Shown: one piece after another, positions 1-64,000 of the stretch
Layout of the letters: each line of letters starts with the position of its first letter
How positions within the stretch are numbered: the first letter of the stretch is position 1
Made by a program: the position numbers and the translations under genes
The notes under the pieces: generated by a model
Database searches by the model: none
Told to the model about the DNA's origin: nothing
The model's input: the letters and a program-made list of their open reading frames with translations, nothing else
Source: Acidobacteriota bacterium
Lineage (GTDB): Bacteria > Acidobacteriota > Thermoanaerobaculia > Gp7-AA8
Assembly: GCA_021325515.1 (NCBI GenBank)
Contig: JAJPHC010000013.1
Span: forward strand, 498,001-562,000
Direction: 5' to 3'
Length of the DNA stretch: 64,000 nt

Positions 1-2
1 AA

Positions 3-1730
3 GGCACCGAGTATTCGACGCCGCAGAACGCGACAAATCAGATTCTCGACGGCGCGATCCCTGATGACGTGACGCATCCGCAAATCAGCGAGAGCGGCGC
101 GGTGCACGATGACGTCGTCTTCTCCGAGCTGTCGATTTCGTGCGTTGCACCGTTCTCCGCGAGCTTCGCGGGCGTGCAGCTCTTCTTCGTTCACTACCCG
201 ACGCTGAGCGCTATTCAGGAAGGCTATTTCCATCCGTACACGAGCTCACCAGGCGGGCCTATTCGCTTCAAGGTGGACTATCCGGTAGCACGGCGCGCCG
301 GCGAAGGGACGCTGACGATCACGAACGGATCGGCTGCTGTTACGGGCTCGGGCTTTCTCACCCAGGCGCGTGCTGGCGATCTCGTCGAAGCATTCGGTGT
401 GCGCGGGACGATCCAGTCGGTCAACAGCGATACATCAATCACGCTCACGGCCAACTGGTCTGGCAAGTCGCTCGTCGCATCAACGGAATACGCATTCATC
501 GGCCTCGTGGATATCTATCTCGTCGCGGTCTCGAAGGCCGGGACGCATCGTTTCGACTGGACGAACTCTCCGATGAAGTCCGTGCTGATGGACGGCGATC
601 TCTCAGCGCCGAACTCTCCGTCGATCGCGGCAACGTCGCAGGGCAATGACGTACGCATTGACCTAACTCCGGTGATTGGAACGAAGATCGATCATTACGT
701 GATCTACCGCGGCACTGGCGCGGGACTCGCGTTTTCTGCATGCTCGCCACTGAAGACGATCGCAGCAGATACCAACAACACGACCGGGCTGCTGCAGTGG
801 ATCGATTCTGACTTCACGCTCTATGAACGCGAGCAGGGCCAGGTGTTCACGTATTACGCGACGGCCGTGAACACGGGCAATCAGGAGTCAGCTCCGAGCG
901 CGGAAGTCGAAGCCGCATGCCGGCTGGACGCACCAGGCGACAACGGCCCCCTGGTGCCCGCGCGTGAACTCCCGAAAAACCTGCTGTGGAACGGGATGCT
1001 TTCTGGAACCGGCTCAGTGAGTACCGCAGACGCGACGCAGGACAACGGCATGGGCGCCACGGTCACGGGTGCCGCGTTTCCGCCGCCTGTGGGCTTCTAT
1101 CGATGGAACGGAAGCACGACAGGCGTCGGCAGCGCTCCGGGCTTTCAGAACACCACGGAAGTCGTGCTCGCGATGACTGGTGCAGGCGCCGGCGTGAGCA
1201 ACCTCGAGCAGCAGATTGACGCATGGGGACATGCAACCGCATCGCATCGTCGCGTGCCGCGCGGGAAGATGGTCTGCTTTCAATGCAAGGTGCGCACGAG
1301 CGGAGGACCGCCGAACGGCATCCTCTACATGGACATCCTTGAGATGAACGGGGGAGCGCTCGTCGCGAACTCTCTTCTGCGTCAACGCCTCAGCGATGAC
1401 ACGATCGATTTCTCCGCGACACAACTCAGCGTCAACGGCAGTGAAATCGTCACGGATCCGCAGATCGTCTTCGGGATCTTCCAGCTCGGCAGCGATGCGT
1501 CCGTCACGAATCTGCTCTGCCGCATTCACTACGACGTGACGAATTGGAATGGCGTGAACGTCTTCATCACCGAAGTGATGCTTGCCCTCGCGGACACGCT
1601 GACCCCATACACGCCAGAGCATGTCGATGCGAACGTCATCTACAACCCGCCGACAGGTGGGGCTCCGGATCCTCCGGGACGGTTCGACGACAGCGAGGGG
1701 CGCTTTCGCCCGAGGTTCGATCTGCCATGA
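3..1730 (+). CDS. Phage structural protein with fibronectin-III-like segment (5' end outside window)
   Basis: The reading frame is open from base 3, through the first in-window start codon (GTG at 69), so the gene almost certainly begins before the window. The product is rich in Gly, Thr, Ser and Val with few Lys, typical of beta-structured tail or fibre proteins. A segment about 180-285 residues after the GTG codon reads like a fibronectin type III fold (IDHYVIYRG, then VFTYYATAVN). The C-terminal third could be a carbohydrate-binding or receptor-binding beta-sandwich. It overlaps the next gene by 4 bp (ATGA), which indicates translational coupling. A tail or host-contact role is inferred from composition and context; no catalytic motif is visible. 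Confidence 0.6.
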   Translation, partial: GTEYSTPQNATNQILDGAIPDDVTHPQISESGAVHDDVVFSELSISCVAPFSASFAGVQLFFVHYPTLSAIQEGYFHPYTSSPGGPIRFKVDYPVARRAGEGTLTITNGSAAVTGSGFLTQARAGDLVEAFGVRGTIQSVNSDTSITLTANWSGKSLVASTEYAFIGLVDIYLVAVSKAGTHRFDWTNSPMKSVLMDGDLSAPNSPSIAATSQGNDVRIDLTPVIGTKIDHYVIYRGTGAGLAFSACSPLKTIAADTNNTTGLLQWIDSDFTLYEREQGQVFTYYATAVNTGNQESAPSAEVEAACRLDAPGDNGPLVPARELPKNLLWNGMLSGTGSVSTADATQDNGMGATVTGAAFPPPVGFYRWNGSTTGVGSAPGFQNTTEVVLAMTGAGAGVSNLEQQIDAWGHATASHRRVPRGKMVCFQCKVRTSGGPPNGILYMDILEMNGGALVANSLLRQRLSDDTIDFSATQLSVNGSEIVTDPQIVFGIFQLGSDASVTNLLCRIHYDVTNWNGVNVFITEVMLALADTLTPYTPEHVDANVIYNPPTGGAPDPPGRFDDSEGRFRPRFDLP

Positions 1731-2233
1731 AGAAAGAGAACGAGCCGAACATCATCGTTGCGTCGAAGCCGATTCGCGACAAGCGCGGACGTCACGGCGT
1801 CCGCATTGCGATCGAGATCACCGATTCGCCGTGGCACGGCCGCTACGAATTCACGACGCACGGAATGCACTCATCGGAGGTGGCGGCGAAGCGCGACGCG
1901 ATCATCGCTCACCACGAGAAGATTTCCGCGCGCCTGGTGGATTTCGCGGCAGTTCTCGGGAGTCGTACAATTGCTGGAGACTCGGTCGTAGTTCGGGACT
2001 GCACAATCAGAGAGCGCGGGACGAACGTTGAATTGTTCGTCTCATTCATAAACGCTGACGGTACGAAGACGCGGATCCGCAGGATCTATCGCGACATCGA
2101 CGCCGTCCCCTCAAACGCTGAAATCAACCAAACCATCCGTGATTCGGTGATCGCTGCGAAAGCTGCGCAGCGCGATGCAAATGATCACGTAGCTGCCGTG
2201 CGAAGAGTGCTCGGCGTAGAGAACGGAGAATAG
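1727..2233 (+). CDS. Phage hypothetical protein, 168 aa
   Basis: The ATG at 1727 overlaps the preceding stop codon as ATGA, which decides the start; the same frame is open further upstream but that part only shadows the previous gene. The product starts MKKENEPNIIVASKP, is basic, and has a short beta-rich N-terminal part (residues 20-45, ending in HGRYEFTTHGMH) followed by a helical C-terminus rich in Ala and Asp. No family is recognised. Position between a tail-like protein and virion-type genes suggests an accessory structural or assembly role, which is inference only. Confidence 0.6.
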   Translation: MKKENEPNIIVASKPIRDKRGRHGVRIAIEITDSPWHGRYEFTTHGMHSSEVAAKRDAIIAHHEKISARLVDFAAVLGSRTIAGDSVVVRDCTIRERGTNVELFVSFINADGTKTRIRRIYRDIDAVPSNAEINQTIRDSVIAAKAAQRDANDHVAAVRRVLGVENGE

Positions 2234-2239
2234 ATCGCG

Positions 2240-3016
2240 ATGATCCACAAGCCCAAATTCGCAGACGCGCTTTTTGCGATGTTTATCGTCTATGTGGTCG
2301 CGATCTCGGTGGCGGTTTCGGTTCATCATCCGACCGCGCTGCATTCGAACGCACAGCCTCGAACGGCGATTCTGCCGCTCATCCTTGCCGCCGCCGCTGC
2401 ATACAGGAACAGGGGCACGATCAAGCGTGGCATCAGTCGCCTGTGGAACAACTTCGAATTTCCTGAACCAAACACGCTCAATCGCTCAGCGACGAGTGAG
2501 TACGACTATGGTCAAGGGCTCACGAATTCGGCGCTCGGCGATATGGGCGCGCAAGAGGATTACTACAAAGACCAGGTGAACGCTGGAGGATTGCCTGACG
2601 ATCTTCGGCAGCAGTTCAGCGTTATGCGCGGCGGGCTTCAGGATGACGCTGTGCGATCGCAGCGGGCATTCCTCGCGAAGATGAATCAGCGGCTGCTCGC
2701 GAATCCAACCTTCCGGCCGGAAGCAGCGTCGGAGTATGACCTCGAAAATCAGCAGCAGTCAGATGAGCAGCTTTTCAAGAACACGAATGATCTGAACTTC
2801 GGCGAATCGTCGATGGCGCTGGAGAATACGAACAAGCTGCTCGATCGGATCGACTCGATTGGAAAGACGCGCGCAGACATCGGACAGAACGAAGAGGATC
2901 GCGCCCGACGTGCACAGATCGCGGCGATGCTCGCGAAGCTCGATCGGCGTAAGGCGGTCGCGAGCACGTTCACATCAATTCTCGGGAAGTTCGGCGGTGG
3001 AGGGCTCGGCGGATGA
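2240..3016 (+). CDS. Phage protein with N-terminal membrane segment, 258 aa
   Basis: Residues 8-26 (ADALFAMFIVYVVAISVAV) are a hydrophobic helix. A second Ala-rich stretch lies at about 45-55, and the rest is a soluble Gln/Asn/Asp-rich helical domain. The C-terminus ends in a Gly-rich tail (GKFGGGGLGG). It overlaps the next gene by 4 bp (ATGA at 3013). A hydrophobic N-terminus with a glycine-rich tail, next to two long Ala-rich proteins, would fit a small internal or ejection protein that contacts the host membrane. I do not recognise the family, and this role is inferred from context. Confidence 0.6.
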   Translation: MIHKPKFADALFAMFIVYVVAISVAVSVHHPTALHSNAQPRTAILPLILAAAAAYRNRGTIKRGISRLWNNFEFPEPNTLNRSATSEYDYGQGLTNSALGDMGAQEDYYKDQVNAGGLPDDLRQQFSVMRGGLQDDAVRSQRAFLAKMNQRLLANPTFRPEAASEYDLENQQQSDEQLFKNTNDLNFGESSMALENTNKLLDRIDSIGKTRADIGQNEEDRARRAQIAAMLAKLDRRKAVASTFTSILGKFGGGGLGG

Positions 3017-4929
3017 ACGGCATTCCGGCTGGCGCAATGTCCATCATGACCCGGCGAGCACCCGCGGCTGAGGGCGACGATAGTCCTGATCCGTCGCAGC
3101 CGCTGGGGATCGATCCGCTGCTCATCACGAAGATGTTCGCCTCTGCGAAATTGCAGAGCGATGCAGCTGCTCAGAAGACAGCGGAGTCTGAAGTCGATAA
3201 GCAGGCTTCTCTTCCGCCGCCTGAGTTTCACGTGAAGATGCATACCGCGGCGGATGGTTCGACCATCCCGCTGGTGACCGCGAAGAATCTTGCGCCGCAG
3301 CCAGATCAGGAAGCGGTACATGCGGCGAGTGAGAAACCCTACGCGGATGTTTCAGCTGGTCTCGCGAATGCGCAGATCGCGAAGGGGCTGGAGGCGATTC
3401 AGAACATCATCGGATCGCTGCGACCGCCCGGTGATGCGGATTTCAGCAGCGGCTCATACGGAAGCGGCTATCGCGCATCGCGCGAGCTTGGCGGGAATCC
3501 TGTTCAGGCTCTGGTCGATGGCATCCGCGTGCGTCTCGGTTTGATTTCTCCGAAGCGCGTGCAGCAGCAGGTCGATCGCAAGCGTGCAACGGAGCAGGCC
3601 GACGCAATCAAGGAATTCCTGCCCATCATCAATTCGGGGCTCGCCGAACAGAAGATGGCCGCGCAGGAACAGCGCACGCAGCAGGGGCACCAAATCGCTG
3701 TTCAGAACGAATTCGAACGATTCACAGCACCTGAGAACATGGTGAAGTTCCCGGATGCGGGCACCGCGCTGCGCGCCGCGCAGAACGAATTCGGCAATGA
3801 TCCGGACAAGCTCGCGCTCGTGTCGAAGGCGTTCGATCTCGCTGGACAGAAGCACCGCACCGAACTGACGCAGAAGCGTGGACAGATCATCAGCAGCGTC
3901 AAGCCTGAAGACACCGCGATGTACTCCTCGCCCGAGGAATTCATCGCTGACAAGGAAGACCCGGACAACCCGTTCAACTACGGCGAGAAGGCTCGTCTCT
4001 CTTCGCGCTTCAAGGCCGCTCAGCAGCAGTGGCAGAACCTCACGCTGAAGGAGAAGCAGGACCGGCAGCTCGAGGGAGAACGCATCGCCGTTCAGCGCGC
4101 ATCGGTTGCCGCGGCCGAACATGCGAACCGCATCCAGGAAGCGACGCTCAACGCATCGAAGCTCGGGCAGACAGGTGAAGCGGCGATCGCGAATCTTCCC
4201 GCAGACGTGCAAAGCACGGTGCGCGGCATCGCAGAAGGTCGTCTCGACATCGGCAAGATCACGTCGATGCGCGGCGGCAATCGTGAAGCAGTCGCGAATC
4301 TCGTCTCGCTCTACGATCCGACGTGGAGCACTGCGACGGCTCCTGCACGAGCCGCAACATATCGCGACTTCACGTCAGGATCGACTGCGAACAAGATCAC
4401 CGCGATCAACACCGCGATTCATCATCTCGACACGCTGTCGGATGCAGCGGAACAACTGAAGAACGCCAGCCCGCAGCTGTGGAACCGGATCGCGAACCAC
4501 GGCCTTACAGCAGTCGCGGGCGATCCGCGCGTAACGAAGTTCACCGAGGCTGCGAATGCAGTGTCGGCCGAGCTCGCAAAATCGTACGGCGGCGGCGAAG
4601 CCACGGACTCGGCTCGCAATGCATGGCAGAGCAGCTTCTCCTCGATCAACTCGCCGAAGCAGCTGCGCGGTGCCGTCGAAACGGCGGTATCACTGCTCGG
4701 CGGTGCCTCCGCTGCGATCAAGGACCGCTACGAGCGGGGGATGGGAAAGAGCGGCACATCGTTCAATGTGCTGAGCAACGAATCCCGGCGCGTGCTACAG
4801 AAGAACCGCATCGATCCGAATAAGGTAGAGAACCCAGGCGGATCAGCAGCTCCTGCTGCAGGCGCAGCCGGCGGACAAAAGGTCATCTCTCTCGATGATG
4901 CTCTCGCTCGCATCGGAAAGAAGAAATAG
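3013..4929 (+). CDS. Large Ala/Gln-rich phage virion-type protein, 638 aa
   Basis: The product has no signal peptide and no membrane helix. It is dominated by Ala, Gln, Glu and Lys with long predicted helices (residues about 190-390 contain repeated QQ, EQ and AQ runs typical of coiled coils). The C-terminal domain (about 440-590) contains AIHHLDTLSDAAEQLKNA and a Gly-rich turn (SYGGGEATDSARNAW), then a helical tail ending GKKK. Size, composition and position between two tightly linked genes fit an internal virion or DNA-ejection protein. No lytic transglycosylase motif was found. The gene starts with ATGA coupling to the gene before and is 3 bp from the next. Confidence 0.6.
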   Translation: MNGIPAGAMSIMTRRAPAAEGDDSPDPSQPLGIDPLLITKMFASAKLQSDAAAQKTAESEVDKQASLPPPEFHVKMHTAADGSTIPLVTAKNLAPQPDQEAVHAASEKPYADVSAGLANAQIAKGLEAIQNIIGSLRPPGDADFSSGSYGSGYRASRELGGNPVQALVDGIRVRLGLISPKRVQQQVDRKRATEQADAIKEFLPIINSGLAEQKMAAQEQRTQQGHQIAVQNEFERFTAPENMVKFPDAGTALRAAQNEFGNDPDKLALVSKAFDLAGQKHRTELTQKRGQIISSVKPEDTAMYSSPEEFIADKEDPDNPFNYGEKARLSSRFKAAQQQWQNLTLKEKQDRQLEGERIAVQRASVAAAEHANRIQEATLNASKLGQTGEAAIANLPADVQSTVRGIAEGRLDIGKITSMRGGNREAVANLVSLYDPTWSTATAPARAATYRDFTSGSTANKITAINTAIHHLDTLSDAAEQLKNASPQLWNRIANHGLTAVAGDPRVTKFTEAANAVSAELAKSYGGGEATDSARNAWQSSFSSINSPKQLRGAVETAVSLLGGASAAIKDRYERGMGKSGTSFNVLSNESRRVLQKNRIDPNKVENPGGSAAPAAGAAGGQKVISLDDALARIGKKK

Positions 4930-4932
4930 CAC

Positions 4933-6555
4933 ATGCCCGATCAGGTCAGACTCTCCGAACTGCGAGCGGGCCTCAACTCCGGCAAGGTCACGATGGCCGA
5001 CCTGCAGAAGTTTCATGATGCCGGTATCAGCGTGATCGATGATGAACAAGGTCAGCCGAGTACGTCGACAGAGCCCAATGTCTCCGTGCAGCATAATTTC
5101 GCCGGGATCAAGTACGACTACGATCCGAACGCTCGCGGCGACGAAAACGGCGGTGGGGTAGCGGGCTATGCGAAGCAGGGTCTGAAGTCGCTCGGCGAGG
5201 CTGGAATCGGCGCCGGAAAGGGTGCGATCGGCACGCTGTACCACATTGGAAAGTTCGTCGGCGCCGTGCCGGAGAATAAAGACTTCGAAGCGGCACTCGA
5301 AACGGACAACCCCGCTCAGACCACTGGCAAGATCGCGGAGAACGTCGCGGAGCTCATGATGGGCGAAGCGGCTGCAGCGAAGGGACTCAAATATCTCCCG
5401 GCAGCCACTGCCGCGGCACCGCGCCTTTCGAAAGCCGTTGGCGCAGCGGTCGCGGGTGGTCTCGTCGGTGGCGCACAAACCGACAACTCGAAGGATGCGC
5501 TGATCAACGCAGCGTTGAGCGGCGGCGGAAGCCTCGCTGCTGACTTTCTTCCAGGCATCGCGAAGAAGCTGAAGGAATCCGCGGTCGGTGCGTATCAGCG
5601 AGCGCTGAATCCCGGCAGCAAGTGGGCGAAGAATCTGTCGCAGAAGGTCGCGCCGGAACTCGTGAAAAAGGGCGTCGTCGGCAGTCTCGGAACGCTCGCG
5701 GATCGCAGCGCTGCTGAGATGGGAACCGCGGCCGACGAAATCGACAAGGCGTGGGCATCGCTGCCTCCCGATGCGAAGGTTCCTGCTGCGCCGATGATCG
5801 ATGCGCTGGAGCAAGCGAAGCAGGGCATGCGGTACACCGGCCCTGAGCGCGACGTGACTCGCACGGTTGCTACAGGCCTGCTGGATTCGAGCGGGAATCC
5901 GATCACGCGCAACGTCACTGACAAGGTCGCGGAGTCGGGTTTCAAAACACCGCTCGCGCAGAAGTATGCATCGCAGCTCGACGCTCTGAAGAAAGTCATC
6001 TCGGATTCAGCAGACGAAGAGGGCGCCGTCAATGCGCATGATCTGCGTGGCCTCCGCAAAATCTGGGATGACGTGGTGACGGCTGCGCCGAACAACTCCT
6101 TCACCGGCAGCCCTGCAACGCTCGCTGATCGCGCGGTGAAACTCGCGCATGAGAATGCAGCGAACGCCGTTCGTGAATCGCTCAATTCGAGTTACCCGGA
6201 CATCGCCGAGTTGAACAGGCGCTTCACGTTCTGGAAGCGCGTAAACAAAGTTGTTCAGGACACGATGCTCCGGAAGACGGGGCAAGTTGGCGCGCTGGAG
6301 AAAGTCGCCGCTGTGGGCGGCGGGATGGCCGGTTTCGGCACCGCTGGCCCGAAGGGAGCGGCGGTCGGCGCAACTCTTTCGAAAGAGCTCATGAAAGCCT
6401 CGAAGAGCGGGTGGTTTTCCACTGCTGAAGCTGTAACGAAGGACCGGCTTGCAAACGCGATCTTGACCGGCAAAGTCGGTACCGCAATGAACATCCTGCG
6501 AACCACTGGGCAGGCTGGAGTCAACAACGCAGACCAGGACGAGGAGGGCCGTTGA
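4933..6555 (+). CDS. Phage virion-type protein with Gly/Ala-rich amphipathic regions, 540 aa
   Basis: The N-terminal 30 residues (VRLSELRAGLNSGKVTMADL onward) look like a short helical adaptor. Residues about 75-110 and 130-185 are glycine/alanine-rich amphipathic stretches (GEAGIGAGKGAIGTLYHIGK, AVGAAVAGGLVGGAQ) that could insert into membranes. A second Gly-rich hydrophobic patch occurs near 455-480 (VAAVGGGMAGFGTAGPKGAA). Such patches in a big soluble phage protein are common in ejection proteins that form a channel across the envelope. The gene lies 3 bp after its upstream neighbour and abuts the next, so it is co-translated. The function is inferred. Confidence 0.6.
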   Translation: MPDQVRLSELRAGLNSGKVTMADLQKFHDAGISVIDDEQGQPSTSTEPNVSVQHNFAGIKYDYDPNARGDENGGGVAGYAKQGLKSLGEAGIGAGKGAIGTLYHIGKFVGAVPENKDFEAALETDNPAQTTGKIAENVAELMMGEAAAAKGLKYLPAATAAAPRLSKAVGAAVAGGLVGGAQTDNSKDALINAALSGGGSLAADFLPGIAKKLKESAVGAYQRALNPGSKWAKNLSQKVAPELVKKGVVGSLGTLADRSAAEMGTAADEIDKAWASLPPDAKVPAAPMIDALEQAKQGMRYTGPERDVTRTVATGLLDSSGNPITRNVTDKVAESGFKTPLAQKYASQLDALKKVISDSADEEGAVNAHDLRGLRKIWDDVVTAAPNNSFTGSPATLADRAVKLAHENAANAVRESLNSSYPDIAELNRRFTFWKRVNKVVQDTMLRKTGQVGALEKVAAVGGGMAGFGTAGPKGAAVGATLSKELMKASKSGWFSTAEAVTKDRLANAILTGKVGTAMNILRTTGQAGVNNADQDEEGR

Positions 6556-6822
6556 TTGACCGAAGCACCGATTGGCGAACGAGTAGCGAGGCTCGAAGTG
6601 CGAATGGACAGCGCTGAAGAGAAGGTCGATGGCGTCATGGTTCGAGTACTGCCTGAGATGAACGAGACGATTCAGCAGCTCGCAGACGAACAGATTCGCA
6701 TCCGCGAAGCCCTCACCATCGAGAAAACGAATTCCACGTGGCTGAAAGCGAACCTCGGCTACATGCTGCACATCATTGAAGCAGTGGCCCTGATCGTAGT
6801 TGCAGCGAAGATTGCTCACTGA
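6556..6822 (+). CDS. Small coiled-coil and C-terminal TM protein, holin/XhlA-like
   Basis: The TTG start at 6556 is chosen because GAGGAGG lies at 6541-6547 at good spacing and the previous stop is adjacent; the ATG at 6604 would remove much of the coiled coil. The 88-residue product has a heptad-like N-terminus (ERVARLEVRMDSAEEKV) and a single C-terminal hydrophobic helix (residues about 67-86). This layout matches XhlA-type haemolysin/holin-associated proteins. It sits at the end of the virion genes, where lysis cassettes normally lie, but no endolysin is in the window. A structural membrane protein is the alternative. Confidence 0.55.
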   Translation: MTEAPIGERVARLEVRMDSAEEKVDGVMVRVLPEMNETIQQLADEQIRIREALTIEKTNSTWLKANLGYMLHIIEAVALIVVAAKIAH

Positions 6823-6833
6823 ACTGAATCATC

Positions 6834-7256
6834 ATGCGGTGCGCCGCGGGCGCGATGCTTCTCGCGCTCCTCTGCGTAAACCAGATGTCCTGCGGCAGCG
6901 GCACGCACGGCCTCGCGGTCGACGACCCCACGTCTGATCGTCCGCGTATCGGTTGCATCGCTGATTCACCACTGCCGCAGGCGCAGATCCGTAATCGTCA
7001 GAGCGGCGGTCGTGTTCTCCCCGAGATCGTGCGCATCGTAGGAACGTATCTCGATGCCGATGGTGTGCCAATGCTCGACGAGTACGGGAACGAGCAGTGG
7101 AAGATCCTGCGTGCCGGCGAATTCAATCCCGAGCACTGGCAGCCATGGTCGAAGAAGAAGATTCAGACGATGGGTTGCGGGCCGGAAGGCGATGCACTAC
7201 AGCTGATGCTGCAGCCGCCGCAGCCTGCTCCAAGGAACGACGGTGCACAACGCTGA
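6834..7256 (+). CDS. Exported or lipoprotein-like phage protein, 140 aa
   Basis: The N-terminus MRCAAGAMLLALLCVNQMSC is a short hydrophobic export signal ending in a Cys that could be lipidated, although Gln at the -3 position makes a weak lipobox. The mature part is Pro-, Gly- and Arg-rich without recognised domains. Following a holin-like gene, an outer-membrane lipoprotein would fit an Rz1-type spanin, but it is longer than usual and lacks the expected overlapping Rz partner. Its 3' end overlaps the next gene by 14 bp. Confidence 0.45.
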   Translation: MRCAAGAMLLALLCVNQMSCGSGTHGLAVDDPTSDRPRIGCIADSPLPQAQIRNRQSGGRVLPEIVRIVGTYLDADGVPMLDEYGNEQWKILRAGEFNPEHWQPWSKKKIQTMGCGPEGDALQLMLQPPQPAPRNDGAQR

Positions 7257-7473
7257 AGAGGATTTCGAAGTCCTCGCGGTCGCCGTTCACGGTGCACTGT
7301 TCGCGCTGCACGGGCTCGCTCTGGCCTATCATCTCCGGCGGTCACGGCGCGTCGATATCGACGTTGCGGTGCATGCTGCGGCGCTGGTCTATGACGGTCG
7401 CGCGATCGTTCTCCATGCGCGTCGAGTGAGAGCCGCAAAATCCTCACGACCTATAGGGGAAAGCATCGGCTAA
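7243..7473 (+). CDS. Small conserved-looking protein, 76 aa
   Basis: It starts at GTG 7243 inside the end of the preceding gene. The product has the pattern VAVHGALFALHGLALAYHLR followed by VAVHAAALVYDGR, two similar His-containing helical hairpins. This gives a compact small protein of the type seen as unnamed ORFs in many high-GC genomes. The codon pattern is regular, but the protein is short and starts with GTG, so an unused frame cannot be excluded. It is the last gene before the attachment site. No function is assigned. Confidence 0.42.
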   Translation: MHNAEEDFEVLAVAVHGALFALHGLALAYHLRRSRRVDIDVAVHAAALVYDGRAIVLHARRVRAAKSSRPIGESIG

Positions 7474-7509
7474 TTGCGTAACCTGTGCAGATTGAGCGCT
7501 TTCCTCTCA

Positions 7510-7554
7510 TTCGTAATCAGCAGGTCACCGGTTCAAGTCCGGTCAACGGCTCCA
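7510..7554 (+). other. 3' half of tRNA-Thr(CGT): prophage attachment-site scar (attR)
   Basis: Bases 7510-7516 are an anticodon loop TTCGTAA with anticodon CGT (7512-7514). The T-arm is ACCGG/TTCAAGT/CCGGT (7527-7543), and the acceptor strand CAACGGC with TCCA ends at 7554. The 3' anticodon-stem strand TCAGC has no complementary 5' strand, and no D-arm or 5' acceptor strand exists upstream, so this is a fragment and not a working tRNA. A tRNA 3' half marking the edge of a phage gene run is the classic product of integrase crossover inside a tRNA gene. Confidence 0.85.
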
Positions 7555-7570
7555 GCTTGATCATCATCCA

Positions 7571-7597
7571 AAGCCCCTGAGAAATCAGGGGCTTTTT
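7571..7597 (+). terminator. Rho-independent terminator of the original tRNA gene
   Basis: A 10-bp perfect stem (7571-7580 with 7585-7594) with a GAAA loop is followed by T residues to 7597. It lies 16 bp after the tRNA CCA end and, with A residues on the left, may act in both directions. It shields the methyltransferase gene from prophage read-through. Confidence 0.85.
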
Positions 7598-7634
7598 CGT
7601 TGTCTCATGGATCCCCGTTCCTGTGCGAACATGA

Positions 7635-9812
7635 ATGCGGTCCATGTCCACGTACGACAAGCAGGCCCGCGGCGACGGCGGCGCGTACGAGCGCTATCTG
7701 CGCGGGATGGATGCTTCGATGAAGCAGAAGGTGGCGCTCACGGCCGCGCACATGCTCGCCGTCGGCAGCGTCGCCGACATGGGGATGGGCTCCGGCACCG
7801 GCAGCGATGCACTCGCCGCGCTCTACCCGTCGCTGCAGGTCACCGGCGTCGACATCAGCGCGACGATGGTGGAGCTGGCCTCGAAGCGCTTCACGCGTCC
7901 CAATCTTCGTTTCGTGCAGGGCGATATCGCGGCGCAGGTCTTTCCGCCCGAGTCGCTCGACGCGATCTTCGACTCGTCCGTCCTCCATCACGTCACGACG
8001 TTCTCCGGCTACGACTACTCGTCCGCGGAGCGCGCATTGCAGACGCAGGTCTCGCAATTGCGGCCGCACGGCGTGCTGATCGTGCGCGACTTCGTCGATC
8101 CCGGCCGCGATGAAGTGCGGCTCGAGCTGCCAGCGGACGATGGTGATGCGTCCGATGACGTGCGCTCCTGCTCGACGGCGGCGCTCTTCGTCCGCTTCGC
8201 CTCCGAATTCCGCAAGCTCGCATCCGGCCCCGGCTTTCCGTATCGCGAGATCGATTCCGCGCGCCCGGGCTTCCGCCGCTTCGCCGTCTCGCGCAAGCTC
8301 GCCGCGGAGTTCGTGCTGCGCAAGGACTACCGCGCCGACTGGGAAACGGAAGTCCTCGAGGAGTACACCTACTTCACGCAGTCCGAGTTCGAGCAGCTCT
8401 TCCTGCGCCTCGGTATGCGCATCGTGGCATCGACGCCGCTCTGGAATCCGTGGATCGTCCGCCATCGCTACGAAGGGAAGTTCACGATCACCGATGCGAG
8501 CGGCCGCGAGCTCGAGCCGCCGCCGACGAACTATCTGATCGCCGGAGAGCGTGTCGCGCCGGGTGAAGGGGTTCGCTTCGAGGAAACGGTCGACGTGCAG
8601 CCGCGCGGATTTCTCTCACTCACCGCCGCGCGCGATACGCGCAGCGGCGCGCTTCGCGATCTCGTCCGCCGCCCTCACGCCACGATCGACGCGATTCCGT
8701 GGTTTCGTTCCGGGGACGAGATCTACGTCATCGCGCGCAAGAGCTATCCGCGTGCGATCCTCGCCTGCCGCGACAGCCGCGACACTCCATCGATCGACGG
8801 CAGCACGACGGTCTGTTATCTCACCGAGCCGCTCACCGTGCTGCAACGCGACGAGCCCCTCGGCCGCACGGTCGAGGCGTCGCTCGCGCTGCAGGGCGCG
8901 ATCCTCGAGCCGCAGATCCGCTCGTTTCTCAGCGGCTGCGTCTATTACCCGTCGCCGGGCGGCATCGAGGAAGAAGTGCGATCGGCGCTCGTCGAGATCG
9001 AGCCGGCCTTCGCGCAGCGCACCATCACGAACGTCTCCGGTTTCGCGACGTCGGGCCACGTGCGGCCGATCGAGGCAACGCAGGTTCTTCGCGCGGCGCA
9101 GGCCGGCGGCCTGAGCGAGGCGCGGCTGGAGCTGAATGTCTATCGGCTGCTGCGAGCGCTCGGCCATTCGCCCGGCCCCTGGATCGGCGATGCGATCGCC
9201 CTCGGAGAATCCGACATCGAAGCGGGGTCGCTGTCGCGCGAGCGACGGCGTGTGTTCGAGCCGGCCGCGAGCGGCTCGAAGTTTCTCGAGCTTCGCTGTT
9301 CGACCTTCCATGAGGTCGCAGCCGGCGATTCGATCCTCGCCTCGCGCGCGCTCGAATACGTCGTGCCGTCAACGCTCAGCATCAACACGCTCGCAACGGC
9401 GCTGCTGACGAGATCCCGCGGCGAGATCCTGATCGGCATCGATGACGACGACCTTCCTGCGGCTCAGAGCTTCACCGGCAACAGCAGCATCGCGGTTGCG
9501 CCCGCGTGGCGTCTGCCGCGCGAGATCACGACGCGCCGCGAGGCGAAGCAGTGGATTGCGATGCGCCTTCAGCGCGAGTACGGCCTTCTCCCTCGCACCT
9601 GGTTCGACCTCGGCGGCAAGTACCATCCGTCGCCCGGCGTCACTCCGGAGCGAGTGTTCCCCTTCGCCATCGATGTGAAGCGCGAAGGAAGCGGCGAACG
9701 GCCGATCGTTTTTCTGCCGCTGGCCGAAGTGATTCGCGATGATGAGCTCTTGCGCGACGGACACCTGAGGATCGTTGCGTTCCGTGCCGCGCACGCTTTG
9801 GGATTGTTGTGA
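7635..9812 (+). CDS. Class I SAM-dependent methyltransferase with large C-terminal extension
   Basis: The N-terminal 180 residues carry a Rossmann methyltransferase: motif I DMGMGSGTGSDAL (about 49-61), an acidic residue after beta-2 (GVDIS), motif II-like QGDIA, and DSSVLHHVTT before a PHGVLIVRDF strand. The remaining 500 or more residues do not match a family I can name. One stretch near 437-453 (SPGGIEEEVRSALVEIE) faintly resembles a Nudix box, and the C-terminus (ETTRREAKQWIAMRL region) is helical. ATG 7644 (MSTYDKQ) is an alternative start. The gene is convergent with the Ter-type cluster and separated from it by a hairpin. The substrate is unknown. The fusion length, three times a plain methyltransferase, is unusual. 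Confidence 0.75.
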   Translation: MRSMSTYDKQARGDGGAYERYLRGMDASMKQKVALTAAHMLAVGSVADMGMGSGTGSDALAALYPSLQVTGVDISATMVELASKRFTRPNLRFVQGDIAAQVFPPESLDAIFDSSVLHHVTTFSGYDYSSAERALQTQVSQLRPHGVLIVRDFVDPGRDEVRLELPADDGDASDDVRSCSTAALFVRFASEFRKLASGPGFPYREIDSARPGFRRFAVSRKLAAEFVLRKDYRADWETEVLEEYTYFTQSEFEQLFLRLGMRIVASTPLWNPWIVRHRYEGKFTITDASGRELEPPPTNYLIAGERVAPGEGVRFEETVDVQPRGFLSLTAARDTRSGALRDLVRRPHATIDAIPWFRSGDEIYVIARKSYPRAILACRDSRDTPSIDGSTTVCYLTEPLTVLQRDEPLGRTVEASLALQGAILEPQIRSFLSGCVYYPSPGGIEEEVRSALVEIEPAFAQRTITNVSGFATSGHVRPIEATQVLRAAQAGGLSEARLELNVYRLLRALGHSPGPWIGDAIALGESDIEAGSLSRERRRVFEPAASGSKFLELRCSTFHEVAAGDSILASRALEYVVPSTLSINTLATALLTRSRGEILIGIDDDDLPAAQSFTGNSSIAVAPAWRLPREITTRREAKQWIAMRLQREYGLLPRTWFDLGGKYHPSPGVTPERVFPFAIDVKREGSGERPIVFLPLAEVIRDDELLRDGHLRIVAFRAAHALGLL

Positions 9813-9833
9813 TAGTTGTCCTCCCATCCCTGG

Positions 9834-9857
9834 CCTCTCCCCGCGTTCGGGGAGAGG
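9834..9857. terminator. Hairpin between convergent genes
   Basis: A 9-bp perfect stem CCTCTCCCC/GGGGAGAGG with a GCGTTC loop lies between the ends of the methyltransferase and the VWA gene. It lacks a T tract, so it may be a bidirectional stop, a REP-like unit, or both. Confidence 0.5.
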
Positions 9858-9879
9858 GGGACGGGCGCCATGCCGAGCA

Positions 9880-10638
9880 TCACGCAAAACCGCCGGCCGC
9901 GACTCCCTGGCTCGTTTTCACCGCCGTCTGGCTCACGACGCGGAATGCGGCGCGGATGTCCTTTTTGTCCGCGCCGGGCGTGAGGATCCAGCGGTCTTCG
10001 ATGCCCATTTCGTGGAACACGGTTCGGAAATTCGTCCGGCCGTTGTTGAGGCCGAAGCCGGCGACGATGTGCTGTTCGTGGCTCAGCATGTCCTCGACGA
10101 TGTTCCGCACGTCGCGCGCGCGATAGCGCTGTGAGCCTGCGTCTTCGCCGTCGGTGATGATGACGGTCACGCTGCGCGCCGGCACGCCGCTGTCGGCGAA
10201 CTCCTGAGTCTTCGCGATCACGGTGCCGAGCAGCGCGACGCTTTCGTCGAAGAGCGGTGTGCTGCCCACAGCCTGATAGTTGGCCTTGCTCATCAGTGTC
10301 GCGTCGCTCAGTTTCGAGAAGGGGCAGAGCACCGTGCCGTTCAGGTAGCGCGTGTGAACGAGGATCGAGCTCTCCTGCTTCGAGCTCTTCAGCGACTGCA
10401 GGATCTCGTTCGTGCCGGCGATGACGAGCGCTTCGTTGTTCGAGCTGCGGATCGAGCCGGAGTCATCGACGAGGAGCGAGAGGAGAAACACCTCGCTGGC
10501 GGGAACGTTGTCGACGGCGATGCCCAGCCCCTGCTGAATTTTTGCGCCGAGGTCGGGGAGGGTGAGGAGTTGCAGCGAAGTGTTAGAGATGTCGCCGCTG
10601 CTGCGTGCCGATGAGAAGAGGTCTTTGAGGTCGCTCAT
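9880..10638 (-). CDS. TerY-like von Willebrand A domain protein
   Basis: The 252-residue protein is almost entirely one VWA domain with an intact MIDAS: D58-x-S60-x-S62 in LVDDSGS, a Thr in GSTPLFDES, and an Asp in IITDGEDAGS. TerY-type VWA proteins bind a divalent metal and act as partners in the Ter stress-response systems, together with a PP2C phosphatase and a kinase, both encoded just upstream. The gene starts 10 bp after the nicotinamidase-like gene with an AAAGG ribosome site, so they share one transcript. It is a cytosolic protein with no signal peptide. The metal or stress sensed is not visible in the sequence. Confidence 0.82.
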   Translation of the reverse strand: MSDLKDLFSSARSSGDISNTSLQLLTLPDLGAKIQQGLGIAVDNVPASEVFLLSLLVDDSGSIRSSNNEALVIAGTNEILQSLKSSKQESSILVHTRYLNGTVLCPFSKLSDATLMSKANYQAVGSTPLFDESVALLGTVIAKTQEFADSGVPARSVTVIITDGEDAGSQRYRARDVRNIVEDMLSHEQHIVAGFGLNNGRTNFRTVFHEMGIEDRWILTPGADKKDIRAAFRVVSQTAVKTSQGVAAGGFA

Positions 10639-10648
10639 GATTTGCCTT

Positions 10649-11704
10649 TCAATTCACCGTCATCCATGACTCGATGGGGTCGGTGGACTTCACGAGATTC
10701 ATCCCGGCGTTGGCGAAGCGGTCGAAGGCCTTCTGTGCGTCGGTGGTGAAGTCGGCCGCGAAGCCGCCGTTGCCGTCGGGCACCGTGACCGCGGACATGC
10801 AGTCGGTCATGATGTAGATGCGGCCGGCGAGCTTCGGATCGTGCGCGACGATCTGGTCGAGGAGATCGTCGATGCTGCTCTTCACGCAATGGCTCGCGGC
10901 CTGACCGGCGATGACGACCGCATCGGAGTCGAGCAGCTTGCGGAGGAACTCCGTGTTCTTCTGCGCCACGCTCCGCCCGTCGTGCGTCACCAGCACTTCG
11001 GGGCTCAACACCGAGTAGTTCTCGGTGAACGGGCTGCCGCCTTTCACTTCGCTCAGCGTCTGGCTGCCGCGCACGAACGAGTGGAAGAGGCGTGCCTCGT
11101 GGATCACCGGCACGAGCGCGTGGCCGTCGCTGCCGAGGAGGCAGTGGTAGGGCCAGAGGTAAAGCTGATACTTGCCGGCCTTCTCGAGCTGTTTGCAGTA
11201 GTGGATGACGTAGTCGAGGAGCCAGGTGTAGTTGCCGCCGGTGTAGAGCGCGGCGACATGCGGATCGGGACGGAGCTCACCGCTGCGGATGTCGTCGGAA
11301 GTGACGAAGCGGAAAGGGGCGGGGTGCCGTCCATCCTTCGTCAGCCAGAACGTCGGCGAGAAGATCTGGTAGGCGAAATGCGTGTCGAGCGTCGTGGTGA
11401 TCTCGGCGATGCGGTCGAGATTGCGGTAGATGAAGCGCGCGATGCGGTCGCTGTCTTCGATCGCGCCGCGCCCGCTGCGGCCGGCGACGTACAGCGAGCC
11501 CTCCGGAAAGCAGAAGTCCTTCTGCACGTCGATGAGAAGAAGGTGCAGGCGGCGTCCGTCGCGCGCAGAGCCTGTGATGCCATGCTGGCGCGACCAGTCC
11601 GGCGCCGCCTGCAGCAGGAGAGCCGGATCCGGCCGGTACGACCAGCTCGCAGCGTTGTTCGAATCGTAGAAGAGCGGGAGCGGCAGCGTCTTAGTGTGGT
11701 TCAT
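10649..11704 (-). CDS. Isochorismatase/nicotinamidase-like cysteine hydrolase
   Basis: The 351-residue product keeps the nicotinamidase fold marks: D59 in LLLIDVQKDF, metal-binding D107-x-H109 (TLDTHF), WPYHC with H187, a Lys at about 221, and nucleophile C273 in AGQAASHCVKSS. It is 120-150 residues longer than typical PncA, with an extra N-terminal 50 residues and an insertion at about 120-180. Family members hydrolyse nicotinamide or related amides. In this Ter-type context the substrate may be a nucleoside-like or pyridine metabolite, which is inference. Its promoter and operator lie immediately upstream, with the predicted transcript start at or within a few bases of the ATG. Confidence 0.82.
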   Translation of the reverse strand: MNHTKTLPLPLFYDSNNAASWSYRPDPALLLQAAPDWSRQHGITGSARDGRRLHLLLIDVQKDFCFPEGSLYVAGRSGRGAIEDSDRIARFIYRNLDRIAEITTTLDTHFAYQIFSPTFWLTKDGRHPAPFRFVTSDDIRSGELRPDPHVAALYTGGNYTWLLDYVIHYCKQLEKAGKYQLYLWPYHCLLGSDGHALVPVIHEARLFHSFVRGSQTLSEVKGGSPFTENYSVLSPEVLVTHDGRSVAQKNTEFLRKLLDSDAVVIAGQAASHCVKSSIDDLLDQIVAHDPKLAGRIYIMTDCMSAVTVPDGNGGFAADFTTDAQKAFDRFANAGMNLVKSTDPIESWMTVN

Positions 11705-11712
11705 ACACGAAC

Positions 11713-11741
11713 AACATAGTGTCGGAATTACACGATGTCAA
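11713..11741 (-). promoter_or_regulatory. Promoter with overlapping operator for the nicotinamidase-VWA operon
   Basis: On the minus strand TTGACA (11736-11741) and TATGTT (11713-11718) are separated by exactly 17 bp. An imperfect palindrome CATAGTGT-N7-ACACGATG (11715-11737, plus-strand reading) covers the spacer and -10 box. The -35 box overlaps the stop codon of the kinase gene. With this -10 position, transcription would start about 2 bases from the ATG at 11704, predicting a leaderless or nearly leaderless mRNA. The palindrome recurs at 13988-14010. Confidence 0.72.
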
Positions 11742-13366
11742 GGTGCCGGCGCGGAGATTCGCAGCAGACGGACGCAGGATGTGTCGATCGCGTAGAGGCC
11801 GGCGGGGCCGGCGATCAGACGCGTCGACGAGTCGGCGAACGGCTCCGTGTCCGGCCAGGCCACCCGCGCGCCGCCGCAGTCGATCCGCTCGATCCCTTCG
11901 TCCGTGGCAACGAAGAGGTAACGGCCGAACGCCGCATTGCCCCGCACGCGCGCGGCCTCGCCCGTCCCTTCGACACGGCCGTCGCGTGTGATCACGGCGT
12001 AGCGCGTGACGAGGCGGCCCTGCGCGTTCACGGTGGTGAGGAGCCAGCAGCGCTCGTCCGTGAAGACGCAATCGGCATCGACGACTTCACCGCCGAGCGG
12101 CGGCAGCGGCACGGTGTCGTTGATGCCGCGCGCCTCCCCATCGAAAACGAATCCGACCACGAGTGCCCCTGCGCCGTAGAACCCGAAGCCGAAGCGCGAT
12201 CCCGTCCAGAAGCGCGTGGCACGTTCCAGCACCGTGCCGACCACCTCAGGACCGAAGCGTCCGTCGCGGAGGAGTTGATCGCCGGCGATCCAGGTGCGCC
12301 GCATCGGTTCCACTCTCGGAATCTCGTGACGCGGCACGATCGTCGCCGTGATCGTTCCGCGAACGATCTGCAGCGGCTTCGCGGCAGGCGCGACGGTGTG
12401 CGCGCACTGCGGGCATTGCGCACGCGCGTGTTCCGTGCCGCATGCGCAGCGCGTCCATCGCAGCGATTCGAGCAGCGGCGACGGAAACGGCCGGCGGTCG
12501 TCACGCACGAAGGTCCGTTCGAAGTGGTGCAGCAGATCGTCAGGGAGCACGTCGAGCCGGTACGCATGCTTCGGATACCGCACCTCGGGATGAAAGATCG
12601 TCATCCGTTGCAGCGGCCGTTCCTCCTGCGGCACGCGCGCGGTTCCGGCCGGCGGCCGGTGCACTCCGCCGTATGGATCGACGAAGAGCAGCAACTGCAT
12701 CGCCATCGCGTTGAACGCGTACCAGTCGGAGCTGGAGTCGTGCGGCGAAGCCGGCGCCATCGCCTTACCGTCCGTGTGCAGCGGATCGAGAAAGCGCAGC
12801 GTGTAGAGCCGCGTGACGAACGGCGGGAATTGATAACTGTCGGAGTCGATGAGCCACGCCGCCTCGCCCTCTGCGATCACGTTGAGATCGTTGAAGTCGC
12901 CGATGACGACGCCCGAGTCATGCAGGGCGGAGACCGATCGAAGGAGATCGCACAGCAGCCTCACGACCGTGCCTGTCTCGATCGCTGCGCGAAAGCCGCG
13001 ATCGCTGAAGCGGATGAGCGGCTCGCCCTGCACGAGGCGCATCGCGTATCCGGCGATGTCACCGCTCCGCGCATCGATCACCAGCTCGTCCGGCTTGATC
13101 ACGCGCGAGGGCAACTGCATCTGCTGCAGCAGCGGCAGCTTCTTCTGATGCACCGCGATGCGATCGCCGGCAGCGGTCTGCGCCGCCGGCGAGAAGGCGT
13201 AGTCGGGATGATCCGGCCTCTTGAAGATCTTCACCGCGGTGCCGTTGCCGAGGTCATACACGTCGGCCTCGCCGCCGCTGCCGATGAGGTTCTGCGGACG
13301 CAGCGCGATCTTCGAACCGCGCAGGGTGAGTTGTGGCGCAGCGCGCAGCGCGGCCAGCCGTCTCAC
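11738..13366 (-). CDS. Protein kinase of the TerY-P triad with C-terminal zinc-ribbon-like Cys cluster
   Basis: The N-terminal kinase domain has a glycine loop GSGGEADVY (29-37), Lys46 in AVKIF, a catalytic loop GDFNDLN (156-162) replacing HRDxxxxN, and IDSDSY in place of DFG (173-178). This variant active site is typical of the small kinase family tied to TerY VWA and PP2C proteins. A Cys-rich segment CACGTEHARAQCPQC (about 315-331) looks like a zinc ribbon, followed by a C-terminal beta-rich region that could be a propeller-like sensor. It overlaps the PP2C gene by 4 bp and is probably co-translated with it. It should be active if the Asp of GDFND serves as the base. Confidence 0.82.
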   Translation of the reverse strand: MRRLAALRAAPQLTLRGSKIALRPQNLIGSGGEADVYDLGNGTAVKIFKRPDHPDYAFSPAAQTAAGDRIAVHQKKLPLLQQMQLPSRVIKPDELVIDARSGDIAGYAMRLVQGEPLIRFSDRGFRAAIETGTVVRLLCDLLRSVSALHDSGVVIGDFNDLNVIAEGEAAWLIDSDSYQFPPFVTRLYTLRFLDPLHTDGKAMAPASPHDSSSDWYAFNAMAMQLLLFVDPYGGVHRPPAGTARVPQEERPLQRMTIFHPEVRYPKHAYRLDVLPDDLLHHFERTFVRDDRRPFPSPLLESLRWTRCACGTEHARAQCPQCAHTVAPAAKPLQIVRGTITATIVPRHEIPRVEPMRRTWIAGDQLLRDGRFGPEVVGTVLERATRFWTGSRFGFGFYGAGALVVGFVFDGEARGINDTVPLPPLGGEVVDADCVFTDERCWLLTTVNAQGRLVTRYAVITRDGRVEGTGEAARVRGNAAFGRYLFVATDEGIERIDCGGARVAWPDTEPFADSSTRLIAGPAGLYAIDTSCVRLLRISAPAP

Positions 13367-13986
13367 CGGCGCCTCCGGATGGCGACAATCGTCGCGTCAT
13401 CGTTCGGCTGCAGGCGAAAGAGCGCGCGCCGGATCGCGTCAGGATTCGCGAAGTAGCGATCGCCGGTCCACGGCTCATGCGCCGGCGCGCCATCCGTGCC
13501 GAGCACCAGCCGCTCGACCTGCAAGGTTGGCAGAGTGCGCAGTACGTCGAGGCGCGGCTCGTATCGAAAGTAGGGAGGCGCATTTCCCGGGAACGGCCCG
13601 AGGGTAGTCACTTCATCGTTGAGGACGAACGACCCATCTCCCCGCGCCACGATCGTCGTCCGGTCGTCGTTGATCACGGCCGCGAGGATCGTGAAGAGAA
13701 ATGCCTCGGGGCGGCCGGTGACGGCGATCATGGCGCCGAGCTTCGAGGCGATCTCTCCGGTCGCCGCGCTCCAGTCGGATCCGCACGCCGCAAGCGCGCG
13801 GGCGACGATCGGCGCGGCGAGCTTCGCGCCGATCTCACTGTCCGATGCGCTGCCGCAACCGTCGCACACCACCGCGACGAGCGCGGCATCGGTCGATTCG
13901 ATGTGCCACGCGTCATGGCCGTTCTTCGCGGCCCGAAGATGATCATGCCCGACGACGCTGCCCGCGGCAAATTCGAAATCGTGCAT
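13363..13986 (-). CDS. PP2C-family protein phosphatase of the TerY-P triad
   Basis: The start is set at ATG 13986 (MHDFEFAAGSVVGHDH) because a promoter and operator occupy 13988-14024, inside the longer open frame. PP2C landmarks are GHDH near the N-terminus, VAVVCDGCGSASDSEIGAK (metal-binding Asp and Gly pair), FTILAAVI, an internal GDGSFV strand and a C-terminal DDATIVAI with the metal-binding Asp pair. It should remove phosphate placed by the neighbouring kinase. The predicted transcript begins within a few bases of the ATG. The downstream kinase overlaps as ATGA. It is a cytosolic protein. Confidence 0.85.
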   Translation of the reverse strand: MHDFEFAAGSVVGHDHLRAAKNGHDAWHIESTDAALVAVVCDGCGSASDSEIGAKLAAPIVARALAACGSDWSAATGEIASKLGAMIAVTGRPEAFLFTILAAVINDDRTTIVARGDGSFVLNDEVTTLGPFPGNAPPYFRYEPRLDVLRTLPTLQVERLVLGTDGAPAHEPWTGDRYFANPDAIRRALFRLQPNDDATIVAIRRRR

Positions 13987-13987
13987 A

Positions 13988-14024
13988 CATAGTGTAATAT
14001 CGACACGAAGTTCGCCGATGTCAA
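13988..14024 (-). promoter_or_regulatory. Promoter with shared palindromic operator for the PP2C-kinase operon
   Basis: On the minus strand TTGACA (14019-14024), a 17-bp spacer and GATATT (13996-14001) form the promoter. CATAGTGT-N7-ACACGAAG (13988-14010) matches the operator at 11715-11737: identical left arm, identical ACACGA, and a central GTGT/ACAC core in which the 7-bp centre appears in the opposite orientation. A repressor bound here would block RNA polymerase. The predicted start is about 3 bases from the ATG at 13986. Confidence 0.7.
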
Positions 14025-14118
14025 GGCCTCCTGCCGCCGCGGTCACCCGCGCGCGCGTCTGCCGTCACTGACGAAACGGGCATCCAGTGGTTCTACTGCC
14101 ATTTGGAGGACCGCTGCC

Positions 14119-15015
14119 ATGCGAGAGCTTCAGATCGACCGGATCCTCGTCCCTACCGATTTGAGCGAGCCCGGACTCATTGCGCTTCGCTATGCGCGAT
14201 TTCTGGCCGGGCGCTTTTCCGCGGGCCTGATGCTCGTCTACGCCGAGCCGATGATCTTTCCCGGCCGCGAGCTCGGCGTCCTTCCGGCTTATGTGAGCGC
14301 GACGCCCGAGCATGTCAACGCGCTCGAGTTGCGCATCCGCACCTACGCGGAAGAGACGTTGCGCGGGCTGACGTACATCGTCGCCGCGACGGACGGCGAT
14401 CCCGTTCCGAGCATCGTGCACAAGGCGAAAGAAAGTCAGGCCGATCTGATCGTGATGGCCACCCACGGCCTCCGCGGCTGGCGCCGCGCCATCCTCGGCT
14501 CCGTCACGGAGCGAGTCCTCCACGAGCAGACCTGTCCGGTGATCAGCATCAGCCGGAGCAGCGATCAGGCGGCGAACGTTCCGCCGTCGATCACGAAGAT
14601 TCTCTGCCCGATCAACTTCACGCCGGCCGCGCGGGTGTCGCTCGAATACGCGGCGCGCCTCGCCGCCGCATTCGAATGCGAGCTCGTGGTGGTGCACGTC
14701 ACCGCTCAGCAGGATGCGATCCGCGCCAGAGCGGCCGAAGAGGACGTGCGCGAGTGGATGGGAGTGGAGATGTTGAACCGCTGCAGCGTGCGCCAGCTCG
14801 TCCTCCGCGGCGGACCTGCCGAGCGCGTGCTCGACTGCGCCGAGGATCTCAACGCCGACCTGATGGTGATCGGTGCGCAGCACAAGATGTTCCGCGACGT
14901 CACCACGATCGGTACGACCACCGAGCGCATCGTGCGCTTCGCGAAGATTCCGGTGTTGACGGTGCCGGTGGCGGCGATCGAGGCAGCGAGCACAGTGGAG
15001 GTCGAGCGGGTGTAG
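14119..15015 (+). CDS. Tandem universal stress protein (two UspA domains)
   Basis: Two UspA folds occupy residues 1-150 and 158-285. The first has the ATP-binding loop ATHGLRGWRRAILGSVTERV (Gly-x2-Gly-x6-GS). The second has IGAQHKMFRDVTTIGTTTERI, where the first Gly is lost, so only domain 1 is likely to bind nucleotide. A strong GGAGGA site lies 9 bases before the ATG. The gene is divergent from the PP2C operon and may share its stress regulation. It is cytosolic, with no signal peptide. A broad stress-survival role is known for the family; the specific trigger is not visible. Confidence 0.88.
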   Translation: MRELQIDRILVPTDLSEPGLIALRYARFLAGRFSAGLMLVYAEPMIFPGRELGVLPAYVSATPEHVNALELRIRTYAEETLRGLTYIVAATDGDPVPSIVHKAKESQADLIVMATHGLRGWRRAILGSVTERVLHEQTCPVISISRSSDQAANVPPSITKILCPINFTPAARVSLEYAARLAAAFECELVVVHVTAQQDAIRARAAEEDVREWMGVEMLNRCSVRQLVLRGGPAERVLDCAEDLNADLMVIGAQHKMFRDVTTIGTTTERIVRFAKIPVLTVPVAAIEAASTVEVERV

Positions 15016-15017
15016 GA

Positions 15018-15153
15018 GGATGGGACGGATGATGGGACGGATGGGACGGATGGGACGGATGGGACCTATGGGTGAAAAGTCATATGGCTTACGCCCATAG
15101 GTCCCATCGGTCCTATCGGTCCCATCCGTCCCATCCGTCCCATCCCCATCCCA
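15018..15153. repeat. Large hairpin whose arms are tandem 10-bp repeats
   Basis: The left arm (15018-15073) repeats GGGACGGATG about five times; the right arm (15092-15153) repeats its inverse (CATCCGTCCC and variants such as ATCGGTCCT). The 18-base centre contains AAAAGTCATATGGC. The whole can fold into a stem of about 50 bp. It sits between the convergent UspA and PRPP-like operons and could act as a bidirectional stop. The right arm carries more substitutions than the left. Confidence 0.8.
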
Positions 15154-15537
15154 TCACATCTTCATCACAAGATCCTGCAACTCATCGATTGCGCACCAGC
15201 GAACAATCTCCTTCGCGCAGTGCGGCTGGATGCAGGACTTCGGCAGCCCGCGGACGAGTGCGCGCAGTGCGCGGCGATCCGCGGGCGAGAACGGCGTGCC
15301 GAGGGCGACGGATCGCTTCATCCGCTCGATGACCGAGGTGATCTTCTCCAGACCATCGTGAATCTCGTCCTCTGTTTCGTCATCGCGCGCCCGCATCACG
15401 AGCAGCGAGATCCGGCGCAGAGTCGGAACATCCGGCTGGATGTCACTGAGCATGTCATCAATGTGCGTCCTTCCCGGCGTCGTGTCCTGTACCGGGCAAA
15501 CTTCGCGCTTGTGATTCCGCTCACGAACTTCCGTCAT
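15154..15537 (-). CDS. Hypothetical helical protein, 127 aa
   Basis: The ATG at 15537 overlaps the PRPP-like gene's stop as ATGA, which fixes the start; the longer open frame upstream only shadows that gene. The product is mostly helical and acidic (ARDDETEDEIHDGLEKI) with three Cys in its C-terminal third (SCIQPHCAKEIVRWC), which could bind a metal. No family is recognised. Coupling to the PRPP-synthetase-like enzyme suggests a partner or regulator of it. Confidence 0.6.
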   Translation of the reverse strand: MTEVRERNHKREVCPVQDTTPGRTHIDDMLSDIQPDVPTLRRISLLVMRARDDETEDEIHDGLEKITSVIERMKRSVALGTPFSPADRRALRALVRGLPKSCIQPHCAKEIVRWCAIDELQDLVMKM

Positions 15538-16358
15538 GCGGCGGCCAGAGGACGGAATCTGACCGTGCGATCGATCGCATTCGCGATGAGTGGCGCGATC
15601 GTGACGATGTTCAGCCGCGGCCAGATCACCTGCGGCGCGACGCTGTCGGTCACGATGATCTGCCGGATCAGCGGCAGGTCGAGGTTCTCTCGCGCCTCGT
15701 GCAACAGCAGGCCGTGCGTGGCGACGAGCGTGAAGTCGAGACGCGCGCCGGCGCCGATCAGAGTCTCGACCGCGCGCACCATGGTAGTGCCCGTCGCGAG
15801 GACATCGTCGGCGAGGAGGATCGGGCGATCGGCGGGATCGCCGATGACGTGAGTGCCGCGAATCGCAACAACCGGCAGAGCGAGGATTTCGCCGAGGCAT
15901 TGCGCGAGCCGCTGGGCCTTGTCATGCGGCGAGACGACGACGCAGTCGCTGCCGATCGTCCGGCGGACTGCACGCGCAAGGGTCTCCTCCATCAGATGCG
16001 GATCGAGTGTGAGGACCTGATCGATGCCGCAACTGCGGAGGATGCGTGTGACCGCGGTCCCCTGGTCGGATCGTGTGTAACCGAAATACGGCACGACGGC
16101 GATGACGCGACGGGCACGCGCACGCGACGCGGCGTTGGCGAGCGCGATCAGCTCGACGAGATACTCGTTCACCGGCGGCGGCGCCGGCTGAATGATGAAG
16201 ACGTCTTTGTTGCGAACGTCTTCGTACAGATGAACGCGGGGATCGCGGTCGCTCCGATCATCGATCGCACAGGCGCCGAGCCTGACCTTCATCACGTGAG
16301 CGACGGATGCACCGAGTCCAGGATGCGCCGAACCGCTGAGGAGAACGAAATCGCCCAT
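15534..16358 (-). CDS. Ribose-phosphate pyrophosphokinase-like protein
   Basis: The protein (274 aa) aligns in outline with Prs: RNKDVFIIQPAPPPVNEYLVE, then the flexible-loop region VVPYFGYTRSDQG, DPHLMEETL, and the PRPP-binding loop LLADDVLATGTTM near 180. It is 35-45 residues shorter than housekeeping Prs, and the RQD catalytic loop reads TRSDQG. It may be a specialised Prs or phosphoribosyltransferase relative. Ter-associated gene sets often include phosphoribosyltransferase-fold enzymes, so a role in a modified nucleotide pathway is possible but unproven. A GAAGAGG site lies 7 bases before the ATG. Confidence 0.8.
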   Translation of the reverse strand: MGDFVLLSGSAHPGLGASVAHVMKVRLGACAIDDRSDRDPRVHLYEDVRNKDVFIIQPAPPPVNEYLVELIALANAASRARARRVIAVVPYFGYTRSDQGTAVTRILRSCGIDQVLTLDPHLMEETLARAVRRTIGSDCVVVSPHDKAQRLAQCLGEILALPVVAIRGTHVIGDPADRPILLADDVLATGTTMVRAVETLIGAGARLDFTLVATHGLLLHEARENLDLPLIRQIIVTDSVAPQVIWPRLNIVTIAPLIANAIDRTVRFRPLAAA

Positions 16359-16456
16359 AGCCGCGCCTCTTCATCAGTAGATGCCGCCCCGATCGGGCGC
16401 GAAAGGTCAGGCGTCACAACAGGCGACGGGCAACGGGCAGCAGGCGGGATGCGGGC

Positions 16457-16462
16457 TACAAT
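16457..16462 (+). promoter_or_regulatory. Candidate -10 box, near-leaderless start of lipoprotein gene
   Basis: TACAAT ends 11 bases before the ATG at 16474, so transcription would start about 5 bases upstream of the start codon. No clear -35 box is visible at the expected distance, and no ribosome site precedes the ATG. Confidence 0.4.
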
Positions 16463-16473
16463 TTGCTGATCCG

Positions 16474-17631
16474 ATGAACCGCTACGTTGCCGCGCTCCTT
16501 CTTCTGGCCGGGTGTGCGAGCTCGCCGCCTGTTCCTCTCGATCGCGCCGTCGTGTCGTATGACATCGCAACGGCGGATGGCATCTCGCAGCAACTGCTGC
16601 TCAACATCGCGCGGGCAAACGTCAACGAGCCGATTCACTTCACGGCCGTCACCAGCATCGCCGCGACGTACCGGCTGTCGACGAGCGCCGGCATCGGGCC
16701 GACGATGACCGGCGAGCATGGCCGCTCCGTCCTGCCGCTCCTCGGGGTCGTCGCCGAACAGAATCCGACGATCAGCATTTCGCCGATGCAGGGCGACGAG
16801 TTTACGCAGCGCCTGCTGACGCCGTTTCGCGAGGCGCAGCTCACGCTTCTGCTGCGGCAGGATTACGACGTCGACGCGCTTCTCCGCCTTCTCGGCGCCA
16901 GCGTGCGCATCGACGAGAGCGGCGCCGAATATCCCAATCGTCCCTCCGATCACGACGGCTACGTCAAGTACCGGCAGATGATGGCGCATCTCTCCACGAT
17001 TCAGGATCGCCATGCGCTGCACGTCGAGCCGCTGCACTTCAATCACACGTGGACCATTCCCGAGGCGTCGTTCACGCCGGAGACGTTCGAGTCGACGTAC
17101 AAGGAATTCACGGTGTCGCATGACGCTGCCGCGCACGTGTACAACGTTTCGCGCCGCGTGAATGGCCGCGTGATGATCACGAACTTCAATCCCGATGCTC
17201 TCTCCAACGAGGAGCGCGTCGTGATGCACCGGCGCGCGGAAGAAGCGCCGCCGAATGAAGTCGTCATCGATATCCGTCCCGGGTATCCGGGCGGCGAGTA
17301 TCCGATCGAGGGACGCCTTCGCCTGCGCAGCTTTCATGAAGTGCTGACCTTCATCGGCCGCGGCATCAGCGAGGAGCCGGAGTTCGACGTGGCGCCCGAT
17401 CCCCGTACGCCGGCGATGTCGGAGAACCCGCGCAGCGCATTGGAAGTTGTGGAGATGAGTGCGCCGCCGAAGCGGCGGCTGTTCGTCAAGCTGAACGGGA
17501 AGTACTACGCGATCGCATCGCAGAGCGGCTACCAGTGGAATCAGAAGGCGTTCGACATGCTGTATCAGCTTTTCCAGATGAGCGTGTCGGCATCCGCGCA
17601 ATCAGGACCGAGCATCACGATCGCGAAGTGA
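16474..17631 (+). CDS. Lipoprotein of unknown function, 385 aa
   Basis: The ATG at 16474 gives a type II signal MNRYVAALLLLAGCASSPP with a good lipobox (LAGC). The mature protein has alternating strand and helix segments with no recognised domain. It contains YDIATADGISQQLLLNIARA near the N-terminus and a C-terminal region with a conserved-looking FVKLNGKYYAIASQSGYQW. It stands alone between the PRPP-like operon (divergent) and an ABC importer. Outer- or inner-membrane placement is inferred from the lipobox. Confidence 0.68.
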   Translation: MNRYVAALLLLAGCASSPPVPLDRAVVSYDIATADGISQQLLLNIARANVNEPIHFTAVTSIAATYRLSTSAGIGPTMTGEHGRSVLPLLGVVAEQNPTISISPMQGDEFTQRLLTPFREAQLTLLLRQDYDVDALLRLLGASVRIDESGAEYPNRPSDHDGYVKYRQMMAHLSTIQDRHALHVEPLHFNHTWTIPEASFTPETFESTYKEFTVSHDAAAHVYNVSRRVNGRVMITNFNPDALSNEERVVMHRRAEEAPPNEVVIDIRPGYPGGEYPIEGRLRLRSFHEVLTFIGRGISEEPEFDVAPDPRTPAMSENPRSALEVVEMSAPPKRRLFVKLNGKYYAIASQSGYQWNQKAFDMLYQLFQMSVSASAQSGPSITIAK

Positions 17632-17735
17632 ATCCTGTTGATGCGGCCCGCGAACCCGCGTGACCGAAACGGAACAACATCCACTACAATCGCCCCGTCA
17701 CGCCAGCCGTGAACTTCACACGAGGAGGTCTGCTC

Positions 17736-17801
17736 ATGAGCGAGCCGGGAAGTAGTCGCACGACAGAACCTCCATCTCCGCTGACGATCGTGAACGACTG
17801 A
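17736..17801 (+). CDS. Small ORF (21 aa) with strong ribosome site
   Basis: AGGAGG at 17723-17728 is 7 bases before the ATG at 17736; the reading frame MSEPGSSRTTEPPSPLTIVND ends at TGA 17801. A TACAAT-like -10 box lies at about 17684-17689, upstream of it. A Ser/Thr/Pro-rich 21-residue product could be a real small protein or a leader peptide for the ABC genes that start 52 bases later. It is too short to judge by codon use. Confidence 0.35.
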   Translation: MSEPGSSRTTEPPSPLTIVND

Positions 17802-17853
17802 TGCCGCGAGGCGTTTGTCCCGTTCACGATCAACCTTGAACGGAGCGAACGTC

Positions 17854-19593
17854 ATGTCGCCGCGCGACACGATTCAAACACACGACCGCTGGGGCGAAGC
17901 GACCGCCTTCCTCGAAGAGTTCCGCCGCCGCGGCTGGTTCGATCTTCTACTGCTGGGCGGTTTCGTCGGAGTTGTCTTCGGCCTCATCTCACTGGCCGGC
18001 GAATGGCGAACGCTGCGGCCCGCCGTTCACATCGATCTCGCACCATCCGCATTGCCGCTCTATGTCTTCTACTCGCTCTGCCGCGGGCTGTTCGCCTACG
18101 TCCTCTCTCTCGCTTTCACGCTGAGCTATGGCTACTGGGCGGCGAAAGACGAGGTCGCGCAGCGCGTGCTCGTCCCGCTGCTCGATATCCTGCAGAGCAT
18201 CCCCGTCCTGGGTTTCATGCCGGGGCTCGTGCTCGCTCTCGTCGCGTTGTTCCCTCGCAGCAACATCGGCCTCGAGCTGGCCTGCGTGCTGATGATCTTC
18301 AGCGGACAGGCGTGGAACATGACCTTCAGCTTCTATCACTCGCTGCGCTCGATTCCGAAGGATCAGCTCGAAGCGGCGACGACGTACCGCTTCGACTGGT
18401 GGCAGCGCCTGCGCTGGGTCGAGCTGCCGTTCTCCACGATCGGGCTCGTGTGGAACAGCATGATGAGCATGGCCGGCGGCTGGTTCTTTCTGATGATCAC
18501 GGAGTCGTTCGTCCTCGGCTCGCGCGACTTCCGCCTGCCGGGCATCGGTTCGTACATGAGCGTCGCAGTCGCCAGCGGCAACGTCCCGGCGATGCTCTGG
18601 GCGATTTTCGCGATGGTGATGATGATCGTCGTGCTCGACCAGTTGCTGTGGCGGCCGGTCGTCGTCTGGTCGCAGAAGTTCCGCGTGGAGGAAGGCGCCG
18701 ACGAAGAGACCGCGTCGTCGTGGTTCTACGACTGGATCCGGCGGTCGATGCTGATCGACTGGATCGAATCGTTTTTCAGAAAACTGCCCGGCTTCAGAAA
18801 CGAGCCGCGCCGCGCGCCTGCCGCTGCCAGCGGACGAGACACGCGCTCTCCGCATCTCTCCATCGCGATGTTCGCGATGCTGATGCTCGTGCTGCTCTTC
18901 GGCGCCTGGAGGCTCTTCGATCTGCTGCGGCAACTGCCGGTTAGACAATACCTCCCGATTCTCTCCTCGGCGGGATGGACTCTGGGCCGCGTGCTGCTGT
19001 CGACGGCACTTGGTACGCTCTGGACGCTGCCCGCGGGACTGGCGATCGGGTTGAACCCGCGCCTGTCTCGCATCTTTCAACCCATCGTGCAGGTCGCGGC
19101 TTCGTTTCCTGCGCCGATGCTCTTCCCGCTGGTGATCGCCGGTCTGAAGGCAGCGGGTGTAACGCTTGGTTGGGGAAGCGTTGTTCTCATGCTCCTCGGC
19201 ACGCAGTGGTACATCCTCTTCAACGTGATCGCCGGCGCGTCCGCGATGCCGTCCGATCTGCGCGAGGCGGCGCGCAGCTATCGCCTCGACCTGCGTCAGC
19301 GTTTCACGTCGCTCTATCTGCCTGCCGTGTTTCCTTATCTCGTGACGGGATGGGTGACCGCGGCGGGCGGCGCGTGGAACGCGAGCATCGTCGCCGAATA
19401 CGTGACATTCAAGAGCGAGGTCCTGACCGCCAACGGCCTCGGCGCTCGCATCAGCGCCGCGGCGGAACAGGGCGACTTTCCTCAGCTCGCGGCGAGCGTT
19501 ACCGTAATGGCGGCGGTCGTCGTTCTCTTCAATCGAACCGTATGGAAGCGCTTGTACCAGATTGCCGAAGAGCGCTTTTCGCTCAGCAAGTGA
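17854..19593 (+). CDS. ABC transporter permease, two fused transmembrane domains
   Basis: The ATG at 17854 (MSPRDTIQTHDRWG) is preferred over the upstream TTG because a GGAG site precedes it. The 579-residue product is a tandem duplication of a BPD-type permease: each half has about six membrane helices and its own EAA coupling motif (EAATTYRFDWWQRLRWVELP near 160 and EAARSYRLDLRQRFTSLYLP near 475). Fused permeases like this occur with NitT/TauT-family importers for nitrate, sulfonates, bicarbonate or cyanate. No periplasmic binding protein is adjacent, so the substrate is unknown. It pairs with the ATPase gene that follows after 8 bp. Confidence 0.85.
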   Translation: MSPRDTIQTHDRWGEATAFLEEFRRRGWFDLLLLGGFVGVVFGLISLAGEWRTLRPAVHIDLAPSALPLYVFYSLCRGLFAYVLSLAFTLSYGYWAAKDEVAQRVLVPLLDILQSIPVLGFMPGLVLALVALFPRSNIGLELACVLMIFSGQAWNMTFSFYHSLRSIPKDQLEAATTYRFDWWQRLRWVELPFSTIGLVWNSMMSMAGGWFFLMITESFVLGSRDFRLPGIGSYMSVAVASGNVPAMLWAIFAMVMMIVVLDQLLWRPVVVWSQKFRVEEGADEETASSWFYDWIRRSMLIDWIESFFRKLPGFRNEPRRAPAAASGRDTRSPHLSIAMFAMLMLVLLFGAWRLFDLLRQLPVRQYLPILSSAGWTLGRVLLSTALGTLWTLPAGLAIGLNPRLSRIFQPIVQVAASFPAPMLFPLVIAGLKAAGVTLGWGSVVLMLLGTQWYILFNVIAGASAMPSDLREAARSYRLDLRQRFTSLYLPAVFPYLVTGWVTAAGGAWNASIVAEYVTFKSEVLTANGLGARISAAAEQGDFPQLAASVTVMAAVVVLFNRTVWKRLYQIAEERFSLSK

Positions 19594-19601
19594 GGTGACC
19601 C

Positions 19602-20891
19602 ATGACGACTGCAATCGAACTTCAAACCGATGTGCTCTGCGAGGCGCGCAATGTCTCGCATGACTTCGTGATGCCGAACGGCTCGCGGCTGCGCGTGCTC
19701 GAGAACATCAACGTCGCGATCAAGCCGCTCGAAGTCGTCGCGCTGCTCGGGCCCTCCGGCTGCGGCAAATCGACGATCCTGCGCATCCTCGCCGGTCTCA
19801 TCAAACCGACGGAAGGCGAAGTCTTCTATCGCGGCCAGCGCGTGGAAGGACTCACGCCCGGTGTCGGCATCGTCTTTCAGAGCTTCGCGCTCTATCCCTG
19901 GATGACGGTCGCGGAGAATGTCGAGATCGTGCTGCGGGCCGCCGGCCTTCCGCCCGAAGAGCAGAAAGCGCGCGCGGAGAAAGCGATTCGCACCGTCGGT
20001 CTGGCCGGCTTCGAAGAAGCCTATCCGCGCGAGCTCTCCGGCGGCATGAAGCAACGCCTCGGCATCGCGCGCGCGCTGTCGGTGCATCCCGAGTTCCTGT
20101 TCATGGACGAGCCGTTCAGTCATGTCGACGCGCTCACCGCCGAAGGTCTCCGCGCGGAAGTGATCGACCTCTGGGAGCCCGAGGATTCGAATCCTTCGTC
20201 GATCCTGATGGTCAGCCACGACATCAAGGAGGTCGTCTACATGGCCGACCGCATCGTGGTGCTGAGCAGCCATCCGGGACGCGTCCGGACGATCGTCGAG
20301 AATCCGCTGCCGCGCCCGCGCGACACGCGCTCCCGCGCGTTCGAAGAGCTCGTCGACTATCTGCACGAAATCATCACCGGCACGGAAATGCCGGATGCCG
20401 CCGGACCGGCGGTGCGCGAAGGGCGCATTGCGCCGCTGCCGAAGACCTCGACGTCCGAGGTGGTCGGTCTGCTCGAGTATCTCGACTCGAAGGGAGGAGT
20501 CGACGACATCTTCGACGTCGCCGCGGAGACCGATCACGAGTTCGGCCACATGATGGCGATCACGAAGGCGGCCGAAATGCTGAACTTCGTCGACACGCCG
20601 AAGCAGGGCATCGTGCTCACCCTCGAAGGGCGCCGCTTCCTCGCCGCGGAGGCCGAGACGAGAAAAGAGTTGTGGCGTGAGCAGATCCTGAAGCTGAAAC
20701 TCTTCCAGGATGTCTACGCGCTGCTGCAACGCGAAGAGGGAGAGGTGAGCGGCGACATGGTGCGCGAGATGATCATCATGGCGCTGCCGCGCGAGAATTA
20801 CGAAGAGATGTTCGCGACGATGGTGCGCTGGGCGCGCTTCGGAAATCTGTTCGCGTACGAGGAAGATGCGGACCGGCTGTCGCTGCAGTAA
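19602..20891 (+). CDS. NitT/TauT-type ABC ATPase with C-terminal AAA-associated domain
   Basis: Residues 1-260 form the ATPase: Walker A GPSGCGKST (about 50-58), Q-loop in VFQSFALYPW, signature LSGGMKQR, Walker B LFMDEPFSH, and switch His in MVSHDIKE. Residues about 290-429 form a helical, acidic extension (VVGLLEYLDSKGGVDDIFDV and onward) like the AAA-associated C-terminal domain found on such importers, usually thought to regulate them. A GAGGTGA ribosome site precedes the ATG. It should form the importer with the fused permease, giving a minimal two-gene system without a binding protein. Confidence 0.87.
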   Translation: MTTAIELQTDVLCEARNVSHDFVMPNGSRLRVLENINVAIKPLEVVALLGPSGCGKSTILRILAGLIKPTEGEVFYRGQRVEGLTPGVGIVFQSFALYPWMTVAENVEIVLRAAGLPPEEQKARAEKAIRTVGLAGFEEAYPRELSGGMKQRLGIARALSVHPEFLFMDEPFSHVDALTAEGLRAEVIDLWEPEDSNPSSILMVSHDIKEVVYMADRIVVLSSHPGRVRTIVENPLPRPRDTRSRAFEELVDYLHEIITGTEMPDAAGPAVREGRIAPLPKTSTSEVVGLLEYLDSKGGVDDIFDVAAETDHEFGHMMAITKAAEMLNFVDTPKQGIVLTLEGRRFLAAEAETRKELWREQILKLKLFQDVYALLQREEGEVSGDMVREMIIMALPRENYEEMFATMVRWARFGNLFAYEEDADRLSLQ

Positions 20892-20901
20892 GCAGTAAAT
20901 C

Positions 20902-20920
20902 GACAGGCTCTCAGCTTGTC
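20902..20920. repeat. Short palindrome GACAGGCT-CTC-AGCTTGTC (REP-like)
   Basis: 8-bp arms with one mismatch flank CTC. The inner 15 bases GCTCTCAGCTTGTCC recur after the kinase gene (45730-45747 region). The minus-strand EIIA gene takes its stop codon from this palindrome. Confidence 0.55.
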
Positions 20921-21405
20921 CCTGTCGCTCTGCGCAGGATCTCCAGAACCTCTTCCGGCGCCGCAGCGTTGGCGATCGCATCCATCGTCGCCGTATCCGC
21001 CGCCAGCCGCGAGAGTGCGGCCAGGAAGACGAGATGTTCGGCGCGCTGCGACTCGGGGGAGAGGAACGCGATCACGATGCGCGGCTGCTTCCGTCCTTCG
21101 ATGACACCGTCGCGGTTGGCTCCGAGGGCGGCGATGAAGGTGCCGATCGACGCATCGCGTGCGTGGGGCAGCGCGCAGTTGCCGCAGAGCGTGGCCAGCT
21201 CGCGCTCGCGCGCGACGACCGAATGAATCATCCGCTCGATGTCGTTGGGGACAAGCCCGTGATGGGGAAGCGTCTGCCGCAGCAGGCGTGCGGCCACATC
21301 GCTGATGTCCGCGCCGCGAACGCCGATGACGATGTCATCGGCGGAGAGAATGCCGGCCAGTTTCACCGGGGCATCATAGCTGTCCGGCGCCCGCGTTTCA
21401 TTCAT
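20911..21405 (-). CDS. PTS EIIA-like (PtsN-type) regulatory protein
   Basis: The 164-residue protein has the EIIA-2 fold with the phospho-acceptor His in CALPHARDASIG (about residue 79-90) and a typical LAALSRLAADTATMDAI helix region. No other PTS protein is nearby, so it is probably an orphan regulator of the nitrogen-type PTS, signalling rather than sugar transport. A slightly atypical LHxR context (LPHAR) is kept. The last residues are encoded by a small palindromic unit. It starts 26 bp from the divergent ArsR gene. Confidence 0.8.
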   Translation of the reverse strand: MNETRAPDSYDAPVKLAGILSADDIVIGVRGADISDVAARLLRQTLPHHGLVPNDIERMIHSVVARERELATLCGNCALPHARDASIGTFIAALGANRDGVIEGRKQPRIVIAFLSPESQRAEHLVFLAALSRLAADTATMDAIANAAAPEEVLEILRRATGTS

Positions 21406-21424
21406 AACCGAGTGGCTATATAAT
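21396..21424 (+). promoter_or_regulatory. Promoter of arsR-family gene, predicted leaderless
   Basis: TATAAT at 21419-21424 lies 17 bp after TTTCAT (21396-21401) and only 6 bases before the ATG at 21431, so the transcript should begin at or next to the start codon. No ribosome site precedes this ATG, which agrees with leaderless translation. The -35 box overlaps the start of the divergent EIIA gene. Confidence 0.6.
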
Positions 21425-21430
21425 CAAATA

Positions 21431-21790
21431 ATGAAACAGAAGCCGGCCCACGTGGATCTTTCGGCGGAGGCGATCGAGCTCGTCGCGGATCGATTCCGAG
21501 TCCTCTCCGATCCTCTTCGGCTGCGGATTCTGCAGACCCTGCGCGGTGGCGAGCGCAATGTGACGGAGCTGACGGCGGAGCTCGGCACGACACAGCCCAA
21601 CATCAGCAAACATCTGCGCGTGCTGCAGTCGGCGGGGCTCATCGGCCGCCGGCAGTCGGGCAACAGCGTCTATTGCTACGTGGCGGATGGGACCGTGTTT
21701 GCGCTCTGCGACGTCGTCTGCACTTCGCTCTACGCGAGGATCTCGGCGCAGGCGCGGCTGCTGGAGACGCCGCGAAAGCCGAAGCGGTAG
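21431..21790 (+). CDS. ArsR/SmtB-family transcriptional regulator
   Basis: The 119-residue protein has the winged helix-turn-helix of the family (RFRVLSDPLRLRILQTLRGG, then ELTAELGTTQPNISKHLRVL, and a wing LIGRRQSGNSVYCYV). Three Cys lie in YCYVAD and ALCDVVC at the C-terminal helix, a possible metal or thiol-sensing site. The canonical CVC metal box in the recognition helix is absent. Sulfide- or metal-responsive ArsR proteins often control DUF2892 and YeeE genes like those at 25.9 and 36.5 kb, so those are candidate targets. Predicted leaderless transcript. Confidence 0.85.
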   Translation: MKQKPAHVDLSAEAIELVADRFRVLSDPLRLRILQTLRGGERNVTELTAELGTTQPNISKHLRVLQSAGLIGRRQSGNSVYCYVADGTVFALCDVVCTSLYARISAQARLLETPRKPKR

Positions 21791-21797
21791 CGCGACC

Positions 21798-24464
21798 TCA
21801 GACGCCGCGTCCGACCGCGCGTGCGATTTCCGAAGTCAGCTCCGCCGCATCGAACGGCTTCTGCAATGCGATCGCCGGCAGTCTGCGATTCGCCTGCCGC
21901 AGCTGATGCACGAGCGTCACGCCGTCGGTGACCGCCATCGCCATGTCCGTCACCACCACATCGTGATGCGCATTCAGCGCGAGAATCGCCTCGGCGGCTG
22001 ACCGCGCCGTCGTCACGCGCGCGCCGCACTTCTTCAGCATCTTCGTGATGGCCTCGAGACTCTCCGGCTCCGCGTCGACGAGCAGGATCTGCTTCATCCG
22101 CAGATCGGGATGCTTCTCCACCTGCGGAGGGATCGCGGCAGGTGATGGTTCCTCGGCGGCGGTGATGGCCGGGAGCTCGACGGTGAAGGTCGATCCTTTG
22201 CCGAGCCCTTCGCTTTCCGCGCGAACGGAGCCGCCGTGCAGCTCGGCCAGATGCCGCACGATGGCAAGGCCGAGACCGAGGCCGCCATGTTTGCGCGTGA
22301 GACCGCTGTCTCCCTGGCGGAAGCGATCGAACACGTGCGGCAGGAACGCGCGATCGATTCCCGAGCCGTCATCGTGAACGATCACGCGCGCGCGATCCTC
22401 CTCGCGTTCGACGGTGACGTCGATGCGCCCGTTCTGCCGGCCGAACTTCGCAGCGTTCGAGATCAGGTTCCAGACGACCTGCTGCAGCCGGTTTGCATCG
22501 CCCTGCACGTAGCCGTTCCAGCGCGCGGAATCGACGTTGAGCGTGATCGACTTGGCCATCAACGCGGGACGCAGCGCCTCCGCCGCCTTTTCGACGACGC
22601 CGCGCAGGTCGACCGGGCCGCTGTCGAGACGGAACTTGCCGATGACGATGCTGGAGACATCGAGGATGTCGTCGATGAGCTTCGCCTGAGCGAGCGTCGC
22701 CGACTCGATGGCCTTGAGTGCGTTCGTCGTCGTCTCTTCGTCGAGCGCGCCGAGCATCAGCATGCGCACCCAGCCGAGCGTGGCCGTCATCGGTGTTCGC
22801 AGTTCATGCGACACCGTGGCGAGGAATTCATCCTTGGCCGCCGCGGCATCCACCGCGGCGCGATAGAGCTGCGCATTCTCGATCGCGAGCGCGACACGGC
22901 GGGCGAGCATCGACGCCAGCTCGATGTCCTGATCGCTGTAGCGCGAGGCATTCTCCGATGCGAAGGAGATGGTGCCGAGGATCCGCTGGCGCGATTCGAT
23001 GGGGGCGATGAGGAGGGATCCGGTTCCGAGATCGCGAAGGATCGACGCATGCTCGTCGTCGACGGCCGTGTCGCGGATCGTCTGCTCGTTCATCGACAGG
23101 ATGAACGGCTTGTTGGCTGCGATCAGCGCGGCCATGTGCGGCGGCGAGTCGGGACTCCAGGGCTTCTCCAGGAGCCGCGCGGCGAGGGAGCTCTTTTCCG
23201 GATTCGAATGGACGGCGGCGACGTGCCGGCCGGCGCCATTCTCATCGAGCAGTGTGACCGTGCACCAGTCGGCGAGCTCCGGCACCGCGAGTGCGGCGAC
23301 CGCCCGCAGAGTCTCTTCGTAATCAAGCGATGAGCTGAGTGCTTCGCTGGCGCGTGCCGCGAAGCGCAGCGCATCTTCGGCATGCTTGCGCGCGGTGATG
23401 TCGAGTGTGACGCCGCGCATGCCGATCGGCTGTCCGGCGTCGTCGTGGATGACGGTCGAATGCGCCTCGCACCAGATCGCGCGGCCGTCTTTGGTCACCC
23501 AGCGGAAGGTGTTCGTGCTCGGCCCGCCGCGCTGGTAATGCTCGTGCGCATTCGCCGCCGCGTGGTCGCGATCGTCCGGATGCACGATCGTCAGCCAGAA
23601 GTTCGGCGTCGAGAGCCACTCTTCGACGGAGTAGCCGAGCATCCGCGTGACGTGATCGCTGATGAAGTCGATGCGCTGCGATGCGACGTCGGGCTCTCCC
23701 CATGCCTCCCAGACGACGCCGGGAACATTGGAGACGATGCCTGCGAGACGCTGGCGTTCGTGAACGACGGCCGACGCGAGGCGGGTGGTCTCGCGCTCGG
23801 AAGCGCGCAGATCGTCGATGTCGAACGCGACGCCGATGTAGCCGGTGAAATGACCGGCGCGATCGAAGCGCGGCACGCCCCGGCTCAGCATCAGGCGATA
23901 GACGCCGTCATGACGGCGCTGGCGATACTCCAGCTCGACCGGTTGCTGCGCGGCGAAAGCGCTCTCGAAAATCGGCATGCAGCGCGGAACATCGTCGGGG
24001 TGCATCCCCTCGAGCCAGCCGAAGCCGAGCTCCTGCTCGCGCGTGCGGCCCGTGAAGCGCAGCCACTGGTCGTTGACGAACGTGCAGCTCTTTTCGGTGT
24101 TCGTGATCCAGACGATCGCCGGCGCGACGTTCGAGATGCTCGTCAGCAGTTCGTGCTCCGCCTCTGTTTCCTCGAGCTTGTGCCGCTGCAGCCTGCTGCC
24201 GAACCAGGCGAGCGCGATGCTGAACACTCCGAAGAGTGCGACGTGCACCGGATCGGCGTGCATCAGCGTACTGCTGAAGATCATGCCGAGGATCGCCGCG
24301 AGGATTCCCGGGCCGGCCCCTCCGCTGAGCGAAGAGGCAAAGACGGCGACGAAGAAAAGAAAGAAGGGGATTGGCTCGAAGAAGGGGCGGAACGCCCCTT
24401 GAATCAGGGCAGCAACCAGCGACAGGGCTGCCGCAACGAGATATCGAAGGGCCGGGGACCTCAT
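21798..24464 (-). CDS. Hybrid sensor histidine kinase: TM-PAS-PAS-GAF-HisKA-HATPase-REC
   Basis: The start at 24464 (MRSPALRYLVAAALSLVAAL) places a DUF4118-like membrane segment first; an ATG at 24512 is also possible. Order: four or so membrane helices (1-100), two PAS domains (about 115-360), a GAF domain (about 385-540), H-box FLATVSHELRTPM, N-box NLISNAAKFG, G1 DDGSGID and GLGLGLAIVRHL, and a C-terminal receiver domain (about 780-888) with DAE acidic pair and Asp in VVVTDMAMA. The receiver lacks about 20 residues around beta-4: IALQKPFD follows directly. PAS and GAF suggest redox or small-ligand sensing. No dedicated response regulator adjoins. Confidence 0.87.
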   Translation of the reverse strand: MRSPALRYLVAAALSLVAALIQGAFRPFFEPIPFFLFFVAVFASSLSGGAGPGILAAILGMIFSSTLMHADPVHVALFGVFSIALAWFGSRLQRHKLEETEAEHELLTSISNVAPAIVWITNTEKSCTFVNDQWLRFTGRTREQELGFGWLEGMHPDDVPRCMPIFESAFAAQQPVELEYRQRRHDGVYRLMLSRGVPRFDRAGHFTGYIGVAFDIDDLRASERETTRLASAVVHERQRLAGIVSNVPGVVWEAWGEPDVASQRIDFISDHVTRMLGYSVEEWLSTPNFWLTIVHPDDRDHAAANAHEHYQRGGPSTNTFRWVTKDGRAIWCEAHSTVIHDDAGQPIGMRGVTLDITARKHAEDALRFAARASEALSSSLDYEETLRAVAALAVPELADWCTVTLLDENGAGRHVAAVHSNPEKSSLAARLLEKPWSPDSPPHMAALIAANKPFILSMNEQTIRDTAVDDEHASILRDLGTGSLLIAPIESRQRILGTISFASENASRYSDQDIELASMLARRVALAIENAQLYRAAVDAAAAKDEFLATVSHELRTPMTATLGWVRMLMLGALDEETTTNALKAIESATLAQAKLIDDILDVSSIVIGKFRLDSGPVDLRGVVEKAAEALRPALMAKSITLNVDSARWNGYVQGDANRLQQVVWNLISNAAKFGRQNGRIDVTVEREEDRARVIVHDDGSGIDRAFLPHVFDRFRQGDSGLTRKHGGLGLGLAIVRHLAELHGGSVRAESEGLGKGSTFTVELPAITAAEEPSPAAIPPQVEKHPDLRMKQILLVDAEPESLEAITKMLKKCGARVTTARSAAEAILALNAHHDVVVTDMAMAVTDGVTLVHQLRQANRRLPAIALQKPFDAAELTSEIARAVGRGV

Positions 24465-24529
24465 GGGATGGGGAAGTGTACTGCGAAGCGCACCGTGCAA
24501 CCGAAGCAACATGTGCTCGAACTACCAAA

Positions 24530-24635
24530 AAGCAAAACGCAGAACGCAGAACGCAGAATTGAGAATTGAGGTGGCGCTTCGCGCGTCGCTCTTTCTAAAT
24601 TCTTCATTCTGCGTTCTGCGTTCTGCGTTTCGCTT
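24530..24635. repeat. Hairpin with 38-bp arms made of tandem CGCAGAA repeats
   Basis: The left arm (24530-24567) and right arm (24598-24635) are near-perfect inverted copies with a few mismatches; each holds three CGCAGAA (or TTCTGCG) units next to an AATT run. The 30-base loop is GC-rich. It lies in the 243-bp gap between the minus-strand sensor kinase start and the DUF1444-like stop. Outside it this gap holds no gene that I can see. Confidence 0.8.
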
Positions 24636-24707
24636 TTGACTCTCTGGGAAAAAGACACGAAAGCGAAATTCAGATTTCGCTTTGACTCTCAGCCTTTCGT
24701 CCGCGAT

Positions 24708-25898
24708 TCAGGTTTCCTCCGCCTTCATCTCCGCCAACTGGCTTTCCGTTGGGAATGCCGTCACTTTCCAGCGCGGCGGATAGTGATCCGTTGGCTCGAG
24801 CAGTTCCGGTGCGACGCGCATCACTTCCTGCCATCGCACGCGGCGAACGGCATCCGGCAACTTCACGAATGCGATCTCGCCGGCCTCGGGCAGTAACGCG
24901 GTGGTTCCCTCCGTCCAGCTCGTGAGCGTGATCAGCTCTGCCGTGTCCTTTCTGCGCATCGCCTGGAAGCTCGCCACGAAGAGATCCTCGCCGCGCCGCA
25001 GCGCCGCGCCGCGCAGCAGATTCTGCTGCTCGTCGTAGTCCTCCGCCAGCCTCTGAATCTGCAGCAGCCGGAACGCGTTGCCCGCCGGGTGATCGCGGGG
25101 GATCTGCCAGTCGGTCCACTCCCCATCGAGCAGGAGGAGGGGAAAGGCGCTGATCGGTTGCGGCTGGCCGAGCGTCTCCCTCGCCACATCGGCCATCGCC
25201 ATCAGCGCGGCAGGGTCCTCACTGCCGGCAACGAGCAGCAGATTGCGATGCGGGAGCAGTGCGACGTGTGATCCACGAACTTGCAGCGGCTTGATGAATT
25301 CAGGCAGAAGAATCCTTGTCGCGTCGTAGGCGTCGTCCCACGTCGAGACATACAGGCCGTTGCGCGATTCGAACGAGCGGATCGACGCGTCACGGAGATT
25401 GTCTTTCGCGATTTCGAAGGCCTCGCCGTACGTCGCGTTCCAGCTCTGCAGGTCGCCGGAGGAAACCAGTTCGATGCTGTCCGGAAAATCGAGCACGAGT
25501 CCGAGCGCGAGGTGGGCGCCGAGCGTTCCGAAGGGTTCGATGCGATGAGGAATGCCCTCCGCTTCCATCTTCAGGTTGCTCGCGTCGTAGTAGGCGCGGG
25601 AACGAACCGAGGGTCTCAGCATCGCTCGCGCTTCTTCGAACGTCCGCGGCTTGCCGGCGGGACGCGCGATCCACTGCCGCGCGGTCTCGACGGCGATGCC
25701 GTAACGATCGCCGGTTCGTGCGGCGGCAAATCTCGCGTAGAAGTTCTGCAGGTAGAGCCGCCCGCCTCCGATCTCGACGGCGAACGTCGTTTCGTTGAAG
25801 CGGAGCGGTCCGGCGCCCTGTGTCTCCAGCTCGCGCATGACCATCGCGGCAAACGACTTCCGCGAGGGAGGGCCGAAAAGCTTCTGAAGGATCCCCAT
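24708..25898 (-). CDS. DUF1444-like protein (YtpQ family resemblance)
   Basis: The ATG at 25898 (MGILQKLFGPPSRKSFAAM) is preferred to the earlier ATGs at 25934 and 25928 because it gives the short helical start typical of the family. The 396-residue protein has a mixed alpha/beta core with LLVAGSEDPAALMAMADVA and LLLLDGEWTDWQIP, as in DUF1444 proteins. No catalytic motif or signal peptide is evident. It is divergent from the DUF2892-efflux operon and shares its 69-bp intergenic region. No function is assigned. Confidence 0.65.
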   Translation of the reverse strand: MGILQKLFGPPSRKSFAAMVMRELETQGAGPLRFNETTFAVEIGGGRLYLQNFYARFAAARTGDRYGIAVETARQWIARPAGKPRTFEEARAMLRPSVRSRAYYDASNLKMEAEGIPHRIEPFGTLGAHLALGLVLDFPDSIELVSSGDLQSWNATYGEAFEIAKDNLRDASIRSFESRNGLYVSTWDDAYDATRILLPEFIKPLQVRGSHVALLPHRNLLLVAGSEDPAALMAMADVARETLGQPQPISAFPLLLLDGEWTDWQIPRDHPAGNAFRLLQIQRLAEDYDEQQNLLRGAALRRGEDLFVASFQAMRRKDTAELITLTSWTEGTTALLPEAGEIAFVKLPDAVRRVRWQEVMRVAPELLEPTDHYPPRWKVTAFPTESQLAEMKAEET

Positions 25899-25918
25899 GG
25901 CCGAAAGGATATCGCACC

Positions 25919-25947
25919 TTGACTGCATAACCATATGGGCATATAGT
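25919..25947 (+). promoter_or_regulatory. Promoter of the DUF2892-TolC-RND operon with ATATG-GG-CATAT operator
   Basis: TTGACT (25919-25924), a 17-bp spacer and TATAGT (25942-25947) form a clear promoter. The palindrome ATATGGGCATAT (25933-25944) overlaps the spacer and -10 box, the usual place for a repressor. TGAGGT (25955-25960) is a ribosome site 7 bases before the ATG at 25968. AT-rich dyads of this kind suit ArsR-type regulators. Confidence 0.68.
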
Positions 25948-25967
25948 TTGTTTGTGAGGTATTGAAC

Positions 25968-26186
25968 ATGAACGTCGAACGCTTCCTACGTCTCATCGCT
26001 GGTTCCTTCGTCCTCCTCTCCGTGGCTCTCGGCTATTTCGTCAGCCCCTGGTTCCTCGCCTTCACCGCCTTCGTCGGGCTCAATCTCGTGCAGTCGGCCT
26101 TCACGAACTGGTGCCCGATGATGTCGGTCCTTCGCAAGGCCGGCGTTCGCGACAGCGACGCCCAGCCGCTGGAGCACGCCGCGTGA
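25968..26186 (+). CDS. DUF2892 inner-membrane protein (YgaP-like TM segment)
   Basis: The ATG at 25968 follows TGAGGT. The 72-residue product has two membrane helices (residues about 7-45) and the family signature NWCPMMSVLRKAGV, with a conserved Cys. In other proteins this module is fused to rhodanese domains and is linked to sulfide or persulfide handling. Here it is free and heads an efflux operon, so a sulfur-related stress link is plausible but inferred. It overlaps the TolC gene by GTGA (26183-26186). Confidence 0.82.
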   Translation: MNVERFLRLIAGSFVLLSVALGYFVSPWFLAFTAFVGLNLVQSAFTNWCPMMSVLRKAGVRDSDAQPLEHAA

Positions 26187-27514
26187 GAAAGCTGTTGCTG
26201 ACAGCGGCCGTGTGCCTGCTGCAAAGCGCCGTCGCCGCGCAGCCGCTGACGCTGCGCGACGCGGCGGCCGAGGCTCTGGAGAAGAATCCGCTGCTGGTGG
26301 CGGCGCAGGCGGAGGTCTCCGCGGCGCGAGCGCGCCGCGAGGAAGCGCTCGCGGCGTGGCTCCCGGTCATCGACGCCAGCGCGAGTACATCACGCAGCAA
26401 CAATCCCGTGTTCGTCTTCGGATCGCTGCTGGAGCAGGGGCGATTCTCCCAGGAGCATTTTTCGCCGGCATTTCTCAACGATCCGCCGGCGCTTCGCAAT
26501 GACCGTCTCGCGCTGAACGTCCGTTACACGCTGTTCGATCAGTTGCGGCGCCGCGATGCGGCGAAGCAGGCGGGCGAAGGAGTGACGCGCGCTCTCTCTG
26601 CCGCCGGCGAGCTGCGGCAGGAGGTGCTCGCCGCGTTGATCTCCCGCTACTACGGCGTCGTTGTCGCGACGCAGCGGCAGGCGGTGGCCGCCGAAGCGGT
26701 GCGCGCTGCCGAATCGGCCGCGAAGAATGCGCGTGATCGCGCGGAGCAGGGGCTCGTCGTCGACTCCGACCGCCTCTCCGCCGAAGTGCAGCTCGCGGAA
26801 TTCAAGCAGCAGGAAATTGCCGCGGCGGGTGATGCCGCGATCGCGCGCGCCGCATTGGCGATGACGCTCGGCCGTCCGCTGATGTCGCAGATCGAGCTTG
26901 CGGCAGGACTCCCGGATACGACCCTCGCGCCGGAAACCGCCGTCGACGCGGTGAAGCGCGCGATCGAATCGCGAGGCGAGCTCGCCTCGGCTGTCGCCGC
27001 GCGAAACGCCGCGGAGCTCCAGCTCGTCACGGCTCGCGGCTCTCTCCTGCCGCGCGTCGAAGCCTGGTCGTCGTGGGGTGCGAGCGGGACGACCTTCTCG
27101 CATCGCAATTCGGATCACGCTGCGGGCGTCGCGGTGAATCTCGCATTGTTCGACGCGGGCACGTACGCCAGGATCGCCGAGGCGCGCGCAGGCGTCGAGG
27201 CGGCGAAAGCGCTCGAGTCGCTGGCGCGCGACCGCGTGGCCATGGAGGCGATCAGCGCGTGGAACCGCGCACACGCGGCGCTGGAGCAGGTCGCCGTGGC
27301 CGCCGCCGCAGTCTCGCAGGCCGAAGCGGCGGCGCGCATCGTCCAGGACCGGTACGACAACGGCCTGACGACGATGACGGAGTTGCTCCGCGCGCAGACC
27401 GCGCTCGTCGCCGCGCGCCTCTCACTCCTCTCCGCAAAACAGCAGTCCATCAGCGGCGAGGCCGAACTGCTTCGCTCCATCGGAGGTCTTCGTGAAATCG
27501 ACCCGTTTCTTTGA
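26183..27514 (+). CDS. TolC-family outer-membrane efflux protein
   Basis: The GTG start at 26183 (VRKLLLTAAVCLLQSAVAAQ) gives a good Sec signal peptide ending at Ala-x-Ala. The 443-residue product shows the internal duplication of the family, with two long alpha-barrel regions (about 30-220 and 240-440) and repeated patterns such as LRDAAAEALEKNPLL and AARIVQDRYDNGLTTMTELL. It forms the outer-membrane channel of the tripartite pump encoded by the next two genes, overlapping them by a few bases. Confidence 0.87.
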   Translation: MRKLLLTAAVCLLQSAVAAQPLTLRDAAAEALEKNPLLVAAQAEVSAARARREEALAAWLPVIDASASTSRSNNPVFVFGSLLEQGRFSQEHFSPAFLNDPPALRNDRLALNVRYTLFDQLRRRDAAKQAGEGVTRALSAAGELRQEVLAALISRYYGVVVATQRQAVAAEAVRAAESAAKNARDRAEQGLVVDSDRLSAEVQLAEFKQQEIAAAGDAAIARAALAMTLGRPLMSQIELAAGLPDTTLAPETAVDAVKRAIESRGELASAVAARNAAELQLVTARGSLLPRVEAWSSWGASGTTFSHRNSDHAAGVAVNLALFDAGTYARIAEARAGVEAAKALESLARDRVAMEAISAWNRAHAALEQVAVAAAAVSQAEAAARIVQDRYDNGLTTMTELLRAQTALVAARLSLLSAKQQSISGEAELLRSIGGLREIDPFL

Positions 27515-28582
27515 AGCCGCACTCGGCCTTCTCCTTCTTGCGGCATGTGGAACCAAGGCGCCCGACCAGAGTGCCGCGAAGGCAGCCGCCCGCTTCGATG
27601 TCGCGCGCAGCGAGCCGCTGCCCGACACGCGCGTGACCACCGGAACTGTCCGCTCGACGAATGTCTCTCCGCTCGCGGCGAACGTGATGGGGAACGTCAC
27701 GCGTGTGCTCGTTGCCGAAGGCGACCGCGTGCATGCCGGCCAGTTGCTGCTGGAGATTGACGATCGCGAGATGCGTGCGAAGAGAGCGCAGGCCGCCGCC
27801 GGCAGCCGCGAAGCCGAGGAAGCGATTGCGGCAGCGGATGCGGGCGTCGCGGCTGCCGAAGCGGCTGCGACGGTCGCGAATGCGACGTTCAGGCGTTTCA
27901 GCGCTCTGAAGGATCGTGGCTCGGTGAGCGCCCAGGAGTATGAGGAAGTCGCGGCGCGCAAACAGGCGGCGGATGCAGCGCTTAGTCAGGCAGCACGAAG
28001 CCGCGACGCGTTGATCGCGCGCCGCGCACAGGCGAAGGCAGGGGTAGTGGAGGCTGAGACGTTTCTCAGTTATGCGAGTGTCCGCGCGCCGATCTCCGGA
28101 ATCGTGACCGCGAGGATGATCGATCCCGGAGCGCAGGCGGCTCCCGGCATGCCGCTGCTCACGGTCGAAGACGACACAGCTCTGCGCGTCGAGACGGCGA
28201 TCGACGAATCGTTCGCGGCGCTGGTGCACACGGGCGATCGCGCGACGATCGAGGGGACGATCACCGGCCGGGTGACGAACATCGCAGCGGTCGATCCGCA
28301 GTCGCATGCGGCCCTGGTGAAGATTGCCTTGCCCGCGCACAGCGCGCTGCGGTCAGGCGCCTTTGTGCATGTCGCGTTCAATCTCGGCTCGCGTGACGGC
28401 ATCACGATTCCCGCAGCGGCCGTCGAGCGGCATGGGCAATTGACCAACGTCCGGATCATCGGCGCTGACGGTGCCGCCCAGACCAGGATCGTTTCCCTTG
28501 GCGCCCGCCAAGGCGACCGCATCGAGGTGCTCGCCGGGATCGATCCCGGGGAGAAGGTTCTGATCGCGGAGGGATCACGGCT

Positions 28583-28586
<4 letters not shown>
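27492..28586 (+). CDS. RND efflux periplasmic adaptor (membrane fusion lipoprotein)
   Basis: The GTG at 27492 starts inside the TolC gene. The signal [11 protein letters not shown] has a lipobox (LAAC), so the adaptor is probably anchored in the inner membrane. The order is barrel-sandwich hybrid ([19 protein letters not shown]), alpha-hairpin rich in Ala and Arg (about 95-170), lipoyl-like return ([18 protein letters not shown]), and beta-barrel and membrane-proximal domains ([14 protein letters not shown]). The 364-residue length is normal. It overlaps the RND gene as GTGA (28583-28586). Confidence 0.87.
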
Positions 28587-31905
<3,319 letters not shown>

Positions 31906-31909
<4 letters not shown>

Positions 31910-32223
31910 AGAAACTACCGAAGCCTCCGCGAGCCTTCGACGAGTTCAGCGCGACATTTCCCACCCTTCGCCAGGCGTGGGATCTCCTCGGCGATGCCTT
32001 GGCCGAGGGGCCGCTCGACGAGCGAACTGCGCGTCTGGTGAAACTGGGGATCGCCATCGGTGCGATGCGCGAAGGTGCCGTGCACTCCAGCGGACGGAAG
32101 GCGATCGCCATGGGGATTTCACGCGAGGAGTTGAACCAGGTCGTGGCGCTGGCGGCGAGCATCATCGGTATGCCTTCCTCCGTCGCTGTCTGGACCTGGC
32201 TTCGCGACCTGAAAGAGAAGTGA
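31906..32223 (+). CDS. Carboxymuconolactone-decarboxylase/AhpD-family protein
   Basis: The 105-residue protein has the all-helical CMD core with [33 protein letters not shown], a typical His-containing loop. The AhpD CxxC pair is absent, so it is not a disulfide peroxidase partner in the usual sense. It overlaps the RND gene by ATGA (31906-31909) and ends just before the sigma-54 regulator, so it is the last gene of the efflux operon or a link to the regulator. Its small-molecule substrate is unknown. Confidence 0.82.
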
Positions 32224-32226
32224 GTG

Positions 32227-33549
32227 ATGGACGAGATGCGCTGGTGCGACCGCGAGATCAGCAAGGCCGCTCTAATGGCCGTGAGTGCCGTTCTCGAATC
32301 GTTCGGGCGTGTGCTCATCTGCCTCGACCGCGACTTCCGCGTGATTCATGGATCGTCGCTGCTCACCAGCATCGCGGGCGCACAGTCCCTCGCCGGCCGT
32401 CCCGTCTCCGAACTGCTCGGCGATGAGCTGTTCGCGGAACGAGGCGTGCTGCGCGACGCTCTGCTCTCCGGCGAACGGCGCGAAGGCTGGCGCGCGTCGA
32501 TGACGCTTGCCGACGGCTCCACGCGCATCGTCTCCTGCAGCGCGGCTCCCTTTCAGCGCGATGGCGAAGGGATCTGCGATCCGGATGTCGCGTATCTGAT
32601 CATCCTCAGGCCGGCGGAGGATGATCCGGCGCTGGGCACGGCATCGCCGATCGGATTTGCGGGAATGATCGCGCGCTCTCCGGCGATGACGCGTCTCTTT
32701 CACCTCATCGAAAATCTGCAGACGAGCGACGCGACGATCCTGCTGACCGGCGAGAGCGGCACGGGGAAGGAAGTGATGGCGCAGGCGATTCACGCCAATT
32801 CGCTGCGCAGGAATCAGCGTTTCGTCGCCGTCAACTGCGCGGCGCTGCCGGCGGATCTCCTGGAGAGCGAGCTCTTCGGACATGTGCGCGGCGCCTTCAC
32901 CGGCGCAGTGCGTGATCGCATCGGCCGCGTCGAGCTCGCGGCAGGCGGCACTCTCTTTCTCGACGAGATCGGCGATCTTCCGTTGCAACTGCAGGTGAAG
33001 CTGCTGCGCTTTCTCCAGGAGAAAACGTTCGAGCGCGTCGGCGAGAGTCACACGCGCAAGGCCGATGTGCGCATCCTCGCGGCGACGAACGCCGATCTGC
33101 GCCGCGCGATCAGCGAAGGTCGCTTTCGCGAGGATCTCTACTATCGCCTTCGCGTCGTGCCGGTCGAGATTCCTCCGCTGCGCGCGCGGCGGGAAGACAT
33201 TGAGCCGCTGGCCCGGCATCTGCTCGTACGCGTCGCCGGACGTCATGGCCGCGAGTTGCGATTCTCGCCCGATGCGATCCGCGCGATGCTCCGTTACTCG
33301 TGGCCCGGCAATGTGCGCGAGCTCGAGAACGCGATCGAATACGCGGTGGCGGTCGGCCGGGGACAGACGTTGCAGCAGGAAGATCTGCCGTCGGAGATCG
33401 TCGAGCCGCTGCTGCCCGCCCATGTGAGCGAGTCCGACGCCTTGCGCACCGCGCTCGAGGAGCACCACTGGAATCGCGAAGCGACCGCGCGCGCGTTGGG
33501 CATCGGACGGACGACGCTCTGGCGCAAAATGCGCGAAGCGGGCCTGTAA
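32227..33549 (+). CDS. PAS-containing sigma-54-dependent activator (enhancer-binding protein)
   Basis: The order is an N-terminal PAS sensor (about 15-130), an AAA+ domain (about 150-385) with Walker A GESGTGKE, the sigma-54 contact loop GAFTGA, Walker [12 protein letters not shown] and an arginine finger region, then a Fis-type helix-turn-helix (about 405-440; [20 protein letters not shown]). There is no receiver domain, so the PAS domain is likely the direct sensor of a ligand or redox state. Just downstream are a probable enhancer palindrome (33650-33663) and sigma-54 promoter (33746-33761) before the sulfur-redox operon, its probable target. Confidence 0.88.
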
Positions 33550-33639
33550 GGAGCGCGGGCGTCCTCGCCCGCAGTCGCTGGCCGTCCCGGCCGGCGACGA
33601 AACTCGAGCCATGGTCGACGGCCGGGACGCCCGCGCTCC
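33550..33639. repeat. REPIN-like palindromic element with perfect 15-bp ends
   Basis: GGAGCGCGGGCGTCC (33550-33564) is the exact inverse of GGACGCCCGCGCTCC (33625-33639). Inside, GCCCGC and GGCCG tracts form shorter hairpins. It starts directly after the TAA stop of the regulator. Elements of this GCGCGGGCGTCC type are known from intergenic regions of several high-GC phyla. Confidence 0.75.
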
Positions 33640-33649
33640 ATTCGTTCCA

Positions 33650-33663
33650 AACGTTCGAACGTT
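33650..33663. promoter_or_regulatory. Candidate enhancer (UAS) palindrome AACGTTCGAACGTT
   Basis: A perfect 14-bp palindrome in an otherwise plain spacer lies about 115 bp before the expected transcript start of the sulfur-redox operon, the usual distance for an activator site of a sigma-54 promoter. Confidence 0.55.
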
Positions 33664-33745
33664 CCGTTCCGTTGAAACAGTGACGGCGCGCACGTACTTC
33701 GTGGTAACCGCCTCGCACAGCACGCGTTGACGCGTTCGGGCCTCG

Positions 33746-33761
33746 TGGCAGTCCGTTCGCT
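33746..33761 (+). promoter_or_regulatory. Candidate sigma-54 promoter of the Psr/Phs-like operon
   Basis: TGGCAG-TCCGT-TCGCT has GG and GC exactly 10 bases apart as sigma-54 requires (consensus TGGCAC-N5-TTGCA), with a mismatch in the second T of TTGC. AGGAG (33776-33780) precedes the ATG at 33788. The adjacent sigma-54 activator supports this reading. Confidence 0.6.
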
Positions 33762-33787
33762 CTTCGTTCCATCGCAGGAGAAACGCG

Positions 33788-35995
33788 ATGGCGTTCACGC
33801 GAAGAGATTTCATCCGGATCGGCGCAATGGCCGGCGGCGTCGCTGCGGCATCGGGACTCACGACCGATTGGTGGAGTCTGCAGGCGCGCACAATCCCTGA
33901 TCCGAAGACCGATGGCGATCATGTCGTGCCGACGTTCTGCGAGCTCTGCTTCTGGAAGTGCGGCGTGCTCGCGCATGTGAAGAACGGACGCGTCACGAAG
34001 ATCACCGGCAATCCGGCGCATCCATTGTCGAAGGGCCGGCTCTGCCCGCGCGGTGAAGCGGCGACGGCGCTCCTCTACGATCCCGACCGGCTGAAGACGC
34101 CGCTGATTCGCCGCGCGAAACGCGGGCAGCAGGTGTTCGAAGCAGTGACGTGGGCCGTCGCACTCGACGAGACCGCAAAGCGGATGGACGCCATTCGCAC
34201 GAAGTACGGTCCCGAGGCGTTCGCGCTGTTCACGCATGGCTGGGGAGGCTCGTGGTTCACGCGGCTGATGCAGGCCTATGGCTCGCCGAATGTCGCGGCG
34301 CCGTCGTATGCGCAATGCCGCGGCCCGCGCGAAGCCGGATTCACGCTGACGTTCGGCCAGGGACTCGGCTCGCCCGAATCGATCGACATCGAAAACGCCC
34401 GCTGCATCACGCTCATCGGCTCGCACCTCGGCGAGAACATGCACAACACGCAGGTGCAGGAGCTCGCGACCGCAATCGGCCGCGGAGCGGAGCTCGTCGT
34501 CGTCGATCCGCGATTCTCGATCGCGGCATCGAAGGCGAAATACTGGCTGCCGATCCGCCCCGGCACCGACATCGCGCTGCTCCTCGCGTGGATGAACGTG
34601 ATCATCACCGAGAAGCGTTACGACGCGGACTATGTTGCGAAATACGCAGAGGGATTCGATCAGCTCGCGAAACATGTCGAATCGAAGACGCCGGAGTGGG
34701 CGTATCCGATCACCGGCATCGAGCCGCAGTTGATTCGCGACAGCGCGCGCCTGATCGCATCGGCGCGGCCTGCGTCGTTGATTCATCCGGGACGCCACGT
34801 CACGTGGTACGGCGATGACACGCAGCGGCTGCGCTCCATCGCGATTCTCTCCGCGCTGCTCGGCTCATGGGGACGGCGCGGCGGCTACATCCTCCCATCG
34901 GCGATGGAGCTGCCGAAGTATCCGGGCAGGAAGCCGCAGCAACCGGCGCGCGCGGTGGCCGATCGCCGGGAGCCGAGTCTCTATCCGCTCGCGGACGAGA
35001 CGCTCGCGTCGGGAGTGTGCGACGCGACGATCCCCGGCAAGGCGCCCTATCAACTCAAGGGCTGGATGGTCTACGGAACGAATCTGATGCAGGCGTTGCC
35101 TGCGCCGCAGCAGACGGAGAAGGCGATTCAGGAGCTCGACTTCCTCGTCGCGATCGATGTGCTGCCGGCGGAGATCACGGGGTGGAGCGACATCGTGCTG
35201 CCGGAGTCGACGTACCTCGAGCGCTACGACGATGTGTGGGCGCCGGCGTACAAGGAGCCGTTCATCGCGATGCGGCAGCCTGCAGTCGAGCCGATGTACG
35301 ACTCGAAGCCGGGATGGTGGATCGCGCGCGAGCTCGCGGCGCGGCTCGGCCTGCACGACTACTTCGACTGGCAGCATCCGCTCGATGTCGTTCGCTGGCG
35401 CGTGGAAGCGGCGGGGCAGAGTCTCGCGAAGCTGCGCGCCACGGGCGTCGTGCAGGGCGCGCGCGTTCCCGTCAGCGAGGAAGAAGGGCTCGCGTTGTCG
35501 TTCGACACGCCGAGCAAGAAAATCGAGTTGTTCAGCAGCACGCTCGCATCCGCGGGATTCGATCCGCTGCCTGACTATTCGCCGCACCCGCAGCCGCCCG
35601 ACGGAATGTTCCGGCTGCTGATGGGACGCGCACCGACGCACACATTCGGCCGGATGGCGAACAACCGCCTGGCCGGCGCCGTCTATCCGGAGAACGAGCT
35701 GTGGCTCAACACGCTCGTGGCGAAGAGTCTCGACGTGAAGAACGGCGATCGCGTGACGCTCGAGAACCAGGACGGCGTGAAGAGCCTGCCGGTTCGCGCG
35801 AAGGTCACCGAGCGCATTCGCGGCGACTGCGTCTACATGGTCCACGGCTGGGGCCACACGGCGAACGGGATGAAGTTCGCCAGACACCGCGGCGCCTCGG
35901 ACAGCGAGCTCGTGTCGCGGTATGCGACCGATCCGGTCATGGGCGGCACGGGGATGAACGTCAATTTCGTGCGCGTGCTGAAGGCGGAGGCGTAG
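33788..35995 (+). CDS. Tat-exported molybdopterin oxidoreductase, PsrA/PhsA-like catalytic subunit
   Basis: The N-terminus has a Tat signal (FTRRDFIRIGAMAGGVAAA). A [4Fe-4S] motif C-x2-C-x3-C-x27-C (CELCFWKC then GRLC) begins at about residue 51, followed by the DMSO-reductase family molybdopterin domains (ATALLYDPDRLKTPL) and a Cys in SYAQCRGPREAG near 177 that could ligate molybdenum. The C-terminal dinucleotide-binding domain ends at 735. Family members reduce polysulfide, thiosulfate, tetrathionate or arsenate, or oxidise sulfur compounds. YeeE sulfur carriers in the same operon favour a sulfur substrate. It is periplasmic. Confidence 0.87.
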   Translation: MAFTRRDFIRIGAMAGGVAAASGLTTDWWSLQARTIPDPKTDGDHVVPTFCELCFWKCGVLAHVKNGRVTKITGNPAHPLSKGRLCPRGEAATALLYDPDRLKTPLIRRAKRGQQVFEAVTWAVALDETAKRMDAIRTKYGPEAFALFTHGWGGSWFTRLMQAYGSPNVAAPSYAQCRGPREAGFTLTFGQGLGSPESIDIENARCITLIGSHLGENMHNTQVQELATAIGRGAELVVVDPRFSIAASKAKYWLPIRPGTDIALLLAWMNVIITEKRYDADYVAKYAEGFDQLAKHVESKTPEWAYPITGIEPQLIRDSARLIASARPASLIHPGRHVTWYGDDTQRLRSIAILSALLGSWGRRGGYILPSAMELPKYPGRKPQQPARAVADRREPSLYPLADETLASGVCDATIPGKAPYQLKGWMVYGTNLMQALPAPQQTEKAIQELDFLVAIDVLPAEITGWSDIVLPESTYLERYDDVWAPAYKEPFIAMRQPAVEPMYDSKPGWWIARELAARLGLHDYFDWQHPLDVVRWRVEAAGQSLAKLRATGVVQGARVPVSEEEGLALSFDTPSKKIELFSSTLASAGFDPLPDYSPHPQPPDGMFRLLMGRAPTHTFGRMANNRLAGAVYPENELWLNTLVAKSLDVKNGDRVTLENQDGVKSLPVRAKVTERIRGDCVYMVHGWGHTANGMKFARHRGASDSELVSRYATDPVMGGTGMNVNFVRVLKAEA

Positions 35996-35997
35996 CG

Positions 35998-36537
35998 ATG
36001 TCGAAACGATATGCGATGGCCATCGACATGAAGCGCTGCGTCGGCTGCAGCGCGTGTGTGATCGCGTGCAAGGAAGAAAACGGACTCGCGCTCGCCGCCT
36101 TCCGCTCGTGGGTCGAGATCGAGACGCGCGGAACGTATCCCGCGCTTGCGCTCGAGATCCACAGCGAGCGCTGCGAACAGTGCAGCGATGCGGCGTGTGT
36201 CTCGAACTGTCCGACGGGCGCGAGCTACTACGCCAGGGGCGGCGTGGTGCTCGTGCAGCGCGAGCTCTGCACAGGCTGCAAGGCGTGTGTGGCCGCCTGT
36301 CCCTACGAGGCGCGCTACATCCATCACGACGGGTATGCGGACAAGTGCACGTTCTGCCTGCATCGCGTCGAAAAGGGATTGCTGCCCGCGTGCGCGTCCG
36401 CCTGTCCGACGCAGTCGATCACGTTCGGCGATCTCAACGATCCGTCGAGCGATCTCGTGAAGCTGCTGCGCTCACGGCAGTGGAAACAACTGCGTGCGGA
36501 TGCAGGGACGAAACCGAACCTCTACTACCTGACGTGA
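35998..36537 (+). CDS. 4Fe-4S ferredoxin-type electron-transfer subunit (PsrB/PhsB-like)
   Basis: The ATG at 35998 follows GGAGG; the frame is open upstream but those bases belong to the previous gene. The 179-residue product holds four Cys clusters (CVGCSACVIACK, CEQCSDAACVSNC, CTGCKACVAACP, CTFCLHRVEKGLLPACASACP), the pattern of the B subunit of DMSO-reductase-type enzymes. It should pass electrons between the NrfD-type membrane subunit and the molybdoenzyme. There is no signal peptide of its own, so it is exported with the Tat subunit as is usual in the family. Confidence 0.88.
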   Translation: MSKRYAMAIDMKRCVGCSACVIACKEENGLALAAFRSWVEIETRGTYPALALEIHSERCEQCSDAACVSNCPTGASYYARGGVVLVQRELCTGCKACVAACPYEARYIHHDGYADKCTFCLHRVEKGLLPACASACPTQSITFGDLNDPSSDLVKLLRSRQWKQLRADAGTKPNLYYLT

Positions 36538-36544
36538 GGAGACG

Positions 36545-37060
36545 ATGGAACGCTCGGAACAGTTCTGGAATCCATATCTCGCCGGCATCGCGCTCGGCCT
36601 CGTGCTGCTCTCCACCTTTCTCGTGATGGGGAAGGGGCTCGGCGCATCCGGTGCGGCGAATCGCTTCGGCGTGTTCGTCGCCGGGATCGTTGCGCCGTCG
36701 CATGTCGCGGCGAATCCGAATCTGGCGGCGGCGCGAGGCGATCGCGCGAATGTTCTCGATGACTGGCTCGTGTTCGAAGTCCTTGGCGTCTTTCTCGGCG
36801 GCGCTCTCGGCGCCATCACCGCGGGGCGTTTCGGCGCGAAGGTGATTCGCAACGCACGAACGAGCGTCGCGAAACGCCTCGCGTTCGCCTTCGGAGGCGG
36901 ACTCCTGATGGGCCTCGCGGCGCGTGCCGCCCGCGGCTGCACGTCGGGGCAGGCGCTCAGCGGCGGCGCGGTGCTCTCCGCCGGCGCGTGGATCTTCATG
37001 CTGTCGGTCTTCGCCGGCGGCTACGCCTTTGCCTGGTTCATGAGGAGACAGTGGTCATGA
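36545..37060 (+). CDS. YeeE/YedE sulfur-transport family protein, first subunit
   Basis: The 171-residue membrane protein has about four to five helices, an NPYLAGIALGLVLLSTF start, and the family motif ARGCTSGQALSGG with the conserved Cys that relays thiosulfate or persulfide sulfur. It corresponds to one half of a full-length YeeE. It overlaps the next gene by ATGA and has GAGGAG before its start. It is expected to import a sulfur species for the enzyme complex, or to pass sulfur to cytosolic proteins. Confidence 0.83.
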   Translation: MERSEQFWNPYLAGIALGLVLLSTFLVMGKGLGASGAANRFGVFVAGIVAPSHVAANPNLAAARGDRANVLDDWLVFEVLGVFLGGALGAITAGRFGAKVIRNARTSVAKRLAFAFGGGLLMGLAARAARGCTSGQALSGGAVLSAGAWIFMLSVFAGGYAFAWFMRRQWS

Positions 37061-38142
37061 CCTTTCCATTCACAACGCTCACGGCGGCCGCGCGTCAGGA
37101 AGGATTGATCGTCGCGGTGTTGATCGGCATCGCGTTCGGCTTCGTGCTGGAGCGGGCCGGCTTCGGACGTGCCGACAAGCTCGCGGCGCAGTTCTACCTG
37201 CGGGACATGCGCGTCTTCAAAGTGATGTTCACCGCGATCGTGACCGCGATGCTCGGGCTGGTGATTGCGTCCGGCCTCGGCCTCACGAGCCTGCGCGACA
37301 TCTCGGAGTCGATCGCGAGCCTCACCTGGATCTGGCCGATGGCCATCGGCGGATTCGTCCTCGGCGCCGGATTCATCATCTCCGGTTACTGCCCCGGGAC
37401 ATCGATCGTCGCGATGGGCTCCGGCAATGTCGACGGCCTCTTCACGGTGATCGGCGTGATCTCCGGCACGTTCGTCTACTCCGAGCTTCTGCAGATTCCG
37501 AAGTTTCACCAGTTCCACAACGCGGCGCCGAAGGGTGCGTGGTTTCTGTATGACGTCGTGAAGGTGGCGCCTGCGCTGATCGCGCTGGCGGTGACGCTGA
37601 TGGCGGTGCTCGCGTTCATCGGCGCCGAAAAGGTGGAGGCGATGCTCGGCGGCAGCAAGACCGCTCTGATGACGCGCCGGATCGTCTTCGCGTCACTGCT
37701 GGCCGTCGCTCTCGTCGCCGCGGCTCCGCGAGTCCGCGAGAGATCAGAGTCGCGCGGAGGCGCGGCGCGCGCGGAGACGATCACGGCCTCTCAACTCGCG
37801 AAGATCGTGGTGGATGAGCCGTGGAGCGTGCGCGTGATCGACGTCCGCGACGCGGCTGCGTTCGCGAAGGAGCGGATTCCGGGCGCCATCAATCTGCCCG
37901 CATCCTCGCTCGCGGAGCTGACTGCCGACAGCAGGCGAATCGTCGTTGTTGCCGAAGGGAGCGAACGTCTGCCCGCGGTCGAGTCGGCCGCGCCGCTCGT
38001 CCTCGCCGGAGGAATGGCGGCGTGGAATGCGGATCCGCTGGTGAAGGCGCTGACCACCGGCGCGCCTCCGCCTCCGCCTGCCGCTGCCGCAGGCGGAGTG
38101 ATTGCGCGGCCGAAGAAAAAGGGCGGCGGGTGCAGCGCTTAG
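37057..38142 (+). CDS. YeeE/YedE transporter fused to a rhodanese-like domain with Cys tail
   Basis: The ATG at 37057 overlaps the previous stop. The first 200 residues are YeeE-like with SGYCPGTSIVAMGSGN (conserved Cys). Residues about 245-330 are rhodanese-like (VRVIDVRDAAAFAKERIPGAINLP), but the expected active-site Cys loop reads VVVAEGSERLP, with no Cys. The C-terminus is a Pro/Ala linker and KKKGGGCSA, a flexible tail with one Cys. That tail resembles sulfur-carrier ends such as the SoxY GGCGG motif, so the fusion may use the tail Cys rather than the rhodanese site. It is membrane-bound. Confidence 0.82.
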   Translation: MTFPFTTLTAAARQEGLIVAVLIGIAFGFVLERAGFGRADKLAAQFYLRDMRVFKVMFTAIVTAMLGLVIASGLGLTSLRDISESIASLTWIWPMAIGGFVLGAGFIISGYCPGTSIVAMGSGNVDGLFTVIGVISGTFVYSELLQIPKFHQFHNAAPKGAWFLYDVVKVAPALIALAVTLMAVLAFIGAEKVEAMLGGSKTALMTRRIVFASLLAVALVAAAPRVRERSESRGGAARAETITASQLAKIVVDEPWSVRVIDVRDAAAFAKERIPGAINLPASSLAELTADSRRIVVVAEGSERLPAVESAAPLVLAGGMAAWNADPLVKALTTGAPPPPPAAAAGGVIARPKKKGGGCSA

Positions 38143-38157
38143 TTAGGGAGAGATGCC

Positions 38158-38994
38158 ATGACCGAACTCGACGTCTTCCGCCATACTCCGATGCTCGATC
38201 CGGCCCTCCATGTCTGGGGCTGGCAGATCATCGTCTATCTCTTCCTCGGCGGCCTGACGGCCGGCGTGATGATCATCGCCGGCCTGCAGAAGGAGCCGGT
38301 GTCGCGCGCCGCGCGGCTCTTCATCTTCATCGCGCCGCTCGCCCTCTCGCTGGGGATGCTCGCCCTCTTCCTCGACCTCGAGTACAAGCTTCATGTCTTC
38401 CGCTTCTACACCGCGCTGCGCGTGACGTCGCCCATGTCCTGGGGCTCGTGGATTCTGCTGCTGATCTACCCGGTCACACTTCTCCTTGGCTTCCGGCCCG
38501 GAGACCGGCTGCGGAAGATCAACGTCGCTCTCGGTGCCATGCTCGGTGCGTACACGGGCGTGCTGCTGGCGACGCTCAACGCGCGCGCGGTGTGGAGCTC
38601 GTTGTTCCTCGCTCCCTTGTTTCTGGCTTCCGGATTCTCCGCGGCAGCGGCGCTGGCGATGCTGCTGCCGGTCACCGAGGAAGAGCGCGACCGGTTCCGG
38701 CGCTGGGATGTGATTGCGATGGCGACCGAGGCCGTGGTGCTGGCGCTCTTCTTTCTCGATCTCGTTTCCGCGGGTGGAGCTCGCGGCCGTGCGGCGGCCG
38801 CGCTGTTTTTCGGAGGGCCGTACACCGCCGTGTTCTGGTCCCTCGTGGTGATCGCAGGGATGGCGGTGCCGCTGCTGATCGAACGGATCGAGTCACGGCG
38901 CCGCATTCCTATCGTGCTTGCGCCTCTGCTCGTGCTCATCGGCGGTCTGTCGCTGCGATGGATCTTCGTGCTCGCGGGCCAGAGCGCGCTGTGA
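38158..38994 (+). CDS. NrfD/PsrC-like membrane anchor of the molybdoenzyme complex
   Basis: The 278-residue protein has about eight membrane helices (starting WGWQIIVYLFLGGLTAGVMI) and the family pattern LFLDLEYKLHVFRFY after helix 3. NrfD/PsrC subunits bind quinones and move electrons between the membrane pool and the Fe-S subunit. A GGGAGAG site precedes the ATG. Together with the Tat subunit and the four-cluster ferredoxin it completes a Psr-type respiratory complex. Confidence 0.87.
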   Translation: MTELDVFRHTPMLDPALHVWGWQIIVYLFLGGLTAGVMIIAGLQKEPVSRAARLFIFIAPLALSLGMLALFLDLEYKLHVFRFYTALRVTSPMSWGSWILLLIYPVTLLLGFRPGDRLRKINVALGAMLGAYTGVLLATLNARAVWSSLFLAPLFLASGFSAAAALAMLLPVTEEERDRFRRWDVIAMATEAVVLALFFLDLVSAGGARGRAAAALFFGGPYTAVFWSLVVIAGMAVPLLIERIESRRRIPIVLAPLLVLIGGLSLRWIFVLAGQSAL

Positions 38995-39001
38995 GGTTGT
39001 G

Positions 39002-39259
39002 ATGGACGAAGACTGGACGCCCCTGCTCGCCGAAGACGTGGCGAGCGTCTACGGAGTGAAGCTCGCCGAGAAGCACTGGCGCGCAATCGTGAGCGCGCGG
39101 GAGCTGATCGCGAGGACGGGCCGCGTGCCGTCGATCGAGGAGATCGGCCGGGCCTGCGAGTGCTCCGTCGCCGACATGAAACGACTATTTCCCGGCGGAG
39201 TGGAGCGGTTGCTCGCACGCGTCGCCGGTGCCCCGGAGCTCGAAAGGAATCAGCGATGA
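39002..39259 (+). CDS. DsrC/TusE-like protein lacking the C-terminal cysteines
   Basis: The 85-residue product has the DsrC/TusE fold marks: EDWTPLLAEDVA, GVKLAEKHWRAIV, and LFPGGVERLLARVAGAPE near the C-terminus. The usual penultimate Cys (and the one in ACKIAG) are missing; two Cys lie instead in the middle (RACECSVAD). Relatives without the C-terminal Cys are thought to be regulatory (RspA-type) rather than sulfur carriers. It sits in the sulfur operon between NrfD and FadL genes and overlaps the latter by ATGA. Confidence 0.72.
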   Translation: MDEDWTPLLAEDVASVYGVKLAEKHWRAIVSARELIARTGRVPSIEEIGRACECSVADMKRLFPGGVERLLARVAGAPELERNQR

Positions 39260-40518
39260 AAAACAGGAGATGGATTGTGGTTCTCGCGGCGGTTGCACTC
39301 ACGATCGCGCCGGCCGCATTTGCGACGAATGGGTATTTCCTTCATGGTGTCGGTACGGAGAGCAAGGCGATGGCCGGTGCGACCACCGCGCTGCCGCAGG
39401 AAGCGCTCGATGCCGATACGAATCCGGCCCTCGGTGTGTTCGTGGGGCGCGGCCACTCGTATTCGCTCGCGCTCTTCAGCCCCGACCGGCAGTACACGGT
39501 CCGTGGCGCGCCGACCGGCTATCCGCAGACGTTCGGCCTGACGCCGGGCAGAGTGTCGAGCAAGTCGAAGCTCTTCCCGATGCCGGCCGCCGGTTTCAAC
39601 TTCCGTCCGAATGACGTGAGTGCGTTCACCGTGAACTTCACGGCGCACGGCGGAATGAATACCGACTATCGGACGAATACGTTTTATGGATCGAATCACA
39701 CCGGCGTCGATCTGGCGCAGATGTTTCTCTCCGCGACGTACTCGTATCGCATCACGGAGAATCAGTCGGTGGGGATCAGTGCGGTGATTGCCGAGCAGCG
39801 CTTCAAGGCGAGCGGGCTGGAGGCATTCGCAGCGTTCTCGTCGGATCCCGATTGCCTGACCGGCAACGGCTATCGCTGGTCGCACGGTCTCGGATACAAG
39901 ATCGGCTACTTCGCGCAGCCGCTGCCGCGGTTCTCGTTCGGTGCGTCGTACACGCCGGCAATCAAGATGTCGAAGTTCGGCCGCTACTGTGGGCTGTTCG
40001 CGCAGGACGGCCGCTTCAACATTCCCGGATCGGCGAGCGCCGGCATCGCGTTCAAGGCGGCGGAGCCTCTGACGCTGACGGCCGACGTGCAGCGCATTCA
40101 TTACAGCGATGTCGCGGCGGTGGGCAACGGGCTGCTGCCGAATCTCGTGACGTCGCCCCTGGGAAGCGAGAGCGGCGCGGGCTTCGGCTGGAAGGACATC
40201 AACGTCTACAAGGCCGGGGTGCAGTGGAAGGTTAGTGAGGCCTGGACGTGGCGGGCGGGCTTCTCGAAATGCGATCAGCCGGTTCCGCAGAGCGAGGTGC
40301 TGTTCAACATTCTGGCGCCGGGCGTCGTACAGGAGCACGTCACGTTCGGCTTCAGCACGGCCCTCGGCAACCGGCCGGGGCGCTTCAACATGGCGGTGAT
40401 GTATGCGCCGTCGAAGAGTGTGCGCGGCGCGAATCCGCTCGAAGCTCCGGGAGCGCAGCAGATCGAGCTGAAGATGCACGAGTATGAAGTCGAGTTCGGA
40501 TACTCGTTCGGCTTCTGA
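39256..40518 (+). CDS. OmpP1/FadL-family outer-membrane transporter
   Basis: The ATG at 39256 overlaps the previous stop. The signal peptide (MKNRRWIVVLAAVALTIAPA) ends before TNGYFLHGVGTESKAMAGA, the characteristic FadL/OmpP1 N-terminus. The 420-residue protein then has amphipathic beta strands and ends in YEVEFGYSFGF, a C-terminal aromatic barrel signature. It may take up hydrophobic substrates or elemental sulfur-like compounds given the operon, which is inference. Confidence 0.87.
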   Translation: MKNRRWIVVLAAVALTIAPAAFATNGYFLHGVGTESKAMAGATTALPQEALDADTNPALGVFVGRGHSYSLALFSPDRQYTVRGAPTGYPQTFGLTPGRVSSKSKLFPMPAAGFNFRPNDVSAFTVNFTAHGGMNTDYRTNTFYGSNHTGVDLAQMFLSATYSYRITENQSVGISAVIAEQRFKASGLEAFAAFSSDPDCLTGNGYRWSHGLGYKIGYFAQPLPRFSFGASYTPAIKMSKFGRYCGLFAQDGRFNIPGSASAGIAFKAAEPLTLTADVQRIHYSDVAAVGNGLLPNLVTSPLGSESGAGFGWKDINVYKAGVQWKVSEAWTWRAGFSKCDQPVPQSEVLFNILAPGVVQEHVTFGFSTALGNRPGRFNMAVMYAPSKSVRGANPLEAPGAQQIELKMHEYEVEFGYSFGF

Positions 40519-40537
40519 GAACGGGTATGCTCGCGGG

Positions 40538-40981
40538 ATGAATCCCCTCTTCATCCCGCGAGCCATCGGCTTCGTCCGCACGCCCTTCCAGCAGACTTCC
40601 GAGATCCCGAAAGGGCCGGGCGCGAAGCATGAGATGGATGGCGTCCTGGAGATCCTCCCGGAGTTCGAAGAGGGTCTCAAGGACATCGAAGGTTTCTCGC
40701 ACCTGTTCGTGATCTGGGTCTTCGACCGCTCGGAGGGCTACGAGCTCCTCGGCGCCCCTCCGGGCGAGGCGGAACTGCACGGCGTCTTCGCGACGCGCTC
40801 GCCGAAACGGCCCAACCCGATCGCGCTGACGGTTGTCGAGCTGCTGCGCCGCGAGGGCAACGAGCTGCACGTGCACGGCGTCGACATGCTCGACGGAACG
40901 CCGATCCTCGACATCAAGCCCTACATGTCGAGCATCCCGGCGGAGAAGTTGAAGCGAGGGTGGGCGACAGAGCGATACTGA
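40538..40981 (+). CDS. trmO: tRNA (N6-threonylcarbamoyladenosine37) methyltransferase TrmO/TsaA-like
   Basis: The ATG at 40538 (MNPLFIPRAIGFVRTPF) gives the canonical YaeB start. The product has the TsaA beta-barrel pattern: GFVRTPFQ, DIEGFSHLFVIWVFDRSE, GVFATRSPKRPNPIALTVV and DGTPILDIKPYMSSIPA. It methylates t6A37 in threonine tRNA using SAM. It is a single-copy style housekeeping gene with no operon link visible. The frame is open upstream but has no better start. Confidence 0.88.
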   Translation: MNPLFIPRAIGFVRTPFQQTSEIPKGPGAKHEMDGVLEILPEFEEGLKDIEGFSHLFVIWVFDRSEGYELLGAPPGEAELHGVFATRSPKRPNPIALTVVELLRREGNELHVHGVDMLDGTPILDIKPYMSSIPAEKLKRGWATERY

Positions 40982-41047
40982 CCAGCCTGCAGCGGCTAAC
41001 GCGTCCACACTCCTCTATCATGAGCAGGAAACGGCGTTTCAACCAGC

Positions 41048-44000
41048 ATGGCGGGTCCCCTCGATCGAGAAATCGAATCGAAGTACGAGATCCTCGACAA
41101 AATGGGCGAGGGTGGGATGGGCTCCGTCTACAAGGTCCGTCACCGCCACCTGCAGGACGTTCGCGTCATCAAGACGGCGAAGTATTCCGATAACGAGGCC
41201 GAGAAAGCGCGCTTCTTCAGCGAGGCCCGCCGCGGTTATCAATTCAACCATTCCAGTATCGCCCGCGTCTTCGACTTCGACATCACGAGCAGCGGTACCG
41301 CCTACATCGTCATGGAGTACATCGACGGACTGGACATCCGTCAGGTGCTGGCCAACTCCGGAAACACGATCGAAACGCCCCGTGTGATCGACATTGGCGT
41401 TCAGACTCTCGGTGCTCTTCAATATCTTCACGAACGCGGCCTCGTCCATCGCGACATCTCGCCCGACAACCTGATGTTGACGAAGGATGCCGACAACAAG
41501 CCTCTGATCAAGCTCATCGACCTTGGCATCGCCAAATCGATGGAGGCCTCGCAGAGTCTCACGGTCGCGGGAAAGTTCATCGGCAAGGTTACGTACGCAT
41601 CGCCCGAACAATTCGGCGGCGATGTCGATCAGCGCAGCGATCTTTATTCGCTGGGTGTCGTGATGTACGAGTTGCTCACGGGCGCTCTGCCGTTTCGCTC
41701 CAGCGACTACCGGGCCATCATCGCCGCGCACATTTCGGGCGAGCTGCGCGGATTTGCGCAGACGGATCCCAACGGGCGCGTGCCCCAGAAGCTGCGCGAC
41801 GTGATCATGCGCGCGCTGCAACGCGATCCCGATGATCGTTTTCAGACGGCGGCCGAGTTTGCTGCCGCGCTCCGCGAGGTGGGGAATGTCGAGGCCAGGG
41901 TCGACAAGACTGCGGTCGTCGACATGCAGGATCTGCTGGCGGCGAAGCCTTCACGCTCGGAACAGATCGCGTGGGAAGCGGCGCTCGCGGCCGATTCGCC
42001 GAAGTCGTGGGGCGACTTTCTCAAGAAGTATCCCGGCTCCTCGTTTGCGGCACAGGCGCGCGCGAAGCGCAAGGAGCTCGAGCAGCGCGAGGAGAAGGAC
42101 TACAACGATGCGGCCGCCGCCGACACCGCTGAGGCCTGGAACCGCTTTCTCGAAAAATATCCGGGCTCCGATCTCGCCTCGCGCGCGCGACGGCGGCTGG
42201 AGAACATCGAAGCGGAGGAAGCGGAACGGCGCGCGTTCGAGACGGCCGCGGACGCTGATTCGGTCCGTGCCTGGGAATTGTTCCTTCGCAACTATCCGGA
42301 AGGAGCGGACGCGCCTCGCGCGCGTGATGGCCTTGCGGCGGCGCGGCGCCGTGAAGCCGAAGAGAAGGCGTGGAATGCTGCGTCGCGTGCCGATTCGTCG
42401 AAGTCGTGGCGCGATTTCATCGAGCACCACGCCACCTCGCCGCGCGTCGGAGAGGCGAAGGAGCGCCTCGCGATCGCGGCTGCACGCGAGGAAGAGGAAC
42501 GCGCCTGGAACGCCGCCGCCCGCGCGGACTCGATCGAGGCCTGGCAGAAATATCTCGAGAAATTCGGGCAATCGGAGCGTGCGGAAGAGGCGCGAGAGTT
42601 CCTCGAGCTTCTGCAGCAGCGCGCTGCCGAGGAAGAGGCATGGTCGCGGGCCAGCGAGGAAGAGACCAGCGATGCCTGGCTCGAGTATCTCGAGACCTTT
42701 CCGGCATCGTCTCGGAAAGACGATGCGCGCCGGAGGCTCGATGCCGCGAAGAGGCGTGAACAGGAACAGCATGACTGGATCAGCGCGGGCGCTGCCGATA
42801 CGTCCGCTGCCTGGCGCGAATATCTGGCGAAGCATCCGGATGGCCGCCGGGACGAAGCGAAGCGGCGTCTTGCCGCCGCGGAGTTCGCCGAAGCGGAAGT
42901 GACCGCATGGAATGCCGCAAAGGCGGCTGCGACGGCGGACGCCTGGCGCACATATCTCGCGAGTTTCGCCCAGTCGGATCGTGCGAAGGAGGCGCGGGAG
43001 CGACTCGCCGCTGTCGAGGCCGAGGAGCTTGCCGCCCGCGAGTACGAGGCCGCGGCACGCGAGAACACGGCGGCGGCCTGGAACCGATTCCTGTCGAAAC
43101 ATGCGCAGTCATCGCTTGCGGCTCGTGCTCGCGAACAGCAGGCCACGGCCATGGCACGCGAGAAGGCATGGTCCGACGCAGAGTCGAAGGATACGAGCGC
43201 GGTCTGGCAGGCGTATGCCGATGCGTATCCCGATTCCGCACAGGCGGCCGAAGCGCGCCGGCGGCTTCAGGTCGCGAAGAAACGGGAGCAGGAAGAGCAG
43301 GATTGGCGTGATGCATCGGCGCGCAATACGCCGGCCGCGTGGCGGGACTATTTGTCCAGGCACCCGGACGCTCGTCGTGAAGAAGCAGAGCAGAGGCTCG
43401 AACTTGCCCGCGATGCCGAAGACGAAGCCGGCAGTTGGAAAGCGGCAGAAGAGTCGCGGACGTCGGATGCCTGGCGCGACTATCTGAGCCGGTTCGGATC
43501 GTCGTCACGTGCAGCGCGGGCGCGGGAAAACCTCTCCGCGGCTGAAAAGCAGGAGCAGGCCGCGCGCGATTTCAGCGCCGCGGTTGCCGCTGACACGCCG
43601 CAGAGCTGGAGTGCCTTTCTCGCCGCGCACGGAACGTCGGAGCAGGCGCCCGAGGCGCGGGCGCGTCTCGCTGCGTCGAAGGCACGCGAGCAGGCATGGA
43701 AGAAAGCGGAGAGCGAAGATACGAGCGATGCGTGGCGCGCCTATCTGCGCGTTTATGGCACTGGTGCGCGTTCCGCCGAGGCTAACCAGCGGTTGCAGCT
43801 AGCCGAAGCGCGGGAGCTGGAGATGCGCGGATGGCTTGCCGCGGAGAAGGCCGGCACACCAGCAGGCTGGCGGGAGTATCTGGCGAAGCATCCGGCGGGG
43901 CGCCGGGCCGAGGCCGAGAAACGGCTCGCGCTGGCGGAGCGCGCGGAACGCGAGTTCGAGCGGGCTGCCAAACTGGACACCGCCCAGGGCTGGAAGGAGT

Positions 44001-45721
44001 TTCTTTCCGCTCACGAACAGTCGCCGCTCGAGGACCAGGCACGCAGGGCACTTCATTCTGCAGAGTCGCGGGAGTCGGACTGGACGAAAGCCGAAGTGGA
44101 GGATACGAGCGAAGCCTGGCGGGCATGGCTGCGTATCCATGGCAGTTCATCGCGTGCCGCGGAGGCTAACCAGAGATTGCAGCGGGCCGTAAGCCGCGAG
44201 CTCGAACAGAATGACTGGCTCGCGGCGGAGGAGGCCGGTACACCGGCGGCCTGGCGCGAGTACCTGGCGAAGCATCCGGCGGCGCGCCGGGCCGAGGCCG
44301 AGACGCGGGTGGCCCAGGCGGAGCAGGCGGCGCGCGATTTCGAGCGTGCCTCCACTGTGGATACGGTTGAGGGCTGGAAGGATTTTCTTTCCGCGCACGA
44401 ACGATCGGTGCGGTCGGATGAGGCGCGCAAGGCGCTGGGAATCGCCGAGTCGCGCGAAGCGGCATGGGTCAACGCGGAATCGGAGGATACGAGCGAGGCC
44501 TGGCGAACCTGGCTGCGCCTCTATGGCACCTCACCGCGCGCAGCCGCGGCTAACCAGAGGCTGCAGCTTACCGAAGATCGCGAGGCCGAGCGGCGCAACT
44601 GGCTGGCAGCCGAAAAGCAGAACACGGTGCCGGCCTGGCGCGACTATCTCGCCAAGCATCCAGCGGGACGGGTCGAGGAAGCCAAAGGGCGCCTGCAGGC
44701 TCTCGAACAGATTGCCCGCGATTTCGAGGCGGCGGCCGCCGCCGATACCTCGAAAGGCTGGGACGAGTTCCTCACCGCCCATCCCTCTTCGGAGTTTGCC
44801 GGTGACGCGCGCCGGCGCCTCGCCTCTGCGCGTGACCGCGAGACGGCGCAGGAGCGTGCACAGCGCGAGGCAGAACAGCGCGAGCTGTCGGCGAAGCAGG
44901 CCGCCGAGGCCGCGAGTTCAGCGCTCGGTCAGGGAACGATCGAGGCCCTCGAACAATATCTGAAGGCCTGGCCACGCGCCGCGCAAAGCGATGCGGTCCG
45001 CGCCCGTCTCGATGAACTGCGAGCCGAGAAGAAACAGCGCGACGCCGAAGAGGCCGCGCGGCTGCGCCGCGAGAAGGAACAGAAAGCGGCGGAGGAACGC
45101 GCTGCGAAGGAATCCGCGGCCCGGCTGAAAAAAGAGGAAGCCGATCGCAGGCGCGCCGAAGAAAAGGCGGCCAGGGAACGCGAGCGCGCACTCGCGCGAG
45201 AGAAGGCCGGACAGGAGAAAACAGAGAAGCCGCGTCAGCCGCTGGCGCGGATCATCGGCGCGTCCGCCGCCTCTCTCCTGGTCGTCGGCGCGGCGGTCTA
45301 CTACCTGACGCGCCCGGCTGTGAAGGCTCCGGCCATCACCACGACATCGTCGCAGCCTGTCGTCACCGCGACGACGACACAGTCGGCGGCGCTGGCGACC
45401 ACTCCGTCGATGCCGGCCACGCCACTTCCCGCGGCCGCGCCGGGAACCGGCGAGCTCGTCATCAATGCGCTGCCGTGGGGCGAGGTGAAATCGATTCGCG
45501 ACAACGCGACGAAGACCGAGCGCGTGACCCAGCCGCTTTACACGCCGGTCACGATGAGCCTTCCCGCCGGCGCTTACACCGTCGTCATCACCAATCCCAA
45601 CTCGGGCAAAACGCTGACGCAGACGGTCGTCGTCGAAGCCTCCAGGAGCAAGCGCTTCGAGGCGCCGCTCGACGCGATCGATGCAGACGAATACCTCGCC
45701 CGCGTCGCCCAACCCCAATAG
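41048..45721 (+). CDS. Ser/Thr protein kinase with about 22 tandem repeats, TM helix and PEGA-like tail
   Basis: Residues 1-280 are a complete kinase: glycine loop GEGGMGSVY (20-28), Lys42, HRDISPDNLM, DLG in place of DFG, and an APE-like SPEQ. From about 300 to 1,330 come roughly 22 units of about 43 residues with the core W-x-A-x-DT-x2-AW-x2-YL-x-HP. Units 14-22 form three near-copies of a three-unit super-repeat, so they expanded recently. A Lys/Glu/Arg coiled-coil follows (about 1,330-1,395), one membrane helix (RIIGASAASLLVVGAAVYYL, about 1,402-1,421) and a PEGA-like external domain. The kinase and repeats face the cytosol. Confidence 0.9.
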   Translation: MAGPLDREIESKYEILDKMGEGGMGSVYKVRHRHLQDVRVIKTAKYSDNEAEKARFFSEARRGYQFNHSSIARVFDFDITSSGTAYIVMEYIDGLDIRQVLANSGNTIETPRVIDIGVQTLGALQYLHERGLVHRDISPDNLMLTKDADNKPLIKLIDLGIAKSMEASQSLTVAGKFIGKVTYASPEQFGGDVDQRSDLYSLGVVMYELLTGALPFRSSDYRAIIAAHISGELRGFAQTDPNGRVPQKLRDVIMRALQRDPDDRFQTAAEFAAALREVGNVEARVDKTAVVDMQDLLAAKPSRSEQIAWEAALAADSPKSWGDFLKKYPGSSFAAQARAKRKELEQREEKDYNDAAAADTAEAWNRFLEKYPGSDLASRARRRLENIEAEEAERRAFETAADADSVRAWELFLRNYPEGADAPRARDGLAAARRREAEEKAWNAASRADSSKSWRDFIEHHATSPRVGEAKERLAIAAAREEEERAWNAAARADSIEAWQKYLEKFGQSERAEEAREFLELLQQRAAEEEAWSRASEEETSDAWLEYLETFPASSRKDDARRRLDAAKRREQEQHDWISAGAADTSAAWREYLAKHPDGRRDEAKRRLAAAEFAEAEVTAWNAAKAAATADAWRTYLASFAQSDRAKEARERLAAVEAEELAAREYEAAARENTAAAWNRFLSKHAQSSLAARAREQQATAMAREKAWSDAESKDTSAVWQAYADAYPDSAQAAEARRRLQVAKKREQEEQDWRDASARNTPAAWRDYLSRHPDARREEAEQRLELARDAEDEAGSWKAAEESRTSDAWRDYLSRFGSSSRAARARENLSAAEKQEQAARDFSAAVAADTPQSWSAFLAAHGTSEQAPEARARLAASKAREQAWKKAESEDTSDAWRAYLRVYGTGARSAEANQRLQLAEARELEMRGWLAAEKAGTPAGWREYLAKHPAGRRAEAEKRLALAERAEREFERAAKLDTAQGWKEFLSAHEQSPLEDQARRALHSAESRESDWTKAEVEDTSEAWRAWLRIHGSSSRAAEANQRLQRAVSRELEQNDWLAAEEAGTPAAWREYLAKHPAARRAEAETRVAQAEQAARDFERASTVDTVEGWKDFLSAHERSVRSDEARKALGIAESREAAWVNAESEDTSEAWRTWLRLYGTSPRAAAANQRLQLTEDREAERRNWLAAEKQNTVPAWRDYLAKHPAGRVEEAKGRLQALEQIARDFEAAAAADTSKGWDEFLTAHPSSEFAGDARRRLASARDRETAQERAQREAEQRELSAKQAAEAASSALGQGTIEALEQYLKAWPRAAQSDAVRARLDELRAEKKQRDAEEAARLRREKEQKAAEERAAKESAARLKKEEADRRRAEEKAARERERALAREKAGQEKTEKPRQPLARIIGASAASLLVVGAAVYYLTRPAVKAPAITTTSSQPVVTATTTQSAALATTPSMPATPLPAAAPGTGELVINALPWGEVKSIRDNATKTERVTQPLYTPVTMSLPAGAYTVVITNPNSGKTLTQTVVVEASRSKRFEAPLDAIDADEYLARVAQPQ

Positions 45722-45729
45722 GCGTAGGC

Positions 45730-45744
45730 CAAGCTCTCAGCTTG
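45730..45744. repeat. Palindrome CAAGCT-CTC-AGCTTG (REP-like, second copy)
   Basis: A perfect 6-bp stem with a CTC loop lies 9 bases after the kinase stop and is followed by TCCCGC. The core matches the palindrome at 20902-20920. It may end kinase transcription. Confidence 0.55.
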
Positions 45745-45780
45745 TCCCGCTTACCAGTCTTCGCTCTTCCCAACGATGCC

Positions 45781-47952
45781 CTAACGCGCGTGCCACGGCA
45801 CAGTGGGCACGATGAGCGCTCCATCCTCGGAGTGTTTCGTCACGCGGCGATGAGTCACCGGGGGGAAATCGGTCCCCTTCGTTCGGGTGAAGATGCCCGC
45901 GGCGCTGCCGGAGGCCGTCTTGTCCGAGGAGATCGTCAACTGCCCGCCGGAGTTGATTGCGACGGCGGGGGCGCCGAACGACTCGCTGCCCGTTAACGCG
46001 TCGGTGACTACGAACTCGGTTTTTGCCTGATTGCCGTTCGTCAGGACGGAGCGGCCGTAGACGCCCTGGCCGGATCCGTTGCTGCCGCCGTACTGCCAGA
46101 CGACGCCGGCCGCGGCTCCGTCGCTCATGATGATGCGCGGTTTGCTCGCCTGTTTCGCCGGATCGGCGCTGATCGGTGCCGGCGCAGTGACCGGAGCGCC
46201 GCCTCCGCCGATGGGCACGATGATGATCCGCTTCGCGCTCGCTCCCGCGGAACTAACCAGCTGTTGCAGCAGGGGATCGCGAGACCAGACGAGGAGAGTG
46301 CGCCCGGAAGAATTCTCACCGATCGACGGATCCGCGGGCCTGCCGCTCGTGCCGTCATCGATCACGTTCAGCGGCGACGTCGTGCCGAGCGAGCTGTCCA
46401 GCGTACCGGCGACGATCATCGTCGAACTGTTGTCCAGCCGCCGCCGCTGCCAGGCGATGGTGAGGCCCTCGCTCCCGTCTGACGCGATGACCGGCGACTC
46501 GTCCGAGGAATTGCTCGCCGGCGTGCCGATGCTGACTTCCGATCCGGAAGGTGATCCGTCGTTGTTCACGATGCGGCCCACCACGGCGGTGCCGCGGCCC
46601 GTTGAATCGGTCCGTCCCCATGTGACCGCAGCCTTGAAGCCATGTTTCACCGGCGCGACTTTCGGAGCGGAGTCGCCGGTTCCGGGCGATGGTTGCGAGA
46701 TGGTCTTGGGTGGCGAAGGCGCGCCTCCGCCGTTGACCGGCACGATGATGATGCGGCTGCCGGATGCTGTGGCCTCGCCTCCTGCTTTGCCCGATGTCGA
46801 AACGGCTTCCCACGCGACGAGATAGGAGCTGGTATCGAGTGCAACGACATCGGGATGCGCGTTTCGATCGCTGGCGGAGCTGATCACGCGCGGCGATGCG
46901 GTTGCCTGTCCGCTCGCATTGAAGGGTTGTTCCTTGATCTGATCGTTGTCGACCCACACCACGAGTCGATTGCCGGCGGGATCGGTGGCCACTGCACTAT
47001 CGTGCCCGGTCGCTGCGATCTGCGATTCGAATGTATAGAAGATGACGTCCGTTGGACCTTCCAATCCCCCGGTTCCTTCCCGGATGAAATTGTCGATGAA
47101 GGCGCCGGTTTTCGCGTCGTAGCGCAGAATCGCGATCGTCGGTGCGAACGCCGATGCGACGTAGAAGCGGCCGTCGGGGCCAAACGCCATGCCGGTGGGA
47201 CGGGAAAGGCCGCCGCTGTTGGGTTGTATGAACGCGTCGATGAAGGCGCCGGTCTTTCCGTTGTAACGCAGCACGCTGTTCTTCGTGACGGCCGAAATAT
47301 ACAGATTGCCATCAGGACCGAAGAGTAGAAAAAACGGATTCTCGAGACCGCCGCTGCCGGGGCTGATGAAGACATCCTTGAAAGCGCCCGTCTTGCCGTC
47401 GTATCGAAGCACTTGTGGGTTATTGACGCCGCTGCCATCCTGGCTCACGGAACCGCTCGTCAGGTAGAGATTGCCGTCGGGGCCGAATGTGATCGCGGCA
47501 GCGCCTGTGAGACCGCCCGACCGGGGCTTGACGAAGAGATCCATGAAGGCGCCGGTCGCACCGTCGTACCGGAGGACCGCCGACTGAACACGGTCGACGA
47601 CGTACAGGTTTCCGTCCGGCCCGAAGGTCAGGCCCTCGGGTCCGGCGAGCGACCCGCCCGTGATGAAGCGGCCGATGATGTTGCCGGTATCTCCGTTGAA
47701 GCGATCGACGGTTCCCGCATTGAAGCCGGTCAGATAGAGATTCTGATCCGGACCAAAGACCACCGCCTCGGGATTCACGGAAGCGACGAAGTTGTCGTGC
47801 AGTGTGCCGTCCGTGTTGTAGCGAATGATCTGATTGGAGAATCGGTCGGTGACGACGATGTAGGTCTTGGACAGCGTGGGGAGCTGTGCCTGGGCGAAGG
47901 GAGTGAGGAAAGGGACGAGCAGCAGAAAGCACGTGGGCCGCATGGACTTCAT
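45781..47952 (-). CDS. Secreted NHL/Vgb-type beta-propeller protein
   Basis: The signal peptide FLLLVPFLTPFAQAQ precedes residues about 30-305 made of repeats like FGPDGNLYVVDRVQSAVLRYDGATG, an NHL/Vgb-type six-bladed propeller. A second part (about 310-720) is another repeat-built beta region with two copies of a RIIIVPV(or I)-GGGGAP segment (about 397 and 596). Ser, Gly and Asn content is high and Cys is absent, as in exported proteins. It is divergent from the first Kelch gene over 65 bp (counting to its GTG start). Confidence 0.78.
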   Translation of the reverse strand: MKSMRPTCFLLLVPFLTPFAQAQLPTLSKTYIVVTDRFSNQIIRYNTDGTLHDNFVASVNPEAVVFGPDQNLYLTGFNAGTVDRFNGDTGNIIGRFITGGSLAGPEGLTFGPDGNLYVVDRVQSAVLRYDGATGAFMDLFVKPRSGGLTGAAAITFGPDGNLYLTSGSVSQDGSGVNNPQVLRYDGKTGAFKDVFISPGSGGLENPFFLLFGPDGNLYISAVTKNSVLRYNGKTGAFIDAFIQPNSGGLSRPTGMAFGPDGRFYVASAFAPTIAILRYDAKTGAFIDNFIREGTGGLEGPTDVIFYTFESQIAATGHDSAVATDPAGNRLVVWVDNDQIKEQPFNASGQATASPRVISSASDRNAHPDVVALDTSSYLVAWEAVSTSGKAGGEATASGSRIIIVPVNGGGAPSPPKTISQPSPGTGDSAPKVAPVKHGFKAAVTWGRTDSTGRGTAVVGRIVNNDGSPSGSEVSIGTPASNSSDESPVIASDGSEGLTIAWQRRRLDNSSTMIVAGTLDSSLGTTSPLNVIDDGTSGRPADPSIGENSSGRTLLVWSRDPLLQQLVSSAGASAKRIIIVPIGGGGAPVTAPAPISADPAKQASKPRIIMSDGAAAGVVWQYGGSNGSGQGVYGRSVLTNGNQAKTEFVVTDALTGSESFGAPAVAINSGGQLTISSDKTASGSAAGIFTRTKGTDFPPVTHRRVTKHSEDGALIVPTVPWHAR

Positions 47953-47968
47953 CTTCCCATGATTCTGG

Positions 47969-47974
47969 TAGAAT
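47969..47974 (+). promoter_or_regulatory. Candidate -10 box of the Kelch gene pair
   Basis: TAGAAT at 47969-47974 lies in the short gap between the divergent NHL and Kelch genes. Being adjacent to the ATG at 47976, it favours translation from the later GTG at 48018, which has GAGGAGGT before it. Confidence 0.45.
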
Positions 47975-48017
47975 TATGACTTCCCTTCAGCAAGTGGTCG
48001 GTCGTCGAGGAGGTCCG

Positions 48018-49529
48018 GTGGGCAGTCCGAGGCGCAATCTTTCGTTGCGTGACGCCGTGGTGGCAACACTGCTGGTGTACGCGGTAGTCGCAGTCCCGGC
48101 GATGGCCAGCTCTCTCGAGCTGAACCTGAGAATGAAGTTCTACCGGAATGGCGCGCAGGCCACGACGCTGCTCGATGGAACTGTTCTGATTACGGGCGGA
48201 TATTCCGGCCGCACGGCGGAAATCTGGAATGGCAATACACGGACATTTACAGCAGTCGGGCGGATGGCTTATTACAGACAACGTCATACGGCGACTCTTC
48301 TCGACGACGGCACAGTCCTGATTGTGGGAGGCGCTGGAACCTATCCGGCCGAGATCTACGATCCGAATTTGCAGACCTTTTCGACGATCTCCTATCCGTT
48401 TGTCAGCGTCGGCCCTTTCGCATCGGCAACGAAGCTCAATAACGGCAAAGTATTGATCGCGGGAGGGGACGCCAGCACCAATAAAGCTCAAATCTACGAT
48501 CCAGGTCCGAAGACGTTTACCGCGACGGCCAACGATATGATCTTTTCCCACTCCGGGCACAGCGCAACCCTGCTGTGCGACGGCACGGTTCTCATCGCCG
48601 GAGGCAGCTACTGTCCTAACTGCTCCGGCAGCACCGGCAGTCCGAATGCGGAGATCTATGATCCCAACACCAACAGCTTCAGTCCGATGAATCCCCTCGA
48701 TCCGTATGCCCCGGTGATGACCGCTTCCCGTGTACTGCATACTGCGACACGAATCTCGTGCTCACAGGTGTTGTTATTCGGCGGCGAGAATGGCGCCTCG
48801 GGCTCGCCGTTTGCCAGCGGCGAGCTTTACGACGTGAATGCTCATACGTTTTCCCACATTAGCGAGCTCGATCCGCCTGCTTACTATCTGCAGCCGGCTT
48901 TCGATCACGCCGCATTCCTTCTGGATGATGGCGACGTCTTGTTCATCACGCAGAACTACCAACCCTTCCTGAGATACAGACCTTCAACCAAGTCCATCAC
49001 CGTCGAGCCGTTGTCAGGGTCGTTCTACCCCTACAACTACGCCCGAGCCACCGCCGCGTACCCTTCGACTGGTGACTGCGGCGGTTGCCCATCGGGGATG
49101 AAGATTCTCGTCGCCGGTGGGGGAAACCTCCAGGGCAATTCGTCCACGATCGACGCCTTTGTCTGGGTTCCGACGAACATGTCGCCCCCGCCTCCGACTC
49201 TGACCGCCATTACACCGTTGTTCGGACGCACTTGTGGCGGCACAAGCCTCACGATCGACGGCGCCAATTTTCAGACAGGCGCCCGTCTCAGTTCCGCGAC
49301 GACCGATACGGTGACACCGACTCGCGTCACGGGGACGACGACCGCACAGTCGGCTGGTATGACTACCATCTCTGTCTTCAACCCCGACGCGCAATACGGC
49401 TCGATCGCCTTTGAGTTTCGCGCCGTGCAGTCCGGCGATGCGAACGGCGATGGAGTTCTCGATTTGAACTCCGACACACGATACATGTGCCAATACTTGT
49501 ACGCTGGCGGCCCGCCACCGGTGAACTGA
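48018..49529 (+). CDS. Secreted Kelch-repeat protein with IPT and dockerin-like C-terminus
   Basis: The GTG at 48018 follows GAGGAGGT (48007-48014) and gives a signal peptide (RDAVVATLLVYAVVAVPAMA); an ATG at 47976 is alternative. Kelch blades with TLLDDGTVLIVGG, TLLCDGTVLIAGG and similar cores span residues about 30-370. An IPT/TIG domain (LTAITPLFGRTCGGTSLTI) follows, and the last 30 residues contain one calcium-loop unit GDANGDGVLDLNSD of dockerin type, ending GGPPPVN. It is a paralogue of the next gene. Its partner may be a cohesin-like domain in the nearby proteins. Confidence 0.82.
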   Translation: MGSPRRNLSLRDAVVATLLVYAVVAVPAMASSLELNLRMKFYRNGAQATTLLDGTVLITGGYSGRTAEIWNGNTRTFTAVGRMAYYRQRHTATLLDDGTVLIVGGAGTYPAEIYDPNLQTFSTISYPFVSVGPFASATKLNNGKVLIAGGDASTNKAQIYDPGPKTFTATANDMIFSHSGHSATLLCDGTVLIAGGSYCPNCSGSTGSPNAEIYDPNTNSFSPMNPLDPYAPVMTASRVLHTATRISCSQVLLFGGENGASGSPFASGELYDVNAHTFSHISELDPPAYYLQPAFDHAAFLLDDGDVLFITQNYQPFLRYRPSTKSITVEPLSGSFYPYNYARATAAYPSTGDCGGCPSGMKILVAGGGNLQGNSSTIDAFVWVPTNMSPPPPTLTAITPLFGRTCGGTSLTIDGANFQTGARLSSATTDTVTPTRVTGTTTAQSAGMTTISVFNPDAQYGSIAFEFRAVQSGDANGDGVLDLNSDTRYMCQYLYAGGPPPVN

Positions 49530-49532
49530 CTC

Positions 49533-51002
49533 ATGACTAGAAGAACGATTGCAGTGCTTGCACTCTGTGCGGTGGCACACCTGGCGAGGGGCGCGTCGAT
49601 CGAACCGCCAGGATCGGTTCAGATGCGTTGGGGCCGCGGCGGCGCGGCGGCCGTAACGTTGAATGACGGCCGGGTGGTCATTTTCGGAGGAAACCAATAT
49701 ACGGGGTGCAATCCGGAAGGCTGCGACGCCGAGATCTGGAACCCGGCCTCGAAGACCTTTACAACGGTCACGGCATCGATGAACGACGGGCCGCGCAGCA
49801 GGCTTACTGCCACATTACTCGACAATGGAACGGTCCTGATCGTAGGTGGCGACTCGTACCCGTCTTATTACACGTCTGAGATTTTCAATCCCGGCGACAA
49901 TTCGTTCACTCGAACGACCGGAAATCCGGTTGCGCCGCGCGGTGGTCACACCGCGACAAAGCTGAGTGACGGCAAGGTCCTCATCGTCGGCGGAGATTAT
50001 TCGGGGAGCGCCGAAATCTACGACCCGAATGCACAATCCTTTACCGCGACTTCCGACTCACCACTCGCTGGTCACACCGACCATACCGCGACGGTCCTGT
50101 GTGACGGGAAGGTTCTGATCGCCGGCGGATTCTCCCGCACTGCCGATCTCTACGATCCGGTAACTGCGAGTTTCCGGACCTCGTTCCTTCCCCCTATGGT
50201 CCGTGCGCGGCACGGCCATACAGCGAACCTCTTGTCGTCCTGTAAGGTGCTGTTGCTGGGCGGCGACGCCCGCTATCCGGCGACGTCGGAGCTCTACGAT
50301 CCCTCCGCCGGGGGATTCTTCGTGTCCGGCCCGAGCGACAACACCTATCGTAACTACCATGTTGCCGTGACGCTTGACGACGGAAAAATCGTAATCGCGG
50401 GTTCGAGTTTCGACACGAGCTCTGGCAGTTCCCGGGTCCTCGAGCTCTATGACCCCATCGCGAACACCTTTTCAGTCCTGCCCATCAGCGAGAGTTATGG
50501 TTTTTATCCAAGAGTCTTTGCGGCAAGTTATCCCGACGTTGCGAACTGCAACGGCTGCCCGTCCGGACACAAGGTTCTGATCGCAGGCGGCGGCCCTTCG
50601 TCGAATGGCTATCCATTAGGCTTTATTTTCGTTCCCACAGCGATGTCGCCACCTCCGCCCGTGGTAACTGCCGTGAGTCCGGCAACTGCACGCACTTGCG
50701 GCAATACGACCGTGACTGTCGATGGCCTGAACTTTCAGGCTGGCGCAACCCTTGGATATTCTTTCAATGCACCAACGTCGGTGACCGCGACGAGAATCGT
50801 TGCGACCACAAAGGCGGCGAGTCCGGGGACCTTCTCGTTGACTGTAACCAATCCTGATTCACAATTCGGGTACAAGGACAATTCCTTCACGTTCGTCCAA
50901 TACCCGCCGGGAGATGTCAACGGCGATGGAATCCTTTCGCCGCTCGACATCTTCTATATGACGCTCTATGTGAACCACAATGGTCCGGCCCCGCTCAATT
51001 GA
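49533..51002 (+). CDS. Secreted Kelch-repeat protein with IPT and dockerin-like C-terminus (paralogue)
   Basis: The signal peptide is MTRRTIAVLALCAVAHLARG. Kelch blades (TLNDGRVVIFGG, KLSDGKVLIVGG, TVLCDGKVLIAGG and others) fill residues about 25-370. The IPT domain begins VTAVSPATARTCGNTTVTV, and the C-terminus has GDVNGDGILSPLDIFYMTLY, a cleaner dockerin-type EF-hand loop, ending GPAPLN. The Asp, Asn and Gly positions are complete. The stop codon lies in the palindrome CGCTCAATTGAGCG (50992-51005), next to the convergent cohesin-like gene. Confidence 0.84.
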   Translation: MTRRTIAVLALCAVAHLARGASIEPPGSVQMRWGRGGAAAVTLNDGRVVIFGGNQYTGCNPEGCDAEIWNPASKTFTTVTASMNDGPRSRLTATLLDNGTVLIVGGDSYPSYYTSEIFNPGDNSFTRTTGNPVAPRGGHTATKLSDGKVLIVGGDYSGSAEIYDPNAQSFTATSDSPLAGHTDHTATVLCDGKVLIAGGFSRTADLYDPVTASFRTSFLPPMVRARHGHTANLLSSCKVLLLGGDARYPATSELYDPSAGGFFVSGPSDNTYRNYHVAVTLDDGKIVIAGSSFDTSSGSSRVLELYDPIANTFSVLPISESYGFYPRVFAASYPDVANCNGCPSGHKVLIAGGGPSSNGYPLGFIFVPTAMSPPPPVVTAVSPATARTCGNTTVTVDGLNFQAGATLGYSFNAPTSVTATRIVATTKAASPGTFSLTVTNPDSQFGYKDNSFTFVQYPPGDVNGDGILSPLDIFYMTLYVNHNGPAPLN

Positions 51003-51005
51003 GCG

Positions 51006-52133
51006 CTACTTGAGCGCCTCACGAAGATCGAGCAGGTCCTGCGCCTTCATCTTTGTGATCTGAGGCGTCAGTGTGTTGGTGTAGGAGAACTGCGGCATTG
51101 CGAGTCCGGACCGCGCGCCGTCGATCGCGGACCGCAGCGCCGTCACATCGGATACGGAAATCCTCTGTCCGGCGCTGACATTGAGCGATGCCGTGCCGAT
51201 CCTCGCCACTGTGCGCGCCTCATTGGTGGCGGATGCGAACGTGTTCATCGTCGATGCGCGGATCACCTGGCCCGCTGCGATCGTTCCGAAGTCGTATGTG
51301 TTGGCAAGATCCGGCGCACTTGCCGAGCCGGCAGGATTGCCGCCGGCATCCAGGGGCGTCACCCGATACGCATAGGCCCTGCTCGCCGTCAGGCCGGAAT
51401 CCGTGTACGAGTTTCCGGTGAAGTTCGTGCCGATGGAAGTCCAGTCGAGGGCTGCTGTGCGGCGTTCGATCTTGTAGCGCGGCGCGCTGCCGCTCCACGA
51501 GAGATCAATTGTGCTGGTCGATGTCCCTGTCGCCAGAATGCCTCCTGACGCAATCACGGTAATGCAGCCGTCGACGAGCGTCAGGCCGTTACCGCTCGAC
51601 TCGCCGAGCGTGCCTCCATCATTTCCGAGCACCGTATGCGCAGGGTTGGAGTCGAGCGTAATCCCAATCGTCGTTCCCGGCGTGGCAGTCGCGGCCAACT
51701 GCACGCTCAGTGTTGCAACCTGATCTCCCGGCGCGGCTGCCGTTTGATTGAAGGGGAGTGTCGTTCCCGCCTCGGCGAACGCCCGCAAAAACGCGAAGTC
51801 CGTTGTTCCGGCATGCGAGTAATACGATTCGGGCAGGGATCCTGTGATGATGCCCGCGTCGGCTCCTGAGACCGCCAACGCGCCATTGGTCGCATTGATC
51901 TGAGCTGCATTGGTGAAAGTGACTCGAAACGCGTAGCCCTCGATGTACTTGCCCGCCCCCGCGTCCGGGCCGAGCGGAGTCCCCGGGACATCACGGATGT
52001 ACACGGGAACCGTGACAATACTGCCCGGCGTGCCGGCACGGCACAGGGTTCCGCCGACCGTCAGGACGTCCTGAGCGCAGACAGAGGCCGCCAACAGCGA
52101 AAACGACAGAACAGCGAAGAGCCGGCATCGCAT
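51006..52133 (-). CDS. Secreted protein with cohesin-like domain, Fn3 domain and alpha-helical C-terminal module
   Basis: The signal peptide (MRCRLFAVLSFSLLAASVCAQ) is followed by a cohesin-like beta sandwich (about 25-195): VTVPVYIRDVPGTPLG, IEGYAFRVTF, GDQVATLSVQL and LVDGCITV. An Fn3 domain (about 200-285) and a C-terminal repeat with LRSAIDGARSGLAMP and AQDLLDLREALK (two half-units ending in LR-x2-ALK) follow. The neighbours carry dockerin-like loops, so the cohesin-like domain may bind them outside the cell. This is inferred, not shown. Its start lies 181 bp from the divergent long cohesin protein. Confidence 0.78.
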   Translation of the reverse strand: MRCRLFAVLSFSLLAASVCAQDVLTVGGTLCRAGTPGSIVTVPVYIRDVPGTPLGPDAGAGKYIEGYAFRVTFTNAAQINATNGALAVSGADAGIITGSLPESYYSHAGTTDFAFLRAFAEAGTTLPFNQTAAAPGDQVATLSVQLAATATPGTTIGITLDSNPAHTVLGNDGGTLGESSGNGLTLVDGCITVIASGGILATGTSTSTIDLSWSGSAPRYKIERRTAALDWTSIGTNFTGNSYTDSGLTASRAYAYRVTPLDAGGNPAGSASAPDLANTYDFGTIAAGQVIRASTMNTFASATNEARTVARIGTASLNVSAGQRISVSDVTALRSAIDGARSGLAMPQFSYTNTLTPQITKMKAQDLLDLREALK

Positions 52134-52175
52134 AATGTTTTTTCGTGCACATCACTGAAGCGGGAGAACCAAAAG

Positions 52176-52196
52176 AGTAATACGAACGGCATTACT
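52176..52196. promoter_or_regulatory. Inverted repeat AGTAAT-N9-ATTACT between divergent cohesin genes
   Basis: 6-bp arms lie in the 181-bp divergent region (52134-52314), about 17 bp upstream of a TATGAT (-10 like, 52213-52218) for the long cohesin gene. A regulator binding here could control both genes. Confidence 0.4.
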
Positions 52197-52314
52197 TCTC
52201 AAGATCATCGGCTATGATGGTCCCTTGCCCGGAGTACATGCAGTGAATGACTTCGTGAACTTCTGCACGAGCGCGTCATTCCGTACAGAGGTTTGCACAA
52301 GGGAGAGGCCGCTC

Positions 52315-55005
52315 ATGTCCCGCTCGCGAATCCTCGCAGTCTGGTTTGTGGCGTCAGTGCTTTTTCCTGCGCTCCTGGTGGCACAGGACACGCTCACCGT
52401 GGGCGGCACACCCTGCATCTCCGGAAGCGCTGGAAGTGTGGTCAACGTCCCCATCTACATCCGGGACAAGAGCGGCACTCCGCTGGGCGTCGATCAATCC
52501 TCAGGGAACAAGCTCCAGGCGTTTTCGTTTCGCGTGACACCCACTCCCGCGTCCGCCGTTGCGACGGATGGCAACGGGAAGCTCATCGTCACGACGACGG
52601 CTGCCGGAATTACGCAATCGCTCACGCCGTCGTTCGGCGGTTCGACGCGTACGGCAACGACATTCAGCTACGTCGCATCCTACGACGAGCTTACCAACCC
52701 GATTCCTTTCACTTCGAACGCTGCGCTGCCGGGGCAGAAAGTTGCGAACGCCGCCATCACCCTCGCCAGCGGTGTGGCCTCCGGTACGACGATCACTCTC
52801 ACGGTCGACCCGACGGTATCGCAGACGAATCTCTCGAATTCCTCGGCCAATGTCACGGAAACGAGCCCCAGCAACCTCTCTCTGGTCGACGGCTGCATCA
52901 CGGTTCCGAATGTCACCGTCAGCCTGGCGTGCCCATCGGGCAGTGTTTTTGTCGGTGGAACGGGCACGGGCACGGTGACCATCGGCGCGGCACAATCGTC
53001 GGCCACGACGGTGACACTCGCATCCGGTAATCCGTCGGTTGCGACCGTTCCCTCCTCCGTCAACATACCCACGGGGCAGACGACCGCAACATTCGCGGTC
53101 ACTGGTGTCGCGTCCGGGACAGCATCGATTACAGCGACGATGCCCGCCTCCCTTGGCTCGCTGACATCGAGTTGCTCGGCGACGGTCAGCAATCCGACCA
53201 TCGCAATTTCGCCGTCGACGATTGCTCTGTCCGAGGGCGGCTCGGCGTCGCCCAAAGTCATCATCGGACCGTCCCAGCTCACCAATACGACGATCACTCT
53301 GCGCTCCTCCAATACGGCTGCCGCGACGGTTCCCGCTTCCGTCGTCATTCCCGCCGGCTCGACGTCGGCCTCTTTCACGGTCACAGCGATCAAGGAGGGG
53401 ACAGCCGCGCTGACCGCCACATTGCCGTCGGCGCTGGGGTCGGGGAACGCCCAGGCCGCGGTCCTGGTCAGCGCGATCGAACCGGTCACAGGCGGCATCG
53501 CCGTGCATCCCGACGAGATTCACACCGGCGAGAGCGCGTCGCTCGTCTGGTCGACGTCTGGTGGCACCGTGACGATCGACAACTATGGAGCGAATCTTCC
53601 CGCGTCGAACACGGTCCAGGTAAGCCCTTCGGCGACGACGACCTACAAGCTGACCGTCTCGGGGCAGGCAGGCACGGTGACCTCCTCCGCAACACTGACT
53701 GTGCGGCCAGTCCCCGCGCCCGTCATTATCACGTTCAATCCGGTGCCGGCGTCCGTGACCGGCGGGAATGCTGCAACGCTCAGTTGGGCAATTACTGGTG
53801 CGGCTTCGGCCATGATCGATCAGGGTATTGGCGTCGTCGACCGCGCCGGTGGCAGCAAGACGGTGAGCCCTTCGAGAACGACGACCTATACGCTTACTGC
53901 TGCGAGCGATGGAGGTGTGGTGACGAAGACGGCGACGGTCACGGTCAACAACGCGCCGCCGCCCACCGTGACGTCGCTGGCCGGAACGGGGAAGGCGGGT
54001 TCCGCGGATGGCGCGCCGGCAGTCGCGCAGTTCAAGCAACCGTTTGCGGTGGCGACCGTTGCGACTCCCGGAGCGTCGTCCAGATTCGGGAGCGACGCGG
54101 CTTCCTATGACATTTTCGTTCTCGACAGCAATCACACGATCCGCAAAATCCATCCTGACGGCACGACGGAAACGTGGGCGGGTAAGCCCGGCGTTGCCGG
54201 CCGTGACTATGGATTCCGGACCGCGGCAACGTTCGACTTCAGCAACTATGTTGGCGCGATCGTCGCCAATCCTGACGGCTCTCTCGAGGTCATCGACAAC
54301 AATCTCCGGCGGCATATCGATCCCCTCGGCAACGTGACGAATCCACTCGATTCGAACGGGAGACCGTGCGCGTCATGCTCCCGTCTGACCACAAAGCTCA
54401 CTGCGGGTCTTGCAATCAATGTGAAGGCCGGGGTCATTTACGTTTCCAATTGGGGCAATCACACGATTACGCGTATTGCCAACGGCGTGGAGACCGTCAT
54501 CGGAACGGGAGAGGCTGGCCTCACGGACGGCCCGCCCGACAAGGCGCAGTTCAACGGTCCGCGCGGATTGACCATCGATTCTGACGGAACGGTATACGTC
54601 CTCGACACAGGCAACAATGCGGTTCGCAGGATCAACACCTCAAATATCGTCAGCACAATGACGGTGCCGGCAGCGGCGGGCGGAGGCGTACTGACCATGG
54701 GCTGCTGCGCGAGTGGTATCGCTCCCTCGCCGGGCGGTGGTGTCTATGTGACGGATCCCGGATCGAACACTGTCAAGGAGGTCGGGTCCGGCGGATCGAT
54801 TACGACCGTCGCCGGTTCGGGCGGTTCGGGCTCGAGCAATGGCAACGGCTCGGATGCGACCTTCAATACTCCTCTCGGCGTGACGACTGCACCGGACGGA
54901 ACGCTGATCGTCGCCGATACGGAAAACAACACCATGCGCGGAATCCAGGGAACCGCGCCGCCCGCTCAAACGAAACCGGCGCGTACGCGTGCTGTCAAAC
55001 ACTGA
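52315..55005 (+). CDS. Secreted protein: cohesin-like, four Ig-like domains, NHL propeller
   Basis: The ATG at 52315 gives a signal peptide (RSRILAVWFVASVLFPALLVAQ); an earlier TTG at 52225 lies in the upstream region. A cohesin-like domain (about 28-200: VVNVPIYIRDKSGTPLG, LQAFSFRVTP, LVDGCITV) is followed by two Big-type domains (about 205-400), two more Ig-like domains (about 405-570) and an NHL propeller to the end with blades such as IANGVETVIGTGEAGLTDG. The 896-residue product ends in a basic tail (ARTRAVKH). It is paralogous to the minus-strand cohesin protein in its first domain. Confidence 0.82.
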   Translation: MSRSRILAVWFVASVLFPALLVAQDTLTVGGTPCISGSAGSVVNVPIYIRDKSGTPLGVDQSSGNKLQAFSFRVTPTPASAVATDGNGKLIVTTTAAGITQSLTPSFGGSTRTATTFSYVASYDELTNPIPFTSNAALPGQKVANAAITLASGVASGTTITLTVDPTVSQTNLSNSSANVTETSPSNLSLVDGCITVPNVTVSLACPSGSVFVGGTGTGTVTIGAAQSSATTVTLASGNPSVATVPSSVNIPTGQTTATFAVTGVASGTASITATMPASLGSLTSSCSATVSNPTIAISPSTIALSEGGSASPKVIIGPSQLTNTTITLRSSNTAAATVPASVVIPAGSTSASFTVTAIKEGTAALTATLPSALGSGNAQAAVLVSAIEPVTGGIAVHPDEIHTGESASLVWSTSGGTVTIDNYGANLPASNTVQVSPSATTTYKLTVSGQAGTVTSSATLTVRPVPAPVIITFNPVPASVTGGNAATLSWAITGAASAMIDQGIGVVDRAGGSKTVSPSRTTTYTLTAASDGGVVTKTATVTVNNAPPPTVTSLAGTGKAGSADGAPAVAQFKQPFAVATVATPGASSRFGSDAASYDIFVLDSNHTIRKIHPDGTTETWAGKPGVAGRDYGFRTAATFDFSNYVGAIVANPDGSLEVIDNNLRRHIDPLGNVTNPLDSNGRPCASCSRLTTKLTAGLAINVKAGVIYVSNWGNHTITRIANGVETVIGTGEAGLTDGPPDKAQFNGPRGLTIDSDGTVYVLDTGNNAVRRINTSNIVSTMTVPAAAGGGVLTMGCCASGIAPSPGGGVYVTDPGSNTVKEVGSGGSITTVAGSGGSGSSNGNGSDATFNTPLGVTTAPDGTLIVADTENNTMRGIQGTAPPAQTKPARTRAVKH

Positions 55006-55036
55006 GCGCCCGGCATGAGGGTTTCATTGCGCTGAA

Positions 55037-55064
55037 GTCGCCGGCGTTTCGACACGCCGGCGAC
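55037..55064. terminator. Bidirectional hairpin between convergent genes
   Basis: A perfect 11-bp stem GTCGCCGGCGT/ACGCCGGCGAC with a TTCGAC loop lies in the 70-bp gap between convergent genes ending at 55005 and 55076. It has no T tract, but position and stability favour a terminator role. Confidence 0.6.
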
Positions 55065-55075
55065 TCTGCATTGCG

Positions 55076-56407
55076 TCAGAAGCGCTTCAGTGCGGAGAGG
55101 GACGCAGTCCTGGCCAGCGAGGAGTGATCGTAGGCCGCGTTGATCTCGAACGAAGGCGCGATGTAGCCGACACCGAAGGCGATGTGATTCTGCGCCTTTT
55201 CACCCGGATATCTGAATGCGGAGTACTGCATTGCTGCCTTTTCGAAAGGGTCCGAGCTCGTCGTCGGTCCACGATAACGCAGCGTGTGATCCGGATCGTG
55301 CCACCATCCGGCACGAAGTGCGAACGGAATCCGTGCGGCAGGGAACGCCCATTCACCGCCCAGATGAATTTCATTTACGTCTGGAATGTCGAATCCCAGA
55401 CTGGTGGCGGGTTTACAGATCGAAGCCCCGGCACAGAATTCGGCTGGCTCAAAGTGCTTTAGCAGCCGGCTGTATTGCACATGAACGACATCGGCGTTCA
55501 AAGTGACGCCCGGCGCCGGGCGGATAGATACGCCGGCGCCGTATTGCGTTGGCACTTCAAAACTCGATGGGAGCGCGTTTGCTGATGTGCAACGCTCTGA
55601 CGCCGAATTTGGATTGCACTCTTTGACGGAATAGTCCGAGCCTGACTTATAGACGGCTCCGACGCTGAAGTTCTCCGATTGCGAGGCCCATTTCCATCCG
55701 GCCGTGTATGCATACTGTGTATCGCTTCCTTCAATTCTGCCGAAGAGAGTGGGCGATGGCGAGCCCTTGACGATGGAACCACCGGAGAGCGCAACGTCGT
55801 AATCAGCGAACGTTGAAATCCCTTTGAATCGTTGCCGCCGTGCACTCAGACCGAATGACATCTGGCCCAGCTTCCAGGCTCCGCTGACGCCAAAGGCTTC
55901 GGTCTTGTAATGAACGGAGAAGTTTCCGGGAGCGTCGCCAAAAAAGAACTGCTGACCGGCGACCGTGCCCAGAACACCGTTTCCTGTACTCAGGGACGCG
56001 CTCTGTTGGTAATCAAATGGGCGCGAGTAGTAGAGCGCGATGGTGGAGTGTCCCGAGGGGAATACGACGCTGAAAAACGAGGGCGTGGTGTGCTGGTCGG
56101 AAACCTTGATCTGGCCTCCTGTCGAACCAGCGATACCGAACGGGACCTTTTCAGCGTAGTCGAGTTGCCGCAACTCGAAGGTGACCTCCGGTTTCACAAT
56201 GACAGTGAGGCCGGCGGGATTCGCCTCCGCGGCGGATGCGTCGTCGGCGCGGCCGATGAATGCTCCGCCCATTCCGAGCGACCGCGCACCCGGAAAGCTG
56301 AAGTTGAACTGCAGGCTCCGTTGCAGGGGAGTGAGATCGAGATTTGCCCCGAATGCCGGCACAGTGAAGAAGACGAAGAGAAGGGTGCTGCTGAGCCACT
56401 TTGACAT
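55076..56407 (-). CDS. Outer-membrane beta-barrel protein, FadL/PorV-like
   Basis: The signal peptide (SKWLSSTLLFVFFTVPAFG) precedes NFSFPGARSLGMGGAFIGRADDASAAEANPAGL, the N-terminal pattern of OmpP1/FadL and PorV-type barrels. Amphipathic strands follow with a cluster of two Cys pairs (CNPNSASERC and CAGASIC) in exposed loops. The C-terminus ends SLSALKRF with a terminal Phe, the barrel-assembly signature. A PorV-like member could help place secreted proteins such as its neighbours on the surface, but a transport role is equally possible. Confidence 0.8.
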   Translation of the reverse strand: MSKWLSSTLLFVFFTVPAFGANLDLTPLQRSLQFNFSFPGARSLGMGGAFIGRADDASAAEANPAGLTVIVKPEVTFELRQLDYAEKVPFGIAGSTGGQIKVSDQHTTPSFFSVVFPSGHSTIALYYSRPFDYQQSASLSTGNGVLGTVAGQQFFFGDAPGNFSVHYKTEAFGVSGAWKLGQMSFGLSARRQRFKGISTFADYDVALSGGSIVKGSPSPTLFGRIEGSDTQYAYTAGWKWASQSENFSVGAVYKSGSDYSVKECNPNSASERCTSANALPSSFEVPTQYGAGVSIRPAPGVTLNADVVHVQYSRLLKHFEPAEFCAGASICKPATSLGFDIPDVNEIHLGGEWAFPAARIPFALRAGWWHDPDHTLRYRGPTTSSDPFEKAAMQYSAFRYPGEKAQNHIAFGVGYIAPSFEINAAYDHSSLARTASLSALKRF

Positions 56408-56458
56408 GGGGTCTCACGTCCTTTCTCGAACGAGTTAGGCGGACATTCTACCGTTAGA

Positions 56459-57307
56459 ATGATGGTGTCCGTGTCACACACACGTCCTCTTGCCGTCGCG
56501 ATCCTCCTTCTTGGAGCCGTTGCGCTGCGCGCCGATTACCGCAGCGACTTTCGGAATGGCATCCGTGCTTACAGCAAAAAGGACTGGCCGGCGACGATTG
56601 ACAGCATGCGCAAGGCGATCGCGCAAAACTCCACCGAGTCCACGGAGCGGATCATTATCTCCGGCACCTGGTATGTTGCCTACACGCCGCATTTCTATCT
56701 CGGCGTTGCACTCGCCGAGTCGAAACGTTGTGACGAGGCAAGGCCGGAGCTTGCGAAGTCGGAGGCGCAGGGCATCATCCAGAAATTCGAGGCAGTCGCG
56801 CTGAAGAAGACGCGCGACGCCTGCGGTCCAGCACCGCAGCTCACTCCTCCTCTGACTGCGTCCGCTGCGCCGGCGACCACGACCACGACGCAGAGCGCGG
56901 AAACCCACGCGCCGGCGACCGCGCCACCGCCGGTCACCGCGACGATCGCCGCCGTCAGTACGCAGCCTGCACCTCAGACCACGAGCTCCGCATCCGCCGC
57001 GGCCTCGCGTCCGCAGCCGCCGGTGAATCTCGCCGAGGCCGTACGTGCCTATGCGCGAGGCGAGTATCAGCGTGCGATCACGCTGCTCGCGGCGAGTACG
57101 ACGAACGAACGCGTCTACAAAGCGCAGGTCGCGCTATTCCGTGGGGCGTCCCGCTATTCGCAATTCCTCGCTGCCGGCGGCACGAACACGAGTCTGAAAA
57201 GGCAGATCATTGCCGACGTGCTCGAATATCGCGGTCTCGACAAGCGGCCCGTCGATCCGCGGCTGTTCAGTCCGCGATTCCGTGACTTCGTGGCCAACCC
57301 TCATTGA
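56459..57307 (+). CDS. Exported TPR-like protein with Thr/Ala/Pro linker
   Basis: The N-terminus has a signal peptide (RPLAVAILLLGAVALRA). The mature protein has a TPR-like domain (DFRNGIRAYSKKDWPATIDSM, residues about 25-110), a low-complexity Ala/Thr/Pro linker (about 120-185) and a second short TPR-like domain (LAEAVRAYARGEYQRAITLL). A TAGAAT -10-like box overlaps the first ATG (56455-56460), so the real start may be the GTG at 56465 or 56471. It precedes the DUF4388-FHA gene by 15 bp and should be in the same operon. Confidence 0.7.
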   Translation: MMVSVSHTRPLAVAILLLGAVALRADYRSDFRNGIRAYSKKDWPATIDSMRKAIAQNSTESTERIIISGTWYVAYTPHFYLGVALAESKRCDEARPELAKSEAQGIIQKFEAVALKKTRDACGPAPQLTPPLTASAAPATTTTTQSAETHAPATAPPPVTATIAAVSTQPAPQTTSSASAAASRPQPPVNLAEAVRAYARGEYQRAITLLAASTTNERVYKAQVALFRGASRYSQFLAAGGTNTSLKRQIIADVLEYRGLDKRPVDPRLFSPRFRDFVANPH

Positions 57308-57322
57308 TAAGATTGGTTTCGC

Positions 57323-58384
57323 ATGCAAGTGATCCTTCAGGGCAGTTTCGGACATTTCCCGCTCGACCAGCTGCTCACCTTCTTCTCGACCTTTACGCAC
57401 ACGGGCGCACTCGAGATCCTTTGTGACGATCGCCGAGGACGTGTTTTCTTTCAGGACGGGGCGGTCATACACGCGGAGAGCAGCGCTGCTCCCGACGCAC
57501 ACGCGGTGCTCGACGACATGTTCGTCTGGCCAGGAGGCACGTTCAGCTTCTCGGCCGGCGTGGTTTTGCCGGAAGGGATCGCTCGAGCGACGATCGACAT
57601 CGATGCCGTCATTCAGGCCGGGCTGGCACGCGCCGCCGAGTGGCGAAGCCTGATGACGCTCTACCCGAGCGAAGACGTCATTCTTCGCGTGATCGAGAAT
57701 CCGGAGTCCGAAGCGCAGATCAGCCTCACCGGTGACGAGTTCCGCATTCTGATGAAGATCGGCGCCCAGCGGACGCTGCGGCAGTTGCGCAATGATCTGA
57801 ACCGCCCCGCGGCGGAGCTCTATCCCCTTGTGCATCGCCTGGAGACGAGCGGGCTGATTGCGCGCGAAGAGCCGCAGGAGAGTATCCAGACACTGCGCAA
57901 TTTCGATCTGCCCGACAATGGTGCTCAGACGACCGTCGTGCCCCGGATCACACGGGTGCCGCCGCCGACGGCCCCTCAACCAGACGCTGCACCCGCGCTT
58001 CCGCAGGAACCGGAGCTCACACAGCCGAAATTGGCGGCTCCTTCGGAGATTGGCGGCCCGGAAACCGAGTTGCTTGTGGGAAGCCTGACGCTTGCCAACG
58101 GTTCCGTGTTTCCTCTCGTCGATCCGTCGTATGAGATCGGGCGCGATGTCAAGAACGATATCGCCATCCACGATGCCAGCGTTTCGAGCCAGCATGCTCG
58201 CATTGTGCGCGATCAGCATGGGTTCGTCATCGAGGACACGAAGAGCCGGAATGGCACGTACGTCAATGGCGAGAAGATCACCGGTCCGCGCACACTCGCC
58301 GACGCGGACGTCGTGAGGCTTGGCAAAATCGTCATGACGTTCCACGTCGCGAGAAAAGTCATCACGCGCGAGCGGACGAACTAG
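57323..58384 (+). CDS. DUF4388 (PatA-like) and FHA domain protein
   Basis: The N-terminal DUF4388/PatA-like domain (MQVILQGSFGHFPLDQLLTF to about 110, with GRVFFQDGAVIHAE) is common in gliding and signalling proteins. A winged-helix-like middle (about 130-190) and Pro-rich linker lead to a C-terminal FHA domain (about 265-340) with intact phosphothreonine marks: EIGRDVKNDI, SVSSQHARI, KSRNGTYVNG. It should read Thr phosphorylation, perhaps by the repeat kinase encoded 11 kb upstream. It is cytosolic and sits just before the electron-transfer operon. Confidence 0.85.
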   Translation: MQVILQGSFGHFPLDQLLTFFSTFTHTGALEILCDDRRGRVFFQDGAVIHAESSAAPDAHAVLDDMFVWPGGTFSFSAGVVLPEGIARATIDIDAVIQAGLARAAEWRSLMTLYPSEDVILRVIENPESEAQISLTGDEFRILMKIGAQRTLRQLRNDLNRPAAELYPLVHRLETSGLIAREEPQESIQTLRNFDLPDNGAQTTVVPRITRVPPPTAPQPDAAPALPQEPELTQPKLAAPSEIGGPETELLVGSLTLANGSVFPLVDPSYEIGRDVKNDIAIHDASVSSQHARIVRDQHGFVIEDTKSRNGTYVNGEKITGPRTLADADVVRLGKIVMTFHVARKVITRERTN

Positions 58385-58446
58385 ACATCGACCTCCGGGC
58401 TTCTCTTCGTCTCCCCGTAAAACGCCGGCAACCCGCTGAGTTGTCC

Positions 58447-58468
58447 TGCACGAGCTCCCGCTCGTGCA
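58447..58468. repeat. Palindrome TGCACGAGC-TCCC-GCTCGTGCA
   Basis: A perfect 9-bp stem with a TCCC loop lies in the 161-bp spacer between the FHA gene and the reductase gene. TTGACT (58471-58476) follows it; no convincing -10 is seen. It may be a REP-like unit or attenuator. Confidence 0.5.
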
Positions 58469-58545
58469 CCTTGACTTGATCACTTCTTAATGGAATCCTC
58501 ACCGAGCCTCACTACACGACTGCTGAGAAGAGTTTTCGCTCGCTC

Positions 58546-60921
58546 ATGGACGCATACGATCTGCTGATCGTCGGTTCCGGACCGGCTGGGCTGGCAACCG
58601 CCGCACATGCCCAGGCCAACGGTCTCAGTTATCTCCTGCTCGAGCGAACGGATCACCTCGCCGACACCATCTACAACTATCAGGCGCGCAAGGCCGTCAT
58701 GGCCGAGCCGATGATCATTCCGGCGCGCGGCGATCTTCCTTTCAATGCCGGCTCGCGCGAATCCGTACTCGGCGCGTGGGACAAGTACGTCGCCGATCAC
58801 AAGCTCAGTGTCGAGTATTCCGCCGAAGTGAAATCGTTGAAGCGTGGCGACGTCTTCACCGTCAAGACCTCGGCCGGCAAGGAGTACAGCGCAAAGAAGG
58901 TCGTGCTGGCGATGGGCACGCAGGGCAATCCGCGCAAGCTCGGTGTTCCCGGCGAAGACATGCCTCACGTTCTCTACCGGCTGGCCGATGCGGCCGAATA
59001 TCAGGATCGCGATCTGCTCGTCGTTGGCGCGGGCGACTCGGCGCTGGAGATCGCGATTGCGCTCTCCGAAGACAATCGCGTCGGCCTCGTCGTTCGTGGC
59101 ACGGAGATCACGCGCGCCAACGAGATTCTCACGAAGGAGATCCTGCAGCGCGCCGCGCGCGGTCAGATCAACGTCTACTACAGCGCGAACGTCAAACAGG
59201 TCTACGAAGGCGAAGCCGATCTGAGTGTGCGTGGCGAACTGACGCGCGTCGCAGCCGAGGTGATCTTCCTCAAGCTCGGTGCCGATGCTCCGCGAAAATT
59301 CTTCGAAGCCTGCGGGATCCGGTTCACCGGTGAAGGGAAAGATGCGCGCCCCGTGCTGACGGACAAGCACGAAACGAACGTTCCCGGTCTCTATCTGATC
59401 GGCGCGGCGAGCGGCCGCGATCTCATCAAGCTGGGGATGAACCAGGGCTTCGAAGTCGTCGAGCACATCATGGGCCGCGACGTCGAACCGGCCGATGAAC
59501 AGATCCTGCGCGAACGCCTGCCGTTCTGGGAAGGCACCGTTTCCCAACGCATCGCTGCACTTCGGGAACGGGTGCCGATTCTCGCCACCGCTGCCGAGCC
59601 TCAACTGCGCGACATGTTTCTGGGCGCACGCGTGCAGGAGTATCGCGACGGCGAGGTCATCTTCCAGCAGAACGACTACACGAGCGATTTCATGATCATC
59701 GCCGCGGGGCGTGTTCAGCTCTACCGCGTCCGCGAAGATACGAATCAGGCCGTGCTCGTCGGCGAGCTCACGGCGGGCAATTTCTTCGGCGAGCTGAGTC
59801 TGATTTCGGGACGCCGCCGTCCGCACACAGCCCGGGCCATCGCTCCCACCCGCCTGCTCGTCATTCCCCGCAGGGCGATTCTCAAGCTTCTCGCGTCGGC
59901 ACCGCGTGCAAAGCTGCTCGTCGACCAGGCATTCCTGCTGCGGGCATTTCGCGAATACCTCTTTCCTTCGATTCCGGAGTCTGTGCTCGGAGAGCTGGTC
60001 GACATCGCGGAGGTAGTGCAGTTTCCCAAGAACGCGGTGATCTTCAAGGAGGGCGATCCCGCCGATGCCTTCTATCTGATTCGCAACGGCATGGTGAAGA
60101 TCTCCAAAAGATCAGGAGAAAAGGAAGTCGTGCTGTCCTATCTCGTCGCCGGCAACTTCTTCGGCGAGGCTGCGCTCTATTCGCACATGACACGGACCGC
60201 GACCGTGACGACGATCTTCCCCTGCGACCTGATCGTGCTCTCCAGCAAATCGTTCGAGAAGTTCATGAACCGCAATCCCGAATTGCGGGACATTCCGCTC
60301 AAGAAGCTGGAGGAGAACAGGATTGCGTCCTTGATGGCGGAGGGGACACCGGGGTCGGGAAACATCCTCGCCGATCTGATCCGGGAAGAAGTCATCATGG
60401 GGACGCAGACGCTGCTCATCGATGAGCATCGCTGTATCCGCTGCGGCAATTGCGTGAGCGCATGCGAAGGGGTTCATGCCGATGGACAGGCCCGCCTCTC
60501 GCTCACCGGCATCAAGTTCTACAACCTGCTGGCGCCGAATTCCTGCTGGCAGTGCGAGAACCCTCTCTGCATGCTCGATTGTCCGCCCGACGCGATTCAG
60601 CGCGATCCGCGGGGTGAGGTCTACATCAAGAGCAATTGCATCGGCTGTGGCAACTGTGAGCGCAATTGTCCTTACGGCAACATTTTCATGGTTCACAAGG
60701 AACCGAAGAAGTCGCTTTTTGCGTGGGTCAAGGCGCTTTTCAAGAAGGAGCAGCAGCCGGAAATGGAACAGACGGTTGCCGTGAAATGCGACCTCTGCCG
60801 GGAGATCAGCGGCGGTCCAGCCTGTGTACGGCACTGTCCGACGGGAGCGGCGATTCGACTTACGCCTTCTGAATACAAGGAAGTCCTCGAGGAGATCGTC
60901 ATCAGCCGGGGAGAGCGTTGA
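58546..60921 (+). CDS. FAD/NAD(P) reductase fused to two cNMP-binding domains and a four-cluster ferredoxin
   Basis: Residues 1-320 form a thioredoxin-reductase-like flavoprotein: FAD GSGPAGLATA (about 10-19), NAD(P) VGAGDSALEIA (about 161-171), and an FAD-closing VPGLYLIGAA. The TrxR CxxC is absent. Two cyclic-nucleotide-binding domains follow (about 350-460 and 475-590), each with GNFFGE-type phosphate cassettes lacking the usual RTA Arg in one copy. The C-terminus (about 620-791) has four [4Fe-4S] sites: CIRCGNCVSAC, CWQCENPLCMLDC, CIGCGNCERNC, CDLCREISGGPACVRHC. It should move electrons from NAD(P)H to the membrane partners under small-ligand control. Confidence 0.9.
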   Translation: MDAYDLLIVGSGPAGLATAAHAQANGLSYLLLERTDHLADTIYNYQARKAVMAEPMIIPARGDLPFNAGSRESVLGAWDKYVADHKLSVEYSAEVKSLKRGDVFTVKTSAGKEYSAKKVVLAMGTQGNPRKLGVPGEDMPHVLYRLADAAEYQDRDLLVVGAGDSALEIAIALSEDNRVGLVVRGTEITRANEILTKEILQRAARGQINVYYSANVKQVYEGEADLSVRGELTRVAAEVIFLKLGADAPRKFFEACGIRFTGEGKDARPVLTDKHETNVPGLYLIGAASGRDLIKLGMNQGFEVVEHIMGRDVEPADEQILRERLPFWEGTVSQRIAALRERVPILATAAEPQLRDMFLGARVQEYRDGEVIFQQNDYTSDFMIIAAGRVQLYRVREDTNQAVLVGELTAGNFFGELSLISGRRRPHTARAIAPTRLLVIPRRAILKLLASAPRAKLLVDQAFLLRAFREYLFPSIPESVLGELVDIAEVVQFPKNAVIFKEGDPADAFYLIRNGMVKISKRSGEKEVVLSYLVAGNFFGEAALYSHMTRTATVTTIFPCDLIVLSSKSFEKFMNRNPELRDIPLKKLEENRIASLMAEGTPGSGNILADLIREEVIMGTQTLLIDEHRCIRCGNCVSACEGVHADGQARLSLTGIKFYNLLAPNSCWQCENPLCMLDCPPDAIQRDPRGEVYIKSNCIGCGNCERNCPYGNIFMVHKEPKKSLFAWVKALFKKEQQPEMEQTVAVKCDLCREISGGPACVRHCPTGAAIRLTPSEYKEVLEEIVISRGER

Positions 60922-60924
60922 CGC

Positions 60925-61752
60925 ATGCCGGTCGCGCGCAGTGGGCGCTTATGGCGCGTGATCTTTGCGGTCCTCCTCGTGACCGTGGTCGCCGTCTATT
61001 TCCGGCAGGCGCGAGACGGCTTTCCGCACGGCGGTTCGCCCATCGGTCTCTTTTATGGAACGCTCGGATATCTGTTGATTCTCCTTTTGGCGTTCTTCGG
61101 AATCCGAAAGCGCTGGTATCGATCGCGTCTGGGAACGCTCGAGAGCTGGCTTCAGTCGCACATCTATCTCGGCGTACTCGTGTTGATCATTCTTCTGCTG
61201 CACACGGGCGGCCGCTTTCACGACACGATTGCGGTGGCCACTCTGGCACTCGTGGCAATCGTCGTATTGAGCGGAATCTTCGGAGCGATTCTGTACGTGA
61301 CGATTCCCCGCGTCCTGACGGAAGTCGAAACGAACCTCACTCTCGAGCAGATCTCGGAACAGTTGAATCAAATGGCAAAGTCGATGGCGCGCGTCGCTTC
61401 AGGACGCTCGCAGCCCTTTCAGAGGATTCACGATCAACTGATCCGCGAGTCGACTCCCGGTGCCTTTGCAGGCTGGCGTCTGCTTTTCTCATCGACACGC
61501 CATAAGAACCAGACTCCCTCCGACTGGGCCAATCTCCTCGGTCTCGTTCCCCGCGCCGAACAGGATGATCTGCGGCAGCTCCTCGTCGTGTCGCGGCAGC
61601 GAAAGGAATTGCTGATCCGCTTACGCTTTCAGCAGAAGTACAAGAATCTGCTGGAGGCATGGCTGTATGTCCATGTTCCCTTCACGATCGCTTTGATCGT
61701 TTTCGCAATTGCGCACATTGCTGCGGTCTTCTATTACGGACAGGTGCAATGA
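60925..61752 (+). CDS. Di-heme cytochrome b-like membrane protein
   Basis: The 275-residue protein has about five membrane helices: 10-27, 42-60, 77-94, 102-125 and 247-270. Four His lie at matched spacing: H79 and H93 in helix 3, H250 and H264 in the last helix, as for two b-type hemes stacked between the two helices. A soluble middle (about 130-240) is cytosolic and contains basic residues. It starts 3 bp after the reductase and overlaps the decaheme gene as ATGA, so the three proteins are probably made in fixed ratio. It would carry electrons from the Fe-S domain across the membrane. Confidence 0.82.
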   Translation: MPVARSGRLWRVIFAVLLVTVVAVYFRQARDGFPHGGSPIGLFYGTLGYLLILLLAFFGIRKRWYRSRLGTLESWLQSHIYLGVLVLIILLLHTGGRFHDTIAVATLALVAIVVLSGIFGAILYVTIPRVLTEVETNLTLEQISEQLNQMAKSMARVASGRSQPFQRIHDQLIRESTPGAFAGWRLLFSSTRHKNQTPSDWANLLGLVPRAEQDDLRQLLVVSRQRKELLIRLRFQQKYKNLLEAWLYVHVPFTIALIVFAIAHIAAVFYYGQVQ

Positions 61753-63983
61753 CGTTCGTCGTACAGCGGATCGAAGGACGGGCCGCGGTCCTCAATCAGT
61801 TTCAGACTGACGTCCTGCGCATAGGCCGCGGGACGAACTGCGAGCTCCGTTCGGAAAATCCGGCTGTTGCACTGCTGCACGCGCAGATCGAGGCCAGTGC
61901 AAGCGGGTACACGATCGTTGATAAGGGGAGTGTCACCGGGACGTATGTGAATCGCAGGCCGGTCGAGTCGGCGCCGGTGGCAAAGGGCGATGTCATCGAG
62001 GTCGGCGATCTGATCCTCGAAGTTCAGTTGGCCGATCCCGCGAAGCCGATGTTCCTGCGCATCACGACGCAGAGCCAGACTGCTGCGGTGTCCGCTTCGA
62101 TCGAGGCCGCCCCGCAGGCCGCCGATCTGCCGGCCGGACGTGCGATCAAGGCGGAACGCATTGACTACGCACTGGCGTTTCGTCTGCGCCGCCCCTACCT
62201 GACCAAAGTCGCGGTGACGAGCCTTCTGCTCATCATCACATTTGCTGTAATCGGCGAGCTCGCTCTTCCCGAGCGACAGACGCTCTTCATGCCGGGCGGC
62301 GTGTCGTCGGCGCATTCGCGCGCGCGCGATGTCCGGGATCAGCCGATCGCAAAAAATTGCGGCGCCTGCCATGATCCCTGGAACGGCGTCAACGAGGCGA
62401 AATGCAAGTCGTGTCATGGCCGTGCACCGCACGCAGATCGCGAACGAACTCCGCCAGCCTGCACCTACTGCCATGCCGAGCACCGCGCGCAGCCGAAGCT
62501 GGCAATGGTTCCCGATCTGAAGTGCACGGCGTGCCACGCGGATCTGATGCGCCACATTGCCGGCAGCGAACCGCCGCGCATTCCGGCGCGCATTACCGGC
62601 TTCGGTCTGGAACATCCCGAGTTCAAGCCGATCGCCGATGCCGATTCGCTGCGTTTCAACCATAAGCTGCACCTGCGCAAGACGGGTATCCTCAATGGAC
62701 GAGGTCAGCGCGAGATTCTCACGTGCGCACTGTGCCATAAGCTGACTGACACAAGAGGGAGAGTCGATCCTGCGCCATTGCGATTCGCGACGGCGTGTCA
62801 GCGCTGTCATACGCTCACGTTCGATCCTCGATTTCCCGATGCCGAAGTGCCGCACGGCGGTGATCCGGGACTGGTGTACGGATACATCGTCACGACCTAT
62901 GCCGGAAACCGCGAGATTGCCGGGAAGTCGCCGGAGGAGATCCGGCGCATTCTCACGACGCGTCCGCCGTCCACTGTCGATGAGCGGGCCTTGTTGAATG
63001 CCGAGCAGGTCATCAGGACGAAGTGCCAGCTCTGTCATCAGATCGAGCGCCGCGGGACGCGGCTTGCGGCAGTCGTTCCGATTCTTCCCGGAACGTGGCT
63101 ACAGCGTGCGGCGTTCTCGCACACATCTCATACCAACATGGACTGCGAGACGTGCCACGACCGGGCGCGGAACAGCACGGCAACAGCGGACGTGCTGATT
63201 CCGTTGCAGAGCGCCTGTGTTTCCTGTCATGGACCGAAGTCGGTGAAGATTCCAAGTTCGTGCGTTACATGTCACGTGTATCATGTCCGCTCCAGGCTCT
63301 TGAGAACGCACGCGGCGGTGGGCGGGCTGGGCAGCGCCCCCGCGATGTCACCAACCGGGGATTTGACGGGAATGCTGCAGACAGTACTTCTATACGCGAT
63401 CGTGATCCTGATGCTGGTCGTCCTGATCCCGGTGGCGCTTGCATTATTTACGAGACTGCGTGCGCCGAAAGGGCCAGCGGCCCCGCCGGCACCGCCGGCT
63501 CCGGTGACGCGAGTCCGCGCCGCGCCGTCGCCTGCACCGCCGTCCGGCGCGGATCCGGCCCGGAAACCTCAACCAGCCGCTGCACCCGCTGCGGTTCCAA
63601 CAGCGGATTCGACGCGGCTCATTGACGTTCCTCCCGAACCATCAGCACCCGCCGGTCCGGAGGCCACGGCGATGGTGGAGTGGTATGGCATGCTGACCTG
63701 CACGTCGGGGCCGCTCGAGGGACAGCGGTTCATCGTTGAAGAAGAAGGCCTCTGGATAGGGCGCGATCCTCAATTCGCACAAATCGTCATCAATGACTCA
63801 CGAATCTCCAAGAGGCATGTGCGAATCGTCCCGCGCAACGGGAAGGTCCATGCCATCGATGTAGAATCCACCAACGGAACGTTCATTGACCAGGTCGGTG
63901 AGAGAATCACCGACGTCCAGCTGAAAAAGGGCAACACGATCATCCTGGCCGACAACGCGGCTTCATTCCTCTATCAATTGTGA
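61749..63983 (+). CDS. FHA-TM-decaheme cytochrome c-TM-FHA protein
   Basis: The ATG at 61749 overlaps the previous stop. Residues 1-95 are an FHA domain (RIGRGTNCEL, TGTYVN, where the binding Ser and Asn are replaced); one membrane helix (153-172); ten CxxCH heme sites from CGACH (204) to CVTCH (about 505); a second helix (LQTVLLYAIVILMLVVLIPV, about 540-560); a Pro/Ala linker; and a complete C-terminal FHA domain (GRDPQFAQI, SRISKRHVRI, STNGTF). The hemes are periplasmic and both FHA domains cytosolic. This architecture is not one I recognise. Confidence 0.9.
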   Translation: MTFVVQRIEGRAAVLNQFQTDVLRIGRGTNCELRSENPAVALLHAQIEASASGYTIVDKGSVTGTYVNRRPVESAPVAKGDVIEVGDLILEVQLADPAKPMFLRITTQSQTAAVSASIEAAPQAADLPAGRAIKAERIDYALAFRLRRPYLTKVAVTSLLLIITFAVIGELALPERQTLFMPGGVSSAHSRARDVRDQPIAKNCGACHDPWNGVNEAKCKSCHGRAPHADRERTPPACTYCHAEHRAQPKLAMVPDLKCTACHADLMRHIAGSEPPRIPARITGFGLEHPEFKPIADADSLRFNHKLHLRKTGILNGRGQREILTCALCHKLTDTRGRVDPAPLRFATACQRCHTLTFDPRFPDAEVPHGGDPGLVYGYIVTTYAGNREIAGKSPEEIRRILTTRPPSTVDERALLNAEQVIRTKCQLCHQIERRGTRLAAVVPILPGTWLQRAAFSHTSHTNMDCETCHDRARNSTATADVLIPLQSACVSCHGPKSVKIPSSCVTCHVYHVRSRLLRTHAAVGGLGSAPAMSPTGDLTGMLQTVLLYAIVILMLVVLIPVALALFTRLRAPKGPAAPPAPPAPVTRVRAAPSPAPPSGADPARKPQPAAAPAAVPTADSTRLIDVPPEPSAPAGPEATAMVEWYGMLTCTSGPLEGQRFIVEEEGLWIGRDPQFAQIVINDSRISKRHVRIVPRNGKVHAIDVESTNGTFIDQVGERITDVQLKKGNTIILADNAASFLYQL

Positions 63984-63989
63984 GGTTTC

Positions 63990-64000
63990 ATGAAAGCGTT
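63990..64000 (+). CDS. Start of next gene (truncated by window)
   Basis: ATGAAAGCGTT begins 6 bases after the stop of the decaheme gene, with TGAGG (63981-63985) as a ribosome site overlapping that stop. Only three codons are visible (M-K-A), so nothing can be said about the product except that it continues the operon. Confidence 0.6.

Follow-up and report, generated by a model that had tools for sequence, protein, structure and literature searches.

TPR-bearing Ser/Thr kinases of Planctomycetota and myxobacteria combine a Hanks-type kinase domain with a long array of helix-pair repeats and often one transmembrane (TM) helix. In planctomycetes these arrays are mostly periplasmic, and the TPR-bearing kinases of 'Ca. 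Uabimicrobium amorphum' carry up to 15 TPRs per protein (PMC11032199). The PASTA kinases (PknB/StkP/PrkC) are laid out as kinase, juxtamembrane region, TM segment and extracytoplasmic domain; their juxtamembrane region is a disordered linker, and deletion of the juxtamembrane domain of StkP impairs the phosphorylation of some substrates (PMC12077195). PknG of Actinobacteria, a soluble kinase, has a short C-terminal solenoid of the TPR type, and this TPR scaffold tunes the phosphorylation of the FHA substrate OdhI (PMC8546545).

We analysed a 64,000-nucleotide stretch of an Acidobacteriota genome (contig JAJPHC010000013.1; hereafter the window, in which positions are counted) and found a predicted single-pass membrane Ser/Thr kinase of the HRD-[IV]-S subfamily, with its TM segment assigned from hydrophobic sequence, in which an array of TPR-like units lies between the kinase domain and the membrane segment. 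This protein is a long example of the already known TPR-bearing bacterial kinases and is unusual in its length. Its features are as follows.

41048..45721, plus strand: complete open reading frame of 1557 aa, in the order kinase, array, charged helix, TM-like segment, C-terminal domain
41084..41845, plus strand: Hanks-type Ser/Thr kinase domain of the HRD[IV]S subclade, residues 13-266 (PF00069 at 2e-44; motifs)
41960..44845, plus strand: 22 TPR-like units in tandem (the array), 41-45 aa each (unit alignment, profiles, structure model)
44900..45022, plus strand: degenerate unit 23, residues 1285-1325, preceded by an 18-residue spacer (scores with the array's own profile and the family profile)
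45023..45247, plus strand: E/K/R-rich stretch immediately before the TM-like segment, predicted with low confidence as one long helix (composition, single-sequence model)
45251..45310, plus strand: single hydrophobic TM-like segment, residues ~1402-1421, IIGASAASLLVVGAAVYYLT (sequence, alignment)
45452..45718, plus strand: small PEGA-like C-terminal domain with an A-x-PW motif, presumed periplasmic (BLAST to paralogues and to the relative G018)

The kinase domain scores 152 bits with PF00069 against a cut-off of 31.7 (E 2e-44), and its catalytic motifs are complete (GEGGMG loop, VIK lysine, HRDISPDN, DLG and SPE), which places it among the Hanks-type Ser/Thr kinases and bears out the kinase call made by an earlier, sequence-only reading of this DNA. 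The lysine of HRDxK is replaced by serine, as in other HRD[IV]S members. The protein has the general layout of the PASTA kinases but falls outside them since NF033483 matches its kinase half at 239.5 against a cut-off of 450; a Pfam scan found no PASTA domains in it, and where those kinases have a disordered linker it has a 960-residue folded array. It also departs from PknG, which shares a kinase with a TPR-type solenoid, in that its array leads into a TM-like segment and then another domain, the units number 22, and an FHA substrate is only a candidate.

The TM-like segment aligns with those of array-less paralogues and of G018, and the C-terminal domain is related by BLAST to the paralogue own138 (4e-10), G018 (7e-9) and the paralogue own135 (1e-7). 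This domain appears to resemble PEGA at a level below the Pfam cut-off: a Pfam scan gave no match to PF08308 (cut-off 20.8) in this protein, and the homologous domains score 16.5 (own138), 15.3 (own135) and 12.6 (G018), all below that value. Since the kinase requires ATP and no TM-like segment lies N-terminal of the array, the repeats are probably cytosolic, as the earlier reading had held, whereas the arrays of TPR-bearing kinases are C-terminal and mostly periplasmic.

The 22 units follow one another head to tail from residue 305 to about residue 1266. A8, W17 and A33 are invariant in all 22; position 13 is threonine in 18 and serine in four, L21 is kept in 20 and L37 in 19, and an aromatic residue occupies positions 5 and 20 in 22, while D12 (14 units), H24 (12) and P25 (11) are less conserved. 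A profile built from the array's own units gives each of them 46-61 bits and a profile widened with relatives 31-49 bits, and Tandem Repeats Finder gives the last part of the array a score of 969; together, these scores exclude a chance origin. The degenerate 23rd unit reaches 5 bits with the former profile and 27 bits with the iterated, widened one. The count of 22 tandem repeats and the invariant tryptophan in the earlier description thus stand, but the motif that it gave as YL-x-HP was wrongly spaced and reads Y-L-x-x-H-P. The array is rich in alanine (23%) and charged residues (19% Asp+Glu, 17% Lys+Arg). Conservation across units lies mainly at presumed core positions (5, 8, 13, 17, 20, 21, 33, 37 and 40) and the other positions mostly vary, a pattern that would fit a scaffold for several partners or a plain stalk and not one ligand bound 22 times.

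The solenoid proposed from the sequence was supported by structure prediction of units 10-13, for which four other stretches of the same array served as the alignment: the model (pLDDT 96.4) is a continuous alpha-solenoid of regularly alternating ~10- and ~27-residue helices. A 1117-residue model that takes in the whole array, built from the single sequence (pLDDT 67, pTM 0.30), is too poor to reveal the array's shape. The best solved matches to the four-unit model in Foldseek are the TPR proteins BamD and YbgF; they are weak (E 0.02), with a TM-score by query length of at most 0.28 among the matches listed. A single unit superposes on the YbgF TPR (2xev) at 1.2 A over 45 residues. We read the modelled unit as a pair of TPR-like helices, the second of them extended by two to three turns. 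BamD/YfiO and YbgF (CpoB) are thus similar in unit sequence and local fold, but they have 34-residue units in place of the 41-45 residues and lengthened second helix seen here, and BamD belongs, as a lipoprotein, to the outer-membrane assembly machine.

Curated models do not recognize these units. No Pfam TPR model matches the protein up to E 1 or array segments up to E 10, and with 41-45 residues the units are not TPRs of the 34-residue kind. The BamD/YfiO model TIGR03302 matches five stretches (1.8e-7) at 30.9 against a cut-off of 81.4, and the BamD model PF13525 scores 16.7 against 25, although the homologue in the relative G001 passes at 32.8. We therefore rejected assignment of the array to a known Pfam or NCBIfam repeat family, as none reaches its cut-off, and a sequence search for solved homologues returned nothing beyond CpoB at E 0.35. 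Compared with the TPR-bearing kinases, then, the array is longer (22-23 units), its units are 41-45 residues long, and Pfam TPR models leave it unmatched. Repeat proteins with 42-residue TPR-like units reportedly also have lengthened units and high internal identity, as here.

Much of the array is built from larger blocks, which we label by unit class (A to D).

42629..43156, plus strand: units 6-9, first four-unit block A-B-C-D (unit alignment, lag identity)
43157..43684, plus strand: units 10-13, second four-unit block A-B-C-D, modelled at pLDDT 96 (alignment, lag identity, model)
43685..44068, plus strand: units 14-16, three-unit block A-B-D, C lost (Tandem Repeats Finder, alignment, lag identity)
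44069..44452, plus strand: units 17-19, three-unit block A-B-D (alignment, lag identity)
44453..44845, plus strand: units 20-22, three-unit block A-B-D (alignment, lag identity)

Within units 14-22, identity is 62% at lag 3 against 31-34% at lags 1, 2, 4 and 5, so the three-unit super-repeat that the sequence-only reading recognized is real. That reading overlooked an older, four-unit super-repeat, in which units 6-9 and 10-13 are 47% identical at lag 4. Identity is 51% within a class and 35% between classes, a separation that 20,000 label shuffles never equalled; this supports rather than proves the classes because the labels were picked after viewing the identity matrix. On the simplest reading, unit C would have been lost before the three-unit block multiplied. 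The claim that these blocks are near-copies from a recent expansion did not survive: the three A-B-D blocks are 73, 61 and 62% identical in nucleotides, with dS of 0.81, 1.56 and 1.45, dN of 0.22-0.39 and dN/dS of about 0.26, values that indicate old duplications and purifying selection on the units. We therefore rejected a recent origin (dS 0.8-1.6), while growth of the array by in-register internal duplication is supported.

To place the array among its relatives, we searched 19 genomes of the order with a two-unit profile. Eight of them have such units, all in kinase genes except for one weak lone match. As the earlier reading had anticipated, repeat number varies, from 2 to 13 detectable units in relatives (G008a 13, G001 12, G018 11, G015 7, G008b 7, G010 6, G004 3, G013 2) against 23 here, counts that include some partial matches and may miss divergent units. 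This protein belongs with the family in which an HRD[IV]S kinase domain is followed by these TPR-like units. The catalytic domains of the relatives' array kinases are 54-86% identical to each other. G018, which represents another family of the order, has after its array both a TM-like segment and a homologue of the C-terminal domain, while in G001, G008, G010, G013 and G015 the open reading frame ends with the array and has neither. In G004 (L049:8729-10343) the array kinase lies in two overlapping frames, one with the kinase and one with the units, through a frameshift or an assembly error.

The array occurs once in its own genome, against 67 kinase matches. In a tree built from the kinases of this genome together with the array kinases of relatives, every array kinase belongs to the HRD[IV]S group (support 100/97), which also takes in four own paralogues that lack the array. 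A single array-kinase clade is compatible with the data (p-AU 0.52), but the tree does not show one. Since own135 and own138 lack the array but retain the TM-like segment and the A-x-PW domain, the array is a module that may be there or missing at this place, between the kinase and the membrane segment. Two paralogues without an array in this genome, at L151:1913-3475 (C61) and L152:2330-4270 (C16), have an N-terminal zinc ribbon besides the same TM-like segment and A-x-PW domain.

The units of this protein have a mean mutual identity of 37%, and 20 of the 23 find their best match within the protein, unlike those of relatives, which match the units at equivalent positions in other species better than one another, with within-protein means of 23-33% and best cross-species pairs of up to 81%; the expansion is thus lineage-specific, although old. 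The unit itself is widespread, as judged by short matches in varied proteins across a 396-genome sample of the phylum: lipoprotein-like and formylglycine-generating enzyme-like proteins, and the region that follows the TM segment in an unrelated kinase. The unrelated HRDIKP kinase of G222 (L058:865-3237) has a few similar units after its TM segment and a PEGA-like stretch, which presumably puts them across the membrane. A search for orthologues in genome contigs and plasmids returned just one- or two-unit stretches within other proteins, and viral contigs returned none. In gut bacteria (L001-L006, one titled Spirochaetales), small proteins carry a single unit of this kind, preceded by an N-terminal hydrophobic stretch and followed by two more hydrophobic segments.

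We next considered partners encoded nearby, and one gene in the window is a candidate.

57323..58384, plus strand: DUF4388-FHA protein, candidate partner, whose homologue adjoins the array kinase in G004 and G013

This gene opens an operon-like run (57323-63980) that continues with a FAD/two-cNMP/4Fe-4S fusion, a TM protein and an FHA-multihaem cytochrome c; its FAD gene is 73-75% identical in seven relatives. The run joins a phospho-reader domain to electron transfer. FHA domains bind phospho-threonine, which makes a relation with the kinase reasonable. In G013 and G004 the array kinase lies immediately upstream of the DUF4388-FHA gene and on its strand, about 25 bp away in G013; in the window it is also upstream, at a distance of 11.6 kb. 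The FHA link draws on two genomes from a single genus and on this loose linkage. The array kinase of G018 has homologues of 55079-56407 and 56459-57304 as neighbours. The FHA gene occurs without an array kinase in G009 and G017, and in G008 and G015 the two genes are on separate contigs, which leaves the link weak to moderate. FHA-type T-x-x-[DILV] sites are hardly present in the array, with 2 in 962 residues in a motif scan. By analogy, the FHA proteins of the redox operon are at that strength the most plausible named candidate partners.

Other parts of the window hold further genes of note. A block at 69-6555 (plus strand) looked phage-derived on reading, and only its first open reading frame matches phage families (phrog_17834 at 4e-12; tail proteins at 2e-6). 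At 9880-13366 (minus strand), translations read as a von Willebrand-type protein, an isochorismatase-like hydrolase and a kinase-like protein lie adjacent, and at 47976-51002 are two adjoining Kelch-repeat-type proteins with a short EF-hand/dockerin-like end (GDxNGDG).

Our preferred explanation, to which we give about an even chance, is that the TPR-like array is a juxtamembrane scaffold or stalk, one that keeps the kinase at a distance from the membrane and brings in partners. The earlier reading had likewise proposed, as possible uses of a solenoid, the binding of many partners or a measure of distance to the membrane. The C-terminal domain would sense something across the membrane, the array would space the catalytic domain from it, and the long heterogeneous surface of the array may recruit regulators or substrates, with the FHA-domain proteins of the neighbouring redox operon as candidate recruits by analogy with PknG. 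Array length would change through in-frame recombination between units, and the scaffold would tolerate such change.

The foremost alternative is a passive stalk, in which array and charged helix do no more than fix how far from the membrane the kinase can reach, as a distance ruler, and bind nothing specific. The restriction of conservation between units mainly to presumed core positions, the highly variable unit number among homologues and the way that the array runs into a charged helix before the TM-like segment are all consistent with it. However, since the open reading frames of G001, G008, G010, G013 and G015 end with the array, it is not solely a membrane stalk in most relatives, and we consider this reading unlikely.

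Neutral growth, in which recombination among similar units lengthened the array and length itself is unselected, we regard as improbable. Close homologues do differ greatly in length (the kinase domains of G013 and G008a are 77.5% identical, in open reading frames of 464 and 928 aa), and strong internal expansion is seen in this genome alone. On the other hand, the low dN/dS between old blocks and a 22-unit frame that stayed open over a long divergence argue that the units themselves are under selection; they do not argue the same for unit number. A clustering device, in which the arrays of several kinase molecules pack laterally and drive trans-autophosphorylation, draws on the possibility that long Ala-rich charged helices associate side by side, and we give it little probability. 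That the unit count is an artefact of collapse or false duplication, which the sequence-only reading had named as a threat to its claim, is very unlikely even in a 63-contig assembly, because the array lies inside a 627-kb contig and the most similar blocks differ at 27% of bases, enough for ordinary reads to distinguish the copies.

Returning to the scaffold reading, a bolder version of it would be that evolution adjusts how far a membrane kinase reaches and how many docking sites it offers by duplicating three- or four-unit blocks, and that the kinase controls a conserved redox operon through FHA proteins; this is improbable enough that we offer it as speculation. The family nonetheless offers a natural length series on homologous kinases, with no array, 2-7, 11-13 or 22-23 units and with or without a membrane anchor, in which the array-less paralogues are natural no-array controls. 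With such a series, one can test directly what juxtamembrane length and docking surface contribute.

Follow-up and report, generated by a model that had tools for sequence, protein, structure and literature searches.

Can the proteins that carry electrons across a bacterial envelope themselves bear domains of the kind that read cyclic nucleotides and phosphorylated proteins? The question is raised by a group of genes at the end of the window, the 64,000-nucleotide stretch analysed here (G000:C51:498001-562000, from a 5.4-Mb genome). An earlier note on this DNA had described a DUF4388-FHA protein, a two-cNMP, four-cluster flavoprotein, a four-His cytochrome b and an FHA-TM-decaheme-TM-FHA protein; all four were confirmed as + strand open reading frames by their Pfam/NCBIfam domains and motifs. 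The first (57323-58384, 353 aa) carries DUF4388 and FHA domains (Pfam, 3.6e-14 and 1.7e-20, respectively). The genes had also been described as overlapping, which applies to the last two: orthologue alignment places the start of the FHA-decaheme gene at 61749, not 61659, so that it overlaps the cytochrome b stop by 4 nt (ATGA). The flavoprotein and cytochrome b genes are separated by a 3-nt gap. A reading frame at 56459-57307 (TPR-like, with a signal peptide) was rejected as part of the operon because it has no counterpart beside other copies. At the opposite end, an HbpS-like gene (two domains; 63990-64000, +, running off the window) starts with an ATG at 63990, six bases past the FHA-decaheme stop. 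It is directly followed, beyond the window, by a barrel-like gene (L063:2179-4161; 661 aa, signal peptide, C-terminal F) and then by an LVIVD-decaheme gene (L063:4166-7777; 1204 aa, ten CXXCH motifs, LVIVD repeats). The operon therefore extends past the window end, and what the earlier note described is just its inner half. Elsewhere in the window are a molybdopterin oxidoreductase gene (33788-35995) near a Sulf_transp/rhodanese gene (36988-38142) and a gene for a FadL-like protein (39160-40518), as well as two adjoining genes for Kelch-TIG proteins (47976-51002).

The flavoprotein (58546-60921, +; 791 aa) was matched by Pyr_redox, two cNMP and Fer4 profiles. Residues 1-310 form a YpdA/TrxR-like flavin domain with FAD and NAD(P) motifs; the match to TIGR04018 (3.4e-45) is below the YpdA cut-off (154 versus 340 bits), and that to TIGR01292 (84 bits) is also under its cut-off. 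The CXXC of thioredoxin reductase is absent from the sequence of this domain. TrxR-type ferredoxin-NADP reductases and YpdA have the same FAD and NAD(P) motifs and likewise no CXXC; in contrast to these, the window flavoprotein is fused to cNMP and Fe-S domains. The two cNMP domains (59593-59955 and 59959-60315, +) both score over the PF00027 cut-off. Their phosphate-binding cassettes are intact, with the motifs GE(L/M)SLISGRRRxxT and GEAALxSxxxRTATV, respectively, in the orthologues, and the cassette Glu and Arg are kept in both domains in 15 of 15 aligned orthologues. The domain that follows (60379-60918, +) has 16 cysteines and four [4Fe-4S] ferredoxin-like clusters, as judged by Pfam and conserved motifs; 16-17 cysteines are found in distant relatives.

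The cytochrome b (60925-61752, +; 275 aa) has five TM helices and four conserved histidines (H79, H93, H250 and H264). It had no match in Pfam or NCBIfam, including PF01794 (FRD). Two WX3HX13H motifs and [ST]GxxG were present in all 49 of the cytochromes b checked. He et al. (2017; PMC5566968) define the PCC3/PCC4 inner-membrane protein by five TM helices together with SGxxG and two WX3HX13H motifs, and propose that it binds two hemes b; the window protein has each of the three defining features. The same source draws an analogy between the two HX13H pairs, in helices 3 and 5 with two hemes b, and FRD proteins. Ferric reductases and NADPH oxidases of the FRD type (PF01794) have NAD(P)H flavin input in common with the window system, but differ in that the window cytochrome gave no Pfam match and its electrons are proposed to pass onward to hemes c rather than to Fe3+ or O2.

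The FHA-decaheme protein (61749-63983, +; 744 aa from the conserved start) was matched in Pfam by two FHA domains and Cytochrome_C7/C3, and ten CXXCH motifs were counted. These lie at 62358-63275 (+), between TM1 (about 62208-62264) and TM2 (about 63384-63440). Positive residues on the N side of TM1 and the C side of TM2 would make both FHA domains (FHA-N, 61794-62018; FHA-C, 63753-63947; both +) cytoplasmic and the hemes periplasmic. AlphaFold models were too poor to use: that of cytochrome b (three sequences) had a pLDDT of 62 and gave only noise in Foldseek, and that of the FHA-decaheme protein (four sequences) had a pLDDT of 38 and gave no fold match. PDB sequence profile searches with the cytochrome b and the barrel returned nothing relevant.

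The cytochrome b profile matched 84 of the 396 genomes of the phylum. Architecture (a) is that of the window. Architecture (b) consists of a cNMP-FeS protein, cytochrome b, a decaheme cytochrome and a flavoprotein carrying two FHA domains, with a further two-FHA protein encoded separately. In architecture (c) a cNMP-FeS-cytochrome b fusion accompanies an FHA-TM-hepta/octaheme protein, which in several genomes extends into the flavoprotein as a single chain of 1056-1109 aa, and in (d) cNMP-FeS, cytochrome b and decaheme occur without FHA. The remaining cytochrome b loci are PCC3-like or of other types, without cNMP. A cNMP-FeS unit goes with the cytochrome b in all architectures seen but the PCC3-like, and FHA is found in all of these but one. 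In a maximum-likelihood tree the cytochrome b sequences group according to architecture; support is good for clades c, a, alpha and PCC3-like, but the deepest branching order is not resolved. The outcomes that the earlier note would have taken as refutation were mostly not seen: the genes stay linked, and fusion of FHA to a membrane multiheme cytochrome recurs in three clades. FHA-TM-octaheme-flavoprotein chains were located at L111:7774-10941 (with Fer4 between the hemes and the flavoprotein), L126:9003-12254, L131:3111-6437, L132:3851-7174 and L133:13213-16485. Cytochromes with 20-40 hemes occur with the same cytochrome b family at four PCC3-like loci (L113, L053, L055 and L057), the first of which also has the same barrel family.

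Relatives were also found in three Alphaproteobacteria genomes and on twelve Sphingobium plasmids. The alphaproteobacterial loci whose neighbours were examined encode a flavoprotein-cNMP-FeS protein, cytochrome b and a decaheme cytochrome whose N-terminus is an FHA-like domain; in S. herbicidovorans this domain scores under the Pfam cut-off (17.6 versus 20.7). Plasmid pMSHV of S. herbicidovorans, which was typed as conjugative, has genes for HbpS, the barrel and the LVIVD cytochrome a few kilobases from the inner set (53-60 bits for HbpS, 488 for the barrel, 408 and 1237 for the LVIVD cytochrome). An extra cytochrome c gene adjoins HbpS, and a CHASE2-cyclase gene lies about 20 kb from the flavoprotein. 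Genes for CHAT, CHASE2-cyclase and ShlB/FhaC-type secretion proteins were observed near the system on the conjugative-type plasmid of Sphingobium herbicidovorans (L119; NZ_CP020539.1, 785-830 kb). A match on a Gluconobacter plasmid was rejected as a copy; the system is absent there, and the separate small gene for a 7-heme protein (L118:7234-8786), beside a weak cytochrome b match, is perhaps a remnant.

The barrel-like gene was traced across the 396 genomes by a single-sequence search. All 41 genomes with the barrel (35 genera) encode the cytochrome b as well, which overall is present in 84 of 396 (hypergeometric p~1e-32, with genomes treated as independent and no correction for their shared ancestry), and in 24 genomes the two lie within 25 kb. 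At four loci (L131:16894-19230, L132:16907-19264, L133:1191-3563 and L137:3991-6303) a tetraheme (Cytochrom_CIII-like) domain is joined to the N-terminus of the barrel, a porin-cytochrome fusion that ties it to electron transfer. Its fold is predicted from the C-terminal F, the signal peptide and the tetraheme fusion; a crude amphipathic β-strand score did not separate it from shuffled sequences (19 versus 16.2 ± 2.7). Porin-cytochrome conduits in general are recognized by an outer-membrane porin co-encoded with multiheme cytochromes; here the co-encoding is seen, with the barrel as a putative porin. The window's own cluster combines a 10-heme membrane cytochrome, the barrel and a 10-heme LVIVD cytochrome, and a 4-heme gene follows these only in some relatives.

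With domain content, motifs, topology signals, conserved order and barrel co-occurrence established at the level of sequence, the operon probably encodes a trans-envelope conduit of porin-cytochrome type, linked to NAD(P)H and with signalling-domain folds on its inner-membrane parts. We infer the order of electron transfer, its outward direction, the outer-membrane position and all regulation as follows. Electrons from NAD(P)H would enter the FAD domain and pass to the four Fe-S clusters, then across the inner membrane by way of two hemes b in the 5-TM cytochrome b, and from there to the ten periplasmic hemes c of the FHA-decaheme protein. These would deliver them to the outer-membrane barrel with the LVIVD-decaheme cytochrome and on to an extracellular partner, with the HbpS-like protein as an auxiliary. 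The inner path from NAD(P)H through FAD/Fe-S and hemes b to hemes c, as the earlier note had drawn it, is plausible, and the FHA and cNMP domains would be on its cytoplasmic side. There a cyclic nucleotide bound to the cNMP pair and a phosphothreonine protein bound to FHA could gate, assemble or localize the complex.

A stronger claim is that second messenger and Ser/Thr phosphorylation directly gate the exit, switching NAD(P)H-driven trans-envelope flow post-translationally in this phylum and on Alphaproteobacteria plasmids; we hold it tentatively, at somewhat short of even chances. The FHA and cNMP domains may instead be structural or assembly docking modules and not regulatory sensors, a possibility that we consider real and likewise hold below an even chance. 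Docking would suit FHA-N, which in the window's own lineage keeps GR but has AxxH and TGT in place of SxxH and NGT, losing the S of the former and the N of the latter; it is highly conserved (GRGTxxELRSENPAVALEHA) although these pThr residues are lost, and is degenerate in the Alphaproteobacteria too. It would also suit variant b, in which the cNMP cassette motif was not found, and variant d, which has no FHA. Against docking, FHA-C (GR/SKRH/TNGT) and the DUF4388-FHA protein (GR/SSQH/RNGT) have the canonical pThr-site residues (GR, SxxH, NG[ST]), and the fused FHA of variant c as a rule has GR and SRxH and in most cases NGT. The cNMP cassettes are intact in the own lineage and in most variant c and d relatives, and class III cyclases lie close to the cluster in three lineages (a CHASE2-cyclase in G059 and Sphingobium, an FHA-cyclase in G293). 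Cyclases near three of some 45 loci are suggestive only of a cyclic-nucleotide link; in the window's genome none of six class III cyclases adjoins the operon. At L111:11942-13582 an FHA-class III cyclase fusion is encoded directly downstream of the FHA-octaheme-flavoprotein gene.

For direct gating, FHA-C and the DUF4388-FHA protein would have to do the phospho-reading, as FHA-N lacks the canonical pThr contacts; the N-terminal domain had been proposed as a phospho-reader, a role that its residues in this lineage do not support. Nor is the FHA pair general. The earlier note had stressed FHA domains at both ends of a multiheme cytochrome; this is true of the window's own order, the only place where a C-terminal FHA was seen, and is thus a lineage trait (G059 has no C-terminal FHA, and in G007 it is a separate ORF). 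OdhI, GarA and FhaB are FHA readers with the same fold, and FHA-C and the DUF4388-FHA protein carry the canonical residues; the difference is that FHA here is tethered to a transmembrane multiheme cytochrome. A Ser/Thr kinase encoded at about 41 kb had been named as a candidate partner to test, but it is one of about 66 in the genome and is not a recurring neighbour. Kinases lie near five loci, a number that chance alone would give at about 66 kinases per genome, and a specific kinase link was rejected. The window gene concerned (41048-45721) encodes a 1557-aa protein with a Ser/Thr kinase domain.

The complex could alternatively be a surface reductase of heme or ferric iron, or of oxyanions (selenite/tellurite), that serves to acquire or detoxify these compounds; the HbpS-like protein would then handle heme. 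An HbpS-like gene does lie within the operon in two phyla, and the LVIVD cytochrome, judged by its sequence, is a distant relative of Geobacter ExtM, a component of a selenite/tellurite cluster. However, the score against ExtM (NF040943), 93.8 bits (E 7.9e-27), is far below the cut-off of 800, HbpS-like domains are widespread and no neighbouring iron-uptake gene was noted; we regard this function as unlikely. The Geobacter cluster extHIJKLMNOPQS likewise groups a porin, multiheme cytochromes, a cytochrome b and an Fe-S protein; in the available part of its description (PMC5877670), ExtO/ExtP are of Rieske/bc type and no FHA, cNMP or NAD(P)H flavoprotein is described.

A conduit running in reverse, in which an extracellular donor (metal, humic or quinone-type) feeds the outer cytochromes and electrons are pushed to NAD(P)+, seems rather improbable to us. 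TrxR-like flavoproteins are able to run either way, and Sphingobium, generally regarded as aerobic, is among the hosts found; both points favour it. In the part of He et al. available (PMC5566968), PCC3 and PCC4 are moreover proposed as inward paths in Fe(II) oxidizers, but with a quinone link assumed, whereas in the window operon the Fe-S subunit is fused to an NAD(P)H flavoprotein. As far as that text goes, PCC3/PCC4 have in common with the window operon the inner-membrane motifs, multiheme cytochromes (including a 10-heme one) and a porin-type gene, the last compared by type of gene. In PCC4 subgroup II a 4Fe-4S gene precedes that of the inner-membrane protein, as in the window, and PCC4 has no extracellular cytochrome. 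The window operon goes beyond these with its NAD(P)H flavoprotein, tandem cNMP, FHA and LVIVD outer cytochrome; FHA and cyclic nucleotide are both unmentioned in the main text of He et al., as far as it was available. In Geobacter, ImcH or CbcL with ExtABCD or OmcB similarly comprise a membrane multiheme cytochrome that feeds a porin-cytochrome conduit; ImcH and CbcL are treated as quinol oxidases/quinone reductases, with FHA unmentioned (PMC6295460), and electrode sensing is assigned to a separate chemosensory/cyclic-dinucleotide network (PMC5585712). A literature search of partial coverage found no paper coupling FHA with multiheme or periplasmic c-type cytochromes, and none on LVIVD or on Sphingobium/Sandarakinorhabdus together with multiheme proteins.

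The idea that unrelated redox and signalling genes lie together by chance, for which one might cite a genome rich in FHA and kinases, is refuted by the fusions, the 4-nt overlap and the same order across family, order, class and another phylum, and has practically no probability left. The gene order is shared by ten relatives, which excludes chance or an assembly artefact; it is kept in G018 (same order) and G059 (same class). Cytochrome b is 51-71% identical within the family and 48-51% in the order and class, and the barrel-like protein is 51-67% identical to the copy in the window's genome in ten of the genomes compared. For the family, the statement covers genomes with the cytochrome b and enough contig; several family genomes gave no match at the threshold used. 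The DUF4388-FHA gene holds the same position at eight loci (L038, L039, L040, L043, L044, L045, L047 and L049). The linked genes thus form a conserved unit, and in relatives they stay together.

In the literature compared, the inner-membrane modules of extracellular electron transfer are quinone-linked and sensing belongs to a separate network. In this operon it is the electron-transfer proteins that bear cyclic-nucleotide and phosphopeptide domain folds, and their flavin input is from NAD(P)H. If gating is true, this would be a natural switch, and a portable one, for the cell's electrical contact with its surroundings, spread across one phylum and carried on a conjugative-type Sphingobium plasmid. 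The fused sensor-type domains suggest that cells could switch their electrical exit on and off directly.
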